Source of the DNA: Porphyromonadaceae bacterium
Lineage (GTDB): Bacteria > Bacteroidota > Bacteroidia > Bacteroidales > Dysgonomonadaceae
Direction: 5' to 3'
DNA length: 64,000 nucleotides
Assembly (NCBI GenBank): GCA_021372865.1
Contig: JAJFTO010000017.1
Coordinates: forward strand, 124,001-188,000
The first letter of the stretch is position 1. Every line of letters starts with the position of its first letter. This document shows positions 1-64,000 of the stretch, one piece after another. The notes under the pieces are model-generated. The model saw nothing but the letters and a program-made list of their open reading frames with translations. It searched no databases and was not told the origin of the DNA. The position numbers were made by a program, and so were the translations under genes.

Positions 1-274
1 GATACTCCTGTATTACTTTCATTTGTTCAATTTCTGGCTCTGCCAGATCGGGTCTGTTCTGCGCAGTATAAATCTCAGAACTATCTTTGCGCTGTTTTAC
101 CATTTTTTGCAGAATGGCGGTGACAGCCTCATCCGTAAGTTCACCAGATGTTCCCTTCGCCGTTTTTGCCTCCAGTAGCTCTTTCTTGATACCTCTCAAT
201 GCTTCCAGACGTGCTTTGTCTTTGGCAAGCATGGCTTTTTTTATAGCCTCGGTAATGATGTCCAATAATGTCAT
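1..274 (-). CDS. GatB/YqeY domain protein (3' end outside window)
   Basis: The 91 visible N-terminal residues match the start of the stand-alone YqeY family, which shares the tail domain of the GatB subunit of Asp/Glu-tRNA amidotransferase and is proposed to act on charged tRNA. Visible family features are an N-terminal helix (MTLLDIITEAIKKAMLAKDK) followed by a charged helix with RLEALRGIKKELLEAK and the segment ELTDEAVTAILQKMVKQRKD. It lies 52 bp downstream of ftsZ on the same strand and is probably cotranscribed. The start is the ATG at 274. The C-terminal half is missing because the window ends. The family call is firm; the molecular role is poorly known. Confidence 0.85.
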   Translation of the reverse strand, partial: MTLLDIITEAIKKAMLAKDKARLEALRGIKKELLEAKTAKGTSGELTDEAVTAILQKMVKQRKDSSEIYTAQNRPDLAEPEIEQMKVIQEY

Positions 275-326
275 ATAAATAATTTGTTATTTGTTCACTA
301 CTTTCACGTTAAAACTACCGAAAAAC

Positions 327-1619
327 TTAATCAAACAGTAATGTAGATTGTGGATGTGATTCGGACTGGAATATGCGGGGATTGAAATCGGATTCCCTTT
401 TGAAAACAGGGATTTTTTCCAGTGCCTCCAGAATCTTGTCGTCATCCAGCTCTTCGATGGTCAGTACAAACGGTTCCTGCTGATAATTGACGGTAGTAAG
501 CGTTTTTAATCCTGTTTTTCCGTAATATTTTTCTATCAGCTCTTTGTCCCGCCTTTCCTGTGCCAGCTTCTCATCCCGTTCAATCTGCTCCTGTATCTCT
601 TCGGCCCTAGTTTTCTCTTCCTGATGTTCCTTGATACCTGGAACACTGGTAATGGAAAATCCGGTAGCCAGCAGCGTCACCTTTACCTCTTCGCCAAGAG
701 ATTCTTCCACAGCGGCACCCCAAATCACTTCGATCTCCCTGCTGAACTTCGACATAAAATCGTGCAGCGCATTCATTTCCTCCATCATCAACGGTTCCTC
801 CTCACCGAAAGACAGATTGATGAGTATTTTCTTTGCACTGAACACATCGTTGTTATTAAGCAGAGGTGAATGCAGCGCATTCCTTATTGCGTCGTTGATA
901 CGATCTTCGCCTTTACCCAGGCCACTACTCATGATAGCCACTCCACCATCTTTCAATGTTGTGTTTACATCGGCAAAGTCGAGGTTCACATGGCCATGTA
1001 CAGTAATGATCTCGGCGATACTCCTTGCCGCGGTAGCAAGCGTGTCATCAGCTTTGGCAAAAGCATTGAGCATGGTCAGGTCGCTGTAAATATCACGCAA
1101 CCGTTCGTTGTTGATGACCAGAAGCGCGTCCACATTTTTTGCAATCTCCTCTACGCCCTTTAAGGCCTGAACAATCTTGCGGGGGCCTTCGAACATGAAA
1201 GGGATAGTCACAATACCCACGGTGAGAATGCCCATCTCTTTTGCCACACGCGCCACAACGGGTGCAGCCCCTGTTCCGGTTCCACCACCCATACCTGCGG
1301 TGATGAATACCATACGTGTACCGTCGCTCAACAGCTCTTCGATCATCTCCACACTTTCCTCGGCCGCCTGCTGCGCTACCTGGGGCTTATTCCCCGCTCC
1401 CAGACCACCTGTAGTATTTTCGCCAAGTTGTATTTTCATTGGCACGGGCGATTCCATCAACGCCTGGTGGTCAGTATTACACAGTGCAAAAGATACATCG
1501 TGTATCCCTTCCTGAAACATGTGGTTCACGGCATTTCCTCCGCCGCCTCCCACGCCAATCACCTTGATGATGGCATTGGTGTGGCTTTCAATCTGAAAAT
1601 CCAATATATCGTCGTCCAT
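327..1619 (-). CDS. ftsZ: Cell division protein FtsZ
   Basis: Tubulin-like GTPase that polymerises at mid-cell and scaffolds the divisome. The 430 residues show the N-terminal glycine loop (GVGGGGGNAVNHM, about residues 22-34), the tubulin signature GGGTGTG at 111-117, and a long charged linker rich in E, K and R (about 340-385). The extreme C-terminus ends in SHPQSTLLFD; the usual FtsA-binding tail is not obvious in its canonical form but may lie within the last 40 residues (KIPVFKRESDFNPR). It is the last division gene of the dcw cluster, 20 bp downstream of ftsA. The length is normal for Bacteroidetes, whose FtsZ proteins carry extended tails. Confidence 0.97.
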   Translation of the reverse strand: MDDDILDFQIESHTNAIIKVIGVGGGGGNAVNHMFQEGIHDVSFALCNTDHQALMESPVPMKIQLGENTTGGLGAGNKPQVAQQAAEESVEMIEELLSDGTRMVFITAGMGGGTGTGAAPVVARVAKEMGILTVGIVTIPFMFEGPRKIVQALKGVEEIAKNVDALLVINNERLRDIYSDLTMLNAFAKADDTLATAARSIAEIITVHGHVNLDFADVNTTLKDGGVAIMSSGLGKGEDRINDAIRNALHSPLLNNNDVFSAKKILINLSFGEEEPLMMEEMNALHDFMSKFSREIEVIWGAAVEESLGEEVKVTLLATGFSITSVPGIKEHQEEKTRAEEIQEQIERDEKLAQERRDKELIEKYYGKTGLKTLTTVNYQQEPFVLTIEELDDDKILEALEKIPVFKRESDFNPRIFQSESHPQSTLLFD

Positions 1620-1639
1620 TGCTTCTTAACTTTTCTCTG

Positions 1640-2968
1640 TTACTCATCCTCCTCTTCCGAAAAAATACCTCCCAAAACATCTTCTATCTTCGTGAAAAAT
1701 CCACCCTCTTGTTTCTCACTTTTCGGTTTCTTCTCCTTCTTTTCACTTTTCGATTTTTTGTTTTTTCCTGAAAACCAGCCGGATGAGGCAGGCTTGTTTT
1801 CTTCCTCATTTTTTTCGGAGCTGTCGGGGAGAGACAGTTCACAATCTTCATCGGCAAAGATCAGCATACCCAATGCGTGCGTAAATGCAGGATCATTGAT
1901 CAATTCGGGAGCATTGTTGATAAACGTTTTTTTCGCCACAGCCTTCCTAACCGGCATCTTTAACTTTTGAGCAAGATAGAGGTCGAGATTCTTCAGCTGT
2001 GAAGCACCTCCTGTGATGATCAGTCCCGCTCCAAGCTTTCCTTCGTAACCCGACAACATAATCTGTTCCTCTATATTGGCAATGATCTCATCGAGACGCA
2101 TGCCGATTACCTTATTTAATTCGGTCAGGTCGACATCCGGTTTCACTGCAAACGGCGAGGTAAAAAGGGGAGCATCCCTGTTCTCCATAGCACGGCCAAA
2201 TTTTATCTTCAGTTGCTCGGCATCGTTCTCTGTAAAGTTGAGCGCACTGATATCCCTGGTCAGGTTCTTGCCACCAAATGGGATGACCACCATCCGACGC
2301 AATATACCCCCTTTGTAGACTGAAACAGAGGACGTGCCAGCACCAAAATCAATGAAAACACATCCCAGCTCCTTTTCTTCCTCATTGAGACATATTTCAG
2401 CCGCCGCTGTCGGTCCTACAACAAAATCCACGATTTCCAGTCCCGTTTTGGCAACGATACTTTTTTCAATGTTGGACAACAAGTTGGGACGTCCTACGAT
2501 CAGCTCGTAACCTGCTTCAATCTGTGAACCGGTCACCCCTATGGGACTACGTTCCGGTTTGTCATCTATATAATATTCCACGTCGGCAACCCTGTAATTG
2601 CACATCATCTCGGGCTGAAACTTTTCGGCCGCCTTGTGCAGTTGGGCCACCACCTCTTCAGTAACCATTCCAGCTGTCAGATGTTTCATCTCATTGAATT
2701 CCAGGGTGTGCAGAGACTGTCCAGAAAGGGAAACATATACTTTAGCAATCTTGCGTCCCATGCTGTTTTCGAGCATCATCACCAGCTTGTGCACATTGGC
2801 TCCTACCTGCTCGATGTTATACACCACTCCTCTTCGAATTGAATTTCCGGCGTCAATGGAACCGCTGGCAAGAATAGATATCACGTTGTGCTCATTCTTT
2901 CGCCCCACAACCCCCTTGATCCGGGAGGTGCCCAGGTCAATTACTGCTATAAATCCTGAATGCGTCAT
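1640..2968 (-). CDS. ftsA: Cell division protein FtsA
   Basis: Actin-fold ATPase that tethers FtsZ to the membrane and recruits later divisome proteins. The N-terminus AVIDLGTSRIKGVVG is the first phosphate-binding loop; FIDFGAGTSSVSVYKGG and IITGGASQLKNL are the second phosphate and adenosine motifs. Residues from about 380 form a long low-complexity linker rich in Lys, Glu and Ser, ending in GGFFTKIEDVLGGIFSEEEDE, which may serve as the membrane-binding amphipathic tail. The linker is longer than in E. coli FtsA, as is common in Bacteroidetes. It lies between ftsQ and ftsZ. The start is the ATG at 2968. Confidence 0.96.
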   Translation of the reverse strand: MTHSGFIAVIDLGTSRIKGVVGRKNEHNVISILASGSIDAGNSIRRGVVYNIEQVGANVHKLVMMLENSMGRKIAKVYVSLSGQSLHTLEFNEMKHLTAGMVTEEVVAQLHKAAEKFQPEMMCNYRVADVEYYIDDKPERSPIGVTGSQIEAGYELIVGRPNLLSNIEKSIVAKTGLEIVDFVVGPTAAAEICLNEEEKELGCVFIDFGAGTSSVSVYKGGILRRMVVIPFGGKNLTRDISALNFTENDAEQLKIKFGRAMENRDAPLFTSPFAVKPDVDLTELNKVIGMRLDEIIANIEEQIMLSGYEGKLGAGLIITGGASQLKNLDLYLAQKLKMPVRKAVAKKTFINNAPELINDPAFTHALGMLIFADEDCELSLPDSSEKNEEENKPASSGWFSGKNKKSKSEKKEKKPKSEKQEGGFFTKIEDVLGGIFSEEEDE

Positions 2969-3067
2969 ATATTTGGTCGATGAACTTTTGGTTACATTCT
3001 TGTTCTACAAACATTCCGGGAATAGTTTTGTCTTCCCGTTCATTTCCTTTTCAAAACGGAAAACCTC

Positions 3068-3802
3068 TTATTCCCTTCTTGTGGCCACAACCTGATTGTC
3101 ATATTTCAGGTTGATCTCACGATATCGGTTCCATCCAACTACGTTCAATCCTTCCTGTACAAAAATGGCAAATTTAGCCAGTTTCGCCGGATAATCATCC
3201 AGACTTCCCAGAATGATTCGGAAATCGCCTGCCCGTGGTATCAGTACCACATCTTCATTCTCTTGCACCATTATCTGTTCTATCCAGGCATCCCAGTCGG
3301 GGTGATCATGGAGAAACATTGCGAAATCATACAATTCATTCTGTGAGAACTCCTCGTCAATGACGCCCGTAGCAATCGGCACGAAGACTGCAAAATTTGA
3401 AGAGAGCGGCATAATCTGTCGATCTTTATCGATATAAAAGCTACCTTTTGTATCTGAAATAATCCTTAATACCGGCTCACGCTGGTGAATAGATGCCACA
3501 ATATCCCCCCCTGCAGTAGTGAAAACCTCTGCTGATTTCACCAGTCGGTTTTTGAGAATGGTGTCACGAATGGCCAGCGTATTGATTTCACTGAATTTTC
3601 TACCCACGGGATAGAGATCATACCGCTTTACAAGATTCACAATATCTTCTGTTTCTACAAAACGTGTATGCAGACTGTCCTTGATAATCACTTCGAAACG
3701 TTCACATACATTGTCGCGTGATGATTTCCTGAAATAGGATACTGAAAAGATCAGATACCCTATTACAGCAACGGCAACCAATATGAGAAGTATTTTTTTC
3801 AA
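3068..3802 (-). CDS. ftsQ: Cell division protein FtsQ/DivIB, TTG start
   Basis: Bitopic divisome protein expected to bridge early and late division proteins. A single N-terminal membrane helix (LLILVAVAVIGYLIFSVSYF) precedes a periplasmic POTRA-like region and a C-terminal domain ending in YDNQVVATRRE. The 244-residue length fits. The start codon reads TTG, not ATG: an in-frame stop lies a few codons upstream, no ATG lies between, and a later Met would remove the membrane helix. A good -7 promoter element lies about 27 bp upstream, so ftsQ, ftsA and ftsZ could be transcribed separately from the mur genes. Sequence identity in this family is low, so the call leans on position and topology. Confidence 0.9.
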   Translation of the reverse strand: MKKILLILVAVAVIGYLIFSVSYFRKSSRDNVCERFEVIIKDSLHTRFVETEDIVNLVKRYDLYPVGRKFSEINTLAIRDTILKNRLVKSAEVFTTAGGDIVASIHQREPVLRIISDTKGSFYIDKDRQIMPLSSNFAVFVPIATGVIDEEFSQNELYDFAMFLHDHPDWDAWIEQIMVQENEDVVLIPRAGDFRIILGSLDDYPAKLAKFAIFVQEGLNVVGWNRYREINLKYDNQVVATRRE

Positions 3803-3828
3803 GCGCTTACCTGTTTGTTTACACTACG

Positions 3829-3836
3829 CAAAGATA
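3829..3836 (-). promoter_or_regulatory. Predicted -7 element for ftsQ-ftsA-ftsZ
   Basis: On the minus strand this reads TATCTTTG followed by C, a perfect match to the Bacteroidetes primary sigma consensus TAnnTTTG. It lies in the 71-bp murC-ftsQ gap, with the predicted transcript start close to the TTG start of ftsQ. No clear TTG appears at the -33 position, so the promoter may be moderate. Confidence 0.5.
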
Positions 3837-3873
3837 CATTAAGATGTAGAATAGCCTGCCGATTTTAAAAACA

Positions 3874-5256
3874 TTAATCATTTTCCACATACTTCTTCCT
3901 CAACAGTTTTTCAATGTCAGGAAGTAACCTGTCAATGTCCCCTGCACCAAAGGTCACAAGCACCTCCAGCGGTTTGTGCCGGAGCAGCTCCAACAATTCT
4001 TCTTTACGGCAGAGCTGTTTCTCAGGCGTAGTGATCCTCTCAAATATAATCTGCGAAGAAACGCCGGCGATGGGTTCTTCCCGCGCGGGATAAATATCCA
4101 GCAAAATCACCTCGTCGAGCAAAGAAAGGCTGTGTCCGAAATCAGCTGCAAAATCACGGGTGCGTGAATAGAGATGCGGCTGAAAAACGCCCGTTACTTT
4201 TCTACCGGGATAGAGTGCTTTGACCGAGTGGATGGCTGCAGACAACTCCTGTGGGTGATGTGCATAATCATCTATAAATACGATGTTTTTGGCTTTGATG
4301 TGAAAATCGAACCTTCTTTTTGCTCCTCCAAAAGTTTGCATGGCATGACGGACTTCCTCGTCCGTGACCCCGCATATTGTTGCCGCAGCGATGGCTGTCA
4401 CGGCGTTCTCAATATTTATCCTCACCGGTACCCCCAGGGAGATATCGGTAATTTTTTTTTCGGGTGATACAAAATCAAACAGGATCGTTCCGTCACCAAT
4501 CCGTATGTTTTCCGCATGATAATCACCCTCTTCCTCTCCGTAGGTCATGACGGTCACCGTCTCATTGGTCCGTGGCGTGATGGAGACTCCCTTTTTCATG
4601 ATCAGAAAACCGTGGGAACGAATAAGAGATGTAAACTTTTCAAAACTTTCCCGGTAGGCCTCCTCCGTACCGTAAATATCCAAATGATCGGGATCGGCAG
4701 AGGTAATGACGGCAATCCAGGGACGCAGCCAATGAAAGGATCGGTCATATTCATCGGCTTCTGCTACAGTAATGTTACTTTTGTCTGAAAGGAGCAGGTT
4801 GGTGTCGTAATTCTTCAGTATTCCCCCCAGGAAGGCATTGCAATCTACGTGTGACTGACGTAGCAAATGTGCAGTCATGCTTGACACGGTGGTCTTACCG
4901 TGTGTTCCGGCCACACAGATGGCATCACTCGTTTTCGTAATCTCTCCCAGCACCTGTGCCCTTTTCATGATGGTGAATCCCTGTTCGTTGAAAAAGACCA
5001 ATTCCCCGAGTGAAGCAGGCACGGCAGGTGTATATACCACCAGCGTTTTCTTTTTATTCCCGGTAAAAGCAGCCGGAAGAGATTGCACATGATCCACATA
5101 ATGGACAAAGGCACCTTCTTTTTGAAGAGCCTGCGTAAGCGGTGTCTCTGTACGGTCATATCCTCCTACCTTCTTTCCTTTTGAAAGAAAATAACGGGCA
5201 AGATTACTCATGCCGATTCCTCCGATACCGATAAAATAGATGTTTTCGTAATTCAT
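3874..5256 (-). CDS. murC: UDP-N-acetylmuramate--L-alanine ligase MurC
   Basis: Cytoplasmic ligase that adds L-Ala to UDP-MurNAc using ATP, the first step of stem-peptide synthesis. Its 460 residues show the N-terminal Rossmann motif IYFIGIGGIGMSNLARYFLS, the Mur-ligase P-loop VAGTHGKTTVSSMTA (about 115-129), the central EADEYDRSF motif and the C-terminal DDYAHHPQE motif typical of MurC/Mpl. Mpl is the main alternative, but the position between murG and ftsQ favours MurC. Its start overlaps the murG stop by 4 bp, which suggests translational coupling. Confidence 0.95.
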   Translation of the reverse strand: MNYENIYFIGIGGIGMSNLARYFLSKGKKVGGYDRTETPLTQALQKEGAFVHYVDHVQSLPAAFTGNKKKTLVVYTPAVPASLGELVFFNEQGFTIMKRAQVLGEITKTSDAICVAGTHGKTTVSSMTAHLLRQSHVDCNAFLGGILKNYDTNLLLSDKSNITVAEADEYDRSFHWLRPWIAVITSADPDHLDIYGTEEAYRESFEKFTSLIRSHGFLIMKKGVSITPRTNETVTVMTYGEEEGDYHAENIRIGDGTILFDFVSPEKKITDISLGVPVRINIENAVTAIAAATICGVTDEEVRHAMQTFGGAKRRFDFHIKAKNIVFIDDYAHHPQELSAAIHSVKALYPGRKVTGVFQPHLYSRTRDFAADFGHSLSLLDEVILLDIYPAREEPIAGVSSQIIFERITTPEKQLCRKEELLELLRHKPLEVLVTFGAGDIDRLLPDIEKLLRKKYVEND

Positions 5257-6353
5257 ACAACCACAATTTTTTCAATCTCATCCACGATACGGCGAGCAGA
5301 ATCGTGCTGTGCCAACTGTGCGATGTTGCGACTCAGGGTCATCCGCTGTGCGTCGTTTTTCACAAGAGAAAGAACCACGTCGAACAGCAATTTAGGTGCC
5401 AGCATATCGGAGACCATGACAGCCGCCTCTTTGTTTACCAATGCCTGTGCGTTCTTTGTCTGATGGTCTTCAGCCACATTGGGTGAGGGAACCAGCACGA
5501 CCGCCTTTCCGAGCAAACTGAATTCAGAGATAGAACCTGCGCCTGCACGGGAGATGATGAGGTCAGCTACTGAATAGGCATAATCCATCCGATGCACGAA
5601 ATCAAACAGGTGTATGTTGGGGGGAATTTTTCCGGCTTCGCGTAGTTGTTGCATCTCACTGAAGTAATATTTGCCACACTGCCAGATTACCTGTACGTCG
5701 TCCAGCGTCGCCAGTTTTGGAAAAGCATCCACAATACTGTTGTTGAGTGTGCGCGCACCCAAGCTTCCTCCCAGCATCAGAATCGTACGCTTGTTGGGGT
5801 CCAGCTGAAAATGCGCATATCCGTTTTGCCGGTTCTCCTCCGAAACGACCAAGTCTTGTCGACAGGGATTTCCGGTGAGCACGATTTTCTCTTTGGGAAA
5901 GAACTTTTCCATTCCTTCATAAGCCACGCAGATCACTGCGGCCTTTTGTGCCAGCAACCTGTTGGTAACCCCAGCATAGGAGTTCTGTTCCTGAAGTAAT
6001 GTGGGTACACCTTTTGCCGATGCGGCCTTCAATATGGGCCCACTGGCATAACCCCCTACGCCCACGGCAAGGTCGGGCTTAAAATCGGTAATGATCTTTC
6101 GTGCTCTTTGCATGCTTCTGAGCAGTTTGAACGTCACCGGAATATTTTTCAACAGATTCTTCCTATCGAATCCGGCTACCGGCAATCCGATGATCTTATA
6201 TCCCGCTGCCGGCACACGCTCCATTTCCATGCGGTCTTCCGCTCCCACAAACAGTATTTCTGCTTCGTTCCACCGTTCACGGATTGCGTTGGCGATGGAT
6301 ATGGCCGGAAAAATATGGCCTCCGGTACCTCCTCCACTGACAATTACCTTCAT
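5253..6353 (-). CDS. murG: Undecaprenyl-PP-MurNAc-pentapeptide N-acetylglucosaminyltransferase MurG
   Basis: Peripheral membrane GT28 enzyme on the cytoplasmic face that converts lipid I to lipid II with UDP-GlcNAc. The N-terminal glycine loop VSGGGTGGHIFPAISIA is diagnostic, and the C-terminal nucleotide-binding region has LGGSLGARTLN and ISRAGAGSISEFSLLGKA. At 366 residues it has normal length. Both ends overlap neighbours by 4 bp (ftsW upstream, murC downstream), so the three genes are probably translationally coupled. Confidence 0.97.
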   Translation of the reverse strand: MKVIVSGGGTGGHIFPAISIANAIRERWNEAEILFVGAEDRMEMERVPAAGYKIIGLPVAGFDRKNLLKNIPVTFKLLRSMQRARKIITDFKPDLAVGVGGYASGPILKAASAKGVPTLLQEQNSYAGVTNRLLAQKAAVICVAYEGMEKFFPKEKIVLTGNPCRQDLVVSEENRQNGYAHFQLDPNKRTILMLGGSLGARTLNNSIVDAFPKLATLDDVQVIWQCGKYYFSEMQQLREAGKIPPNIHLFDFVHRMDYAYSVADLIISRAGAGSISEFSLLGKAVVLVPSPNVAEDHQTKNAQALVNKEAAVMVSDMLAPKLLFDVVLSLVKNDAQRMTLSRNIAQLAQHDSARRIVDEIEKIVVV

Positions 6354-7735
6354 ACTTGATAAATTTCAAATTCCACTTTGTCTTCCAGATTACTGATCGG
6401 CTCTTTCAGTCCAGTATCATCGGATGTTCCGTGGGGTGTATCGTTATCCGCTTCATTTTGACCGCCATCGTGCTGTTCTGAAATGTCTTCCGTTTTCTTT
6501 TTGCCTATGCCAAAACGGTCGGCACTCAAAATCAGTCCGAAGTAGGCACAGGTAATCAGTGTGGATGTACCGCCGCGACTGACCAACGGCAGAGGCTGAC
6601 CTGTAACCGGAATCAGGTTCACAGCCACCGCCATGTTAATAAATGCCTGTGTGGAGAGCATCAGTGCCGACCCCAGTACAAGGTATTTTGGAAACATTTT
6701 ATCAGTTTTCCGGGCAATTATCCCGGAGCGGATCAGCAGAATCACGTAGAGTAACAGAACAAATATTCCGCCCAGCATTCCCATCTCCTCAATGATGATT
6801 GCATAAATAAAGTCGGAGTAAGCTTGCGGTAGGAAATCCCGCTCGGTACTGTTTCCCGGAAAGACACCCACCAGGCCGCCGTTGGCAATGGCGATCTTGG
6901 CATGTGCCACCTGATAATTTTCATCGGTGATATTGTAATATTCCTCCTCCGGCAGCTCTTTGTGTGCACCGAAGGTGGAGATACGGTTTTGCCACGTGCC
7001 CAGACGGTTTAAGGGTCCTGCATCGACCCATTTTTCCGGAATTACATTCAGCAGCAGCACGAACAATAGTACCATGGTAATGCCTGCGCCCGCCACCTTC
7101 AGTAGCCTGACCAGTCTCACATTTCCTATAAACATCAGGAGATAACAAACCCCGAATAACAACACCGCAGTAGAAAGATTGTCCATGGCGATGATGCCAC
7201 ACACGACCACCATCAATCCAATCATCCATTTAAAAAGGAGTCCGTCGTTCGTGCCATTCTGCTTGCTTAGAAGAAAGGCGATGGTACCCATCAGCGATAT
7301 TTTGGCTATTTCGGAAGGTTGGATGGTAAATCCCATGAAGGATATCCACCGGTCTGCTCCATTGACGCTCGTACCGATAAAAGGGGTGAGTACAAGCAGG
7401 ACAACAGCCCCCAGCAGGACGAATATCAGCAGTGAAAAAAAACGGTAAGGAATGTTGTGAATGAGAAGGATCACCCCCACACCGCCAATTAAAAACATGG
7501 CATGTCGAAGAATAGGTCCCCACATATTTTGCTGTCTGTAAACAATGGTGCTGGTAGCGCTGAATATTTCCACCAGCGAGATCACACAGAGAATGATAAA
7601 CACTGACCAGATCACCTTGTCTCCCTGAAAGATCTTCTGTAAGATGTCTTTCATTGTGATTCCAGGTTCTGCCGTGACCTCACCGGAAAGCATCGGTTCT
7701 TCTGTATGATTGATATCGTTTCCCATATTGTTCAT
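6350..7735 (-). CDS. ftsW: Lipid II polymerase FtsW (SEDS family)
   Basis: Polytopic SEDS glycosyltransferase that polymerises lipid II at the septum together with its partner transpeptidase FtsI. About ten hydrophobic segments are visible, with the SEDS motifs WISFMGFTIQPSEIAKISL and, near the C-terminus, PVTGQPLPLVSRGGTSTL. A hydrophilic tail of about 50 residues rich in D, E and G follows the last helix. The ATG at 7735 gives a 27-residue polar N-terminal extension; a Met at 7654 (MKDILQKIFQGDK) matches the usual family start and is a real alternative. The stop overlaps murG by 4 bp. Confidence 0.93.
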   Translation of the reverse strand: MNNMGNDINHTEEPMLSGEVTAEPGITMKDILQKIFQGDKVIWSVFIILCVISLVEIFSATSTIVYRQQNMWGPILRHAMFLIGGVGVILLIHNIPYRFFSLLIFVLLGAVVLLVLTPFIGTSVNGADRWISFMGFTIQPSEIAKISLMGTIAFLLSKQNGTNDGLLFKWMIGLMVVVCGIIAMDNLSTAVLLFGVCYLLMFIGNVRLVRLLKVAGAGITMVLLFVLLLNVIPEKWVDAGPLNRLGTWQNRISTFGAHKELPEEEYYNITDENYQVAHAKIAIANGGLVGVFPGNSTERDFLPQAYSDFIYAIIIEEMGMLGGIFVLLLYVILLIRSGIIARKTDKMFPKYLVLGSALMLSTQAFINMAVAVNLIPVTGQPLPLVSRGGTSTLITCAYFGLILSADRFGIGKKKTEDISEQHDGGQNEADNDTPHGTSDDTGLKEPISNLEDKVEFEIYQV

Positions 7736-7799
7736 CTCAAATTTTTCAACTTATCACGTTGATTCATTGATATATTGGCTCGTTGACACATTAACATTC

Positions 7800-9140
7800 T
7801 CACAGCCTTCTCACACACTCCCGGAACTGGTCGCCCCGGTCCTCATAATTTTTAAACAGGTCGAAGCTGGCGCAACAGGGTGAAAGCAATACCACATCCC
7901 CCTTTTCTGCCAGTTGATAGGCCGTGTCTACTGCTTCCTTCATGGAACCTGCTTCCCGTATCAGGGGTACTTTATCATCAAAGAAAGTGTGCAGTTTACG
8001 ATTGTCTTTACCAAGAAATATCAGGGCTCTGACCTTTGTCCGTACCAATTCTTCAATCTCTCTGTAATCATTCCCTTTGTCGGTACCACCCAGTATGAGC
8101 ACCGTTTTGGCACGCATGCTCTGCAGTGCGTACCAGCAGGAGTTCACATTGGTGGCCTTTGAATCATTGATATACTGTACGCCGCGTACGGTGGCCACCT
8201 TTTCGAGCCGGTGCGGTACCCCTTTAAAATCGGATAGCGATATACGTAACTGCTCGTCGCTGATGTCTATCAGCTTTGCCACTATACCCGATGCCAATGA
8301 GTTGTATACGTTGTGTAAACCCTCCAGAGCCAGTAATTCCAGTTCCATAGTGAATTCCCTTTCTTTCGCCTGAATAATGATCTTCCCGTTTTCGGTGTAT
8401 GCTACACTATTTTTCTTTTTTTGTTCTCCAAAAGGATACAGGGTAGCACCGGGCTGCAGTTTTTCAATTTCCCTGGTGACAATGGGGTCGTCGACCCAGT
8501 AAATAAATGCATCCTGCATTCTCTGATTGCGAACGATTCGCATTTTTGCATCCACGTAGTGCTGCATATCATGATCATACCGATCCAGATGGTCGGGAGT
8601 GATATTCAGCAGAACTGCGATATCTGCCCTGAAATCGTAGACCCCTTCCAGTTGGAAACTACTTAACTCCAGCACATAGTACTCATAATGTTCTTCAGCC
8701 ACCTGCCTGGCGAAACTCTTCCCGATGTTACCTGCCATCCCCACATTCAGTCCGGCCGATTTCAGGATATGATAGATGAGGCTGGTTGTTGTGGTCTTGC
8801 CGTTGCTTCCTGTGATGCAGATCATCTTCGCACTGGTATAGCGACCTGCAAATTCAATTTCAGAGATCACATGAATCCCGGCATTGCGTACTTTTTGCAT
8901 CAAAGGAGCTGTGTCAGGTATTCCCGGACTCTTTATAATTTCATCGGCCCTGAGTATGCGCTCTTCTGTATGACCGTTTTCTTCGAATTCGATTCCGTAA
9001 ACATTCAGTGTCTCACGATGCTTGTCCTGAAGGGGACCGTTGTCGGACAGGAACACATTAAATCCTTGTTTTACAGCAAGTATAGCAGATCCAACACCGC
9101 TTTCACCGCCACCAAGTACAACTATTGATTTACCGTTCAT
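7800..9140 (-). CDS. murD: UDP-N-acetylmuramoyl-L-alanine--D-glutamate ligase MurD
   Basis: Adds D-Glu to UDP-MurNAc-L-Ala in the cytoplasm. The 446-residue protein begins with a Rossmann-like region (IVVLGGGESGVGSAILA), then the P-loop ITGSNGKTTTTSLIYHIL, the LNITPDHLDRYDHD metal and substrate motif, and INDSKATNVNS in the C-terminal ATPase region. It lies between mraY and ftsW, the usual Bacteroidetes order. A 64-bp gap before ftsW holds no clear promoter or terminator. Confidence 0.96.
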   Translation of the reverse strand: MNGKSIVVLGGGESGVGSAILAVKQGFNVFLSDNGPLQDKHRETLNVYGIEFEENGHTEERILRADEIIKSPGIPDTAPLMQKVRNAGIHVISEIEFAGRYTSAKMICITGSNGKTTTTSLIYHILKSAGLNVGMAGNIGKSFARQVAEEHYEYYVLELSSFQLEGVYDFRADIAVLLNITPDHLDRYDHDMQHYVDAKMRIVRNQRMQDAFIYWVDDPIVTREIEKLQPGATLYPFGEQKKKNSVAYTENGKIIIQAKEREFTMELELLALEGLHNVYNSLASGIVAKLIDISDEQLRISLSDFKGVPHRLEKVATVRGVQYINDSKATNVNSCWYALQSMRAKTVLILGGTDKGNDYREIEELVRTKVRALIFLGKDNRKLHTFFDDKVPLIREAGSMKEAVDTAYQLAEKGDVVLLSPCCASFDLFKNYEDRGDQFRECVRRL

Positions 9141-9168
9141 CGTATCTTTTATTTAAATAAGTTCAATA

Positions 9169-10428
9169 TCATCTCATTTTGAGTGTTGCCAGTGTCAGTA
9201 CAGCCAGAATCATTCCCACCAACCAGAAACGATTCACAATTTTTGGTTCTGCTAACGGGGCAAAAGGTTTCTGAATCAGTGCATCGATACTTCCGTCGCC
9301 TGGTTTCTGATAATGATGATGCAGCGGAGTCATCTTGAAGATACGTTTTCCTGTACCATATTTCTTCTTCGTATATTTGAAGTAGGTCACCTGCATAATC
9401 ACCGACAATGCCTCCACAAAGAATACACCACACAGGATCGGCAACAGCAACTCCTTATGGATGAGGACAGCAAACACGCCAATGATTCCCCCAAGTGTGA
9501 GGCTTCCTGTATCGCCCATAAACACCTGTGCCGGATAGGAATTATACCAGAGGAATCCCACGCAGGCACCCACAAAGGCCGAGGCGAATACCATCAGTTC
9601 ATCTCCGCCTGGAATATACATGATATTCAGATAGGAGGCGAAGTCAACACGTCCCGACACATAAGCCAGGATACCCAGTGCCACCCCGATGATGGCAGAG
9701 GAGCCCGACGTGAGCCCGTCCAACCCATCCGTCAGGTTGGCGCTATTGGACACGGCCGTCACAATGAGGATAACCACCAGAATAAAGACAATCCAGACAG
9801 CTTCGTCGGCAAAGTCGCCCATCCAGTCTACCAACCATTTATAGTCAAAGTTGTTATTCTTCAAAAAAGGGATGGTGGTACTGGTGGTTTTCACATCTTC
9901 GGTTTGATAGGTGACCTCTTCAATGACATTGTTCACCCGTATTTCCCTGTTTTCCCGTACCACGGCGTCGGGACTGAAATAGATGGTCAATCCCACAATA
10001 AGTCCCAGTCCGATCTGTGCCACAATTTTGAATTTTCCTTTCAGTCCTTCCTTGTCTTTTTTGAATACCTTGATATAATCGTCTGCGAAGCCGAGCATTC
10101 CCAGCCACAAAGTACTGACAAGCATCAGGATAATATAAATGTTTTCCAGCTTTCCAAAGAGAAGGATAGAAGAAACAATGGAGAGAATAATGATAATCCC
10201 TCCCATGGTGGGTGTGCCCCGTTTGCTGTACTGTCCTTCAAGGTCGAGATTACGAATGGTCTCTCCAATCTGTTTCTGTTGCAGTTTTCCAATAATTTTC
10301 TTTCCCGCCACCATGCCAATCAGCAGTGAAAAAATCACCGCCATGGCCGAACGGAACATTACGTACTGAAACATACCCGCTCCCGGGACATCAAGTTCAT
10401 CTAAATATTCAAAAAGATAATATAACAT
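9169..10428 (-). CDS. mraY: Phospho-MurNAc-pentapeptide transferase MraY
   Basis: Integral membrane enzyme that transfers phospho-MurNAc-pentapeptide to undecaprenyl phosphate to form lipid I. Signature motifs are [17 protein letters not shown] (Mg-binding aspartates), [12 protein letters not shown], and the histidine motif [14 protein letters not shown]. The 419-residue length exceeds the roughly 360 of E. coli because of a loop of about 60 residues after the fifth predicted helix (near [17 protein letters not shown]). Such an insertion is usual in Bacteroidetes MraY. It lies 29 bp downstream of murE. Confidence 0.96.
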
Positions 10429-10457
10429 ACATTCAATATTTTCGTTTCAGATCAGGC

Positions 10458-11918
10458 TTATTGTTGTGCTGTAAAAATCTTTTCCACCTCTTCACGGTCG
10501 TCAAAATGGTGCTTTACACCTTTTATTTCCTGATAGTCTTCATGTCCCTTTCCGGCGATAAGCACCACATCACCCGGTTGTGCCAGGGTACAGGCTGTTT
10601 TGATGGCTTCGCGCCGATCCACAATGGTGAGTACACTATTTTTCTGATCCTGCGTAAGTCCGTCGGCCATATCCTTCAGGATATCGACCGGCTCTTCAAA
10701 CCGGGGATTGTCGGAAGTAAATACGACTTTATCACTCAATTCCACAGCTTCACGTGCCATCAACGGACGCTTTGTCCTGTCGCGGTTACCGCCGCAACCC
10801 ACCACAGTGATGATTTGTCCCTTATTATTAAGCACTTCTTGAATCGCATTCAGTACGTTGTTCAGGGCATCGGGTGTATGGGCATAATCCACAATGGCAG
10901 TATATCCACGGGGTGAACGAAAGGTCTGAAAACGACCGGCTACCGGCGTTAACAGCGAAAGGATGCGAAGCACATCTTCTTTATCCAGTCCGAGCAGAAT
11001 GCCTGCGCCATATACGGCCAGCAGGTTATACACGTTAAATACGCCCACAAATTGTACGGAGAGTTCCCGGCCATTTATTTCAATATCTGTTCCATCGAAA
11101 TGCTTCTCAAAGATGCGAGCTTTATAATCGGCCATTCCTCTCACAGAGTAGAAAAATTTTCCGGCTTTGCAGTTTTGTAGCATGACGCCGCCATTTTTAT
11201 CGTCGGCATTGGTAAGTGCAAAGGCATTGGAAGGCAGATTATCGAAAAATGACTTCTTCACATTCCTGTATTCCAGCATATTCTTATGATAATCGAGATG
11301 ATCCTGTGTAAGATTGGTAAAAATTCCCCCTACAAAACGAAGTCCGTAGATCCGTTTCTGATGAATGGCATGAGAGCTTACTTCCATAAAGGCATGACCG
11401 CATCCGGCATCCACCATCTTTCGGAGGTAGCTGTTCAGTGTGATGGGGTCGACTGTGGTATGGGTTGTTTCATAACGATCCTCGTTCACGTAATTGGCCA
11501 CGGTGGAGAGCAGTCCGGCTGGATATCCCAGATGCCGGAACATTTTGTAGAGCAGGGTGGCAATTGTTGTTTTGCCGTTGGTACCGGTAACCCCCACCAG
11601 CTTAAGTTGTTCCGAAGGATTTCCGTACCACTCGGAGGCAATGAGTGCGAGGGCCACGGTGCTGTCTTCAACCTGTACATAGGTGACCCTTGAGAAATAC
11701 TCTTCAATCATCGGCTTGTCATACACCACCACAGCGACATCCTGTTCAATCGCTTTACTGATGTACGCATGGCCGTCGGTAAAGATTCCTTCCACCGCGA
11801 TAAAAAGAGAGCCCTGCGACACAGTGCGTGAGTCAGAAGTAATGGCAGTCACCTCTACATCTTCATTACCGCGAATGGCAATGACTTGACATTTTTCTAT
11901 TAATTTTTTCAGTTTCAT
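10458..11918 (-). CDS. murE: UDP-MurNAc-tripeptide synthetase MurE, meso-DAP type
   Basis: Adds the third stem-peptide residue to UDP-MurNAc-L-Ala-D-Glu. The P-loop VTGTNGKTTIATLLYKM, NLTQDHLDYHKNM and VDYAHTPDALNNVL are present. The DNPR motif at residues 403-406 marks meso-diaminopimelate specificity rather than lysine, so the peptidoglycan is predicted to be DAP type. At 486 residues the length is normal. Only 3 bp separate its ATG from the ftsI stop. murF, which normally follows murE in many phyla, is absent here. Confidence 0.96.
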   Translation of the reverse strand: MKLKKLIEKCQVIAIRGNEDVEVTAITSDSRTVSQGSLFIAVEGIFTDGHAYISKAIEQDVAVVVYDKPMIEEYFSRVTYVQVEDSTVALALIASEWYGNPSEQLKLVGVTGTNGKTTIATLLYKMFRHLGYPAGLLSTVANYVNEDRYETTHTTVDPITLNSYLRKMVDAGCGHAFMEVSSHAIHQKRIYGLRFVGGIFTNLTQDHLDYHKNMLEYRNVKKSFFDNLPSNAFALTNADDKNGGVMLQNCKAGKFFYSVRGMADYKARIFEKHFDGTDIEINGRELSVQFVGVFNVYNLLAVYGAGILLGLDKEDVLRILSLLTPVAGRFQTFRSPRGYTAIVDYAHTPDALNNVLNAIQEVLNNKGQIITVVGCGGNRDRTKRPLMAREAVELSDKVVFTSDNPRFEEPVDILKDMADGLTQDQKNSVLTIVDRREAIKTACTLAQPGDVVLIAGKGHEDYQEIKGVKHHFDDREEVEKIFTAQQ

Positions 11919-11921
11919 ACG

Positions 11922-14120
11922 CTATTGCAATGTGATGGTGATAGTGGTTCCTTTTATCAGTTTCTGGCCAGGTGTGAATGATTGGGATATAACCTTTCCT
12001 GCGCCAGTAAGGTTTGTCCTGAGTCCCATTTTCTCCAGCAGGTATACGGCATCTCGTGCACCCATTCCACGGACGTCGGGAATCAACGATTTGCTTAACG
12101 CTATGGCACTGGAATGATATACCAGGCTATCCTGCGTCATCTTTACCCAATCGATTCCTTTACCCGGTTCATTGGCAGGATAATGCAACAAAGTCAGTAG
12201 GGTCTGGCTCTGTTTCCAGTTACCATTCTTTAAAACTGGGTTTTTCTGAAGGATGGAGTCGGTTTTGCAATCCGCCACGGTGAGTTGCACTTTTCGCACA
12301 TAGGTCTGTTCAGCAATATTTTTGAATACCATGCCGGCCATACCCCCACCTGAGGGGACCCCTTTTGGTTTTCTCAGACCCACAAAGATAGTGTACATCG
12401 GTTTATCCGCCGGAAAATACCCGCAAAATGAAACATAATAGTCGCTGTACCCTCCACCCGAAGCTATCTGTGCGGTACCTGTCTTTCCCGCTATGGGGAA
12501 ATAATCTGAATCCACTACCTTGGCTGTTCCTTCTTCGACAACATCCACCAGCATCTCTTGTATCTGTTTTAGCGTGGTATCCTTACACATCATAGGGTTG
12601 ACTACTTCCGCCTCCATCTCTTTGAGTACTTTTCCATCTTTCACAAACCGTTTGGCTATAAATGGCTTGATCATATTTCCACCATTGGCAATACCATTAT
12701 AAAACATCAGCATATAAATGGGAGGGATTTTTGTCTCATAGCCAAAGGACATCCAGGGAAGTGTGGTTTTGGACCAATAGTTCGTTTTATCGTTTGGGAA
12801 GCGGATGGAAGAAGTACCTTCTATACCGTGAAGCGGCACGTCCCACTTCAGTTGTTTTCTCAGGCCGATCCGATCGATGCCTTCCACATATTTGGTGGGG
12901 TTGTTTTCGTAACCCTTCAGTACGATTTTGCTCATTACCACGTTGGATGAGATGGCAATGCCTTCTGCAACTGTGAGATAGCCTCTATTCTGGCCTCTTC
13001 GCCAATAATGATCGCGTACCCATCTTTTGTTGTATTGAAAAAGGCCGTTACCTACGTAGAAGGAATCGGTGGGTGTCACCACGCCATCATCGAGCGCCAC
13101 CATGGCCGTCACCGTCTTAAAGGTGGATCCCGGCTCGTTCATATATGAAAATGCATTGGGATTTCCTTCGGCGTAATCGCCATTACTCAAACGGTCGAGG
13201 TTTACAATACCCTTGATCTCTCCGCTCTGAACCTCCATGACGATGGCCGTACCTGATTCGGCTTCTGTCTCCACAAGCTTATCCCGCAGAGAACGTTCTG
13301 CGATATCCTGAATGTCTGCATCGAGGGTTGTGACAATATCCCATCCCTCTTCCGCAGGTTTTTCCACGACATCCATCCACTTTCCCTGTATCTTTTGCCT
13401 GAACTTTACACCCGGCACGCCGCTTAAAAGAGAATCATATTTCAGTTCCAGTCCGCTGGCACCTCCTTTCTCCAGATCCTTGAAGACATTTCCGACTGTT
13501 CGGGTGGCCAGATTCCCGAAAGGTTTTTTGCGTGCATTCCGTTCTTCAGCAATCAAACCGCTTCGGTTTGAGCGTTGGTTCCAGAAGGGAAAAGTGCGTA
13601 TTTCCTTCAGATCGACATAAGAGATATCCCGTCTCAGTATCTTCACGTAACGGGAACGAACGGATACTTTTTTGTCGGATCCCCTGGCTTCATATTCACG
13701 CCTTTGTCGCTCTTCTTTCTCTCGCATTTTCCATCCGCTCATAATCAAATTTTTGTACTGTGCGGCCGAACGGTCGGGAAACTTTTTGGAAAGTGCCACG
13801 GCAAGGTCACCCACGTATTTCGCAAGGGTGTCTTTCTCCATGCCGTCTGCCCAAAAGTCCATGTAAATGCTGTAAAGTGGTTCCGTAGTTGCAAGAAGCC
13901 GGCCGTCGTAAGTATAAATATTTCCCCGTTTGGGCAGGATTACACGGTCCCTGATGACTGTTTCTTTTTCACCTACCTCCCGCCATTTCTTCCCTTCCGT
14001 AGTAAACACAATTCTGGCAGCCGAAAAAATGATCATCACGGCAAAAAGCATCAGGAGCGTGACGATCAGGCCATACCGTCCCAAAGCACCATTTTTGTCT
14101 TTTCTGTTTTCTTTCTGCAT
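11922..14120 (-). CDS. ftsI: Septal transpeptidase FtsI (PBP3-like) with C-terminal PASTA domain
   Basis: Class B penicillin-binding protein that crosslinks septal peptidoglycan. An N-terminal membrane helix (IVTLLMLFAVMIIFSAARIV) is followed by a dimerisation region and the transpeptidase domain with the SxxK nucleophile at S332 (STFK), the SSN motif (AISSNVVMSK) and KTG (AGKTGTAQIASGGG). The last 60 residues (LIPDVRGMGARDAVYLLEKM onward) form one PASTA domain, a fold that senses peptidoglycan or lipid II. The 732-residue length is explained by that addition. PASTA on FtsI is common in Bacteroidetes and in Gram-positive SpoVD/PBP2x, but absent from E. coli. Confidence 0.94.
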   Translation of the reverse strand: MQKENRKDKNGALGRYGLIVTLLMLFAVMIIFSAARIVFTTEGKKWREVGEKETVIRDRVILPKRGNIYTYDGRLLATTEPLYSIYMDFWADGMEKDTLAKYVGDLAVALSKKFPDRSAAQYKNLIMSGWKMREKEERQRREYEARGSDKKVSVRSRYVKILRRDISYVDLKEIRTFPFWNQRSNRSGLIAEERNARKKPFGNLATRTVGNVFKDLEKGGASGLELKYDSLLSGVPGVKFRQKIQGKWMDVVEKPAEEGWDIVTTLDADIQDIAERSLRDKLVETEAESGTAIVMEVQSGEIKGIVNLDRLSNGDYAEGNPNAFSYMNEPGSTFKTVTAMVALDDGVVTPTDSFYVGNGLFQYNKRWVRDHYWRRGQNRGYLTVAEGIAISSNVVMSKIVLKGYENNPTKYVEGIDRIGLRKQLKWDVPLHGIEGTSSIRFPNDKTNYWSKTTLPWMSFGYETKIPPIYMLMFYNGIANGGNMIKPFIAKRFVKDGKVLKEMEAEVVNPMMCKDTTLKQIQEMLVDVVEEGTAKVVDSDYFPIAGKTGTAQIASGGGYSDYYVSFCGYFPADKPMYTIFVGLRKPKGVPSGGGMAGMVFKNIAEQTYVRKVQLTVADCKTDSILQKNPVLKNGNWKQSQTLLTLLHYPANEPGKGIDWVKMTQDSLVYHSSAIALSKSLIPDVRGMGARDAVYLLEKMGLRTNLTGAGKVISQSFTPGQKLIKGTTITITLQ

Positions 14121-14166
14121 TTCTTACCAGGACCAAGCTAAAATACCCCTGTAGGATATTTACATG

Positions 14167-14511
14167 TCAATCTTTCTCTTTTTTATTGAGATAATAATTC
14201 GGTTCACCAGTGACTTTCAATTCCAGTCCTGCTTCCATCACCCGTCGTTCTATCTCTCCCTGCCTGCTTGCTTCGGTCAGACTGGAAGAGATGGTGAGCG
14301 ACTCATATTTTGCGTCTTTCAGCACCTGTTCGAGACGTTCAATCTCCGACATTCTCTGCAGCACCTTATAGCGATGTCCGATAAATAAAAGCATAATCAA
14401 CACAATCGAGACAATGAATCGCATGTTTCTGAGGAAGTAGTTCTCGGTGAGAACACTTCCTCCAAAAACATGGACAAACGATTTGCGTATGTTATCGAAC
14501 TTCAGTTTCAT
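14167..14511 (-). CDS. FtsL-like septal protein
   Basis: A 114-residue bitopic protein between rsmH and ftsI, where FtsL sits in other phyla. It has a short cytoplasmic N-terminus, one membrane helix (MRFIVSIVLIMLLFIGHRY) and a periplasmic coiled-coil-like segment (MSEIERLEQVLKDAKYESL), the FtsL topology. FtsL would pair with FtsQ and a FtsB partner to activate FtsW-FtsI. Sequence conservation in this family is too low to prove identity by eye, so the call rests on position, size and topology. Confidence 0.75.
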   Translation of the reverse strand: MKLKFDNIRKSFVHVFGGSVLTENYFLRNMRFIVSIVLIMLLFIGHRYKVLQRMSEIERLEQVLKDAKYESLTISSSLTEASRQGEIERRVMEAGLELKVTGEPNYYLNKKEKD

Positions 14512-14519
14512 TTTTCAAA

Positions 14520-14601
14520 GCGTTCAGCTGTCAGCGTTCAGCGATCAGCTCTTTTGGGAGCGGGCTTTGGGCTTTCAGCAGTATGGATTTTAGCGTTCAG
14601 C
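14520..14601. repeat. Short GCGTTCAGC repeats between rsmH and ftsL-like gene
   Basis: The 97-bp gap contains the 9-mer GCGTTCAGC three times, at 14520, 14534 and 14593, with related CAGCGATCAGC and TTTCAGCAG variants between. No coding potential or clear hairpin terminator was seen. Confidence 0.5.
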
Positions 14602-14608
14602 TCTCTGC

Positions 14609-15532
14609 TTATTTCTTTTTCTCGGCAATGCGCAGCTTGGCACTTCGCGACCGAGGATTTTCTTGTTGTTCCTCCTCTGCAGGCACAATCACTTTGCGGC
14701 TGACTTGTTCGAAAGGAGTCTCCACGTTACCGTAAAAATCCTTGATCAAAGTTCCCTCAAAGTTGCCTGTCTTGAAAAAGTTCTTTACCAGTCGGTCTTC
14801 CAGCGAATGATAGGATATGACGCTCAAGCGTCCCCCCGGTTTCAACACCAGCAGAGCCTGTGTAAGCATCTCAGTAAGCGCCTCCATTTCGCCATTCACC
14901 TCAATACGCAATGCCTGAAAAGCCTGTGCCAGTATCTTCTTCTCCCGGTCTTTGAAAGCGAAAGGTTCCAGAATAGCGAGCAGGTCGTTTGTCGATGCTA
15001 TTTTCTTTGTCTGACGATATGTTACTATTGAGGACGCGATCTTGTGGGCATTCTTTAGTTCACCATATTTCAGGAAGAGGTCGCGTAGTTTTTCTTTCGG
15101 ATATTCATTCAGAATATCCGCAGCACTTTTCGGTGCGCGGCGATTCATACGCATATCCAGCTCTCCTTCAAAGCGAAATGAAAAACCCCGTCCGGCATCG
15201 TCGAAGTGATGTGACGAGACGCCCAAATCGGCAAGTACCCCGTCCACCTCATCCACACCGAGATAACGCAGATAATTCTTCAGAAACCGGAAATTACTTC
15301 TTACGAATGTGAAACGGGAATCGTCAATTGCATTCAGTATTGCATCTTCATCCTGATCAAAGGCAATGAGACGCCCGTCATTGTTCAATCGGCGCAGAAT
15401 CTCACGGGCATGGCCACCTCCTCCAAAAGTGACATCTACATACACGCCGGAGGGACGGATATCCAACCCTTCTATGCTTTCATTAAGCAAAGCAGGTACA
15501 TGATATGCCATCTGACTGCCGTTATTTACCAT
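14609..15532 (-). CDS. rsmH: 16S rRNA (cytosine1402-N4)-methyltransferase RsmH
   Basis: SAM-dependent enzyme that methylates N4 of C1402 in 16S rRNA. The SAM-binding motif YVDVTFGGGGHAREIL, the YHVPALLNES start region, GVLADLGVSSHHFDD and the C-terminal VISYHSLEDRLVKNFFK are all present in 307 residues. It is the second dcw gene, 10 bp downstream of mraZ. The partner enzyme RsmI, which adds the 2'-O-methyl to the same nucleotide, is encoded at 38.5 kb in this window. The ATG at 15532 was kept, though Met8 (MAYHVPALL) is an alternative. Confidence 0.97.
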   Translation of the reverse strand: MVNNGSQMAYHVPALLNESIEGLDIRPSGVYVDVTFGGGGHAREILRRLNNDGRLIAFDQDEDAILNAIDDSRFTFVRSNFRFLKNYLRYLGVDEVDGVLADLGVSSHHFDDAGRGFSFRFEGELDMRMNRRAPKSAADILNEYPKEKLRDLFLKYGELKNAHKIASSIVTYRQTKKIASTNDLLAILEPFAFKDREKKILAQAFQALRIEVNGEMEALTEMLTQALLVLKPGGRLSVISYHSLEDRLVKNFFKTGNFEGTLIKDFYGNVETPFEQVSRKVIVPAEEEQQENPRSRSAKLRIAEKKK

Positions 15533-15542
15533 AACCTAAAAA

Positions 15543-15995
15543 TTAAGGGAAGTGCGCCATCAACTGCTGTAAGGCAGAAGAAAATTCCTCGGGATCGAGC
15601 AGGGGCTTTTCCAGTCTCTCTTTTGCCCAAATCTCGATGGTTTCATCCACCCCAAGAAAACGGACATCCGAATCGATCGAAACCATTTGCAGATAACGTT
15701 TTGGTATAAGTATTCGTCCGCTCGAATCCATCTCTAGCCTTTCTGCATCCAAAACAAACTGACGAAAGACTTGTTGTTGTTCCCGGTTCCATTTATTCAA
15801 ACGGCCTCTAAGTGTCTCGATCTCTTTCTCCCAAACACTTCCCGGATATAGCACAAGACAATCCTGAAAAATATCTTTCCGAAGCACTAAAAATTCTTCA
15901 CCTTCGCACTGCAATCGCTTACGAAAAATTGCCGGCACAAAAATCCTTCCTTTCGTATCGGCTCTGGCTTCCATATTTCCCAGAAACTGTAACAT
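15543..15995 (-). CDS. mraZ: Transcriptional regulator MraZ
   Basis: Ring-forming DNA-binding protein of the AbrB-like superfamily that controls dcw genes in other bacteria. It has the two characteristic repeats, each with a D-x-K/S-GR motif: ADTKGRIFVPAIFRKRL and DSSGRILIPKRYLQM. The ATG at 15995 (MLQFLGNMEARADTKGR) matches the usual family N-terminus; an upstream in-frame ATG at 16025 would add ten residues (MVYPIEIDRE) and cannot be excluded. It is the first gene of the cluster. GTGG repeats upstream may be its own binding site. Confidence 0.93.
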   Translation of the reverse strand: MLQFLGNMEARADTKGRIFVPAIFRKRLQCEGEEFLVLRKDIFQDCLVLYPGSVWEKEIETLRGRLNKWNREQQQVFRQFVLDAERLEMDSSGRILIPKRYLQMVSIDSDVRFLGVDETIEIWAKERLEKPLLDPEEFSSALQQLMAHFP

Positions 15996-16050
15996 TTCTC
16001 TATCAATTTCAATCGGATAGACCATTCACGATGTAAAAGTACAAAATAAA

Positions 16051-16072
16051 CCACTTTTCCCCACATTTCCAC
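16051..16072 (-). promoter_or_regulatory. Candidate MraZ box upstream of mraZ
   Basis: On the minus strand three GTGG elements are spaced 8 and 10 bp apart (plus-strand CCAC at 16051, 16061 and 16069). MraZ in E. coli and Mycoplasma binds direct TGGG-type repeats about 10 bp apart upstream of its own gene. An imperfect -7-like TTATTTTG follows on the minus strand before the mraZ start. The identification is by pattern and position only. Confidence 0.4.
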
Positions 16073-16228
16073 ACAATATTTTACAAAAAAGTTATCAACA
16101 GGCAAAAACAGAAACATATAGCATTGATATAATGAACATTATAAATATAAAAAATAATTATTTTGCTAAAATTCTGATCTTAAATGAAGAAATTTGACCG
16201 ATTTATCCTGTTCATACATGAATTTTTG

Positions 16229-16236
16229 TACATTTG
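16229..16236 (+). promoter_or_regulatory. Predicted -7 element for the glsA-like gene
   Basis: TACATTTG followed by C matches TAnnTTTG and lies 29 bp before the ATG at 16265. Its position downstream of the longer in-frame start at 16184 argues for the internal ATG. Confidence 0.55.
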
Positions 16237-16264
16237 CGCCGTATTAGAAGTAGAGGAAGGCACT

Positions 16265-17089
16265 ATGAACCAAGAAAATGGATTCAGGATTGATGTGGAT
16301 AATATTTTAAAAGCCAAGGCATCAAAATATTACCACAAGATTCCCCGGTTTTTGATAAATTACCTCAAGCGAACACTGCACCAGGATGATATCAACGGAA
16401 TTCTTTCCCGAAACAGGGATGTGGAGGGGGTTGAGTTCATGCGTGCGCTGGTTGACAAAGAGTTCAATTTGCAACTTCATATCCACGGTGAAGCGAATAT
16501 TCCCGAACAGGGGAAATTCACTTTCGTTTCCAATCACCCCCTTGGCGGGCTTGATGGGATTTGTCTTTCCGCCTATCTTGGGAAAAAATTCAACGGACAG
16601 ATCAAGTATCTGGTAAACGACGTCCTTTATTTCATTGATCCGCTGAAACCAATCTTTGTGCCAATTAACAAGTATGGAGCACAGGCCAAAGAATCAGCAA
16701 AAGCCATTAATGAGGCCTATGCTTCCGGGAATCAAATCATTACATTCCCAGCAGGATTGTGTTCCCGCAAAATAAAAGGGAAGATCATCGATCTGGAATG
16801 GATGAAAAACTTTATCATCAAGTCGGTAGAGTATCAAAGAGACATCATACCCGTACATTTTGAAGGCAGGAATTCCAATTTCTTTTACAACTTCGCAAAT
16901 ATTCGCAAAGCATCCGGGATGAAATTCAATATTGAATTAATCTGGTTGCCCGACGAGATGTTTAAAAACAGCCATCGCGAATTCACCATCACGTTTGGTA
17001 AACCCATCTCCTGGCAGACATTCAACAAATCGAAAACACCGCAGGAGTGGGCACAATATGTAAAAAATGTGGTTTATACGTTGAAATGA
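16265..17089 (+). CDS. PlsC-like acyltransferase, probable glycine lipid O-acyltransferase GlsA
   Basis: Member of the lysophospholipid acyltransferase (PlsC) superfamily. The HxxxxD-type catalytic motif appears as NHPLGGLDG (about residues 93-101), followed by the substrate-binding segment FPAGLCSRKIKG. The gene directly precedes a GNAT-like acyltransferase. In Bacteroides such a pair (GlsB N-acyltransferase and GlsA O-acyltransferase) makes N-acyl-3-acyloxyacyl glycine lipids; here the O-acyltransferase comes first. In other phyla the related OlsA makes ornithine lipids. The start was set at the ATG at 16265, which has GAGGAAGG eight bases upstream, not at 16184. The exact acceptor is inference from pairing. 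Confidence 0.85.
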   Translation: MNQENGFRIDVDNILKAKASKYYHKIPRFLINYLKRTLHQDDINGILSRNRDVEGVEFMRALVDKEFNLQLHIHGEANIPEQGKFTFVSNHPLGGLDGICLSAYLGKKFNGQIKYLVNDVLYFIDPLKPIFVPINKYGAQAKESAKAINEAYASGNQIITFPAGLCSRKIKGKIIDLEWMKNFIIKSVEYQRDIIPVHFEGRNSNFFYNFANIRKASGMKFNIELIWLPDEMFKNSHREFTITFGKPISWQTFNKSKTPQEWAQYVKNVVYTLK

Positions 17090-17113
17090 TGTTTATCTTC
17101 AAACGATAAAAGA

Positions 17114-18109
17114 ATGGAAAAGATTATTGAACCGGTATCGAAAGAACTGATAAAAAGCGAACTGACGGTGCAGAAAAGAGTGAGAAGCACCAACAAGGCC
17201 AACAATGAAATTTATGTTTTTACAGCCCACGATTCTCCCAATCTGATGCGAGAGGTGGGTCGCCTGCGCGAAATAGCATTCCGTCACTATGGTGGTGGCA
17301 CGGGACTCGAAGCCGATATCGATAAATATGACACAATGGAGATCCCCTACAGACAGCTGATTGTATGGGATCCCGAAAACGAAGAAATTTTGGGAGGGTA
17401 TCGTTTTATTTACGGCTCCGATGTGGAGTTCGACGAGCAGGGAAAACCAAAACTTGCAACAGCCCACCTGTTAAATTTTTCACAGGAATTCATCAATGAA
17501 TATCTGCCCAGCACGGTGGAACTGGGGCGTTCTTTTGTATCCCTTGAGTATCAGTCGACCCTGCTGGGCAGAAAAGGAATTTTTGCACTCGACAATCTGT
17601 GGGATGGATTGGGAGCCCTTACCGTCATTGATCCCGATATCCGGTATTTCTTTGGCAAGGTAACCATGTATGGTACCTACAACAAGGATGCCCGCAATAT
17701 GATTCTCTATTTCCTAAACAAACATTTCCCCGACGAAAAAAAGATGGTTACACCCATCGAACCGCTTGAGACAGGGGCCAATATGGAAAAAATGCAACAT
17801 CTTTTCCACGGTCGCAGTTTTAAGGAAGACTATAAAATTCTCAACCGGGAAGTACGTGCACTGGGATATAACATTCCGCCATTGATCAATGCGTATATGA
17901 GCCTGTCGCCTACCATGCGGTTCTTCGGTACCGCCATCAACGATGAATTCGGACAGGTTGAAGAGTCGGGTATCCTCATCGAGATAGACCAGATTCTTGA
18001 AGAGAAGCGGGCACGTCATATCGAGACCTATTTAAAAAGCAAACCCAGCAAGCGTTTTCTTATAAGACTCAGAAGGTTAATCTCCACAAAAGTAAAAGCA
18101 AGAAGATGA
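17114..18109 (+). CDS. GNAT/hemolysin-like N-acyltransferase, probable GlsB
   Basis: A 331-residue protein of the hemolysin/OlsB-like acyltransferase family, which attaches a hydroxy fatty acid to an amino acid. Visible motifs are LREIAFRHYGGGTG, the family segment EILGGYRFIYG and VELGRSFVSLEYQ (conserved E-x-GRS-F-V), then a C-terminal extension ending in basic residues that may bind the membrane. It starts 24 bp after the PlsC-like gene. In Bacteroides the homologous pair makes glycine lipids needed for stress tolerance; ornithine lipid synthesis is the alternative. No terminator was seen at its end. Confidence 0.85.
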   Translation: MEKIIEPVSKELIKSELTVQKRVRSTNKANNEIYVFTAHDSPNLMREVGRLREIAFRHYGGGTGLEADIDKYDTMEIPYRQLIVWDPENEEILGGYRFIYGSDVEFDEQGKPKLATAHLLNFSQEFINEYLPSTVELGRSFVSLEYQSTLLGRKGIFALDNLWDGLGALTVIDPDIRYFFGKVTMYGTYNKDARNMILYFLNKHFPDEKKMVTPIEPLETGANMEKMQHLFHGRSFKEDYKILNREVRALGYNIPPLINAYMSLSPTMRFFGTAINDEFGQVEESGILIEIDQILEEKRARHIETYLKSKPSKRFLIRLRRLISTKVKARR

Positions 18110-18253
18110 CCGTTCCCGGGACCAAAACAGAAAGGAAGAAATAAAAGTATATATCTGTCGAATTTTAACTTTTCGCTTCTGATAAAATGCTTTTTTTAAT
18201 CAGATTGAAACTTTTTGTAACTAATTGACAATACATTTTTTAACTCCCCGAAA

Positions 18254-18267
18254 TGCAATCGTTTGCA
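18254..18267. promoter_or_regulatory. Candidate LacI-family operator upstream of susC
   Basis: The 14-mer TGCAATCGTTTGCA is a near-perfect palindrome around a central CG (six of seven pairs), the usual architecture of LacI-family operators. Its reverse complement shares TGCAAACGA-TGCA with a site at 34041-34054 upstream of the transporter gene. The centre lies about 61 bp before the -7 box, a position more usual for an activator than a repressor. The presumed binder is the LacI regulator at 34325-35344. Confidence 0.5.
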
Positions 18268-18321
18268 CGACCAAACGGGGTTAATTACGCCTTTTCCAGC
18301 GTCATACCATTTTTGATATTC

Positions 18322-18329
18322 TAACTTTG
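18322..18329 (+). promoter_or_regulatory. Predicted -7 element for the starch operon
   Basis: TAACTTTG matches TAnnTTTG. No TTG occurs at the -33 spacing, consistent with a promoter that needs an activator. Confidence 0.5.
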
Positions 18330-18450
18330 TATACAGAATGAATTAAGTAAATCCAATGAAAATTAACCTTTCATTGATTTATTCAGTTCATTTTGTGCCA
18401 TTATGAGAACGAAGAGAGTATTAATCAGTTAATCTTATAACGTTAACGAC

Positions 18451-21400
18451 ATGTATGTAAAATTTAAACAAAGCAGGAAAGCGTTTCTGATAACAATGTT
18501 ATTCGGGATGCTCATGACCTTATCGGCAGGTGCCCAAACCGGTACACCGATAAATGTAAAGGGAACCGTGACAGATATTGCCGGCGAGCCACTTATCGGC
18601 GTCAATATCCGGGTACAGGGAACCTCTACCGGTACAGTGACCAATTACGACGGCAACTTTGAACTTCGGGTTCCGGCTGATGGTGTGTTGGAAGTAAGTT
18701 ACATCGGTTACAAACCTCAAACTATTCCCGTCAACAACCGCGCATCCATCCTTATAGCGATGCAGGAAGACACCGAGATGCTTGAGGAATTGGTAGTGAT
18801 TGGCTATGGAACCGTAAAAAAAGATGATGCCACTGGATCAGTAATAGCAGTGGATGCCACCAAATTAAACAGAGGACTGGCCACGTCTCCATCAGATCTT
18901 TTGGCTGGACAGGTTGCCGGTTTGAGTGTTACCTCGGCTGGAGGAGCACCCGGTTCTTCTGCAAACATCCGCATACGTGGAGGTTCCTCCATGTCGGCCA
19001 GCAATGATCCGCTGATCGTGATCGACGGAGTGCCTGTAGACAATACCACCAGCGTGAGCGGTATGTCAAATCCTTTGAGTACAATCAACTCGAATGATAT
19101 TGAGACTTTTACAGTACTAAAAGATGCATCAGCCACCGCCATTTACGGATCACGTGCTTCCAATGGAGTAATCATTATTACTACCAAAAAAGGACACGCT
19201 GGAAAAATGAAATTATCCTATAATGGCAATTTTTCAGTGAGCACCCGTACCGGTGCTGTAGATGTAATGGATGCTCCCACCTTTAGAAATTATGTGATCA
19301 ATTCTTTCGGAGAAGACAGCCAGCAGGCAGCAGCCCTTGGTAACACCGAAACCAACTGGCAGGATAAGATCTTCCGGGTAGCGGCCAGCACCGATCATAA
19401 CTTGAGTGCCTCGGGCAGCGCTGGCGATGTACTTCCTTATCGAGTTTCCGCCGGATATACCAATGAAAATGGAATACTGAGAACATCGAACCTTGAAAGA
19501 TTTACCGGCAGTGTAAATCTGAGTCCTTCATTTTTTGACGATCAGCTCAGGGTTCAGCTCAATGCAAAAGGAATGTACATCACCAACCGTTTTGCCGACC
19601 AGGGAGCGATCAATTCAGCTACCCAGTTCGATCCCACCATGCCTGTGTATTCGGCCACGCCTTCACCCTATGGCAACGGTTATCATATGACACTCCGTCC
19701 AGCGGGAACGCCCATTGACATTGCGTTGGCCAACCCGCGTGCCATCCTGGAACAGAAACACGACAATTCCAGAGTTTACAGGAGTATCGGAAACGCCCAG
19801 TTTGATTACAATATGCCCTTCCTGGATGGGTTAAGGGCCAATCTCAATTTGGGATATGACATCTCCAAAAGTGAAGGGGACGTAATCATTGAGGATAATT
19901 CTCCGATGACCTATACCTGGGGAAATTACAAATCGGGTTGGGGAGAAAACTCAACTTACACCCAGTACAAGAGCAATACATTGCTCGACTTTTATCTGAA
20001 CTATGTAAAGGAAGTTGGCATACATCGTTTCGATGCAATGGGTGGTTATTCATGGCAACGTTTTTATAACGAATCCAGCAATACATATCCTTATTCACCT
20101 GCCATGGCAGCTGAGACAGGAAACGAATTTTACAAGGAAGGAAATGATTATTCTACGGAGAGTTTTGTGATCTCTTTATTCGGCCGTTTGAATTACTCCC
20201 TGCTGGATCGTTATTTGCTGACGCTCACTCTTCGTAACGACGGTTCATCGCGGTTCAGTCCGGACAATAAATGGGGACTTTTTCCGTCAGCAGCCTTCGC
20301 CTGGAAAATCATCAATGAACCTTTCATGGAAGGTGCAGGCAAAGCCCTGTCGGAAATGAAACTGAGACTTGGTTACGGGGTCACGGGTCAGCAAAACCTG
20401 GGCAGCGGCGACTATCCGTGGATGGGACGCTACAGCTATAGCCAGGCCGGCGCCAATTATTTCTTCGGAGATCAGATGGTACCCCTGATCCGACCACTGG
20501 CTTATGATGAGAACCTGAAATGGGAGGAGACTGCAACGTATAATGCAGGAATTGATTATGGTTTCCTGAACAACAGGATATCGGGAGCCGTGGATGTGTA
20601 TTTCCGGAAGACCACCGATCTGTTGAATACAGTAGGAATTGCCGCTGGCACCAATTTTAGCAATCAGCTACTCACCAATGTCGGGGAACTGGAAAACAAG
20701 GGTATTGAATTCACCATCAACGGCAAGCCCATTGTAAGTAGGGACTGGAACTGGAACCTAAGTTACAACGTAACGTTCAATCAGAATCGCATTACCAAGC
20801 TGACTATCAACGACGATCCCAGCTATGTGGGTGTGCGGTTTGGTGGCATCGACGGAGGCACTGGGAATAACATTGCCATTCACAGTGTGAATTATCCGGC
20901 CAGCTCATTTTACGTATACGAACAAGTATACAACGAAGCGGGCAAACCCCTTGACGGAGTATATGTAGACCAAAATGCCGACGGTTCTATCAATGAAAAG
21001 GACCTCATTGTATATAAGAACTCAGCACCCGATGTATTTATGGGATTATCTTCCCAGCTATCGTACAAAAAAGTGGATTTTAATTTCTCACTACGGGCCA
21101 ATATCGGGAACTATGCATACAACAACATCCAGTCGAACCGTGAATCGAAGAATACCACTTACGATCCATCCGGCTGGTTGAAAAACAGGGTAAACAGTGC
21201 TACTTTCACAAACTTTGACGCAGTGCAGTACCAGTCGAGTCATTATATCCAGAACGCTTCGTTCCTGAAGATGGACAACATCTCCGTGGGCTATAATTTT
21301 ACTCATCTGCTGCATCGGGATCAGTCGGGAAGAATCCACTTTACCGTGCAGAATCCGTTTGTAATTACCGACTATGCAGGGCTCGATCCCGAGTTTACCA

Positions 21401-21471
21401 ATAACGGAATAGACAACAACATCTATCCGCACCCACGTGTATTCATCATGGGGCTCAATTTAAATTTTTAA
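18451..21471 (+). CDS. SusC/RagA-family TonB-dependent transporter (starch locus)
   Basis: Outer membrane importer of oligosaccharides that works with its SusD lid. The 1006-residue protein has a signal peptide (to about A28), a carboxypeptidase-regulatory-like domain (VKGTVTDIAGEPLIGVNIRV), a TonB box region (LEELVVIGYGTVKKDD), a plug with NIRIRGGSS and SRASNGVIIITTKKG, and a large beta-barrel ending in F (GLNLNF). It has no STN domain, so it should not signal to an anti-sigma factor, unlike the SusC at 48.3 kb. The adjoining SusD, SusE, SusF and GH13 genes point to maltodextrins as cargo. Confidence 0.95.
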   Translation: MYVKFKQSRKAFLITMLFGMLMTLSAGAQTGTPINVKGTVTDIAGEPLIGVNIRVQGTSTGTVTNYDGNFELRVPADGVLEVSYIGYKPQTIPVNNRASILIAMQEDTEMLEELVVIGYGTVKKDDATGSVIAVDATKLNRGLATSPSDLLAGQVAGLSVTSAGGAPGSSANIRIRGGSSMSASNDPLIVIDGVPVDNTTSVSGMSNPLSTINSNDIETFTVLKDASATAIYGSRASNGVIIITTKKGHAGKMKLSYNGNFSVSTRTGAVDVMDAPTFRNYVINSFGEDSQQAAALGNTETNWQDKIFRVAASTDHNLSASGSAGDVLPYRVSAGYTNENGILRTSNLERFTGSVNLSPSFFDDQLRVQLNAKGMYITNRFADQGAINSATQFDPTMPVYSATPSPYGNGYHMTLRPAGTPIDIALANPRAILEQKHDNSRVYRSIGNAQFDYNMPFLDGLRANLNLGYDISKSEGDVIIEDNSPMTYTWGNYKSGWGENSTYTQYKSNTLLDFYLNYVKEVGIHRFDAMGGYSWQRFYNESSNTYPYSPAMAAETGNEFYKEGNDYSTESFVISLFGRLNYSLLDRYLLTLTLRNDGSSRFSPDNKWGLFPSAAFAWKIINEPFMEGAGKALSEMKLRLGYGVTGQQNLGSGDYPWMGRYSYSQAGANYFFGDQMVPLIRPLAYDENLKWEETATYNAGIDYGFLNNRISGAVDVYFRKTTDLLNTVGIAAGTNFSNQLLTNVGELENKGIEFTINGKPIVSRDWNWNLSYNVTFNQNRITKLTINDDPSYVGVRFGGIDGGTGNNIAIHSVNYPASSFYVYEQVYNEAGKPLDGVYVDQNADGSINEKDLIVYKNSAPDVFMGLSSQLSYKKVDFNFSLRANIGNYAYNNIQSNRESKNTTYDPSGWLKNRVNSATFTNFDAVQYQSSHYIQNASFLKMDNISVGYNFTHLLHRDQSGRIHFTVQNPFVITDYAGLDPEFTNNGIDNNIYPHPRVFIMGLNLNF

Positions 21472-21483
21472 TACTTGACAAAT

Positions 21484-23118
21484 ATGAAGACAGCTAAAAA
21501 ATATACAATCTCATTCATCGTAGCGGTCAGCCTGATGGTCACCGGACTTTCATCCTGCCTCAACGATTTGAACACCATCCCACTCGATCCCGAAGAGTTG
21601 GTGTCGGAAGTAGTATTTGGCAGTGAAATAGGCCCCTATCAGGAGCTATTGGCTAAAATCTATGCAGGAATGGCCATCAGCGGCAACAGCGGCGGAGATG
21701 GCGATCAGGATGTAGCCGGCGTGGATGGAGGTAGTCAGGCCTCATTTTTGAGAGGACTCTGGAACCTGCAGCAACTGCCGACCGACGAAGCACTCTGTGC
21801 CTGGAATGACGTGGGCATCCCCGACCTGAATTACATCACATGGACCTCCAGCAATGTGTTTATCAAAGGATTCTACTATCGTCTGTATTACCAGATCAAT
21901 CTGGCAAATGCGTTTCTGAGGGAAACAACCGCTGAAAAATTATCTTCCAGAGGAGTCAGCCAGGCCGACCAGGATAAGATCAAAACCTTTCGTGCCGAAG
22001 CCCGATTTCATCGTGCGCTCGCTTACTACTATCTGCTCGATATGTTCCGGAATGTTCCTTTCGTGAACGAGGATAGTCCCGTCGGCAGTACCTTGCCTCC
22101 GCAAATAAAGGCAGTCGATTTGTTCGATTATATCGAAAAAGAGCTGACCGAATGTGAAGCAGACATGCTTGATCCCATAGTCGGATATGACAAAGCCAAT
22201 TACGGACGTGCACACAAAGCTGCCAACTGGGCGCTTCTGTCACGTCTCTACCTCAATGCAGAGACATACATCGGCGTGAAGAAATATACAGAAAGCATCA
22301 CCTACAGTAAAAAGGTTCTTGCAGAAGGCTATCAGCTCGACCCGGTATACGCCAATGTGTTCAAGGCCGACAATCACAAATCGACAGAGATGATTTTCCC
22401 CATTCGTTATGAAGGGGAACAAACCCAGACCTGGGGAGGAATGACGTTCCTATTAAGCAGCACAGAGCCTTCCGACATGCAGGCAGAAGTGAATGCCGTA
22501 GGTGCATGGCAAGGTAACCGTGCCACCAGCGCCCTGCTGAAGACTTTCCAAAGAGAGTATCAGCATGAAAACGACAATCGTTTTTCAATGGTACGCATCG
22601 ATAAAACCGAAAATTACGAGATTACGGATCCTTCCCTGTTTACCAACAATGGTATTCCAGTGGTAAAATATTACAACAGAAACAGCGATGGTACCCTGCC
22701 TCCCAACGAGAGCAATATTGCCTTTACTGACTTCCCGCTTTTCCGTCTGGGTGAAATCTACCTCAATTATGCTGAAGCTGTTTTGAGGGGTGGTGCAGGA
22801 GGCGATGCGGCCACGGCTCTGCAACTTGTAAACAATCTCCGCAAACGGGCTTACACCGATGATGTGGCCGCCAACATCACATCCGGTGAACTCACGTTGG
22901 ACTACCTTCTAGATGAAAGAGGACGCGAGTTTTTCTATGAGGCACAACGTCGTACCGATCTGATTCGTTTCGGGAAGTTTACAGGTTCTTCTTACATATG
23001 GCCCTGGAAAGGAAATATAGCAGGAGGAAGGTCTGTCGACGATCACTTCATCGTGTTCCCGATACCGGCAGATGATATGGGTGCAAACGAAAATCTGACA
23101 CAAAATCCCGGTTATTGA
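21484..23118 (+). CDS. SusD/RagB-family starch-binding lipoprotein
   Basis: Outer membrane lipoprotein that caps the SusC barrel and binds the glycan. A lipobox (GLSSC) ends the signal peptide. The central helical TPR-like part contains FRAEARFHRALAYYYLLDMF, and the C-terminus has the typical FRLGEIYLNYAEAVLRGG and LDERGREFFYEAQRRTDLIRFGKF motifs. The ATG at 21484 was chosen over a TTG at 21475. It starts 12 bp after the susC stop, so the pair is cotranscribed. The length of 544 residues is normal. Confidence 0.95.
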   Translation: MKTAKKYTISFIVAVSLMVTGLSSCLNDLNTIPLDPEELVSEVVFGSEIGPYQELLAKIYAGMAISGNSGGDGDQDVAGVDGGSQASFLRGLWNLQQLPTDEALCAWNDVGIPDLNYITWTSSNVFIKGFYYRLYYQINLANAFLRETTAEKLSSRGVSQADQDKIKTFRAEARFHRALAYYYLLDMFRNVPFVNEDSPVGSTLPPQIKAVDLFDYIEKELTECEADMLDPIVGYDKANYGRAHKAANWALLSRLYLNAETYIGVKKYTESITYSKKVLAEGYQLDPVYANVFKADNHKSTEMIFPIRYEGEQTQTWGGMTFLLSSTEPSDMQAEVNAVGAWQGNRATSALLKTFQREYQHENDNRFSMVRIDKTENYEITDPSLFTNNGIPVVKYYNRNSDGTLPPNESNIAFTDFPLFRLGEIYLNYAEAVLRGGAGGDAATALQLVNNLRKRAYTDDVAANITSGELTLDYLLDERGREFFYEAQRRTDLIRFGKFTGSSYIWPWKGNIAGGRSVDDHFIVFPIPADDMGANENLTQNPGY

Positions 23119-23153
23119 TTTGTAAAAATGAATTTCTAAAAGAAGGAATAACA

Positions 23154-24293
23154 ATGAAAACATATAATATCATAGTATTACTGGCCATTCTCGGACTCTT
23201 CTGGTCGTGCCAGGAAGATGAGAAGGTGGTTATGCAGCAACCGGACTCATTTGTACTCAATGTACCCAAGTATGCTTCAGGCATCTATGACCTGAAGAAT
23301 ACGGAAACAATAGAATTTACCACATCTCAGCCTGATTACGGATTTACCGCCGTGGCCATATACAGTGTGGAAGTTTCCCTCAATCAGGATTTTTCCAAAG
23401 CAGTCACTCTTCCCGGTACTTATACCACTGCCAAATTCAACATCAATGCAGCCGATCTTGCACTGGCACTTGTTGGACTGCATGGCGTGACCGAGGAAAG
23501 CGCCTACCCTACTGATCCGCATCCGCTCTATGTACGCCTGTCTTCTGTACTCAATGCGAAAAACGATGGAGCAGTAAAATCCAACATCATTACCCTTCCA
23601 AAGGTCAAAGGTTATTTTGCGCTTGATCCGATGGTGATGCCAGAGAACATGTATATCATTGGCAATGTCGCCGGCAACTGGAACTGGGATAAAGCCACGA
23701 AAATGGTACCTGTATGGGGAACTCCCGGTAAATTCTGGGCAATGCAGTATCTCGGCCAGACAGGAAGTGGAGAGAACGCACAAATTAAATTCAACATCGC
23801 AAAAGCGTGGGATGGCAACGAGTTCGGTTTTGCGAACACCACCATCAACGGAAGTGGTACAGCCGATCCTGCAGCATCTGATGCAGGAGGCAACATCGGT
23901 ATCGGAAATCCGGGCTGGTACATCGTGGTAGTAACCACCACCATCAACGGCCGAGCCTATGACTTTGCCGTGGATTTCTTCCCGCCGGATGTCTATCTGC
24001 AAGGACCGACAGCTGGGGGTAACTGGGGAACCACCGACGAAAAATACCGGTTCACTGTACCCGCCCTGTCTCTCGGCGCTGACGCTACATTTGTTTCGCC
24101 GGCATTCACAGCCACGGGAGAGGTTCGCGCCAGCATCAAACTACCCGGCCAGGAATGGTGGCATACCGAGTTCCTCGTTTTCGACGGCATATTCGTACCG
24201 CGCGGTGCAGGGAACGACCAGGATCGTATCACCGGAAACGCAGGACAGAAACTGCATATTAACTTTACCACATATACGGGTAAAATAGAATAA
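23154..24293 (+). CDS. SusE-like surface glycan-binding lipoprotein
   Basis: A 379-residue outer membrane lipoprotein (lipobox FWSC) in the SusE position. An N-terminal Ig-like SusE domain (residues about 30-160; FVLNVPKYASGIYDLKN) precedes a starch-binding-like module with GNVAGNWNWDKATKMVPVWG and an aromatic-rich C-terminal module (LQGPTAGGNWGTTDEKY). The four residues after the cysteine (QEDE) resemble the acidic export signal that sends Bacteroidetes lipoproteins to the cell surface. It probably holds starch at the surface without catalysis. The ATG at 23154 follows an AAGGAATAA stretch; the longer in-frame start lacks a signal peptide. Confidence 0.88.
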   Translation: MKTYNIIVLLAILGLFWSCQEDEKVVMQQPDSFVLNVPKYASGIYDLKNTETIEFTTSQPDYGFTAVAIYSVEVSLNQDFSKAVTLPGTYTTAKFNINAADLALALVGLHGVTEESAYPTDPHPLYVRLSSVLNAKNDGAVKSNIITLPKVKGYFALDPMVMPENMYIIGNVAGNWNWDKATKMVPVWGTPGKFWAMQYLGQTGSGENAQIKFNIAKAWDGNEFGFANTTINGSGTADPAASDAGGNIGIGNPGWYIVVVTTTINGRAYDFAVDFFPPDVYLQGPTAGGNWGTTDEKYRFTVPALSLGADATFVSPAFTATGEVRASIKLPGQEWWHTEFLVFDGIFVPRGAGNDQDRITGNAGQKLHINFTTYTGKIE

Positions 24294-24305
24294 TTGCCTA
24301 ATCGG

Positions 24306-24335
24306 GAAGCCTCTCTATCAAAGGAGAGAGGCTTC
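24306..24335 (+). terminator. Intercistronic hairpin between susE-like and susF-like genes
   Basis: Perfect 11-bp arms GAAGCCTCTCT and AGAGAGGCTTC with an 8-nt loop, followed by TTCTT. The T-tract is short, so it may be a weak terminator or a structure that protects or processes mRNA rather than a full stop. Confidence 0.6.
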
Positions 24336-24352
24336 TTCTTAAAAATATCAGT

Positions 24353-25786
24353 ATGAATCATAAAATATATCTTTTTGCAACCCTGTTTGCGGTTTTATTC
24401 TTCGGTGCATGTGATGATGTCTATGATCATGTGGCTGCACCACCGCAGGCTTTTGAGCAGGAGACAGCTCAAACGGTAAACGGATTTACCTTTACCCTGG
24501 GATCGGGACTGAACAAAGCGGTGGTCCTTTCGGAAGAGGCTCTTCAAGACGGGACGACGCTGGAAGCCATCAAAACAACCGCAACACCGGCACTTGCCGA
24601 AGGAGCCACGGTAAAATTTATCATTGAGGCCTCCAAGACAGCCGATTTTGCAACCAAAGTAAATTTACCCTCAGTGAGCAACGAGAATATTGCTTCTGTC
24701 ACTGCGACTGATCTGAACGAAGCAGTAAAAAGTTTGTACGGAAAAGCGCCCAATGCGCGTACCCTCTATTTGCGTGCCACCTATTATATCGTGGATGGTA
24801 CTTCCTCTTCCCAGATGCCCGATCCCGTGGTTTTGGGCCCTATAACGGTCACTCCCGTCGGTCCCGTAATTGAAACGGAATATTACCTGATCGGAGACAT
24901 CAACGGATGGAATATTGGTAATCTGAATGCCTATAAGTTCAGCCACAGCGGAAAGGATGTGTACGAAGATCCCATCTTCACCATCCTGGTCAACAATGTA
25001 AACGGTTATTTCAAGATTGTACCGAAATCGAGTAAGGAAGCTGCTTCGTGGGATGGCGTACTGGGAAATCCGGTCGATGGCAACACGAATCTTGAGGGTG
25101 ATATAATTCTTGCAGATGCAAAGGCCATGCGTGTAACAGAACCGGGATGGGTAAAGATCACGCTGAACATGATGGAATATACCTACACCATCGATATCAT
25201 TGGCGAGATGAATCTGACTCTGTATGTACCGGGTGGTCACCAGGGCTGGAATCCGGCTACTGCGCCCACGCTTTACAGCCGTAATTTCGACTTCAAATAC
25301 GACGGATTTGTTTACTTCCCTGCCGCGAATACTGAATTCAAATTTACATCCGAACCCAGCTGGGGAGGCACCAACTATGGCGACGGCGGAGGTGGAACGT
25401 TATCCACCGACGGAGGAGCAGGCAACCTGAAGGTGAGCGAAGCCGGTATGTACAAACTGGACGTGAATCTTTCCGGAAGTCCTGTCTATACGATGGTAAA
25501 AACTGAATGGGGCCTGATCGGCGACGCTACTGCAGGGGGCTGGAACGATTCCACCCCAATGACCTACGACCCTGTAACCAAACTATGGTCGGTGACCACC
25601 ACACTTCTTGCTGACAAGAAATTCAAGTTCCGGGCCAACAACGGCTGGGACATCAACCTGGGTGGAGAGCTCAATAACCTCAGTTATGGCGGCGGTGATA
25701 TCCCCGTTCCGGCAGCAGGCACCTACCTCATCACCCTGGATCTTTCCGACGCTGCACAGTTCAAGGCGACAATGGTAAAACAATAA
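24353..25786 (+). CDS. SusF-like surface glycan-binding lipoprotein
   Basis: A 477-residue lipoprotein (lipobox FGAC followed by DDVYD, an acidic surface-export-like signal). After an N-terminal SusE/SusF Ig-like domain come three beta-sandwich modules with aromatic starch-platform motifs: YYLIGDINGWNIGNL, LYVPGGHQGWNPATAP and WGLIGDATAGGWND. Their order and tryptophan spacing resemble the CBM-like modules of Bacteroides SusF. No catalytic motif is present. Hairpins lie on both sides of the gene, so its expression relative to susCDE may be tuned by partial termination. Confidence 0.88.
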   Translation: MNHKIYLFATLFAVLFFGACDDVYDHVAAPPQAFEQETAQTVNGFTFTLGSGLNKAVVLSEEALQDGTTLEAIKTTATPALAEGATVKFIIEASKTADFATKVNLPSVSNENIASVTATDLNEAVKSLYGKAPNARTLYLRATYYIVDGTSSSQMPDPVVLGPITVTPVGPVIETEYYLIGDINGWNIGNLNAYKFSHSGKDVYEDPIFTILVNNVNGYFKIVPKSSKEAASWDGVLGNPVDGNTNLEGDIILADAKAMRVTEPGWVKITLNMMEYTYTIDIIGEMNLTLYVPGGHQGWNPATAPTLYSRNFDFKYDGFVYFPAANTEFKFTSEPSWGGTNYGDGGGGTLSTDGGAGNLKVSEAGMYKLDVNLSGSPVYTMVKTEWGLIGDATAGGWNDSTPMTYDPVTKLWSVTTTLLADKKFKFRANNGWDINLGGELNNLSYGGGDIPVPAAGTYLITLDLSDAAQFKATMVKQ

Positions 25787-25798
25787 ATACTTCCCAAT

Positions 25799-25828
25799 AA
25801 AAAGCGCGGCGGAATGCCGTGCTTTTTT
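25799..25828 (+). terminator. Intrinsic-terminator-like hairpin after susF-like gene
   Basis: Arms AAAAAGCGCGGC and GCCGTGCTTTTT pair with one G-T wobble and a 5- to 6-nt loop, followed by a run of T. It lies 27 bp before the SusA-like gene, within an otherwise continuous operon, so partial read-through is expected. Confidence 0.7.
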
Positions 25829-25854
25829 GTCTCAACCACACAAATAACCATATA

Positions 25855-27684
25855 ATGAGAAAAATATCGCTATTTCTATCCCTTATTCTTGTCGCTCTCC
25901 TCGTACAGGCACAACAGACACGTATTGAGCCCTCTTTCTGGTGGAGCGGCATGCAGGAAAAAGAACTGCAACTGATGGTTTCTGGTGAAAATATTGCAGC
26001 ATACACACCCAAACTGAATACAGAGCATGTGCGGATCAAAGAGGTGGTGAGACTCGGCAGCCCCAACTACCAGATCATTTACCTGGATCTGTCCAACAGC
26101 ATCCCCGAAACATTTGACATCCAGTTCACGAACGGGAAAAAGAAGATCTCGTTGCCATATGAACTGAAAAAACGAAATCCGGAAAGGCTGAATATAGAGA
26201 GTTTCAATTCATCGGACGTGCTCTACCTGATTATGCCCGACCGGTTTGCCAATGGGGATCCCGCAAACGACCAGATCAAAATGCGCATGCCCTACAAGGT
26301 GGACAGGAAAGATCCCAGTGCCCGCCACGGAGGCGACCTGAAAGGGATTTCCAATCACCTGGATTACCTCTCAAATTTGGGTGTGACGGCCATCTGGCTG
26401 AACCCGGTACTGGAGAACGACATGGAAGGCGGATCGTATCACGGTTATGCTACTACCGACTATTACAAGGTGGATCCCCGCTTCGGAACAAATGAGGAGT
26501 ATAGGAAACTGATTGAAGAGGCCCACGCCAAAGACATGAAGGTGGTAATGGACATGATATTCAATCACTGCGGGAGTGATCACCCATGGGTAAAAGATGT
26601 GCCGTCGCCAGACTGGTTCAACAACCTGAAAGAGTACGTACAGACCTCACACATGAAGGAGATGTATTTCGATAATTATGCGTCGAATTACGACAAAAAG
26701 AAAATGACCGACGGCTGGTTTGTACCGACCATGCCCGATCTGAATCAAAGTAACCGTCATGTGGCAAAATACCTGATCCAGAACAGTATCTGGTGGATCG
26801 AATACGCTGGTGTGGACGGCATCCGTCAGGATACCTATCCCTATGCCGATTACGACATGATGATCCACTGGATTGATGCAGTGGAAAAGGAGTACCCAAA
26901 CTACAACATCGTGGGCGAAGCATGGCTCAACAATACAATTGGTACAGCCTTCTGGCAGAGAAACAGTGCCATCAATCCAAAGAATACCAAATTGAAATCG
27001 GTAATGGACTTCCGCTTTATGGGACTCTCACACAATGCCTTCTTCGAGGAGACCACCGAATGGAACGGGGGCTTGCATGGCATATTCGACCACATGACCT
27101 ACGATTTCATTTATCCCGACATCTACAATGTGCTGCGATTTCTAGACAATCACGACACCGATCGTTTTCTGAAGGAGTATCCCAAAGAGCTCTCAGGCTG
27201 GAAACAGGCGATCACTTTCCTGCTCACCATGCCCGGTACGCCGCAGCTCTATTACGGCACGGAACTGTTGATGAATGGGAACAAGAGCAAGTCCGATGGC
27301 GACATACGCCGTGATGTTCCCGGTGGATGGCCTGGCGACAAGGTAGACCATTTTACAAAGACAGGGCGTGACGAAATACAGAATGAAGCATTCGACTTTC
27401 TCAGCAAGCTCCTCCACTGGCGGCAGGACAACGAGGTGATCGCCCACGGCGGCATGAAGCATTACGTACTCCAGAAAGGGGTGTATGTGTATGAACGCTA
27501 TCTTGACAACAAACGTGTACTAATCTTTATGAATGGCACTTCCAACAATGTAGAAATAAACCTTGGCCGTTATAGCGAGTCAATTAAAAACAAGCGTGAG
27601 TGGACGGATTTTGTTTCTGGAAGAAACATTACACTGAACGAGACAATGACACTCTCTCCCAAAGAGATACTCATTTTGGAGTAA
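25855..27684 (+). CDS. GH13 neopullulanase/cyclomaltodextrinase-like enzyme (SusA-like)
   Basis: Alpha-glucan hydrolase with a cleavable signal peptide (LLVQAQ, no lipobox), so probably periplasmic like SusA. An N-terminal beta-sandwich (residues about 20-120) typical of cyclomaltodextrinases precedes the GH13 barrel. The catalytic triad can be read as D326 (GIRQD), E355 (VGEAW) and D434 (NHD). It has 609 residues, close to SusA. The expected role is to cut imported maltooligosaccharides. The ATG at 25855 was preferred because it directly begins the signal peptide (MRKISLFLSLILVALL). Confidence 0.9.
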   Translation: MRKISLFLSLILVALLVQAQQTRIEPSFWWSGMQEKELQLMVSGENIAAYTPKLNTEHVRIKEVVRLGSPNYQIIYLDLSNSIPETFDIQFTNGKKKISLPYELKKRNPERLNIESFNSSDVLYLIMPDRFANGDPANDQIKMRMPYKVDRKDPSARHGGDLKGISNHLDYLSNLGVTAIWLNPVLENDMEGGSYHGYATTDYYKVDPRFGTNEEYRKLIEEAHAKDMKVVMDMIFNHCGSDHPWVKDVPSPDWFNNLKEYVQTSHMKEMYFDNYASNYDKKKMTDGWFVPTMPDLNQSNRHVAKYLIQNSIWWIEYAGVDGIRQDTYPYADYDMMIHWIDAVEKEYPNYNIVGEAWLNNTIGTAFWQRNSAINPKNTKLKSVMDFRFMGLSHNAFFEETTEWNGGLHGIFDHMTYDFIYPDIYNVLRFLDNHDTDRFLKEYPKELSGWKQAITFLLTMPGTPQLYYGTELLMNGNKSKSDGDIRRDVPGGWPGDKVDHFTKTGRDEIQNEAFDFLSKLLHWRQDNEVIAHGGMKHYVLQKGVYVYERYLDNKRVLIFMNGTSNNVEINLGRYSESIKNKREWTDFVSGRNITLNETMTLSPKEILILE

Positions 27685-27773
27685 AGAGAAAGAGAAGTTC
27701 AATCACAAATATTACACAGGGATTCGCAGCAGTGATGTGCGACAGTCAAAAAACGACGATTAAAACAGCTATT

Positions 27774-30143
27774 ATGAAAACGAAATACAAAAAAACCATC
27801 CTGTCAGTCAAAACAGTACTCTCCCTGCTACTGGTATCCTTCTTTGTCTTCTCCTGTGGCGACGATCCGATCCCCACACCCGAACCGAAACCGGAACCGC
27901 CTGTGACCATCAAAGATGGTATCTCCTGGAGTTCCACGTCACCCGACGCCGACAAGGAACTGACCATCTGGTTCAAAGCATCTTCCTCATCCCCCCTCTA
28001 TAATTATACCGGCGATGTATATATCCACACCGGCGTGGTGAGTGAAGGTACCTGGTTGTATGTACCAGCCGCCTGGGATCAGAATATCACCCAATGCAAG
28101 ATGATCAAAGTGGATAATGAGAAGTCCACCTGGAGCATCAAGCTCTCTCCCTCCATTCGTCAATGGTTCGGCTCAGGAGAGACACCGGTAAACAAGATCG
28201 GTATCGTGATCCGAAATGCAGACGGGACAAAGAAGGGAATTGAAAACGATACATTTATTGAAGGAATTACCGACGGTAAATACAGACCTTTTCAGCCGGC
28301 AGCCATCAAGGAGGGTACGCTACCTGCAGGGCTGAAACAGGGCATAAACATTGTCAACAACACCACAGTCACACTGGTACTCTATGACAAGGACAAGTAT
28401 GGTGCCCGCAAGGATTTTGCCCATGTGGTGGGTGATTTCAACAACTGGACATTGAGCAACGACGATAAATCACAAATGTTCCGTGACAACGCCGCAGGCT
28501 GCTGGTGGATCACCATCACCGGACTGGATCCTACAAAAGAGTACGGATTTCAGTATTACATAGGAAACAATGGGAAAGATCCCATTCGGGTGGCGGATCC
28601 CTATTCCCGCAAAATTCTGGATCCAGCCAATGATAAATATATATCAGCAACCACCTATCCCAATCTTAAACCTTATCCGGCAGGTGCTATCGGTATTGTG
28701 TCGGTGCTCAAGACTGTGGAAGAAACTTATAACTGGCAGGTAGTCGACTTCAAGGTGCCGTCGCGTGACAACCTCGTTATATACGAGCTGTTGTTGCGTG
28801 ATTTTACCGCAGGTGGTGATCTGAGTGGAGCGATGGAGAAACTGAACTATCTTCAATCGCTGGGCGTCAATGCGATAGAACTGATGCCGGTGCAGGAGTT
28901 CGACGGCAACGACAGTTGGGGATATAACCCGGCCTTCTACTTCGCAATGGATAAGGCGTATGGAACCGACCAGATGTATAAGGAGTTTATCGACGAATGC
29001 CACAAACGGGGCATTGCGGTGATCCTCGACGTGGTGTATAACCATGCTACCGGAGCCAATCCGTTTGCCAAAATGTGGTGGAACAGTGCTACCGACAAAA
29101 CGTCAGACAACAATCCTTTTTTCAATATAGACGCGCCCCACCCCTTTAGCGTATTTCACGATTTCAACCACAGTAATCCACTTGTACGTGATTTTGTAAA
29201 ACGCAATTTGGAATTCTTGCTGGATGAGTATAAGGTGGATGGTTTCCGCTTTGACCTCAGCAAAGGTTTTACGCAAAAACAGTCTTCTGATGACGGCCTG
29301 TTCAGGGTGTATGATGCCGATCGGATTTCGTACCTTAAGGAGTATAACCTGGCGATTAAGACCAAAAAGGCAGATGCACTGGTTATTCTGGAACACTTTG
29401 CCGACGACAAAGAAGAAACGGAACTCTCCAGCGCAGGAATGATGGTGTGGCGCAACAACAATGAGGCATATTTGGAAGCAGCCATGGGATGGAAAGACAA
29501 AGCCGATTTCAGCAGAGCGTATTATGGTACCTCCTCACGACCAGTAAATAGTCTGGTCAGCTATATGGAGAGCCACGATGAAGAACGGGCAGCTTATAAA
29601 CAGTCTCAGTATGGAAATGGAATTCTGAAAACAAGTCTTGATGCCGGGATGTCGCAGTTAGGGACCAATGCAGCATTCTTCTTCACCGTACCGGGTCCGA
29701 AAATGATGTGGCAGTTTGAGGAACTGGGATACGATATTTCGATTGATTACAATGGCAGAACGGGAAAAAAGCCTGTAAAATGGGATTATTACAATATAAC
29801 ACAACGCAAACAGTTACATGACACCTATGCACGGTTGATGAAACTGCGAAAGGATCACCCCGAGCTGTTCAATGCTACGGCGACCCTCAGCTGGCAGGTG
29901 ACCCCCTCTTTCTGGGAACAAGGTAGATTTATTACACTCTCATCATTTGGAAACGCAAAACAGATTGTGGTTGTGGGCAATTTTACCAACAACAATGATT
30001 TTAATGCCACCACCACATTCCCAAAGACAGGCACGTGGTATAAATACATGAACGCGGGAGATACGTTGAATGTAACTTCAACGAGTATGCCTATCGCTGT
30101 ACCGGCAAACAGCTTTAAAATATATACTACGTTCCAGGAGTAG
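27774..30143 (+). CDS. Large GH13 alpha-amylase-family lipoprotein with N-terminal starch-binding modules
   Basis: A 789-residue lipoprotein (lipobox VFSC followed by GDDP, an acidic surface-export-like signal). Residues about 35-160 form a beta-rich module (ISWSSTSPDADKELTIWF), followed by a CBM48-like module (FAHVVGDFNNWTLSNDDKSQ) and a GH13 barrel with triad D494 (FRFD), E540 (ILEHF) and D602 (SHDE). The CBM48 plus barrel layout resembles pullulanase or branching-type GH13 more than SusG, though the surface location would make it the functional counterpart of SusG. The specificity (amylase or pullulanase) cannot be fixed by eye. The GTG start at 27600 was rejected because no signal peptide follows it. 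Confidence 0.87.
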   Translation: MKTKYKKTILSVKTVLSLLLVSFFVFSCGDDPIPTPEPKPEPPVTIKDGISWSSTSPDADKELTIWFKASSSSPLYNYTGDVYIHTGVVSEGTWLYVPAAWDQNITQCKMIKVDNEKSTWSIKLSPSIRQWFGSGETPVNKIGIVIRNADGTKKGIENDTFIEGITDGKYRPFQPAAIKEGTLPAGLKQGINIVNNTTVTLVLYDKDKYGARKDFAHVVGDFNNWTLSNDDKSQMFRDNAAGCWWITITGLDPTKEYGFQYYIGNNGKDPIRVADPYSRKILDPANDKYISATTYPNLKPYPAGAIGIVSVLKTVEETYNWQVVDFKVPSRDNLVIYELLLRDFTAGGDLSGAMEKLNYLQSLGVNAIELMPVQEFDGNDSWGYNPAFYFAMDKAYGTDQMYKEFIDECHKRGIAVILDVVYNHATGANPFAKMWWNSATDKTSDNNPFFNIDAPHPFSVFHDFNHSNPLVRDFVKRNLEFLLDEYKVDGFRFDLSKGFTQKQSSDDGLFRVYDADRISYLKEYNLAIKTKKADALVILEHFADDKEETELSSAGMMVWRNNNEAYLEAAMGWKDKADFSRAYYGTSSRPVNSLVSYMESHDEERAAYKQSQYGNGILKTSLDAGMSQLGTNAAFFFTVPGPKMMWQFEELGYDISIDYNGRTGKKPVKWDYYNITQRKQLHDTYARLMKLRKDHPELFNATATLSWQVTPSFWEQGRFITLSSFGNAKQIVVVGNFTNNNDFNATTTFPKTGTWYKYMNAGDTLNVTSTSMPIAVPANSFKIYTTFQE

Positions 30144-30301
30144 ATATACTACTGCCTACATTCACTGATACTTCGCTTGTATCACTCCGTCATCACTCTG
30201 ATATCTCTCTGGCATTTCTCTGTATTTAATAAGAGATATATAAGCGTAGGTTAAGTCTTGGTCTATTCCAATCCTGCCACAAACAGGGATGAATAAGGAA
30301 T

Positions 30302-30320
30302 ATGCCAATTGTATTGGCAT
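30302..30320. promoter_or_regulatory. Perfect palindrome overlapping the flavodoxin promoter
   Basis: ATGCCAAT-TGT-ATTGGCAT has perfect 8-bp arms around 3 nt. It covers the -33 TTG of the promoter at 30314-30343, the position expected for a repressor site. No regulator could be assigned. Confidence 0.5.
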
Positions 30321-30343
30321 TCCTGAAACTTATATTATCTTTG
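30314..30343 (+). promoter_or_regulatory. Predicted promoter of flavodoxin gene
   Basis: TTG at 30314-30316, a 19-bp spacer and TATCTTTG at 30336-30343 match both Bacteroidetes promoter elements. The ATG is 29 bp further on. Confidence 0.65.
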
Positions 30344-30372
30344 CGAAACGCATAAACGTTAAAATCACAGCA

Positions 30373-30879
30373 ATGAAATCAATAGCAATTATTTACGGGT
30401 CGAGTACCGAACATACAAAAAATGCAGCTGAGAAAATAGCAGCCCGACTGGTCGATTATACCCCCTCCTTATCCGACATCTACGATGGCGATGAAGCCCC
30501 GTTTCTCTCCAACGATGTTTTGATTTTGGGAGTTTCCACCTGGGGCGTACAGGATCTGCAGGACGACTGGAATGATTTCTATCCCAAGCTGGAGAAGATG
30601 GATCTTTCCGGCAAGACGGTCGCCCTGTTTGGCATGGGCGATGCGTCCATATATCCCAGTTCATTCGTGGATGCCATGGGGATTCTTTATGAGATTGTCG
30701 TAGCGAGAGGAGCTACCGTCGTCGGACAGGTTTCGCCCGAAGGATATGATTTCGAGTACTCCAGGGCGCTTGTCGATGGTCAGTTTGTGGGTCTTCCACT
30801 CGACGACGACACAGAGCCGGAACTCACCGATGAGCGCATCGCCGCCTGGGTAGACATGCTGAAACCCTATTTGAAATAG
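30373..30879 (+). CDS. Flavodoxin
   Basis: A 168-residue FMN-binding electron carrier. The phosphate loop is IIYGSSTEHTKNAAEKIA near the N-terminus; the isoalloxazine-stacking loops appear as GVSTWGVQDLQDDW (about residues 56-69) and FGMGDASIYPSSFVD (about 82-96). The length and the loop near residue 140 (PEGYDFEYSRAL) indicate a long-chain flavodoxin. It sits between the two arms of the starch locus but has its own promoter with a palindromic site. Its 3' end overlaps the convergent GH13 gene by 13 bp. The partner is unknown; pyruvate oxidoreductases are typical. The ATG at 30373 lies just after the promoter. Confidence 0.93.
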   Translation: MKSIAIIYGSSTEHTKNAAEKIAARLVDYTPSLSDIYDGDEAPFLSNDVLILGVSTWGVQDLQDDWNDFYPKLEKMDLSGKTVALFGMGDASIYPSSFVDAMGILYEIVVARGATVVGQVSPEGYDFEYSRALVDGQFVGLPLDDDTEPELTDERIAAWVDMLKPYLK

Positions 30880-32243
30880 ATTTTATATTCCCATGGGCCG
30901 AGTTCCATTACTTTGGTACCGGTAACGGTGAATGAATCGGGGAAGGAGAAAAATTTCTTTCCTGGGATTTCTTCTTGAAAGGTTGCTGTAACCTTTTTGT
31001 TACTCAGGTTGAAAACAGCAACGACCTCATCTTCAGCATCGGTTCGTCGAAACGACCAGACGTTTTCCGGACGGTCGTTGACAATCTCTTCCATTTCACC
31101 CGCTTTTTCCGGTGTTTTCAAAGCACTGTGCTGTTTTTTGAAGGCGTTCAGCTTTTTGTAGAAACCGGAGAACCCTTGCGGATCGGTCCAATCGATCTGA
31201 TCCTTCTCAAAGAACTGTAACCGACGGTTGAACCCTGCTTCCTGTCCACTGTATATCAAAGGCATACCCGGAAGCATATAGGTGAGCGCGGCAAAAGTTT
31301 TTGCTGCTCCTCCCATGCGTTCAAATTCAGTTCCGTTCCACGAATTCTCATCGTGATTCGAAGTAAAAAACATGGGTATCGCCTGCGACGAAAAGCGTTC
31401 GTGCATCCTTTGCAAGGAGATACGGAGCGAATCGACATTTTCCTTACCCTGAGCCACCATGTTCATCTTGTGATGGAAATCCCAGGCATAATAAGCATCG
31501 AAAACCGCCTCATTCAGTTCCGGCTTTTCTGCTTCAGCGAGCAGAAAGATATCGGGATTCAATACTGTGAGGGAGTCTTTGGCTGCTGTCCAGAAATCGG
31601 TCGGTATTTCACCCGCCACATCACAACGGAAGCCGTCGATGCCGGTCTCCCTGATCCAGTATTGCATGGCTGCAATCATCGCAGTACGCATTGGCTGCTG
31701 GTTGTAATCGAGTTGCGCAATATCTGTCCAGTCATACATCACGTTCAGATTTCCCAGGCTATCCCTGATGTACCAATCGGGATGTGCATCCACCCACTCG
31801 GCATCGCGCGAGGTATGGTTTGCCACCCAGTCAAGAATCACCTTCATATCGAGATCATGCGCCTTCCTGACCACCGCCTTGAAATCTTCCAGCGTTCCAA
31901 ATTCTGTGTTTACGCCGGTATAGTTTTTAATGGAATAATAGCTCCCCAGGGTACCTTTTCTGTCTTTCTCACCGATGGGTTGTATGGGCATAAACCAAAG
32001 GATGTCCACACCCAGTTCCTTTAATCGGGGCAGATTGGCTGCAAAAGCGCTGAACGTTCCTTCCGGCGTATACTGGCGGGTGTTTACCTCATAGATCACC
32101 GCATCGTATACCCATTCCGGATGTTTGTCTGTTGCCGCAGACTCCTGATTTTGGCGGGCAGGCTGGTTGCCACAGGATATCAACAAGGCCAGTGCGGCAA
32201 ATAAAAAGTAGTCCGTAAAAATGCGAATTTTTTTCGTATTCAT
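30867..32243 (-). CDS. GH13 alpha-amylase-family lipoprotein (458 aa)
   Basis: Compact GH13 enzyme with a lipobox (ISC24). The residues after Cys24 (GNQPARQNQ) are not acidic, so it is more likely to face the periplasm than the surface. The barrel begins at about residue 44; the triad is D208 (FRCD), E237 (LLAEAE) and D298 (SNHDE). No extra carbohydrate-binding module was seen, and a small C-terminal beta domain ends the protein. It lies downstream of the sugar transporter gene on the same strand and is probably part of the LacI-controlled set. Its substrate is likely a short maltooligosaccharide. The ATG at 32243 is preferred over the longer frame because the signal peptide begins there. Confidence 0.9.
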   Translation of the reverse strand: MNTKKIRIFTDYFLFAALALLISCGNQPARQNQESAATDKHPEWVYDAVIYEVNTRQYTPEGTFSAFAANLPRLKELGVDILWFMPIQPIGEKDRKGTLGSYYSIKNYTGVNTEFGTLEDFKAVVRKAHDLDMKVILDWVANHTSRDAEWVDAHPDWYIRDSLGNLNVMYDWTDIAQLDYNQQPMRTAMIAAMQYWIRETGIDGFRCDVAGEIPTDFWTAAKDSLTVLNPDIFLLAEAEKPELNEAVFDAYYAWDFHHKMNMVAQGKENVDSLRISLQRMHERFSSQAIPMFFTSNHDENSWNGTEFERMGGAAKTFAALTYMLPGMPLIYSGQEAGFNRRLQFFEKDQIDWTDPQGFSGFYKKLNAFKKQHSALKTPEKAGEMEEIVNDRPENVWSFRRTDAEDEVVAVFNLSNKKVTATFQEEIPGKKFFSFPDSFTVTGTKVMELGPWEYKIYFK

Positions 32244-32365
32244 ATGTAAACGTAAATATGTTAAACTGTTATTATTTCTTATCGATTGCTGACACCTGAA
32301 CCGCTGCATGTATCAAATCTCTACTTCAAAAGCTGATTGCTGATTACTAACAAATAACCGTTCCA

Positions 32366-33895
32366 TTATTTTCTACGCATCTTGTACACATCGTCCCGGT
32401 CCCGTACCCAGAAGACGCTTACTGCACCCAGGATGAGCGAGCAGCCTGCCAGCACCAGCGTCAGGATCACCCTGCCATGGAAAATCTCGCTGGTAACAAA
32501 CCCGAGAATACTGGCCGCCAGGATCTGCGGAATGACGATAAAGAAATTAAAAATACCCATGTAAGTTCCCATCTTGTCGGCCGGCAATGATCCGGTGAGG
32601 ATGGCGTAAGGCATTGAAAGGATGCTGCCCCAGGCAAAACCTACACCAATCATGGGTATCAGCAACATATTGGGATCACTGATGAAGAAAAGAGAAATAA
32701 AAGAGATTCCTCCCAGCGCCAAGGCAATGGCGTGCGTTGCCCTGCGTCCGATCTGTTTTGCAATAACCGGCAACAGGAATGCACTCAGCGCCGAAATGCC
32801 GTTATAAACAGAAAACAGTACCCCCACCCAGTTGGCGCCTTGATTGTAAAGCGCGGAAGCAGAGTCGGTAGTTCCATATACGTGCTGGGTTATCGCGGGC
32901 GTAGTGTAAATCCACATGGCATAAAAAGCCAGCCAGGAGAAAAACTGCACAATGGCCAGTTGGCCCATGGTCTTGGGCATGTGTAACAAATCGTTCATGA
33001 TACCCACCATACCCCTCGGGTCGGGCGATTTTTTTGTAATAGCCGAAGAGAGAAGCAGGATCAGGCCAAACGCCAGCAACAGGCCTGCGACAATAAAGAG
33101 TTGCCCGTTTTGCCTGCCCAGCGGGGTAGCCATAATCAACAACGTCGTAGCCACACCGACAAGTGTCCAGACAATTCCTCTTTTCAAAAACTGAGAAGAG
33201 GTTACCGGCGCTTTGATCTCAGTTTTCATGCCGGTTGTTTTTTCTTTTTCTGCCTCGAAGGCAGCCAGCTCTTCGGGGGCATACTCTTTGGTGGTAAGTA
33301 CCGTATAGAGAACCGACAAGAAGAGCACGATCGCACCGATATAAAACGAAAGCTTTACCGAAAGCGGAATAAGCCCTTCGGCAGCCGTATTGGGTACACC
33401 AAACCAGTTTGTGAGAATATAAGGCAGTGCCGATGCAATGACGGCGCCTGTTCCAATGAAGAAGCTTTGCATGGCGAAACCCATGGTCCGCTGTTCCGAA
33501 GGCAGGTTGTCTCCCACAAATGCCCTGAATGGTTCCATGGAAATGTTAATGGAGGCATCCATGATCCACAGCATCCCCGCAGCTATCCACAGTGAAGGCG
33601 AATTGGGCATAAATAACAGAGCCAGTGTGGTAAAAAGCGCTCCTACCATGAAATAGGGACGCCGGCGACCAAAACGGCTCCAGGTCTTATCGCTCAGATG
33701 TCCGATGATGGGTTGTACAATCAAACCGGTAATGGGAGCTGCGATCCAGAGTACCGGAATATCTTCCACCCGCGCGCCGAGTGTTTCAAATATGCGGCTC
33801 ACATTTGCGTTCTGCAAGGCAAAGCCAAACTGAATACCCAAAAATCCGAAACTCATGTTCCAGATCTCCCAGAAAGAAAGTCGTTTCTTCTTCAT
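32366..33895 (-). CDS. MFS sugar transporter, SLC45-like
   Basis: A 509-residue inner membrane transporter with about 12 hydrophobic helices and the conserved loop motif [21 protein letters not shown], typical of SLC45-type sugar/H+ symporters. A long cytoplasmic loop (about residues 205-235, rich in E and K) divides the two halves. Its place between a LacI regulator and a GH13 gene points to maltose or maltodextrin uptake across the inner membrane, completing the route from SusC. Bacteroidetes maltose loci often carry this family. Substrate specificity is inferred from context. Confidence 0.9.
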
Positions 33896-33976
33896 GTCGT
33901 ATGATAATGTTTATGATCTACGTTCAGTGCTTTTTTAAGGATACACGATGATGGTAACCGATTTATATTGAACAGG

Positions 33977-33984
33977 CAAATATA
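33977..33984 (-). promoter_or_regulatory. Predicted -7 element for transporter gene
   Basis: The minus strand reads TATATTTG followed by C. It lies about 82 bp before the ATG and lacks a clear -33 TTG, as at the susC promoter. Confidence 0.5.
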
Positions 33985-34040
33985 CATTCCTTTGTAAAAC
34001 ATCGTTGCTTTTATGAAACAACAAAACTGCGTTTTTTTTG

Positions 34041-34054
34041 TGCAAACGAATGCA
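34041..34054. promoter_or_regulatory. Candidate LacI-family operator upstream of transporter gene
   Basis: TGCAAACGAATGCA is a partial palindrome around a central CG and shares 13 of 14 positions with the reverse complement of the susC site at 18254-18267. Its centre is about 63 bp before the -7 box, against about 61 bp at susC. Confidence 0.5.
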
Positions 34055-34058
34055 CACC

Positions 34059-34200
34059 ATTCGTTCGCTACGCTCACGTTTTTTACTTCGTGTTATTCGT
34101 TCAATGCGTTCACGTTATTCACTCTATTCGTTCGTGTCATTCGGCTGACATTGTTATTTGTTCGCTACGCTCACAGTATTTGTGCTTCGCTCGCGACAAC
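34059..34200. repeat. Degenerate TTCGTTCGCTACGCTCAC repeat tract
   Basis: Related units occur at 34060-34077 (TTCGTTCGCTACGCTCAC), about 34097-34114 (TTCGTTCAATGCGTTCAC) and 34158-34174 (TTGTTCGCTACGCTCAC), with fragments such as GCTTCGCTCGCG between. Spacing is irregular. This is an intergenic repeat of unknown role, and not a CRISPR array. Confidence 0.55.
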
Positions 34201-34324
34201 TGGATATTTTTGATGAGTGAGTGCAAATCATACCTGTTTGAATTTGCCAAACGCAGCAGACATCTAAATCTACGCAGTAAATTTGAATAACTATCGAATA
34301 AAAGTTGAAAAACCTAACGAATAC

Positions 34325-35344
34325 CTACCGAATAATTCCCCTCGTGGAGCCTTTCAATACGAGTTCTGTCTTGATAAGCCGGCTCACCACACCCGACTTT
34401 ATCTCTTTTCCTTCGATGCGGTTGATAAGTAAACGTGCGGCCACCTTTCCCATTTCAAAGCCATGCTGATCGACAGTTGTCAGTGTGGGATTGGTCACCT
34501 CCGTAATATAACTGTTGGTAAATCCACAGACTGAAACATCTTCCGGAATCCTGTAACCGGCAGATTTGACAATCTGCATGCAGTAGGCAGCCACCTCATC
34601 ATTGATACAGAAGAAAGCATCGGGAATCGGATCCGATTTCAATAACTCCGGCACAATTTCTCTTGCCAGTTCAATTGTGTCGCAAATTCGGCTAAGATTT
34701 TTATCGACCGGAAGTTTATTTTTCCGCAACGCATCTTCATAGCCCATGCGTCGATTGTTGGCGATGGGCATAGAGGGTGTAGATCCCAGAAAAGCTATCC
34801 GTTGGCAACCTGTATGAATCATATGCTCGACAGCGGTGTAGGCGCCTGCATAATCATCCACAACCACCTTGTCGGTATTTATTCCGGTACAGATACGGTC
34901 GAAAAAAACAAGATATACATTGTTGTCGATAATCTCCTGAAAGTGATCGAACTTTTCTGTTGTTTTCGATTGGGAAGCCAGGATTCCACAAACCCGTGCA
35001 TCGAGTAACGTCTCCACACTTCTTACCTCACGTGCATAATCTTCGTTGGAGTGGCAGAAGAGCAGATTATACCCTTCTTTTTCCGCCTCGTGTTGAATGC
35101 CTGCCAGCACAGTAGAGAAAAAATAATGTACTATTTCAGGCACAATCACGCCAATAGTTGTATTGCGATTGGTACGCAACTGCAGGGCCAGTGTATTGGG
35201 TTTATATTTGTGGGTCTCTGCATAGTCCTGCACCAACTTCCTGGTTTCGGCACTGATGGCAGGGTGGTTCTTCATCGCGCGCGACACGGTGGAGGGTGAC
35301 AGGCTGAGCGCTTTCGCAATATCTTTTAAGGTGATCGGGTTCAT
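34325..35344 (-). CDS. LacI-family transcriptional regulator
   Basis: A 339-residue sugar-responsive regulator. The N-terminal helix-turn-helix (TLKDIAKALSLSPSTVSRAM) is followed by a hinge helix (NTLALQLRTNRN) and a periplasmic-binding-protein-like effector domain with IGVIVPEIVHYFFSTVLAGI and a C-terminal TTVDQHGFEMGKVAARLL segment. The ATG at 35344 was chosen because homologues begin just before the HTH. It heads the minus-strand transporter and GH13 set and faces arginine deiminase divergently. The likely effector is maltose or a related sugar. It may replace SusR, which is absent here, as controller of both arms of the locus. Confidence 0.93.
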   Translation of the reverse strand: MNPITLKDIAKALSLSPSTVSRAMKNHPAISAETRKLVQDYAETHKYKPNTLALQLRTNRNTTIGVIVPEIVHYFFSTVLAGIQHEAEKEGYNLLFCHSNEDYAREVRSVETLLDARVCGILASQSKTTEKFDHFQEIIDNNVYLVFFDRICTGINTDKVVVDDYAGAYTAVEHMIHTGCQRIAFLGSTPSMPIANNRRMGYEDALRKNKLPVDKNLSRICDTIELAREIVPELLKSDPIPDAFFCINDEVAAYCMQIVKSAGYRIPEDVSVCGFTNSYITEVTNPTLTTVDQHGFEMGKVAARLLINRIEGKEIKSGVVSRLIKTELVLKGSTRGIIR

Positions 35345-35370
35345 AGGCACGTCCTGTAAATATACAATCT

Positions 35371-35378
35371 CAAAAATA
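35371..35378 (-). promoter_or_regulatory. Possible -7 element for lacI-type gene
   Basis: The minus strand reads TATTTTTG about 27 bp before the ATG. An alternative, CATCTTTG, lies at 35402-35409. No good -33 element was seen for either. Confidence 0.4.
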
Positions 35379-35437
35379 GTAAAAAAAAAGAAGAATATCG
35401 GCAAAGATGAAAAAACGGAGTATTATTTACTTCGAAA

Positions 35438-35468
35438 TTGGCGAATCTTTTTAAATTATCTACTTTTG
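35438..35468 (+). promoter_or_regulatory. Predicted promoter of arginine deiminase gene
   Basis: TTG at 35438-35440, a 20-bp spacer and TACTTTTG at 35461-35468. The transcript would have a leader of about 100 nt. Confidence 0.6.
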
Positions 35469-35573
35469 TTTCGATATTTACTGATTTTGGCAAGTATACC
35501 CAACCGATACAATGAAGCAGGGGCCTCCAATAACAATAACGAAAACGGGCATTCACCATAACACACATATGAA

Positions 35574-36833
35574 ATGACACAGGATCAAAAATGCACCTTG
35601 AATATTCAGTCTGAAACAGGAAAATTGGAAGCGGTGCTTCTTCATTATCCCGGGGCTGAAGTGGAGAACATGACTCCCCGTCACGTCCAAAGAGCACTCT
35701 ATAGCGACATTCTGAATTTATCTATAGCCCGAAAAGAGTACGACCAGCTTCTTGGCGTGCTGCAAAAAACATCCCGGGTATATGAAGTTACCGATCTGCT
35801 CACCGGCGTACTGGAAATCGAAAATTTAAAGGAAAGGCTTCTCAGGAAAATATGTGAGGTTGAATATGTTCCCGGCTATCTCGGTTATCTGATGGAGCAG
35901 CCTGCCCCTTCACTCTCAAAGATTTTGATTGAAGGGTTACCTCTCCGGGTCAACACGCTGACCGATTTTCTGCGTGAGGAGTATTATGCGCTAAAGCCGC
36001 TTTATAATTTTTATTTCACCCGTGATGCCTCTGCCGTCGTCGGTAATCATACGTTGATATGCAAGATGGCCAACAACGTTCGTCTGCGTGAAGCACTGAT
36101 CATGGATGCCATTTTCGAAAATGGTCTTTATTTCCATACTGACGTGAAAAACGCATACGATTTGTCGGACAACAGTCCACAAGTAAAAATTGAAGGAGGA
36201 GATATCCTGGTCATCAGGGAGGATATTCTGCTCATTGGAAACGGGATGAGAACCACAACGCAGGGTATTGACCTGCTGGTGAATGAATTTTGCAAGACAG
36301 GTACCGGAAAAAAGCATGTCATTGTACAACAACTGCCAGAATCTCCGGAATCTTTTATTCACCTAGACATGGTTTTCACAATGCTCGACACAGACAAGGC
36401 GATGATCTATAAGCCGCTTATTATGAATAGCTCACCTTATCAGACAGTACATATGCAGATAGAAGACGGAAAGGTAACCCGGATCTCTTCTGGGAGCAGC
36501 ATCCTGAGCCTGCTGCGTAAACTGGGTATTGATCTGCAGCCGATAATCTGTGGAGGAAAGGCAGACGATTGGGATCAGGAACGTGAACAGTGGCACAGTG
36601 GTGCCAACTTCCTGGCCATCGCCCCCGGCAAAGTACTTTCCTATGCCCGCAACAGACACACACTGGAAGAACTGAACAAAAACGGTTTTGAAATAGTGAC
36701 GGCAAACGAAGTAATTCGCAATCAATTCGATATTCATTCTGCCGGGAAATGTGTGATCACCATTGAAGGGTCTGAGCTGCCGCGCGGAGGAGGCGGACCA
36801 AGGTGCATGACGATGCCGTTGCTTAGGAAGTAA
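35574..36833 (+). CDS. arcA: Arginine deiminase
   Basis: Converts L-arginine to citrulline and ammonia. The 419-residue protein has the guanidino-group-modifying enzyme fold. The conserved motifs are FTRDASAVVGNHTLI, EGGDIL, HLDMVFTML and the C-terminal GGGGPRCMTMPL with the catalytic Cys411. Length matches bacterial ArcA. No arcB, arcC or arginine-ornithine antiporter gene lies nearby, so the full ATP-yielding pathway is not encoded here. The gene is divergent from the LacI gene and convergent with the YjjG-type gene, and has its own predicted promoter. Confidence 0.93.
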   Translation: MTQDQKCTLNIQSETGKLEAVLLHYPGAEVENMTPRHVQRALYSDILNLSIARKEYDQLLGVLQKTSRVYEVTDLLTGVLEIENLKERLLRKICEVEYVPGYLGYLMEQPAPSLSKILIEGLPLRVNTLTDFLREEYYALKPLYNFYFTRDASAVVGNHTLICKMANNVRLREALIMDAIFENGLYFHTDVKNAYDLSDNSPQVKIEGGDILVIREDILLIGNGMRTTTQGIDLLVNEFCKTGTGKKHVIVQQLPESPESFIHLDMVFTMLDTDKAMIYKPLIMNSSPYQTVHMQIEDGKVTRISSGSSILSLLRKLGIDLQPIICGGKADDWDQEREQWHSGANFLAIAPGKVLSYARNRHTLEELNKNGFEIVTANEVIRNQFDIHSAGKCVITIEGSELPRGGGGPRCMTMPLLRK

Positions 36834-36841
36834 CTATTACA

Positions 36842-37534
36842 TCAAAGTATATCCTTTATTTCAGCCAGCGTTTGTACGGTATATGTGGGTTCAAATCCGT
36901 CGGGTAGTTCGGCTGCAGGATTAAACCAAATTTGTGCGATATGGCTTTGGTATGCTCCTACCATATCGGCGTCCCAACTGTCACCAATCATGATAGTCTG
37001 ATCACGTCGGGAGTTGGTATTCTTGAGTGCATAGGTAAACATATCGGGATGAGGCTTGTTGGCGCCGGCATCTTCTGAAAGAATAATCTTATCGAAATAG
37101 GGTTTCAACCCCGAGTTCTCAATTTTTTTATACTGCACCTCCCGGAAACCGTTTGAAAGGATATGCATGCGGTAACGGGGTTTCAGGTAATCCAGAAGTT
37201 CCAAAGTTCCTTCAATCAGCCGCGTCTTTAGGGTTGTACGGTTCAGGAAATCGTTATTCAGTTTCCTGCCATACTCCGGATCGTCTATTCCAAAAGTCCT
37301 CACCGGCGCCAGAAATCGTTCCACAACCAGTTCTTCCTTTCGGATTTCACCCTGCCTGTACATCGCCCAAAGACGCAGGTTGCTGGGCATATATACCTCG
37401 TAATAGTCTGAAAAAGTAGGATAATATTTCGCATAACCATACTCATGGTATATCTCCTCCAAACACTCCCTACCGTTGAGGTGAATGTCCCAGAGTGTAT
37501 CATCCAGATCAATAAAAAGGTTCCTGTAGGCCAT
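36842..37534 (-). CDS. YjjG-type HAD nucleotidase
   Basis: A 230-residue HAD-superfamily hydrolase resembling YjjG, which dephosphorylates non-canonical pyrimidine nucleotides. HAD motif I is FIDLDDTLWD near the N-terminus; motif II is HILSNGF; motif III and IV are NKPHPDMF and IMIGDSWDADMVGA. A helical cap lies between motifs I and II. The ATG at 37534 is preferred to one at 37564, because the longer frame would start within a strong terminator hairpin at 37541-37574 and would add residues that homologues lack. Other HAD phosphatase roles cannot be excluded. Confidence 0.87.
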   Translation of the reverse strand: MAYRNLFIDLDDTLWDIHLNGRECLEEIYHEYGYAKYYPTFSDYYEVYMPSNLRLWAMYRQGEIRKEELVVERFLAPVRTFGIDDPEYGRKLNNDFLNRTTLKTRLIEGTLELLDYLKPRYRMHILSNGFREVQYKKIENSGLKPYFDKIILSEDAGANKPHPDMFTYALKNTNSRRDQTIMIGDSWDADMVGAYQSHIAQIWFNPAAELPDGFEPTYTVQTLAEIKDIL

Positions 37535-37540
37535 TTCTTT

Positions 37541-37574
37541 AAACAAACACGGAGTGATTTGCATTCACTCCGTG
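37541..37574 (-). terminator. Intrinsic terminator after the coiled-coil lipoprotein gene
   Basis: On the minus strand CACGGAGTGA and TCACTCCGTG form a perfect 10-bp stem with a 7-nt loop, followed by TTTGTTT. It stands just 14 bp before the YjjG-type start. Confidence 0.8.
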
Positions 37575-37602
37575 ACAGATAATTTCGATTTACCGGATCG
37601 GG

Positions 37603-38457
37603 TTAATTTACTTCTATGATAAGATATTTTGTCAGACTCCAGAAACGTTGGGTATCGGTGATGTGAAACACCAGATTCCCATCTTTTCCTTTTACAAACT
37701 CATAGGTTCCTTCGGGATGGGTAGACCACAGTTTTCCTTTCGGTGCATACAACGGTATTTCCGTCACATCACGGATATCGATCTGCAAAAAGTAATCCTT
37801 ATTAAAGGTATCTTTCATTACCCTTGTCTGCTGCAGAAAACCTCCTGAAAGAATTTTCTGATCTTTCAATTCATTGCCTGTACCGAAAACGTAATAAGCT
37901 GTGTGAAGCGTCTTGTCCTGCTCCCTGATTGTGGTTGATTGTTGTTGGGACTCATTGGCAAGAGCGGTGATATCCTGAGAAAGCAGTGCAATCTGTTCAT
38001 CCTTCTGAGAAAGCTGACTTTGTAATTCGGTCAGGCGTACGGCACTCTCTTTCATCTCATTGTTCAACCGGCTGATGGTATTCTTCAGCGAAGAAATCTC
38101 TTTATTACTGCTACTTTGCTTTTTGTTCAGTGCGTCCAGCTGCTTTTTGTTTCGTTGCAGTATCTCGCTGATCATTTTGAAGTTTTCATTTACACGGTCT
38201 TTGGTACTCTGACTCATTTCACCGCTCTGCGCCGACTGGGTGGAGATATAATTTTCCGCCTCTCTGATTTTCGCAAAGTTGGCCTCCACTTCACTAATCA
38301 CAGCCATCATTTCGGCGGCCTCCTGCTGGGAACCGGTTGACAACATCAGAAGAGAGTCTCTTTGAGCCTGCATTTCCTTATATTCTTTCGTTTCTTTTAC
38401 GTTGGTACATGATACAATCAGTCCTACGATAAGCATAAATAGCCAATTTTTCTTCAT
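37603..38457 (-). CDS. Coiled-coil lipoprotein of unknown function
   Basis: A 284-residue protein with a lipoprotein signal (LIVSC followed by TNVKETKEYKE). Residues about 30-190 form an almost continuous coiled coil with repeated leucine heptads (for example ISSLKNTISRLNNEMKESA). The last 95 residues form a globular domain with YYVFGTGNELKDQKILSGGF and aromatic-rich FWSLTKYLIIEVN. Similar layouts occur in uncharacterised Bacteroidetes lipoproteins, some named after the Cbp1 collagen-binding adhesin; that naming is from memory and not established here. It lies 62 bp downstream of rsmI and ends at a strong terminator. Function unknown. Confidence 0.8.
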   Translation of the reverse strand: MKKNWLFMLIVGLIVSCTNVKETKEYKEMQAQRDSLLMLSTGSQQEAAEMMAVISEVEANFAKIREAENYISTQSAQSGEMSQSTKDRVNENFKMISEILQRNKKQLDALNKKQSSSNKEISSLKNTISRLNNEMKESAVRLTELQSQLSQKDEQIALLSQDITALANESQQQSTTIREQDKTLHTAYYVFGTGNELKDQKILSGGFLQQTRVMKDTFNKDYFLQIDIRDVTEIPLYAPKGKLWSTHPEGTYEFVKGKDGNLVFHITDTQRFWSLTKYLIIEVN

Positions 38458-38519
38458 AATCTCAATTTTTAGCTTTCTATAAAACAATTAATGCACAAAA
38501 TAGTTTGATGACATTTATT

Positions 38520-39194
38520 TTACTTACCCGCAACCACGATGACAAACTCTCCTCTGGGTGTTTGACGGGTAAAATGGATAATCAGTTCTTCCAATGTTCC
38601 ACGGACTGTTTCGGCGTACATTTTTGTAATTTCACGCGACACCGAAGCTTCCCTGTTACTTCCCAAATACTCAGCTAGCTGATCCAACGTTTTTAGTACA
38701 CGATATGGAGATTCATAGAAAATCATGGTCCGGTTTTCTTCAGTAAGCTGCTGAAGCCGTGTCTGTCTCCCTTTTTTCTGGGGCAGAAATCCTTCAAAGC
38801 AAAAACGATCGCACGGCAATCCCGATTCAATCAAGGCAGGTACAAAAGCAGTTGCGCCGGGAAGGCATTCCACATCAACTCCTGCCTGGACACATGCTCT
38901 CACAAGTAAAAAACCGGGGTCGGAAATGGCAGGTGTTCCTGCATCGGAAATCAGCGCGATACGGGTGCCTCCCTTTATCTGCTCTACCACATCATCGGTT
39001 GTTTTGTGCTCGTTAAATTTATGATGTGACTGCATATGCGTCTCAATTCCAAAATGTTTTAACAGGAACCTACTTGTACGGGTATCTTCTGCCAGTATGA
39101 GATCGCACTCCTTCAACAGGTGGATCGACCGCAATGTCATGTCTTCAAGATTACCGATAGGTGTGGGTATTACGTATAGTTTCCCTGTCTCCAT
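38520..39194 (-). CDS. rsmI: 16S rRNA (cytidine1402-2'-O)-methyltransferase RsmI
   Basis: Uses SAM to methylate the ribose of C1402 in 16S rRNA, the same nucleotide that RsmH modifies on the base. The tetrapyrrole-methylase fold is clear from LYVIPTPIGNLEDMTLRS, ILAEDTRTSRFLLKHFGI, LISDAGTPAISDPGFLLV and FEGFLPQKKGRQTRL. The length of 224 residues lacks the C-terminal extension of the E. coli protein. It follows an uncharacterised gene by 14 bp, so the two form an operon. Confidence 0.96.
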   Translation of the reverse strand: METGKLYVIPTPIGNLEDMTLRSIHLLKECDLILAEDTRTSRFLLKHFGIETHMQSHHKFNEHKTTDDVVEQIKGGTRIALISDAGTPAISDPGFLLVRACVQAGVDVECLPGATAFVPALIESGLPCDRFCFEGFLPQKKGRQTRLQQLTEENRTMIFYESPYRVLKTLDQLAEYLGSNREASVSREITKMYAETVRGTLEELIIHFTRQTPRGEFVIVVAGK

Positions 39195-39208
39195 GCGTTG
39201 TTTAATGG

Positions 39209-39895
39209 TTAAGCAAAACCTTTTCTTATCACTTTCAGAAAGTCCTCCACTACCGGAGTATCAAAATTCCAATTGCAATGTTCTCTTAAATAACTTTCGG
39301 CCTGGTCAAAATTATCAAAAGCATTTAAACAAATCATCATTTGATTCATCGCCTCTCTGTCGTTATGAAACAGTTCCCGTTGAAATAAAAAACGGTCGTT
39401 CAGGCTGATGTTGCGTCTCAGATCCAGGTTCGTTATGGCAGGACTGATCTTGTCGTTCAAAGAAGGGATGACAGGTTTAATATCTTTGTCAGTTTGCTGT
39501 GAAGGGGTCTGTATTTTTTCAGAAGACAATGCTGCTTTGTTAACCCTTGGATTTCTATATTCAGGCAAGGTGAAGCCTTCGACAGAATGATTTTTCACGG
39601 ATTCATATTCAGGAATGATCTGATTTTCAGGCGTTATACTTTCCTGTATGGCGTTCTTTTCTTGTTTCACTTCCGATAAAAACTGTACCAGCTGCCCCAT
39701 CTGCTGTTTCATTTCATCGATCTGCAAAAACTCCAGCTCGTGCAGCAAGCGTGAAATCTCCTGAGTTTTGTTGAAAGATTCACTGAAAAATGAGAAAGGC
39801 AATGCTCCGCTGTTGCGAAGTGACAACAGGCGTTGCTCCAACGACCTAATTTCGTTTAACAAACGGTTGAAATAATCATTTCTTATTTCCGACAT
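39209..39895 (-). CDS. Conserved Bacteroidetes protein of unknown function, upstream of rsmI
   Basis: A 228-residue protein with no signal peptide or membrane helix. The N-terminal 70 residues are helical and charged (YFNRLLNEIRSLEQRLLSL), the middle is a Pro, Ser and Gln-rich linker, and the C-terminus has a compact region with ISLNDRFLFQRELF and DTPVVEDFLKVI. I recall this C-terminal ISLNDRF-x-F-x-RELF pattern from uncharacterised Bacteroidales proteins, but no function is known to me. The operon with rsmI (14-bp gap) and its own promoter suggest a housekeeping role. Confidence 0.75.
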   Translation of the reverse strand: MSEIRNDYFNRLLNEIRSLEQRLLSLRNSGALPFSFFSESFNKTQEISRLLHELEFLQIDEMKQQMGQLVQFLSEVKQEKNAIQESITPENQIIPEYESVKNHSVEGFTLPEYRNPRVNKAALSSEKIQTPSQQTDKDIKPVIPSLNDKISPAITNLDLRRNISLNDRFLFQRELFHNDREAMNQMMICLNAFDNFDQAESYLREHCNWNFDTPVVEDFLKVIRKGFA

Positions 39896-39964
39896 TCTAC
39901 ATGTTTTATCAAGAAATCTCAGACTGAGGCTGCCTTAAAAAGCATCAACAGCCTTCATCATATA

Positions 39965-39996
39965 CAAAAGTAATCATATTTTGGAAAGTGCCACAA
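39965..39996 (-). promoter_or_regulatory. Predicted promoter of the unknown gene-rsmI operon
   Basis: On the minus strand TTG (39996-39994), a 21-bp spacer and TACTTTTG (39972-39965). It overlaps the 3' end of the helicase gene. The leader of about 60 nt can form two small hairpins (CTCAG-A-CTGAG at 39918-39928 and AGGCTG/CAGCCT arms). Confidence 0.55.
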
Positions 39997-41401
39997 AATC
40001 GTCGGGTAAATTTACCAGCCAGAGTTTCTCTGAACTGCGGGTGATGGAGGTATAAAGCCAGCGATAGAAGCTTTCACCCATATAGGCTTGTTGCACGTAA
40101 CCCAGATCGAGAAATACATTTTTCCACTCTCCGCCCTGTGCCTTATGACAAGTAACAGCGTATCCGTATTTCACCTGCAACGCATTGAAATAGGGATTTT
40201 CCTTTACTTTTTTATAACGCAATCGTCTTTGGGAAATATCTGCATAATCTTCCATTACGTGGGTAAATAAAAGGTCGTTCTGTTCACGGGTGAGACCGGG
40301 CACTTCGGTATGAAGTCCATCCATAATTATTTTCGCCTCAAATTCGATGTCATAATCACGATGATACAAAAGAACGTTACAAAAACGGAAGCCGTACATG
40401 ACTTCCTCTCCTTTGACACGCATCACTTCCACGAACTCGCCATTTGCCAAAAAGTCGAGGTTCTCAAAACCTTCTATCCAGAAGTAGTTGTTTTTGGTGA
40501 TCATCAGAATATCTCCCGTGGAAAGCTCTTCTTCCCGGTAGAGCACTCTGTTACGGATCCCGTTATTATAGGCATTTACCCGCTTGTTGGAACGTGATAT
40601 GACGATGGTCTCCTCCATACCGTCTCTTCGGTAAGCATCTCCAATTTCATCGATCAGTTCCGAGCCGTTAATCCGCTTTACGTCGGCAAATCCGTTTATA
40701 TGTAGTTTCGGATAGTCGTCTGTATCTTCAAATCGCAATGCGTTTCTGAGCAGGGTAGCATTGTGAAGGATCCCCGACTCTTCTGCCTGTCGCACGATCT
40801 CCGTAAGGGTGGCATCGACAACCTGCAAAGAATAGGAACGCAACACGTCCTTGTCAAGGGCGGGACTGTTCTCCTGCTTCACTGGTGGCAGCTGGGCATT
40901 ATCGCCTATCAGCAACATCCGGCATCCTTCGCCGGAATACACATATTCAATCAGATCGTCAAGCAGTCGTCCCGTGCCGAAGAGGGAGAAATCGCCCGAT
41001 TCATTGCTGATCATAGATGCCTCATCTACAATGAACAGTGTGTGTTTATGCAGATTTTCGGTCAGTGTAAAGCCGGGCGTTCCTTCGGTGAACTTCTGCT
41101 GGCGATAAATCTTCTTATGAATGGTAAAAGCTTGTTGGGCTGCATAACCGGAAAATACTTTTGCTGCGCGACCGGTAGGTGCCAGCAGGATGGTTTTCTG
41201 TCTGAACTGTGCCATGGCCATGACCAGACTCCCTATCAGGGACGATTTACCCGTTCCGGCATATCCGGTCAGCAGAAAAAGCTGATCGGATATGCCGGAA
41301 AAAAGAAAATCAGCAATTTTATCGAGCGCTTTCTGTTGGTCATTTGTAAAACTATAGGGGAAATTCTCGCTGATTTTCTCAATAAAGAAGCGATTAACCA
41401 T
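39974..41401 (-). CDS. RecD/Pif1-like superfamily 1B DNA helicase
   Basis: A 475-residue ATP-dependent helicase. Walker A is LTGYAGTGKSSLIGSLV (about residues 43-59), Walker B FIVDEASMISNE, and the RecD-type C-terminal motif YAVTCHKAQGGEWKNVFLDL is followed by RWLYTSITRSSEKLWLV. It lacks the long N-terminal domain of RecD2 and no recB or recC genes are near, so it is a stand-alone RecD-like or Pif1-like enzyme, as found widely in Bacteroidetes. It is divergent from the gene at 41516. DNA repair or replication-fork processing is the probable role. Confidence 0.87.
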   Translation of the reverse strand: MVNRFFIEKISENFPYSFTNDQQKALDKIADFLFSGISDQLFLLTGYAGTGKSSLIGSLVMAMAQFRQKTILLAPTGRAAKVFSGYAAQQAFTIHKKIYRQQKFTEGTPGFTLTENLHKHTLFIVDEASMISNESGDFSLFGTGRLLDDLIEYVYSGEGCRMLLIGDNAQLPPVKQENSPALDKDVLRSYSLQVVDATLTEIVRQAEESGILHNATLLRNALRFEDTDDYPKLHINGFADVKRINGSELIDEIGDAYRRDGMEETIVISRSNKRVNAYNNGIRNRVLYREEELSTGDILMITKNNYFWIEGFENLDFLANGEFVEVMRVKGEEVMYGFRFCNVLLYHRDYDIEFEAKIIMDGLHTEVPGLTREQNDLLFTHVMEDYADISQRRLRYKKVKENPYFNALQVKYGYAVTCHKAQGGEWKNVFLDLGYVQQAYMGESFYRWLYTSITRSSEKLWLVNLPDDFVALSKI

Positions 41402-41450
41402 TTTTTTGGTATTTTTTTCGGTAAAAATAGCACAATTATCATTCTTTTTT

Positions 41451-41458
41451 TAAATTTG
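41451..41458 (+). promoter_or_regulatory. Predicted -7 element for 41516 gene
   Basis: TAAATTTG matches TAnnTTTG and lies 57 bp before the ATG, in an AT-rich divergent spacer. No -33 TTG is evident. Confidence 0.45.
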
Positions 41459-41515
41459 TAGTTTAAAATAAGAAAATCAAAATCAAAACAGTATAAATTA
41501 AAAAAGAAAAAGTCC

Positions 41516-42220
41516 ATGAAAATTGTAATGAGAGTGCTTTTAGCACTAGCCATTGTTCTCTTAGCGTACATCAGTTGGAGAAGTATCCAGGGGCCCATTG
41601 ATTTTAATACGGAGGTTGCCAAACGCGACCAGGCTGTCATCCAGAGACTGGTCGATATCCGTACGGCTCAGGTAGCTTTACGTGCCCAGACCGGTGCCTA
41701 CACGGCCAGTTTTGATACACTCATCAATTTCGTAAAAGATGGTAAGATTGCCACACTCGTAAAATCGGGTGATCTTAGCGAGGCCCAACTGGAAGCGGGC
41801 ATGACAGAAGAAAAAGCCATGCAGATTATCCACTCCGGCAATGAAGCGGCCATCAAAGCTGCCGGTTTGTGGGATAATGTAAAAAATGCACCCCAGCTGG
41901 TGAGAGACTCCATATACTCACCTGCCGTAGAAGTGTTGTATCCAAATCGTCCAAGTTTCAGAATCGATTCACTGAAATTTGTACCTTTTGCACGGGGAGC
42001 AGAGTTCGAAATGGGAACCGACTCACTGATTACTGCTTCAGGATATCCGATTCAGGTGTTTGAGGCAAAAACTCCCTACTCAGTATATTTGGGTGATCTC
42101 GACAAGAAACTGCTGGATCAGAAAATTCAGGAAGTACTCGACCGTCCCGGAAAAAAATATCCCGGCCTGCAGGTAGGATCACTTGAGGTAGCTAACAACA
42201 ACGCAGGAAACTGGGAGTAA
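41516..42220 (+). CDS. Membrane-anchored conserved protein of unknown function
   Basis: A 234-residue protein with one N-terminal membrane helix (IVMRVLLALAIVLLAYISW) and an extracytoplasmic helical segment with IQRLVDIRTAQVALRAQTG, a pattern reminiscent of pseudopilin-like N-termini (long helix then a TGxYTxxFDTLINFV segment). The C-terminal part is Gly/Pro-rich with no known motif. It starts a three-gene group with a DUF3822 protein and rsmD, 21 bp apart. Similar gene order occurs in other Bacteroidales from memory. Function unknown. Confidence 0.75.
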   Translation: MKIVMRVLLALAIVLLAYISWRSIQGPIDFNTEVAKRDQAVIQRLVDIRTAQVALRAQTGAYTASFDTLINFVKDGKIATLVKSGDLSEAQLEAGMTEEKAMQIIHSGNEAAIKAAGLWDNVKNAPQLVRDSIYSPAVEVLYPNRPSFRIDSLKFVPFARGAEFEMGTDSLITASGYPIQVFEAKTPYSVYLGDLDKKLLDQKIQEVLDRPGKKYPGLQVGSLEVANNNAGNWE

Positions 42221-42241
42221 GGGGTTCTTCAGTCACACAGT

Positions 42242-43057
42242 ATGTTTTTACCGGAAAATATTGATTTAGGCCATTCCGACGAATATAATTTATCCATTCG
42301 GCTCACGCCGGATGGATTTTCTTTTTATATCTATTCGCCCGCTGATCCTTCAATTTTTCATTTCCAGGAGACCCCGCTGGGAAGTAAGCTTTCCTACCTC
42401 GATCACATCAAAAAAGTAATCTTTGATCTTGGTTTTTTCAGTCAGGTATTCAATAGAACTGCTGTTAGAACAGTTTCTACTCAATATACCCTCGTACCGG
42501 ATGCTTTCTTCGACAGAAAAAAAATGGGTGAGATGTTTCGTTTCAATTTCCACAATCCCCAGGGCGTGATATTGAGCGAGACCACTTCAACCGGTTCCTG
42601 GCATGTGCTGTTTAATATTCAGGAAGAAATACATGCTTTTTTGCTGCGTAATTTGTGGAATCCCGTCTTTCTTCACCATATCACGCCCCTGTTGCAACTG
42701 TTTGAAAAAGAGCAGCAAGGGGTGGGAACAGGGAGCTGCTTTGTCGACTTTCACGACAACTTCGCCACCGTCATCTGCATGGCAGGCAACCGGCTTCTTT
42801 CGGCCAACACATTTCTCTGTCTGAACCCACATGACACCACTTATTTTATCGCAAGTATATGGGAAAAGCTGCATTTCAGTCAGACCAACGACAGGCTCTG
42901 TCTGTCGGGAGAGGTTGACAAACAGAAAATGGTAATTGACATTTTAAAGAAGTTGATTCGTCGGGTGGAGTACATTAATCTACATCCGGGTGTCATGCTT
43001 AATGAGGAACAAAGAAGCACACTTTCCACCGACATCCAGGCAGTCCTATGCGTATAA
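42242..43057 (+). CDS. DUF3822 family protein
   Basis: A 271-residue cytoplasmic protein of the Bacteroidetes DUF3822 family. It appears to have two similar halves of an actin/Hsp70-like fold: SIRLTPDGFSFYIYSP near the start and SCFVDFHDNFATVICMAGNRLLSANTF in the second half, the latter resembling a phosphate-loop beta-hairpin. No catalytic residues are obvious. Its stop codon overlaps the start of rsmD by 10 bp, so translation of the two is probably coupled. The biological role is not known. Confidence 0.8.
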   Translation: MFLPENIDLGHSDEYNLSIRLTPDGFSFYIYSPADPSIFHFQETPLGSKLSYLDHIKKVIFDLGFFSQVFNRTAVRTVSTQYTLVPDAFFDRKKMGEMFRFNFHNPQGVILSETTSTGSWHVLFNIQEEIHAFLLRNLWNPVFLHHITPLLQLFEKEQQGVGTGSCFVDFHDNFATVICMAGNRLLSANTFLCLNPHDTTYFIASIWEKLHFSQTNDRLCLSGEVDKQKMVIDILKKLIRRVEYINLHPGVMLNEEQRSTLSTDIQAVLCV

Positions 43058-43581
43058 TTAGCGGTAAATACAAATCGAGAAGGATACAGGTTCCTACCAA
43101 TCTGAAAGCGCGTCCCACGACCGATTTCGCGAAAGAGAGCCTCTTCAACATCCTGAACAACAGGATAGAATGGGATGAGACCACCGCGCTTGATCTTTTC
43201 TCCGGTACGGGCAGTATTGCGTTGGAACTGGTTTCAAGAGGTTGTCCTTATGTAGTAAGCGTGGAGCAGAATCAAAATCATTTCAACTTTATCTGTCTGG
43301 CGCAGGAGAAGCTGGAGGCAAAAGAACTTTTTCCGGTCAGAGCAGATGCCTTTAAATATCTCCAGGCGCTGAGACAACAGTTTGATTTTATTTTTGCCGA
43401 TCCTCCCTATGATTTGCCGGGTATTGATTCATTGCCGGGTATTGTCTTTGAAAGAAACCTGCTGAAGGAACAGGGACTATTTGTGCTGGAACATTCCAAA
43501 AAGTTCAATTTCTCATCACTTCCCCACTTTTTGGAAGAGCGTACATATGGAAACGTGCACTTTTCCTTTTTTACTCGTTGA
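43048..43581 (+). CDS. rsmD: 16S rRNA (guanine966-N2)-methyltransferase RsmD
   Basis: SAM-dependent enzyme that methylates G966 of 16S rRNA during 30S assembly. The N-terminal MRIISGKYKSRRI and RPTTDFAKESLFNIL are typical, the SAM motif is ALDLFSGTGSIALELVSRG and the catalytic motif is FADPPYDL. The 177-residue length is normal. It overlaps the DUF3822 gene by 10 bp. Confidence 0.96.
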   Translation: MRIISGKYKSRRIQVPTNLKARPTTDFAKESLFNILNNRIEWDETTALDLFSGTGSIALELVSRGCPYVVSVEQNQNHFNFICLAQEKLEAKELFPVRADAFKYLQALRQQFDFIFADPPYDLPGIDSLPGIVFERNLLKEQGLFVLEHSKKFNFSSLPHFLEERTYGNVHFSFFTR

Positions 43582-43629
43582 TAATTTACATATTCTTTTT
43601 CATTAATTATTTAACACACTTTGCTGAAT

Positions 43630-43666
43630 CCATGAATGGGTACTTCCGTGAAAATTTACTTCATGG
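43630..43666. promoter_or_regulatory. Inverted repeat upstream of the BtuB-like gene
   Basis: CCATGAA and TTCATGG arms (7 bp, perfect) are separated by 23 nt and end about 35 bp before the -7 box at 43702. This could be a regulator site. The wide spacing makes it weak evidence. Confidence 0.3.
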
Positions 43667-43701
43667 TAGGGAAACGGTTTTCGTGCTCCCGTAATTTATC
43701 T

Positions 43702-43709
43702 TATTTTTG
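43702..43709 (+). promoter_or_regulatory. Predicted -7 element for the BtuB-like gene
   Basis: TATTTTTG followed by C matches the consensus. The leader would be about 135 nt; no cobalamin riboswitch motif was found in it. Confidence 0.5.
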
Positions 43710-43849
43710 CAGTGATAATTTTATTAAAAAACCAACTTTCGCGTGCAATTTAAAATGTACGTAACGAAAACAAGAGATTAAACAGCAGCTATCAAATGTT
43801 TTAGTTATACGTTCATCACTTGCATGATTTAAATTTTAACAAAAGTAAC

Positions 43850-45892
43850 ATGAACAGAAAACAATTGAAAACGATGACGGTGTTTCGTTTCAAACGATTC
43901 GCACGGAAGTCGTACAGCGTTTTCAACAGTTTGCACAAGACGGTCACCATTGGTGTACTGTCGGGTTGCACCCTGATGAGCGCTCAGGCGGCCACAGCCG
44001 AACCGGTTGAAAGGATTATCACCGAAAGATCGTCAGATTCCATTCCCACTTCGGAACTGGATGAAGTAGTGGTTACCGCTTCAAAAGTGGGTTTGCCATT
44101 GAATCTGGCAGCCAAGCAGGTAACTGTCATCTCTAAAAAGGAAATTGAGCGGGCACCGGTGCGCAGCATCGAAGACCTTTTGAATTATGTAGCAGGCGTT
44201 GACATCCTGCAGCGCGGACCGCACGGCGTACAGGCGGACATCTCCCTTCGTGGCGGATCATTCGATCAGACAGCCATCCTCCTTAACGGAATTAACCTCA
44301 CCAGCCCCCACACAGGACATTACAGTTTCGACATCCCCGTCAACCTTGCCGACATCGAGCGCATCGAGATCGTGCAGGGACCTTCATCCATGGTTTATGG
44401 TGCTAGTGCCTTTGCCGGGGGAGTCAACATCATCACGAAAAAAGACAACCAGTCCAACGCCTCCGGAAAGCTGGAAGGAGGTATGCACGGACTCTTCGGG
44501 GTAGAAGCACGGGGCGCATACAAAAGCGGCTCCTCTGTACACACGCTCTCTGCAGGATACAAACGGTCGGACGGATACATCCGCAACAGCGACTACAATA
44601 TCGCAAACTTACTATGGCAGAGCCGTTTTGATATTCTCGGGTCCAATCTCGACTTTCAGGCAGGTCTGAACGACAAGGCCTACGGAGCCAACACCTTCTA
44701 CAGTGCGGCTTATCCAAATCAGTTCGACGATACGCAGGGCGTCTTTCTGTCTGTCAGGGGAGAAACCCACGGAAAACTGAAGTTTATCCCGCATATATAC
44801 TGGAGCCGGCATTACGACGAATTTCAGCTGATCCGGGAAGGCACACCCGACGTGCCTGCCTGGTACAAAGACCACAATTCCCACCGCAGCGATGTGTTCG
44901 GGATGAACCTCAATATGCAGTTCGCCTCCGCATGGGGAATTACCAGTTTTGGAGGGGAGTTCCGGAACGAGGGAATACTGAGCAATGTGCTGGGCAAACC
45001 GATGGAAGATACTATCGGAAAATACACAAAATCCGACAGTAGAACCAATATCAGTTATTTTGCGGAGCATAATGTTATATATGAGAAGTTTACTCTCTCA
45101 CTGGGCGGATTGTTAAACTATAACACTGCGGTCGCTGATCAGTTTGATTTCTATCCCGCACTCAACGGATCGTTCCGTGCGACAGATCATCTCAGCCTCT
45201 ACGCCTCCTGGAACAAGGCCACCCGTATGCCCACATTCACGGATCTGTACTACACTACCAAGACGCATATTGGCAACAGCAACCTGAAAGCTGAAGAGTC
45301 GGAAGCTTTTGAGACCGGCATCAAATACAGCCACCCTGTGATAAATGGCAGCCTTGCCATCTTCCACATGAAGGGCAGGAACATGATCGACTGGGTAAAG
45401 GCATCTCCCGAAGCACTGTGGGAATCCCGAAACCACACCCGACTCAACAAGCAGGGCTTTGAAGCGGACCTGAACCTCAACCTGGCCTCCTGGTTCGGGT
45501 CCGGCCAGCCTATGCGAACGCTTTCTTTCGGATACATGTACATCGACCAGGAACGGGTGGAGGATGAACTGATATCGAACTACACGCTGAATCATCTACG
45601 TCACAAGGTGACTGCAGGCCTGCATCACGTGGTGGCGAAACAACTCTCCTTGTCGTGGCATTTCCGCTGGCAGCAGCGGGTGGGATCCTACGTGCAGTAT
45701 GTGGACCTGAAGCCGGGAGAACGGATGGAGTACGCTCCATTTGCATTGCTCGACGTAAAGGCCAACTATGCGCTTCCCCGCGCCAACCTGTTCCTGCATG
45801 CCAACAACATCTTCAACACCACCCACGTGGATTTCGGTAATATTCCCCAGCCCGGATTCTGGCTCTCAGGTGGCGTGAGCGTGAAACTTTAA
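43850..45892 (+). CDS. TonB-dependent receptor, BtuB-like
   Basis: A 680-residue outer membrane receptor without SusD partner. The N-terminus (MNRKQLKTMTVFRFKRFARK) matches the unusually long, basic signal region found on Bacteroidales BtuB-like proteins. A TonB-box-like region (SELDEVVVTASKV), a plug (NYVAGVDILQRGPHGVQADI, LNGINLTSPHTGHYS, VYGASAFAGGVNIITKK) and a 22-strand-type barrel follow. Vitamin B12 or a related corrinoid is the likely cargo from family resemblance. No corrinoid ABC transporter genes lie nearby. The ATG at 43850 matches homologues better than 43820. Confidence 0.87.
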   Translation: MNRKQLKTMTVFRFKRFARKSYSVFNSLHKTVTIGVLSGCTLMSAQAATAEPVERIITERSSDSIPTSELDEVVVTASKVGLPLNLAAKQVTVISKKEIERAPVRSIEDLLNYVAGVDILQRGPHGVQADISLRGGSFDQTAILLNGINLTSPHTGHYSFDIPVNLADIERIEIVQGPSSMVYGASAFAGGVNIITKKDNQSNASGKLEGGMHGLFGVEARGAYKSGSSVHTLSAGYKRSDGYIRNSDYNIANLLWQSRFDILGSNLDFQAGLNDKAYGANTFYSAAYPNQFDDTQGVFLSVRGETHGKLKFIPHIYWSRHYDEFQLIREGTPDVPAWYKDHNSHRSDVFGMNLNMQFASAWGITSFGGEFRNEGILSNVLGKPMEDTIGKYTKSDSRTNISYFAEHNVIYEKFTLSLGGLLNYNTAVADQFDFYPALNGSFRATDHLSLYASWNKATRMPTFTDLYYTTKTHIGNSNLKAEESEAFETGIKYSHPVINGSLAIFHMKGRNMIDWVKASPEALWESRNHTRLNKQGFEADLNLNLASWFGSGQPMRTLSFGYMYIDQERVEDELISNYTLNHLRHKVTAGLHHVVAKQLSLSWHFRWQQRVGSYVQYVDLKPGERMEYAPFALLDVKANYALPRANLFLHANNIFNTTHVDFGNIPQPGFWLSGGVSVKL

Positions 45893-45941
45893 AAAAAGCC
45901 TGAATGGGCTCAAATTGAGCCATCTGATTAAAAAAATGCTG

Positions 45942-45988
45942 AAAAGTCCCCTCTGCGAAGCCCGTTAAGGGGAACAGAGGGGACTTTT
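45942..45988. terminator. Long-armed hairpin, probable bidirectional terminator
   Basis: Perfect 14-bp arms AAAAGTCCCCTCTG and CAGAGGGGACTTTT with a 19-nt loop. T-rich ends occur on both strands, so it could end transcripts in either direction. No convergent gene exists, so its main use is likely to end the BtuB-like transcript. Confidence 0.7.
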
Positions 45989-46212
45989 CTTTAAGTTACA
46001 AACTTATAAATTAGCATTTTACGACCTGCAAAATACTGAGATTCATCCCAATTTGATTTTCCTGTGTAAAAAGCCCATATCTGTAGAAATTTTTTCTGTA
46101 CCGACTGTTGCGAGGTAGGTAACCTCATACCCAATGTAAAACCATGATGATAACTTCCATTTTTTCAGAAAAAGACAAGAAATCTAAATTTCAAATCTTT
46201 CTATTTTTTCAC

Positions 46213-46220
46213 TTACTTTG
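46213..46220 (+). promoter_or_regulatory. Imperfect -7 element for ECF sigma gene
   Basis: TTACTTTG differs from TAnnTTTG in its second base. It lies 48 bp before the ATG at 46268. Weak evidence. Confidence 0.3.
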
Positions 46221-46267
46221 TAATCCGATTAAATTTAGTAGATTTTATAAAACAGGTGAAAACAGAA

Positions 46268-46798
46268 ATGGATCTTGCCGCTCTCTACAATCTGTATGTG
46301 AATGACTTATTCACTTATGGATGTTACCTCGGCTTTGAAAGAGAGATAGTTAAAGATGCCATTCACGATGTCTTTGTAAAGGTCACAGTCGATGAAGGTC
46401 TGTTAAGACATATCAGCCACATCAAATTCTATCTGTTCAGGTCACTGAAGAACAGACTTATTGATTTACATAAATACCAAAAAGACGAAATAGCTCTCGA
46501 GAAAGTTGACCCTTCAGTAGATATGCCTTTTAATATTCATATTGACGTGGAAAGCCTCCTTATCGAAAAAGAAGACCAGATGCAAGTAAAGAATGCGATT
46601 GAGCAAATGCTCACTTCGCTCACTGACCGACAACGGGAAATCATTTATCTCCGATACATACAGGAGTATGACTATAATCAAATTGCAGAGCTTCTACATA
46701 TCAGTGTCCATGGATGCAGGAAACTGGTTTCTACAGCCATCCACAGCCTTCGCGAAAAATTTGGTTTTCTGATCACATTTTTGACTCTTATGTCATAA
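46268..46798 (+). CDS. ECF sigma-70 factor, FecI/Bacteroidetes PUL type
   Basis: A 176-residue extracytoplasmic-function sigma factor. Region 2 covers about residues 5-75 (YNLYVNDLFTYGCYLGFE, then FRSLKNRLIDLHKY), and region 4 has TDRQREIIYLRYIQEYDYNQ with the HTH IAELLHISVHGCRKLVSTAI. A FecR-like anti-sigma gene and an STN-containing SusC follow, the standard cell-surface signalling triad. It should transcribe the SusC operon when the glycan is bound. The ATG at 46268 was chosen; a GTG at 46256 is possible. Confidence 0.92.
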   Translation: MDLAALYNLYVNDLFTYGCYLGFEREIVKDAIHDVFVKVTVDEGLLRHISHIKFYLFRSLKNRLIDLHKYQKDEIALEKVDPSVDMPFNIHIDVESLLIEKEDQMQVKNAIEQMLTSLTDRQREIIYLRYIQEYDYNQIAELLHISVHGCRKLVSTAIHSLREKFGFLITFLTLMS

Positions 46799-46979
46799 TT
46801 ATTTTGAAGACTACACTATCTTAATTTAAAATGTTAAATTTTTAATTATATTCTAACTAAAGGGTATAATTAAATTTTCATATCGTCTCTTTTAAAAAGA
46901 GGGATATTTATAATTGGATATATAATTAGATTTCACTCTCAATTCACTCAAAATCAATAACAATTAGCAATAATTAATA

Positions 46980-48140
46980 ATGAAACATTATACCGATTTT
47001 TTAAAAGACGGGAAATTTCTTCGATGGCAATTGTTAGATGATGATGCCTTGAACCAATATTGGAGAAACTTTAAAATTGAGCACCCAGAATCCATAAAAG
47101 AAATAGAACAAGCCATTGTCTATATAAAAAATAAGGGTATGAATAATAGTAATCTTAACGAAAATGAGAGGGCGCTATTGTTTCATAAAATTCAGACAAC
47201 TATTCGGCAGAGACACAAAGTAAAACAACGCAGACTATTTTGGTATTCCGTAGCAGCAGTTGCGATACTCTTAATCGGACTTACCCTTTTTTATCACCAG
47301 AGGGAAGATATTGTCATTACACCCGATAAGGAACTCATTGTGGGAGAATTACTGAACAACGAAGATATTCAACTCATTACCAATAAAGAGTCAATCTATT
47401 TTCAAAATGATATAGAAGTAAAGCTCGACAAAGGAGGCAAAGCTGAAATTTCACAAAAGAATAAAGAGATCCGGGAAATTGAAATCAAACAGGAACAACT
47501 AAACACGCTGATTGTGCCTTATGGAAAACGCTCAACCCTTACACTTGCCGACGGCAGTAAAATATGGCTTAACTCTGGATCCGTTCTCGAATTTCCGGCA
47601 CAATTTGGCGACAAAAAAAGAGAAATACGTCTTACAGCCGGAGAAATGTACATCGAAGTGACGCATGATCGGAGTAAACCATTCTTCGTACATACCTCCG
47701 GTTTTAACGTAAGAGTATATGGTACAAAATTCAATATCTCAAACTATACGGACTCACCACAAAGTGTTGTTTTGGTGGAAGGAAGTGTCAGTCTGCAATC
47801 AAAAGGGCACAAGGAGCTGTTTATAACACCCAGTGAAAAAGCCGTTTATTCCGAAAGCGGAACATTTGAAACGCGACAAGTTGATGTCGATCAGTTTATT
47901 AGTTGGAGAGAGGGTTATCTTTCCTTCGACAAGACATCAATGAGTGAAGTATTGCAAAAGATCGGCAGATACTACAACCTCTCGTTCGACTATGAACAGG
48001 ATGTAAATCTTCAAAAACGAACCTGCAGTGGAAAAATATACCTATCTGATAATTTTGACAATGTAATGACTACTGTTGCATTACTGACATCTACACAATA
48101 TCGAAAAGAGAACAAAAATATATTTATTACCAACCAATGA
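46980..48140 (+). CDS. FecR-family anti-sigma factor with DUF4974 domain
   Basis: A 386-residue inner membrane regulator. The N-terminal cytoplasmic region of about 80 residues would bind the sigma factor; one membrane helix (FWYSVAAVAILLIGLTLFY) follows at about residues 82-100. The periplasmic FecR domain contains VPYGKRSTLTLADGSKIWLN and AGEMYIEVTHDRSKPFFVHT, and the C-terminus is a DUF4974 secretin/STN-like domain (SFDKTSMSEVLQKIGRYYNL), which probably pairs with the STN domain of the SusC protein. It lies 181 bp after the sigma gene. Confidence 0.93.
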   Translation: MKHYTDFLKDGKFLRWQLLDDDALNQYWRNFKIEHPESIKEIEQAIVYIKNKGMNNSNLNENERALLFHKIQTTIRQRHKVKQRRLFWYSVAAVAILLIGLTLFYHQREDIVITPDKELIVGELLNNEDIQLITNKESIYFQNDIEVKLDKGGKAEISQKNKEIREIEIKQEQLNTLIVPYGKRSTLTLADGSKIWLNSGSVLEFPAQFGDKKREIRLTAGEMYIEVTHDRSKPFFVHTSGFNVRVYGTKFNISNYTDSPQSVVLVEGSVSLQSKGHKELFITPSEKAVYSESGTFETRQVDVDQFISWREGYLSFDKTSMSEVLQKIGRYYNLSFDYEQDVNLQKRTCSGKIYLSDNFDNVMTTVALLTSTQYRKENKNIFITNQ

Positions 48141-48195
48141 AAATAAAACGGAGAGCTTATGGATAAAAAATAATATCACCAAACGAATGAAAAGA

Positions 48196-48224
48196 GCCGG
48201 ACGATATTGGCGGTACCATCCGGC
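48196..48224. other. Hairpin between anti-sigma and SusC genes
   Basis: GCCGGA and TCCGGC arms with a 17-nt loop, then CAAAA without a T-tract. It may mark the leader of the SusC transcript. Weak evidence. Confidence 0.3.
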
Positions 48225-48274
48225 AAAACTGAAATTAATTACCTTGATTATTAATAATTAAATCATACAAATAT

Positions 48275-51200
48275 ATGGATAAAAATTCTATTGGGGGACT
48301 GATAACTTTCAATAATTTAAAGTATGTTCTAAAAGTCATGAGAATAACCTTATTTTTTTTATTTTTCTGTATACTGTTTGCGTCAGCATCGAACAGTTAT
48401 TCCCAAAAAGTCACTCTCAATCTGAGATCAACCTCAATAAGAGAGGTATGTAAAGAGATTGAGAAAAACAGTAATTATATTTTTGTTTTTTCGGATAAAG
48501 CCGAAAGGATAATCAGCGAAAAGGTAAACATACATGTTAATTCTCGACAAGTCACAGATATTTTGGAAGAAATATTTTCCGATACCGATCTGACATATAA
48601 AATATTGGATAAACAGATTGTTGTTTATGAATCGGAGAATAAAACTCAAGTCAAAGAAGTGGGGCAAAACATTTCCACCCAAATACAACAGCAGACTAAA
48701 AAACAAATTACCGGAAAAGTTGTCGACATACAAGGTAACCCGATAATAGGAGCCAATATTATTGAAACCGGAACTACCAACGGGACTGTAACCGATATCG
48801 ACGGTAATTTCGCGTTGCAGGTGGAAAAAAACACCGTACTAAGGATTACCTACATCGGCTATTTGGAACAAAGCGTAAACACCTCCGGTAAAGCCAGCTT
48901 TAACATTGTTTTACAGGAAGATACCAAGGCACTGGAGGAAGTAGTCGTTATAGGATATGGTACCCGTCAGCGTAAAAGTATCACGGGAGCTGTAGATCAA
49001 ATTGGATCAGAAAATTTTGAAAACAGACCTGTTGGCAATACCATGCAGGCCTTACAGGGAGCATCCGCCAATCTGACGATTCAGCAGCGTGATATGAACC
49101 CCAACAGTAATCAACTGAGTATTAATATTAGAGGAGTCAGCACAATAACCAATAATGATCCGTTGGTACTGATTGACGGTATTATTACAGATTTGAGTAG
49201 CTTAAACCGTATAAATCCAGACGATATAGCTTCTATTTCTGTATTGAAAGATGCCGGAAGTGCTGCTATTTATGGTTCTCGTTCATCGAGTGGAGTATTG
49301 CTGGTGACTACCAAACAGGGAAATAAAAATCGCAAACCAATTGTCCGTTTTAATTCGATGATTGGGTACGAAACACCCCATTTTCTATTTCAACCGGTAA
49401 AAGGGTATGAGAATGCCATACTCCGAAACCAGGCTGAAGTGAACGCTGGTAGAGCGCCTGTTTACGCTGCAAGTGAAATACAAGATTTATATGATCATGA
49501 AGACCAGGAATATTTCATGTATCAAATTCTAAAACCCGCTTTACAACAAACTTATACTGCGAGTATTTCAGGTGGAAGCGAAACATCAACTTATATGGCT
49601 TCAGCGGGTTATTATGATCAGGCTAGTAATTTTGTTGGAGGTGACTACGGTATGAAACGCTATAATTTTCGTATAAATCTCACCTCTGAGTACGGAAAAT
49701 TCAAATTATCTCCGCAACTGGCTTATAATCGCATCATGCATCATGCCCCGAATGCAGGTAACGCAATCCAAAACGCGACCCGATTTCCGACCTATTATTA
49801 TAATAAATTGAAGGATAGCAGAGGTCGTTACGTCGATCAGTTTAACAGTATGGGACTTCTGGAAGCCGGAGGATTCAGAGACCGGGACGAAGACAACATC
49901 ATAGGGAATCTGACAGGAGAACTTAAAATCACAGACGGGTTAAAAGCAAAAGGGATATTGGGACTTGATCTTTCTGCAAATCATCGCTATGTAAGGGCTC
50001 TTGAAGTACCTTATTACGCTAATGAGACTTCTGAGGTTCCGACAAGTTATACTGGTCAGGATAGAAATACAGAAGATTATAACGAAAAATCATACCTTTT
50101 AAGTTCCCAATTCTTATTGGATTATGATCGCATTTTTAAAGAATCACACCACGTTACGGGATTAATTGGTTTTTCTAATGAGTCGTTTACCCAGGAAGCC
50201 AATGAAATTATAAAAAAATACACCGATCCGGACCTTGGTATTCCTGCAGCAGATGGCTTGACAGAGATAGATCCCATAAACAGCTATAACACCCCCGATG
50301 GTTCTGTACGGACTAGTATTTATTCAGTATTCGGAAGATTTGGTTATTCATTTACCGATAAATACTATGGAGAAGTAAGTTTTCGTTATGATGGTTCTTC
50401 TAAATTTGCCAAAGCAAACCGATGGGGATTCTTTCCTTCCGTTACGGGAGGATGGCGTTTGTCACAGGAAAATTTCATGAAAGACTATCGTAATAATATA
50501 GGGGACTTAAAGATTCGCGGTTCATATGGTGTACTTGGCAACCAAAATGTAGGTAATTACCGTTACATGACTACTTATACTGTACATACCAATAGTTACG
50601 GATTTAATAAGATCCCCGTTTCGGGTACTGGATTCAGCTTTGGCAATAAAGATATGAAATGGGAAACATCTGCCACTTTTAATATCGGAACGGATGCTAC
50701 ATTTTTTAAAAATAAAATGATGGTCTCGTTTGATTATTTTAATCAGACGACTTCAGACATTCTTTTAAGTCCCGAGGTTCCTGCTGTCTTCGGAGGTTCC
50801 GTGGCCATCGAAAATGCGGGAAAAATGCAAAATAATGGCTGGGAAGTCAGCATAGATTACAACTTCAAAACAACTGATATGAAACACCATATCAATTTCA
50901 ATCTTGCTGATTCAAAAAATAAAATTATTGACTTTGGCAACGAAAGAATTAATGAAAAACAACAGATGTCGACCATAATAAGAGAAGGTATTGCCCTGAA
51001 TTCCTATTTTGGTTATAAAACAAACGGATTTTTCAAGGATGAAGAAGATATCGTCAACAGCGCATTACCGGCAGGTGCCATAGTAGCCCCGGGAGACGTA
51101 AAATATGTAGATTATTACGAAGACGGTATAATTGACGAGAAAGACCGTCAGGTGTTGGGAAATGCTTTTCCTCGGTATACTTTCGGGTTAAATTACAATC

Positions 51201-51697
51201 TTGGATGGAAAGGTTTCGACTTGGGTTTATTCGTTCAGGGTGTTGGAAAACGTAGTATGGTGCTACGTGGTGAGTTAATACGACCCTATGCATCGAACTT
51301 CACGCAGGTTATGTTTCAACACCAACTGGATTATTGGAGTTCTCTTAATACTGATGCTCGCTGGCCACGTCTCACTGCAGACGGATCGCCCTCAAATATC
51401 AACAATTATGGGCGTGATTCAGATATTTACTTGCTGAATGCGGCCTATCTTCGTCTGAAAAATTTACAACTCGGTTATACAATACCAAAACATGTAACAT
51501 CTAAACTAGGTGTCAGCAAACTGAGAATGTATGTCAATGCTCAGAACCTGCTGACATTCTCTGCCACTTCTTTTATCGATCCGGAATCTACAGAGTTTGG
51601 CAACGACATGGGCGGCATTTCGGGTGCTGGAGCGAACAGCGGGCGGAATTATCCGACGCTGAATTATTATGGATTTGGTTTGAATCTAGAATTTTAA
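48275..51697 (+). CDS. SusC/RagA-family transporter with STN signalling domain (mannan locus)
   Basis: An 1140-residue outer membrane TonB-dependent transducer. After a signal peptide (to about residue 43, SYSQ) come an STN domain (45-119, VTLNLRSTSIREVCKEIEK), a carboxypeptidase-regulatory-like domain (145-230), the TonB-box region (LEEVVVIGYGTRQRKS), a plug with NIRGVST and SRSSSGVLLVTTKQG, and a barrel ending in F (GLNLEF). The STN domain contacts the FecR anti-sigma factor, so substrate import is linked to induction. This sets it apart from the SusC in the starch locus, which has no STN domain. Confidence 0.95.
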   Translation: MDKNSIGGLITFNNLKYVLKVMRITLFFLFFCILFASASNSYSQKVTLNLRSTSIREVCKEIEKNSNYIFVFSDKAERIISEKVNIHVNSRQVTDILEEIFSDTDLTYKILDKQIVVYESENKTQVKEVGQNISTQIQQQTKKQITGKVVDIQGNPIIGANIIETGTTNGTVTDIDGNFALQVEKNTVLRITYIGYLEQSVNTSGKASFNIVLQEDTKALEEVVVIGYGTRQRKSITGAVDQIGSENFENRPVGNTMQALQGASANLTIQQRDMNPNSNQLSINIRGVSTITNNDPLVLIDGIITDLSSLNRINPDDIASISVLKDAGSAAIYGSRSSSGVLLVTTKQGNKNRKPIVRFNSMIGYETPHFLFQPVKGYENAILRNQAEVNAGRAPVYAASEIQDLYDHEDQEYFMYQILKPALQQTYTASISGGSETSTYMASAGYYDQASNFVGGDYGMKRYNFRINLTSEYGKFKLSPQLAYNRIMHHAPNAGNAIQNATRFPTYYYNKLKDSRGRYVDQFNSMGLLEAGGFRDRDEDNIIGNLTGELKITDGLKAKGILGLDLSANHRYVRALEVPYYANETSEVPTSYTGQDRNTEDYNEKSYLLSSQFLLDYDRIFKESHHVTGLIGFSNESFTQEANEIIKKYTDPDLGIPAADGLTEIDPINSYNTPDGSVRTSIYSVFGRFGYSFTDKYYGEVSFRYDGSSKFAKANRWGFFPSVTGGWRLSQENFMKDYRNNIGDLKIRGSYGVLGNQNVGNYRYMTTYTVHTNSYGFNKIPVSGTGFSFGNKDMKWETSATFNIGTDATFFKNKMMVSFDYFNQTTSDILLSPEVPAVFGGSVAIENAGKMQNNGWEVSIDYNFKTTDMKHHINFNLADSKNKIIDFGNERINEKQQMSTIIREGIALNSYFGYKTNGFFKDEEDIVNSALPAGAIVAPGDVKYVDYYEDGIIDEKDRQVLGNAFPRYTFGLNYNLGWKGFDLGLFVQGVGKRSMVLRGELIRPYASNFTQVMFQHQLDYWSSLNTDARWPRLTADGSPSNINNYGRDSDIYLLNAAYLRLKNLQLGYTIPKHVTSKLGVSKLRMYVNAQNLLTFSATSFIDPESTEFGNDMGGISGAGANSGRNYPTLNYYGFGLNLEF

Positions 51698-51708
51698 TAA
51701 TTATCCCT

Positions 51709-53328
51709 ATGAAAAGAAAATTAATTATATATAGTGTTTTAATTTTGCTCTCATTCACAGCATGTAATGATCTGGAGCAGATTCCCACCAATAAGTTCAC
51801 AGATGAAAATTACTGGACTTCCCCAGAAAAAGCGATGTCGGTTTTAAATATGGCTTATAACCAGATGTATAACGCCGATATATTTTTTAGTAATGAAGCT
51901 TTGTCCGATAATATGTATCAAAGGCGTATTCATGATGAAAAAATAATTTCTTCAGGACAAGCAGATGCCTCAAATGCACGATTTAGTGGCGAATGGAGCA
52001 GGTGTTACGCGGGAATTAAAACCTGTCACACTTTTCTTGAAAATGTAGACCGCGTTCCTGGAATGGACGAAAATCTAAAAAACAGAGCAAAAGCAGAAGC
52101 ACGTTTTATCCGTGCATGGTTATTTTTCCGCTTGACTACATGGTATGGAGATATCCCACTTTTCACAAAAGATATCACACTCGATGAATCAAAAACTATT
52201 GAACGAACCCCTCATGCAGATGTTGTCCGGTTTATATGTGATGAATTGGAAGAAATTGCAAGTATACTTCCAACCAATAAACAATATGCAGAAGCTGATA
52301 AAGGTCGTATAACTGCAGGTGCTGCAATCGCATTGAAAGCCCGTGTTTATCTGTTGGACAATGACTGGCAAAATGTTGTAAATACTTGTGAAAGGTTAAT
52401 AACCAATACGACATATGGGGAATACGGCTTATATGAAAACTATGCCAAACTGTTTACAGTTGAGGGAGAATATAGTAAAGAGATGATACTTGATATCGAA
52501 TATGTTCCATCTCTAAGGACATGGTCTGATTATCAAGATTTCATGCCCAAATCGTCCCCGGGTGGGCGCGTAAGCAAGATGGCACCTACGCAGGAATTAA
52601 TTGACGACTATATTATGTTAAATGGGAAAGGAATCAAGGATAATAACTCCGGATATACCGAAAATAATCCATATATCAATCGGGACCCCCGAATGGATAT
52701 GACTATCGTTAGACACCTTTCAACATGGACATTACCCGATGGAAATACCCGGACTATTTACACCAAACCGGGATCGACAAACGATCCGACAGGAAAACTT
52801 GATATATATGTTCCAAACAATGAAACAACATCTCCTACTGGTTATTATATGCGAAAATATTATGACCGGGGTGCGATTAATGGAACTGATTCAGGATTGA
52901 ATCTGATGTTGATACGCTATGCTGATGTTTTGCTTATGTATGCTGAAGCTAAAAATGAATTGGGTGAACTGACAGGAGACATATGGAATATAACAATTAA
53001 AGCACTCCGTAAGCGTGCAGGGTTTACAGATCCCGCTGCATTAGATTTCAATAGTACGTGGACACAAGAAGAAAGACAATTGATTATTCGCCGCGAACGT
53101 CGTACTGAATTAGCGTTAGAGGGATTACGCATTTTTGATATCCGTCGCTGGCATACTGCAGAAGTTGTCCTCAACCAACGCCCTCACGGCGCCATGTTTG
53201 AAAATAACAATACTCAATATATTGAATTGGATCAACGTACGTTTAATCCCGCGCGTGATTATCTGTGGCCTATTCCACAAAGTGAAAAGGATATTAATCC
53301 AAATTTAGGACAAAACCTCAATTATTAA
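51709..53328 (+). CDS. SusD/RagB-family lipoprotein (mannan locus)
   Basis: A 539-residue lipoprotein (lipobox FTAC followed by NDLEQIP) starting 11 bp after the SusC stop. The family motifs are NKFTDENYWTSPEKAMSVLN near the N-terminus, AEARFIRAWLFFRLTTWYGD in the TPR region, and LLMYAEAKNELG with RRERRTELALEGLRIFDIRRW near the C-terminus. It forms the lid of the transporter and gives initial glycan recognition. Codon usage is AT-rich, like its neighbours. Confidence 0.95.
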   Translation: MKRKLIIYSVLILLSFTACNDLEQIPTNKFTDENYWTSPEKAMSVLNMAYNQMYNADIFFSNEALSDNMYQRRIHDEKIISSGQADASNARFSGEWSRCYAGIKTCHTFLENVDRVPGMDENLKNRAKAEARFIRAWLFFRLTTWYGDIPLFTKDITLDESKTIERTPHADVVRFICDELEEIASILPTNKQYAEADKGRITAGAAIALKARVYLLDNDWQNVVNTCERLITNTTYGEYGLYENYAKLFTVEGEYSKEMILDIEYVPSLRTWSDYQDFMPKSSPGGRVSKMAPTQELIDDYIMLNGKGIKDNNSGYTENNPYINRDPRMDMTIVRHLSTWTLPDGNTRTIYTKPGSTNDPTGKLDIYVPNNETTSPTGYYMRKYYDRGAINGTDSGLNLMLIRYADVLLMYAEAKNELGELTGDIWNITIKALRKRAGFTDPAALDFNSTWTQEERQLIIRRERRTELALEGLRIFDIRRWHTAEVVLNQRPHGAMFENNNTQYIELDQRTFNPARDYLWPIPQSEKDINPNLGQNLNY

Positions 53329-53339
53329 AGATTAAAATA

Positions 53340-55217
53340 ATGAAAATAATTAACAAAATATCACTTCTGGCATCCTTATTTATTACGTTAATGCTTTCAG
53401 GCTGTCTTGATAATAAGGAATTAAATCTGAATGTTTCAGCTGTAAACAAGTTGATAGAACCATATGACCAACTTTCCGTACCCTTGCAAAGTTCTGCCTC
53501 AGCCTCTGTATATTTTGAATGGGAGACTGCTACTGCAGAAGATGGCGAATTGGTTTTGTATGAAATCGTATTTGACCGCGAAGGAGGCGACTTTTCCAAT
53601 CCTATTTACAGATTACCGTCCGAAAATAAAGGCTTAAGTCCTTATGCAAGCGTAACTCATAAACAACTCAATAAAATCGCAGCTTTAGCTGGAATAGATG
53701 CATCAGCGACAGGGCGACTTATATGGTCGGTAGTAGCCTCAAAAGGTGTAAATGGAAAAGTAGCCAACGAGTCTCGCACGATAGAAGTCACCAGATTGGC
53801 CGGATTTGCCGATATACCGGCTTCACTTTACCTGACTGGTGAGGGTTCTGAAGGTGGAAGTGATCTATCAAAAGCCTTACAATTAAAAATGATAGAAGAA
53901 GGTGAATTTGAAATATTTACCGAATTGACCGCCGGTAAGAATTACTATTTTACCGATGCTGTAACAGGTACTTCAAAACAATATTATACTGAAGGTGGGG
54001 TTTTGAAAGAAAATGGTACCAGTAACATAGCTCAAACCGGAATCTATAAAATTTCAGTAGATTTTAATTCGGGCATAGCAGTTTATTCAAAAATTAAGGC
54101 TGTAAAATGGTTTCATTGTAATTCTAATGTGAAAAAACTGGAACTACCTTATACAGGTCGCGGAGTTTGGGCGCTAAACAAACATACAATGACTACCGAA
54201 GATTTCGGTAGTGAACAGGCCAACCCACGTTACAGATTTGTAATGGAATACGAAGATAATACGGAAACTGTCTGGGGGCCGGCTAATTTCAGTGAGAATG
54301 GCATTCCTGGTGAAAATCTCAGTTACTTCTATACAAAAGAATATACTACTGCTGACGGTGTAAACCAATTTAATCCAAAATGGAAAAGAGTTCAATCCAA
54401 TAGTACATCATGGATCGGATATACTTACGACATGTCCCTGATATTACAGGCAAACAATCCCTACACTCATACTTTGACGGAAACAACGCCGGATGAAAAT
54501 TCTCCCGGACAGTCAGTTGTCCCTACCAGCCTGTATATAACCGGCGAAGGTTCAGAGGGAGGTAATACTTTGTCGCAAGCTATTAAAATGAAAGCTCTTG
54601 AAGGAGAAAAATTCGAAATATTCACTCGTTTAACTTCAGGAAAAAATTACTACTTTGTAGATTCTAATACGGGAGTACCAAAACATTTTTCAACTGAAAG
54701 TGGAACGCTGAAAGAAAATGGTACTTCCACTGTCGATGAAACAGCCATCTATAAAATTGTACTGAATTTTAGCGATAAAACGGCTGTTTACTCAAAAATT
54801 AAGGCTGTAAAATGGTACCACTGTAATTCACAAAGTAAAACACTTGAACTCCCATATACCGGTAGTGGCAAATGGACTTTAAATAGTCATACAATGACAG
54901 AGGCTGATTTTAGTGGCGGGGACAACAAAAATCCACGATACAGGTTTGTCATGGAATATGGTGACGGTACAGAAACAGTGTGGGGCCCTGTCAACCCCAC
55001 GGAAGACGGTGCTCCGACTGGTGACCCTGCCTACTTCAATACTAAAGAATATACTGCAACAGAAATAGCTGCTTTATTTTCCGAGAGCCAGAGAGCGTTT
55101 AATCCCAAATGGAAACGAAGTCAAAGTGCCACTGTCTCATGGCTGGGATTTACCTACGATATATCACTCATCTTACAGGCCGATAATATGTATTCTCATG
55201 TGCTAAAGGAAAAATAA
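53340..55217 (+). CDS. SusE-type surface glycan-binding lipoprotein with tandem duplicated module
   Basis: A 625-residue lipoprotein (lipobox LSGC followed by LDNKELN). Residues about 25-155 form a SusE N-terminal Ig-like domain (SASASVYFEWETATAEDGEL). Two similar modules follow, starting at residues 162 (SLYLTGEGSEGG) and 397 (SLYITGEGSEGG), period 235. Each contains KNYYF, YSKIKAVKW-x-HCNS and NPRYRFVMEY segments, and the DNA repeats a 25-bp identical stretch within each. The GEGSEGG start resembles SusE/SusF outer modules. The protein probably binds mannan at the surface; binding is not demonstrated by sequence. It stands 11 bp after susD. Confidence 0.85.
   Translation: MKIINKISLLASLFITLMLSGCLDNKELNLNVSAVNKLIEPYDQLSVPLQSSASASVYFEWETATAEDGELVLYEIVFDREGGDFSNPIYRLPSENKGLSPYASVTHKQLNKIAALAGIDASATGRLIWSVVASKGVNGKVANESRTIEVTRLAGFADIPASLYLTGEGSEGGSDLSKALQLKMIEEGEFEIFTELTAGKNYYFTDAVTGTSKQYYTEGGVLKENGTSNIAQTGIYKISVDFNSGIAVYSKIKAVKWFHCNSNVKKLELPYTGRGVWALNKHTMTTEDFGSEQANPRYRFVMEYEDNTETVWGPANFSENGIPGENLSYFYTKEYTTADGVNQFNPKWKRVQSNSTSWIGYTYDMSLILQANNPYTHTLTETTPDENSPGQSVVPTSLYITGEGSEGGNTLSQAIKMKALEGEKFEIFTRLTSGKNYYFVDSNTGVPKHFSTESGTLKENGTSTVDETAIYKIVLNFSDKTAVYSKIKAVKWYHCNSQSKTLELPYTGSGKWTLNSHTMTEADFSGGDNKNPRYRFVMEYGDGTETVWGPVNPTEDGAPTGDPAYFNTKEYTATEIAALFSESQRAFNPKWKRSQSATVSWLGFTYDISLILQADNMYSHVLKEK
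53823..55214 (+). repeat. Tandem module duplication within the SusE-type gene
   Basis: Unit A starts at 53823 and unit B at 54528 (705 bp period). The DNA still matches over short blocks, for example TCAAAAATTAAGGCTGTAAA in both, which suggests a fairly recent duplication. Unit B carries a small insertion before its end. Confidence 0.75.
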
Positions 55218-55218
55218 A

Positions 55219-56352
55219 ATGAGGAAGTTATTTTTCATTATTTGTTGGGCTATTTTCATAAGTGGCTGCAATGATGACGATAAACCCGGGTATAAACCTG
55301 TTATTGATTCTATTGACTTTACTGCTGCTGCCGACAGCAGCAGTAAAGCATTAATCAACACTTTTTGGAGTGAGTCGCAACAATATTTTGTAGAGAACAA
55401 CTATGGGGGAACAGGCTTTCAATATTGGCCGCAGGCTCATGCTATCGATGTCGTAACCGATGCCTATATACGTACTAAAGACAACTATTATAAAGCGTAT
55501 TTTGATAAATGGTTCAATGGCGTACGAAAAGGCAATGGAGACAAATGGAAAAATAATTTCTATGATGACATGGAATGGATAGCTCTGGCCCTGTTTCGTA
55601 TGTATAAAGCCACCGGAGAAGTAAAGTATAAAGATGCCACCATAGAACTGTGGAACTTCATCAAGGATGGCTGGAACGAAGCTTATGCCGGAGGGGGAAT
55701 AGCGTGGAGAACCGTTGAGCCGTATAAAAAAAATGCCTGCTCAAATGGACCAGCCTGTATTCTTGCAGCCCGTCTTTATCAGGAAACTGGTGACGAGAGT
55801 TACAAGGAGTGGGCGGTAAAAATCTATCACTGGGAAAAGGTAACTTTGCTACAGAATGACGGTGCAGTACTTGACCATATTGATGGAAGGGATAATACGC
55901 TGACCAACTGGAAATTTACTTATAATCATGGAACATTTATTGGATCAGCAGTAGAATTGTATAAGATCTTCGGGAATAGGACCTATCTCGACGATGCTGT
56001 ACTGACGGCAAATTTTACCATCGGCTCGCTGGTTACTAATTCAGTACTGAAACTCGAAGGATCAGCTGACTGTTCCACTGACAATGATGCACATTTATTC
56101 AAAGGTATTTTTATCCGTTATTTTTCTGAACTAATTCAACAAGATATTGATGCTGCAGCTAAAAAACGCTACCTGCAGTTTGTAAAGTATAATACTGAAA
56201 CTTTATGGACAAAAGGTACATTAAAAAATCCGTTACTTTTCGGGCCTGACTGGATCACAAAGCCGGGTATGAAAACTACATTAAAAGCAATGGTAAGTGC
56301 CTGCATGCTTATGGAGACTACTGCTTTGCTGAAAAACCGAAATTTTTTATAA
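55219..56352 (+). CDS. GH76 endo-alpha-1,6-mannanase lipoprotein
   Basis: A 377-residue enzyme predicted to cut alpha-1,6-mannan backbones internally. The (alpha/alpha)6 fold is seen from repeated helical segments, and the GH76 catalytic Asp-Asp pair is D116-D117 in FYDDMEW. Other family segments are GGGIAWRT and FTYNHGTFIGSAVELY. The signal peptide ends in ISGC17 followed by NDDDK, a clear acidic surface-export-like signal, so the enzyme is likely displayed outside. It begins 1 bp after the SusE-type stop. Family membership is firm; chain specificity follows from the family. Confidence 0.9.
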   Translation: MRKLFFIICWAIFISGCNDDDKPGYKPVIDSIDFTAAADSSSKALINTFWSESQQYFVENNYGGTGFQYWPQAHAIDVVTDAYIRTKDNYYKAYFDKWFNGVRKGNGDKWKNNFYDDMEWIALALFRMYKATGEVKYKDATIELWNFIKDGWNEAYAGGGIAWRTVEPYKKNACSNGPACILAARLYQETGDESYKEWAVKIYHWEKVTLLQNDGAVLDHIDGRDNTLTNWKFTYNHGTFIGSAVELYKIFGNRTYLDDAVLTANFTIGSLVTNSVLKLEGSADCSTDNDAHLFKGIFIRYFSELIQQDIDAAAKKRYLQFVKYNTETLWTKGTLKNPLLFGPDWITKPGMKTTLKAMVSACMLMETTALLKNRNFL

Positions 56353-56366
56353 TTCAATAGGAATCT

Positions 56367-57740
56367 ATGAAAGAGAATCATAATTCATTAATCAGATACA
56401 AACAGCAAATGAAATGGATATGCGGAGCCTCGCTAATACTGACTCCTGCTTGCATCGCATACCCATCTGATAAAGGAAATCCAGTAGAACTACCTGTAAA
56501 TAAAGATCGTCCTAATTTTGTTGTCATTTTGGCAGACGATATGGGATATTCAGATGTCGGAGCTTTTGGATCTAAAGATATTCGTACACCCAATATAGAT
56601 AAAATGGTGTCTGAAGGAATGAAATTTACTGATTTCCATTCTAATGGTGCTGTCAGTTCTCCCACCCGGTGTGCTTTACTTACTGGAAGGTATCAACAAC
56701 GTGCTGGAGTAGAAAATGTCTTATTGGTGAATGATGCCATTGACAAGATCGAAGGTGGTTTGCCAACAGATGAAATTACTTTTGCGGAGATCCTCAGGAA
56801 AAACGGATATAGTACGGCATTGATAGGGAAATGGCATCTTGGATATAAAGAAAAAAATAATCCTTTGAATTTCGGCTTTGAAAAATATATCGGGTTTAAA
56901 TCAGGAAATGTAGATTATCATTCTCACCTTAACAGACGCGGTGATCTCGATTGGTGGGATGGGCTGGAATTAAAGAATATGCCCGGATATACTACATCTC
57001 TTTTGACCGATTTGTCATGTGACTATATCGCCGAGAATAAAGATCAACCTTTTTGTCTCTACATTGCACATGCAGCTCCGCATTCACCTCTTCAGGGACC
57101 GTCAGATGGTCCTGTGAGAAAGGAAGCATCGAATGCGGAAAAATCATCCGGACGTTCAAATTTTGATATCTACCGGGAAATGGTGGAGGAATTAGATGCC
57201 GGTGTAGGTAAGGTTTTGCACACACTTGATAAATATGACTTGACAAAGAATACTTTGGTTATTTTCACATCGGATAATGGACCGGTTATCGAATATGGTG
57301 GTTCTGCCGGGCAATTTAAGGGCGAGAAAGGAACTGTTTGGGAAGGAGGGCACCGCGTACCGTGCGTGATACGAATGCCGGAGACAATCAAGCCAAAGAG
57401 TGTTTGTAATATTCCATTAATGTCTTTTGATTTTTTTCCGACAATATTAGAAATGGCTGGCGTTAATTACGATGATACGGGGAAAAAACTTGATGGTGTT
57501 TCTTTTGTAAATGTATTGCGGGATGGCAATATTAAGGAAAGGACCTTATTCTGGGGGATTGGGAATGATCGCTATGCAGTAAGGCAAGGGAATTGGAAAA
57601 TGGTATGTTCTGGTAAAGAAAAGTCACTTTATAACCTGGAGAGCGATCCGGAGGAAAGTGTCGATGTCTCATCAAAAAATCCTGCAATAGTGCGAAATTT
57701 TAGTCAACAACTTGAAGTATGGAAAAAATCAGTTTATTAA
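56367..57740 (+). CDS. Sulfatase, serine type (family S1), first of pair
   Basis: A 457-residue type I sulfatase. The formylglycine motif reads S97-S-P-T-R101, the Ser type that needs an anaerobic radical-SAM maturase (anSME), none of which is encoded here. Metal-binding and other motifs are ILADDMGYSDVG, LIGKWHLGY and TSDNGP. A hydrophobic signal region (WICGASLILTPAC) follows an unusually long polar N-terminus; a lipobox at TPAC is possible, and no acidic export signal follows. It would remove sulfate esters from the glycan, probably in the periplasm. It shares its leader layout with the next gene. Confidence 0.9.
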   Translation: MKENHNSLIRYKQQMKWICGASLILTPACIAYPSDKGNPVELPVNKDRPNFVVILADDMGYSDVGAFGSKDIRTPNIDKMVSEGMKFTDFHSNGAVSSPTRCALLTGRYQQRAGVENVLLVNDAIDKIEGGLPTDEITFAEILRKNGYSTALIGKWHLGYKEKNNPLNFGFEKYIGFKSGNVDYHSHLNRRGDLDWWDGLELKNMPGYTTSLLTDLSCDYIAENKDQPFCLYIAHAAPHSPLQGPSDGPVRKEASNAEKSSGRSNFDIYREMVEELDAGVGKVLHTLDKYDLTKNTLVIFTSDNGPVIEYGGSAGQFKGEKGTVWEGGHRVPCVIRMPETIKPKSVCNIPLMSFDFFPTILEMAGVNYDDTGKKLDGVSFVNVLRDGNIKERTLFWGIGNDRYAVRQGNWKMVCSGKEKSLYNLESDPEESVDVSSKNPAIVRNFSQQLEVWKKSVY

Positions 57741-57817
57741 CAATATTAGGCACCCTCTCCTAATATTACTTTTTTGCATGAATGGAAAGTAATTGATTTT
57801 TAATTTATTAAATAAAT

Positions 57818-59311
57818 ATGAAAGAACTAAATAACTTTACAAAATCAAACAGACAAGAAATAAAATGGGTATTCGGTACTGTCTTGCTGATGACATCCTC
57901 TTGCTCAGCACAGCCGGTAGATGAAAACCCAATAAAACCACCATTAGATACTGATCAGCCAAATATCATCTTTATTTTAGCAGACGATATGGGGTACGGC
58001 GATATTCACAGATTCAATCCCGGATCTGCCATACCCACCCCCCATCTCGATAAACTTTCGGCTCAAGGAATGATGTTTACGGAGGCTCATTCCGGCTCCG
58101 CTCTCAGTACACCCACACGTTATGGCCTTCTTACAGGGCGTTACAGTTTTCGCAGCAGCCTGAAAAAAGGAGTTCTTGGAGGATTTAGCAAACCTCTTAT
58201 TGAAAAAGACAGACCTACAATAGCGTCTTTATTAAAATCACGTGGTTATCATACCGCAATAATCGGTAAATGGCATTTGGGATTGGGTTGGCAAACCACT
58301 GACGGCTCAGAGGCAGAAGAAAATAATACAGCATTTGATAAGCCATTGACATACACGCCAAATGATGCAGGTTTTGATAAAAGTTATATTCTTCCTGCAT
58401 CATTGGATATGGTACCTTATGTATATATTGAAGATAGAAATGTGGTTGACCCCGTAATGACAGTAATAGAAGGTGTTGATTCGCCACGCGGACATTTCTG
58501 GCGTACCGGCAAAGCATCTCAAAGTTTTTCCATAGAAAAAACACTCGATCACTTTACGAATAAAGCAAAACAATATATCAGAGAACATGCGTCCGGGAAA
58601 CAGCCCTTTTTCCTTTATATGCCACTTACTGCTCCTCATACACCATGGCTCCCAGCCGATAAATTCAAGGGCGTATCGGGTGCCGGAGACTATGGTGATT
58701 TTGTAGTTCATGTAGATGATGTGGTCGGACAGGTAACATCTCTGATTGACAGTTTGGGAATAAAAGAAAAAACACTGATTGTATTTACAAGCGATAATGG
58801 CGCCGATTGGACTTCAACAGACAAGGCTACTTATCCGCATCTTGCTAATTACATCTTTCGGGGAAGAAAATCAGATGCATGGGAAGGAGGTCACCATATC
58901 CCCCTAATTATTCAATATCCAAAAGTGATAGGTTCTGGAAAGACTTCTGACGCACTGGTTTGTATGACTGATTTTTTTGCTACTTTTGCTGAAATAACCG
59001 GTGCAAATACGCCTCTGTGGGCAGCCGAAGACAGTAAAAGTTTTCTTCAAGTACTGAACGGAAGTAGTAAAATAGCACGAAATGAGGTTATTCACCATTC
59101 AGGTGACGGATATTTTGCGATCAGGCAAGGGCGCTGGAAATTTATTGATTGTAGTGGTAGTGGAGGGTGGTCTTCTGCAGATAAAGAAACGCTACCGCCA
59201 GGGCAACTCTATGATATGCAAACAGATCCGGAAGAGAAAAACAATCTGTATGATAAATATCCTCAAAAAGTAGAAGAATTGAAAAATCTTCTGAACACGA
59301 TTATCCGGTAG
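57818..59311 (+). CDS. Sulfatase, serine type (family S1), second of pair
   Basis: A 497-residue arylsulfatase-like enzyme. The formylglycine motif is S97-T-P-T-R101, at the same residue number as in the preceding gene. Other motifs are ILADDMGYGDI, AIIGKWHLGLGWQ, and FTSDNGADW. A lipobox (MTSSC followed by SAQP) is likely and the residues after it are not acidic, so a periplasmic location is favoured. The middle and C-terminal regions differ clearly from the first sulfatase, so the pair probably act on different sulfate positions. It lies 77 bp after it, and 13 bp before the GH92 gene. Confidence 0.9.
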   Translation: MKELNNFTKSNRQEIKWVFGTVLLMTSSCSAQPVDENPIKPPLDTDQPNIIFILADDMGYGDIHRFNPGSAIPTPHLDKLSAQGMMFTEAHSGSALSTPTRYGLLTGRYSFRSSLKKGVLGGFSKPLIEKDRPTIASLLKSRGYHTAIIGKWHLGLGWQTTDGSEAEENNTAFDKPLTYTPNDAGFDKSYILPASLDMVPYVYIEDRNVVDPVMTVIEGVDSPRGHFWRTGKASQSFSIEKTLDHFTNKAKQYIREHASGKQPFFLYMPLTAPHTPWLPADKFKGVSGAGDYGDFVVHVDDVVGQVTSLIDSLGIKEKTLIVFTSDNGADWTSTDKATYPHLANYIFRGRKSDAWEGGHHIPLIIQYPKVIGSGKTSDALVCMTDFFATFAEITGANTPLWAAEDSKSFLQVLNGSSKIARNEVIHHSGDGYFAIRQGRWKFIDCSGSGGWSSADKETLPPGQLYDMQTDPEEKNNLYDKYPQKVEELKNLLNTIIR

Positions 59312-59324
59312 GTAGTACATAGAA

Positions 59325-61478
59325 ATGAATATGAAACAGTTTTACATCCTCCTCCTGATGATACTCGCAACCATCGGCTGCTCGGCCGATAAGCCGCTTA
59401 CCAGCTATGTAAACCCGTTACTGGGAACGGCCACACTATGGGAACCCGAAGATTTGGGATATGTACGTACCTGGAAAACCCGCACCTGGGGTGCCGAGGT
59501 CTTCCCGGGCGCTTCTCTGCCCAATGCAATGGTGCAACTGAGTCCTGTGACAATGTTCAGGAGTGGTGCTGGTTATCAGTACGAAGATACGGTAATTTAC
59601 GGCTTTGCCCACACCAACAAGGGGCACTGGAACCTGCTGCATCTGCCAATGCTGCCGGCTACCGGAGAGGTATCGGCTTCGGATTATGCTTCGGGATACA
59701 GCCACGACAATGAATCGGCCCGGCCGGGTTACTATCAGGTTTTTCTGGAAAGATACGGGATCAATGCGGAGCTCACTACGACGCTCCGCTGCGGTTATCA
59801 CAGGTATACTTTTCCTAAGGGGGCGGAAAAAAGACTGATTGCAGATATGACACGTACCAACAACCGGGTGAAGGACTGGGGTATCCGGAAGGAAGGGGAG
59901 TATGTTTTTACCGGCTTTCAGGACACGGATGGGAAAATATTCTTCTATGCTGTATCCAACTATCCTATTAAAGATATCCGTCAGGTGAAAGACGACAAGC
60001 ATGAGATTTCTCTGGTAAATTTCGGAGAAAACCGAAAGAATGAGCCGCTGGAACTAAAAATAGGATTTTCCTTTGTGAGCGTTGAAAATGCAAAGATGAA
60101 CCTGGAGAAGGAGATGATCGACAAAAGCTTTACGCAGGTAGTGAAGGAAGCCGATAAAACATGGGAGAAACTCTTGTCGCATATCAAGGTTACAGGAGGT
60201 ACAGCAAGAGAAAAGGGAATTTTTTATTCTACCCTTTACCGATCATTCTTATGGCCTGCCCTGCGCAGTGATGTAAACGGTGATTTCACCGATGAACAAG
60301 GAAACGTGGTCAATGAAGGGTTCCGCTATTATACCAATCCCTCTTTCTGGGATGACTACCGGAACAAACTTATACTGTTGGGAATGATCTCTCCGGATGT
60401 CACTACAGACATCATCAAATCAATTACAGACAAAGGTGAGAAAAAAGGAGGCTATATGCCCACCTTCTTTCACGGAGACCATGCTTCGGTTTTTGTCGCT
60501 GGAAGCTGGCTGCGCGGCATCACCGGGTTTGACCTGAAGCGCGCTTACAACTTGCTGCTTAGAAATGCAACTGTTCCCGGCAAGGGCGGAAGACCCTATC
60601 TCGATGAATACCTGGAAAGGGGCTGGATTGCAGAAAAAGACACCGCCAATGTACCGACTTGGGACGAGTATAAGGCGGCCGTCACCAAAACAGTGGAGTA
60701 TGCCTACGATGACTATGCCACTGCGTTGATAGCGAAAGAACTTGGAGATAAGGAAAATTATGGAATATTGATGGAACACTCCAACAATTACAAGAATCTG
60801 TTCGACCCTTCCACCGGCTTCTTTCGTGGAAAGATTGAAGATGGAAGCTGGATCGCCGATTTCGATCCATACTATCCCTATTTCGCTTATATGTACCGTG
60901 AGGCCAATGCCTGGAACTCGCTCTTTTTTGCGCCACATGACCCGGAAGGGATGATCGCACTCTATCCAAGTACGAAGGCAGTAGATCAGAAACTGGATTC
61001 ACTTTTCACCGAACCCTGGCGGGGGTACGAGGCACACAACATGACCGGCTTTATCGGTAATTATTGTCATGGCAATCAACCCTCCCACTCGATTCCTTAC
61101 ACCTACTACTTTATCGGGAAGCAGGAGAAATCGCAATGTGTGCTGGACAGTATCATGGATCGCTTCTACGACATGGGAGCGGAGAAGCTGGCTTACGCCG
61201 GCATGGACGATGCAGGAGAGATGTCGGCATGGTACGTCTTCAATGCGATCGGCCTCTATAGCTATTCACCCGCCGACCCGGAATACATTGTGACGGTACC
61301 GATATTCGACAAGGTGGAGTTTACCCTGGGTGACAATACCACGTTCACCATCCGGAAGGAAGGGAACAGTAAGAAGATCAAACAGATTCGGTATGATAAA
61401 GAACCGATTCAGGGCTGGTTTGTGACCCACGATCAACTGAAAAAGGGCCGGGAGCTGGTGATCACAACCACCGAATAG
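59325..61478 (+). CDS. Divergent GH92 alpha-mannosidase-like lipoprotein
   Basis: A 717-residue Ca-dependent exo-alpha-mannosidase family protein. The lipobox is TIGC19 followed by SADK, not an acidic surface signal, so it is probably periplasmic. GH92 motifs are seen at VNPLLGTATLW and PGASLPNAMVQLSP, E526 in REANAW (the position of the catalytic acid in EGNAW), GNQPS at 583-587 and GMDDAGEMSAWYVF from 626. The usual GTGGHGHTFPGA start is replaced by a longer segment, and GNEP and EGNAW are changed to GNQP and EANAW. It is therefore an outlying subgroup. Its base composition is GC-richer than the sulfatase genes just before it. Confidence 0.85.
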   Translation: MNMKQFYILLLMILATIGCSADKPLTSYVNPLLGTATLWEPEDLGYVRTWKTRTWGAEVFPGASLPNAMVQLSPVTMFRSGAGYQYEDTVIYGFAHTNKGHWNLLHLPMLPATGEVSASDYASGYSHDNESARPGYYQVFLERYGINAELTTTLRCGYHRYTFPKGAEKRLIADMTRTNNRVKDWGIRKEGEYVFTGFQDTDGKIFFYAVSNYPIKDIRQVKDDKHEISLVNFGENRKNEPLELKIGFSFVSVENAKMNLEKEMIDKSFTQVVKEADKTWEKLLSHIKVTGGTAREKGIFYSTLYRSFLWPALRSDVNGDFTDEQGNVVNEGFRYYTNPSFWDDYRNKLILLGMISPDVTTDIIKSITDKGEKKGGYMPTFFHGDHASVFVAGSWLRGITGFDLKRAYNLLLRNATVPGKGGRPYLDEYLERGWIAEKDTANVPTWDEYKAAVTKTVEYAYDDYATALIAKELGDKENYGILMEHSNNYKNLFDPSTGFFRGKIEDGSWIADFDPYYPYFAYMYREANAWNSLFFAPHDPEGMIALYPSTKAVDQKLDSLFTEPWRGYEAHNMTGFIGNYCHGNQPSHSIPYTYYFIGKQEKSQCVLDSIMDRFYDMGAEKLAYAGMDDAGEMSAWYVFNAIGLYSYSPADPEYIVTVPIFDKVEFTLGDNTTFTIRKEGNSKKIKQIRYDKEPIQGWFVTHDQLKKGRELVITTTE

Positions 61479-61485
61479 GATTTTC

Positions 61486-63579
61486 TCAACCGATCCGGCT
61501 CCAGTCGTACCGGTTGCCACCAAGGCGGCAGAGTTGCTGCTTTAGCACCTTGTGTTCAGGCAGCTCCAGCGAAGGATCCTGTGCGATTACCTCCTCGGCA
61601 ATTTCACGGGCACGGATGAGGATGGCATTGTCGCGAACCAGGTCGGCAATGCGTAGGTTGAAAGGGATGCCGCTCTGCTGGGTCCCTTCCAGATCACCGG
61701 GGCCGCGCAGCTTCAGGTCTGCTTCGGCAATCACGAAGCCGTCATTACTTTCGGTCATGATTTCTATCCGCTTGCGGGTATCAGCGGAAAGCTCGTAAGG
61801 TGTAATCAGTATGCACCAGGACTGATCGGCGCCCCGTCCTACCCTGCCCCGTAGCTGATGAAGCTGGGAGAGGCCAAAACGTTGGGCACTCTCAATCACC
61901 ATCACACTGGCGTTCGGCACGTTTACCCCCACCTCGATCACGGTGGTGGAGACCATGATTTGCGCTTCACCGGAGACAAACTGCCGCATCACCTCTTCCT
62001 TCTCCGCCGGCTTCATCCGTCCGTGCATCTTGCAGACGGTAAACTCCGGGAACGCCGCTTTTACATGCTCATAACCCTCTTCCAGATTCTTCAGATCAAG
62101 TGTCTCACTCTCCTCGATCAATGGGTAGACCATGTAGACCTGTCGTCCTGTATGGATCTGATCACGGATAAACTGATAAAGAGGGCCCCGCTTCTTGTCA
62201 TAACGGTGCAAGGTCTGCACCGGCTTACGCCCCGGGGGAAGTTCATCGATCACCGAGACATCCAGATCCCCATAGACCGTCATGGCCAGCGTGCGGGGGA
62301 TGGGCGTGGCGGTCATCACCAGCATGTGTGGAGGCTGTTTACTTTTCTCCCACAGCCTGGCACGTTGCACCACACCAAAACGGTGCTGCTCATCGATCAC
62401 TACGAAACCGAGATTGCGGAACCGCACCACATCCTCAATAAGGGCATGGGTTCCAATCAGGATATTTACTTTCCCTGAAAGCAGGCCGGCATGGATTTCC
62501 TCCCGTTCTTTCTTCTTTGTGGAGCCGGTCAGCAGTGCCACTTCCACCTCCATTCCGGAGAGCATCTGGGTGAAGGTCTCGTAATGCTGTGCGGCCAGAA
62601 TCTCCGTGGGAGCCATCAGGCAGGACTGAAAGCCGTTGTCGAGGGCAATCAGCATGCTCATGATTGCCACCATGGTCTTGCCACTCCCCACATCGCCCTG
62701 CAGAAGCCGGTTCATCTGTTTTCCGGAGGCGGTATCCTTCCGGATCTCCCTGATTACCCTTTTCTGGGCGTTGGTTAGCGGGAAGGGGAGTTTCTTCTTG
62801 TAAAACGAATTAAGGTAATCTCCAACCTTCGGAAAGAGGATCCCTTTCAACTTTGCTTTCCGGTCGGCTGCATAGCGTACGATGCTCAGCTGGATATAAA
62901 AAAGTTCTTCGAACTTCAATCGGAATTCAGCATCGCGCAACAACACCGGTGACTTTGGAAAGTGAATATTTTCTATCGCATCATGAAAGGGCATCAGCTT
63001 CGCCAACTTCACCACATCGGGTGAAATGGACTCCGGAAGCGGGTCCTTGATCAGACCGAATGCATTTTCGATGATCTTCTGCATCGCCTTTGAGTTGAGG
63101 AAGTGATTCTTCATCTTCTCAGTGGTGTTGTACATCGCCATCAGTCCTTCCGGTCGGTCCAACTCATCCATGAAGGGATCGATCTCAGGATGGGGGATGT
63201 TCCACTTGCCGTTGAATAGACTGGGTTTCCCAAAAACGATGTACTCCTGGTTTAGCTTATACTTGTTTTCTATAAATCGAACACCCTGAAACCAGACCAG
63301 GTCTACGAAGCCAGTGCCATCGGTGAAGTGCGCCACAAGTCGTCTTTTCCTGCCTTCCCCAAAAACCTCGAAGGCGGTGATCTTCCCCTTCAGTTGAATG
63401 TAGGCCTGCGACTGGTCAATCTCATGTACATAGTACATCCGCGTCCGGTCAATATACCGGTAGGGGTACCACCGAAGCAGGTCGCCCAGCGTAAAGACGT
63501 CGAGCTCCTTCTGTAGGATCTCGGCTCTTTTAGGTCCCACGCCGGGAATATATTTTATTTCGGTCTGAAGAATATGCAT
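61486..63579 (-). CDS. recG: ATP-dependent DNA helicase RecG
   Basis: Superfamily 2 helicase that remodels stalled forks and Holliday junctions. The 697-residue protein has the N-terminal wedge (OB-fold) domain (YIPGVGPKRAEILQKELD), then Walker A LLQGDVGSGKTMVAIM, DEQH box VIDEQHRFGVVQ, TATPIPRTLAMTVYGDLDVS and the C-terminal motif LRGRVGRGADQSWCILIT. The ATG at 63579 was chosen since a longer frame starts from a TTG at 63606, inside the predicted -7 box. It converges on the GH92 gene with only 7 bp between the stops and no terminator seen. Confidence 0.97.
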   Translation of the reverse strand: MHILQTEIKYIPGVGPKRAEILQKELDVFTLGDLLRWYPYRYIDRTRMYYVHEIDQSQAYIQLKGKITAFEVFGEGRKRRLVAHFTDGTGFVDLVWFQGVRFIENKYKLNQEYIVFGKPSLFNGKWNIPHPEIDPFMDELDRPEGLMAMYNTTEKMKNHFLNSKAMQKIIENAFGLIKDPLPESISPDVVKLAKLMPFHDAIENIHFPKSPVLLRDAEFRLKFEELFYIQLSIVRYAADRKAKLKGILFPKVGDYLNSFYKKKLPFPLTNAQKRVIREIRKDTASGKQMNRLLQGDVGSGKTMVAIMSMLIALDNGFQSCLMAPTEILAAQHYETFTQMLSGMEVEVALLTGSTKKKEREEIHAGLLSGKVNILIGTHALIEDVVRFRNLGFVVIDEQHRFGVVQRARLWEKSKQPPHMLVMTATPIPRTLAMTVYGDLDVSVIDELPPGRKPVQTLHRYDKKRGPLYQFIRDQIHTGRQVYMVYPLIEESETLDLKNLEEGYEHVKAAFPEFTVCKMHGRMKPAEKEEVMRQFVSGEAQIMVSTTVIEVGVNVPNASVMVIESAQRFGLSQLHQLRGRVGRGADQSWCILITPYELSADTRKRIEIMTESNDGFVIAEADLKLRGPGDLEGTQQSGIPFNLRIADLVRDNAILIRAREIAEEVIAQDPSLELPEHKVLKQQLCRLGGNRYDWSRIG

Positions 63580-63603
63580 GCTCTCTTTTATTGCTCTCCT
63601 GAT

Positions 63604-63611
63604 CAAATATA
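63604..63611 (-). promoter_or_regulatory. Predicted -7 element for recG
   Basis: The minus strand reads TATATTTG 25 bp before the ATG at 63579. No -33 TTG lies at the right spacing. Confidence 0.5.
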
Positions 63612-63672
63612 CTGTTTTTTAAGCAGTACGACTCATTTATTGCAAATCTTTTTTAAATTCGAATCAGGAATC

Positions 63673-63704
63673 AAAAAAAACGGGGAACGGTTCTACCATT
63701 CCCC
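63673..63704 (-). terminator. Intrinsic terminator of glyA
   Basis: On the minus strand GGGGAA-T-GGT pairs with ACC-G-TTCCCC around AGA, followed by a run of T after one G. It lies about 50 bp past the glyA stop. Confidence 0.8.
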
Positions 63705-63755
63705 ATCAATTTATTCAGATTCTTCGAACACAATTGGCGCTCGTCGAACGATATG

Positions 63756-64000
63756 TTACCAGGCAAAAAGCGGATATTGCTTCATTGTCGCATTCACCTT
63801 CTCACGTACCGAAACGATTGTTTTAGGGTCATCGACATGAGAGAGCACGGTGTCTATTAATTCAACAATTTCTTCCATTAGTTCCTCCTTCACTCCACGT
63901 GTGGTGATGGCCGGTGTACCGAAACGAAGACCTGATGTCTGGAAAGGTGAACGACTGTCGAAAGGAACCATGTTCTTGTTGGTGGTGATATCTGCTTCCA
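63756..64000 (-). CDS. glyA: Serine hydroxymethyltransferase GlyA (C-terminal end only)
   Basis: The window holds only the last 81 codons. [19 protein letters not shown] and [14 protein letters not shown] are the diagnostic C-terminal motifs of SHMT, a PLP enzyme that interconverts serine and glycine with tetrahydrofolate. The protein ends YPLFAW. A terminator follows on the same strand. The catalytic lysine and PLP site are upstream, outside the window. Confidence 0.93.

Follow-up and report, generated by a model that had tools for sequence, protein, structure and literature searches.

The LacI-type palindrome upstream of susC quite probably serves as operator for the LacI-family protein whose gene lies at 34.3 kb, and this protein is predicted to be a starch/maltodextrin-responsive activator. 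The initial annotation of this DNA had already suggested that the regulator activates, and the suggestion is supported, at the level of sequence comparison, by a near-rigid distance of 54-55 bp between the palindrome and the -7 box and by an operator centre that would lie clear of the core promoter. The window, that is, the whole stretch of 64,000 nucleotides that was analysed, contains the following features of the locus.

18254-18267, + strand: LacI-type palindrome TGCAATCGTTTGCA upstream of susC, with six of seven pairs matching and a central CG
18260-18277, + strand: inverted repeat CGTTTG-N6-CAAACG, overlapping the palindrome; the right arm is possibly an additional half-site
18280-18287, + strand: GTTAATTA element, 13-20 bp past the palindrome
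18322-18329, + strand: -7 box TAACTTTG of the susC promoter, 54 bp past the palindrome end
18451-21471, + strand: susC, a SusC/RagA TonB-linked outer membrane protein (TIGR04056), the first gene after the promoter
21475-30143, + strand: susD, susE-like, susF-like and two GH13 genes, downstream of susC
30867-32309, - strand: gene of the GH13 alpha-amylase family, situated after the MFS gene
32366-33895, - strand: MFS sugar transporter gene, with the second palindrome upstream
33977-33984, - strand: -7 box TATATTTG of the MFS promoter, 56 bp past the second palindrome
34041-34054, - strand: second LacI-type palindrome TGCATTCGTTTGCA, in the MFS promoter region, downstream of lacI in the same starch locus
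34325-35404, - strand: LacI-family regulator gene, candidate regulator of both window sites

The palindrome and its predicted regulator

Reading of the sequence confirmed the palindrome as it was initially annotated, and TGCAATCGTTTGCA, an even palindrome with a central CG, has the form of a LacI/GalR-family operator. The distance of about 61 bp to the -7 box given at that time holds from the palindrome centre and corresponds to 54 bp from the palindrome end. Conservation upstream of orthologous susC genes, whose absence was to have refuted the initial proposal, was found when promoters were compared across relatives. A loose match to the motif carries no meaning, because a search of the window with three mismatches gave 9 matches versus 8.1 in shuffles, which is the chance level; a relaxed pattern applied to genomes was also mostly noise (87/97 matches versus 33/33 for the backwards control). 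The strict class TGCAWWCGWWTGCA has 2 sites in the window's own genome (2,723,526 bases, 2.72 Mb, 86% complete) versus 0.18 expected from the window base composition and 0 for the backwards pattern, and both sites, 18254-18267 and 34041-34054, fall inside the same starch locus. Across this genome and 100 relatives, 113 strict sites were found in 59 of the 101 genomes, and the backwards control gave 1. A chance palindrome was rejected on these counts together with the box spacing described below.

The protein encoded at 34.3 kb carries the two domains of the LacI/GalR family, a helix-turn-helix (PF00356, 1.7e-11) and a periplasmic-binding-protein-like sensor (PF13377, 1.7e-31), and its true start is probably Met-21, near 35344. 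Its solved structural relatives include CcpA (the closest), PurR and LacI. The window comes from a Proteiniphilum-like genome: the LacI loci nearest to its own, at 92% identity, are those of Proteiniphilum sp. UBA4084 and of an unclassified Bacteroidetes bacterium. The own genome has three LacI-type helix-turn-helix matches, one of which adjoins a site. When 61 genomes of the genus and family were sorted by the presence of a LacI orthologue (at least 48% identity) and of the palindrome, 41 had both, 2 only the LacI protein, 3 only the palindrome and 15 neither (Fisher p=1.4e-9); the palindrome thus occurs in 41 of 43 LacI-positive versus 3 of 18 LacI-negative genomes. The LacI-only genomes, G014 and G021, are 76% and 59% complete. 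Among the palindrome-only genomes, G001 (460 contigs) has two well-spaced sites and no LacI match, and G012 and G052 have a site with neither the orthologue nor the spacing. The palindrome is therefore associated with the LacI protein of 34.3 kb by co-occurrence, as its predicted operator.

Two further observations concern other parts of the window. Three imperfect 26-base repeats (ATTCGTTCGCTACGCTCACG...) occupy 34059-34181, after lacI ends and ahead of the MFS promoter. At 46980-51697 a FecR-type anti-sigma gene precedes a second gene of the SusC type, an arrangement that represents a further known form of control of glycan loci in Bacteroidota.

Spacing between the palindrome and the -7 box

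The spacing was measured at 118 distinct sites picked by the palindrome alone (the 113 in the 101 genomes and 5 in named LacI loci), where the Bacteroidota -7 box TAnnTTTG was scanned at offsets of up to 200 from the palindrome end. The box stood at offset 54 in 55 cases, at 55 in 17, at 56 in 3, and at 53 and 57 in 1 each. Offsets 53-57 were thus occupied at 76 of the 118 sites (77 site-box pairs, because one site has two boxes) and offsets 54-55 at 72, while all other offsets averaged 0.16 sites. The exact box was absent from 53-57 at 42 sites, all among the 113 genome-mapped ones; 15 of these have TTTG in the correct position, which is expected at about 5% by chance, and 27 have neither. 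After the 77 pairs were thinned to less than 75% identity, 55 were left, 36 of them at 54 and 14 at 55. A fixed upstream distance, as in class-I activation, is therefore found at 54-55 bp, with gaps that vary too little to show helical phasing. In an open set of 24 named loci (L197-L220), 6 of 10 palindromes had the box at 53-56; this set counts one L206 site twice and includes a close relative, L215.

The distance is kept at different kinds of genes. Among distinct promoters, the box was present at 37 of 44 of the susC type and 18 of 20 of the MFS type, and where it was present the distance to the ATG ranged from 136 to 318 bp for susC and from 85 to 145 bp for MFS; the interval between palindrome and box has itself diverged in sequence between promoters. 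By gene, the 77 pairs comprise 37 susC-type, 18 MFS, 2 GH13 and 1 lacI promoter, and 19 precede a gene without a match to the window proteins. The first genes at 21 further sites, unmatched or with TTTG only, were listed and 10 of them classified: three GH77 with CBM20, three GH97 (all TTTG only), one DUF3417/carbohydrate-phosphorylase, one alpha-amylase, one of the susC type (TTTG only) and one without a clear family. Genes with the exact box thus include susC, MFS, GH13, GH77, phosphorylase-like and alpha-amylase genes, and GH97 genes have only the TTTG in position.

The spacing rule was also used as a search pattern, in which the palindrome, a fixed gap of 54 bp and the box were sought together in the own genome with up to three mismatches. 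The search returned the susC site, one site with one mismatch in front of a GH77/CBM20 gene and one three-mismatch match, with 0 in the backwards control; the 55-bp version added a sole new match, which carries three mismatches. The GH77 site (locus L329 on contig C19; CGCAATCGTTTGCA, 54 bp, TAGTTTTG) precedes a 4-alpha-glucanotransferase gene and is probably a third member of the regulon. It had been overlooked by the strict palindrome search and was recovered by the spacing rule, as predicted.

The sites were also sorted by the class of regulator in their genome. The exact box was present at 58 of 65 sites where the LacI protein is at least 70% identical to that of the window, and at 10 of 26 where the identity is 48-53% (TTTG alone at 11, neither at 5). 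The corresponding figures were 1 of 9 sites at 41-47% identity, 0 of 3 in genomes with only a LacI paralogue and, where LacI is missing, 2 of 10, the two being the G001 sites.

Outside the family, the arrangement was sought in 395 genomes of the phylum with palindrome-box gaps of 40-70 allowed. Eight genomes gave 12 matches, of which 7 lie at 54-56, in the own genome and in two genomes from another family of the order (gaps of 54-55 in the latter), and the rest are five singletons at gaps of 57-69. In this second family, a scan with the same range of gaps found 69 matches in 30 of 201 genomes, with 34 at 54, 20 at 55 and 62 within 53-57; for some of them, different genomes share the identical sequence, and the backwards control gave 1. 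Twenty palindromes of the second family lie between two divergent boxes, with both gaps at 53-57 in 17 of them. The flanks of the two cases that were read are susC and a LacI-MFS pair, and their LacI proteins share 54% and 48% identity with that of the window. One operator that serves two promoters at equal distance fits activation better than occlusion. In 30 LacI neighbourhoods from across the phylum (about 3 kb each), 90 boxes and 6 palindromes were found and 0 of the 6 lay at 53-57, so that either Bacteroidota LacI proteins do not follow the spacing rule in general or this test was underpowered. A GH31/GH28 (pectin-type) locus of genome G494 (L255:1501-1577) has TGCAAACGTTTGCA 55 bp before TATATTTG, and because it shares the arrangement, a LacI paralogue may use the same geometry there.

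Other elements of the promoters

The susC promoter indeed has no TTG 17-22 bp upstream of the box TAACTTTG, as had been noted initially, where this absence was taken as a sign of an activator. In the widest range of positions (17-22 bp before the box), TTG is less frequent at promoters with the motif (7 of 88) than at comparison boxes (26 of 135; p=0.02), but in narrower ranges the deficit has p=0.15 and 0.28. TTG is rare at the comparison boxes too, so the argument from the missing -33 element is weak. The overlapping inverted repeat at 18260-18277 was likewise present as described, and it is enriched, with 12 of 112 promoters matching at 5 or 6 of 6 bases versus 0.3% at control offsets. As a sign of two regulators it is only partly borne out, since nothing links another protein to it; being confined to these 12 promoters, 11 of susC and one unassigned, it may be an extra half-site. 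The GTTAATTA element is conserved in most Dysgonomonadaceae susC promoters, non-orthologous ones included, and was not seen in the MFS promoters compared, which have an A-rich stretch instead. It is possible that GTTAATTA is contacted by the alpha C-terminal domain of RNA polymerase or by a second factor.

A separate element lies directly before the susC start codon. About 30 bases at 18421-18453 (TTAATCAGTTAATCTTATAACGTTAACGACATG) are near-invariant in most of 22 susC leaders, while the leader outside them has diverged, and TTAATCAGTTAATCTTATAACGTTAACGACATG has a single copy in the window. An Rfam search of 18200-18500 gave no match. The element is possibly one of translation control.

Mode of action and known systems

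Class-I activation is exerted from positions such as -61.5, -71.5 and -81.5, with the alpha C-terminal domain of the polymerase bound between the activator and the core promoter. The predicted operator has this geometry, as its centre near -72 is clear of the core promoter; the value assumes that the -7 box, with the consensus given in the available part of PMC12632263, is centred on -7. We propose that a LacI dimer would bind with its centre near -72 of the putative start, 54-55 bp before the -7 box, and would bring RNA polymerase to the core promoter or stabilise it there in the manner of a class-I activator, probably through contact with the C-terminal domain of the alpha subunit. Maltose or maltodextrin may be the effector that switches the dimer to recruitment.

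Repression is the usual mode of the LacI family, and the solved relatives named above include CcpA, PurR and LacI, so a classical repressor that holds the promoters off without maltodextrin and is released by the inducer has to be considered. We regard it as unlikely, because 54 bp separate the end of the operator from the -7 box, so that the operator stays clear of both the -33/-7 region and the inferred start, and each window promoter has a single strict site, which leaves none for looping. Near-rigid spacing at unrelated genes and an operator shared by divergent promoters are also hard to square with occlusion. Common descent of a few promoters might explain the spacing without any function, given that susC or MFS promoters make up 55 of the 77 site-box pairs and many of these are orthologous. 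This is highly improbable on the data, since the spacing survives thinning to less than 75% identity and holds at non-homologous genes in two families, while leaders and intervening sequence have diverged.

A second factor might also bind at GTTAATTA or at the CAAACG arm and be helped or blocked by the LacI protein, with the complex setting the spacing. Such an anti-activator or co-regulator would agree with the recurrence of both elements in Dysgonomonadaceae susC promoters, and CcpA bound at an upstream site reportedly interferes with the activator LevR (PMC3463425). It seems quite unlikely here, because the spacing is retained at the MFS and GH77 promoters and at most of those in the second family, which have neither GTTAATTA nor the arm. 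The preferred reading thus remains direct activation by the LacI-family protein.

LacI-family activators are already known, and the conserved operator with activator geometry described here is, as judged from its sequence, a variant of them. MdxR of Enterococcus faecium likewise belongs to the LacI family and positively controls maltodextrin uptake and breakdown genes, as was shown by deletion, transcriptome and qPCR (PMC3737153). The sites described here also precede maltodextrin/starch uptake and breakdown genes, which makes the match to an MdxR-like activator one of function and not of orthology. MdxR differs in that it comes from a Firmicute with another promoter type, and the main text of its description, from which the terms 'promoter' and 'binding site' are absent, gives no operator geometry for comparison (PMC3737153). 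CcpA, also a LacI/GalR-family protein, has been linked with helix-face-dependent activation from cre sites upstream of -35, but according to the available part of that source it is a global regulator, mostly a repressor, with variable site distances and -35 promoters (PMC3463425).

In Bacteroides thetaiotaomicron, the starch utilisation (sus) genes are likewise under an activator, SusR, but this is described as a membrane protein whose DNA-binding domain is unlike any other known one, and its sites are predicted to be direct repeats whose centres are separated by 67 or 77 bp (PMC3878776). The locus studied here has LacI domains and a single palindrome instead. Bacteroides also has the LacI-family regulators KdgR, UxaR, UxmR and UxuR of carbohydrate genes, but these belong to uronate pathways (PMC3878776), and in the available part of a LacI survey Bacteroides regulators are named only for uronates (PMC4052901). 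LacI genes beside polysaccharide loci are, as far as the accessible text of one source goes, not unusual in Bacteroidetes (PMC7768429). Among the titles and abstract beginnings of the open-licence literature, we recognised no LacI activator of Bacteroidota starch genes with such spacing and found no description of an activator at a fixed distance from Bacteroidota -33/-7 promoters.

We lean towards the view, which goes beyond the single locus, that this Bacteroidales LacI clade is a dedicated class-I starch/maltodextrin activator with a near-invariant distance of 54-55 bp, which from one operator may drive two divergent promoters, including that of its own gene, and which would take SusR's role in part of a second family as well as in Dysgonomonadaceae. 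The compact operator and its distance rule, present in 112 distinct promoter sequences, offer a handle on class-I activation at -33/-7 promoters, and the spacing-based search rule finds targets beyond the strict palindrome, such as GH77 in the own genome. The arrangement suggests that Bacteroidales may have a second means of controlling starch use, one that does not involve SusR.
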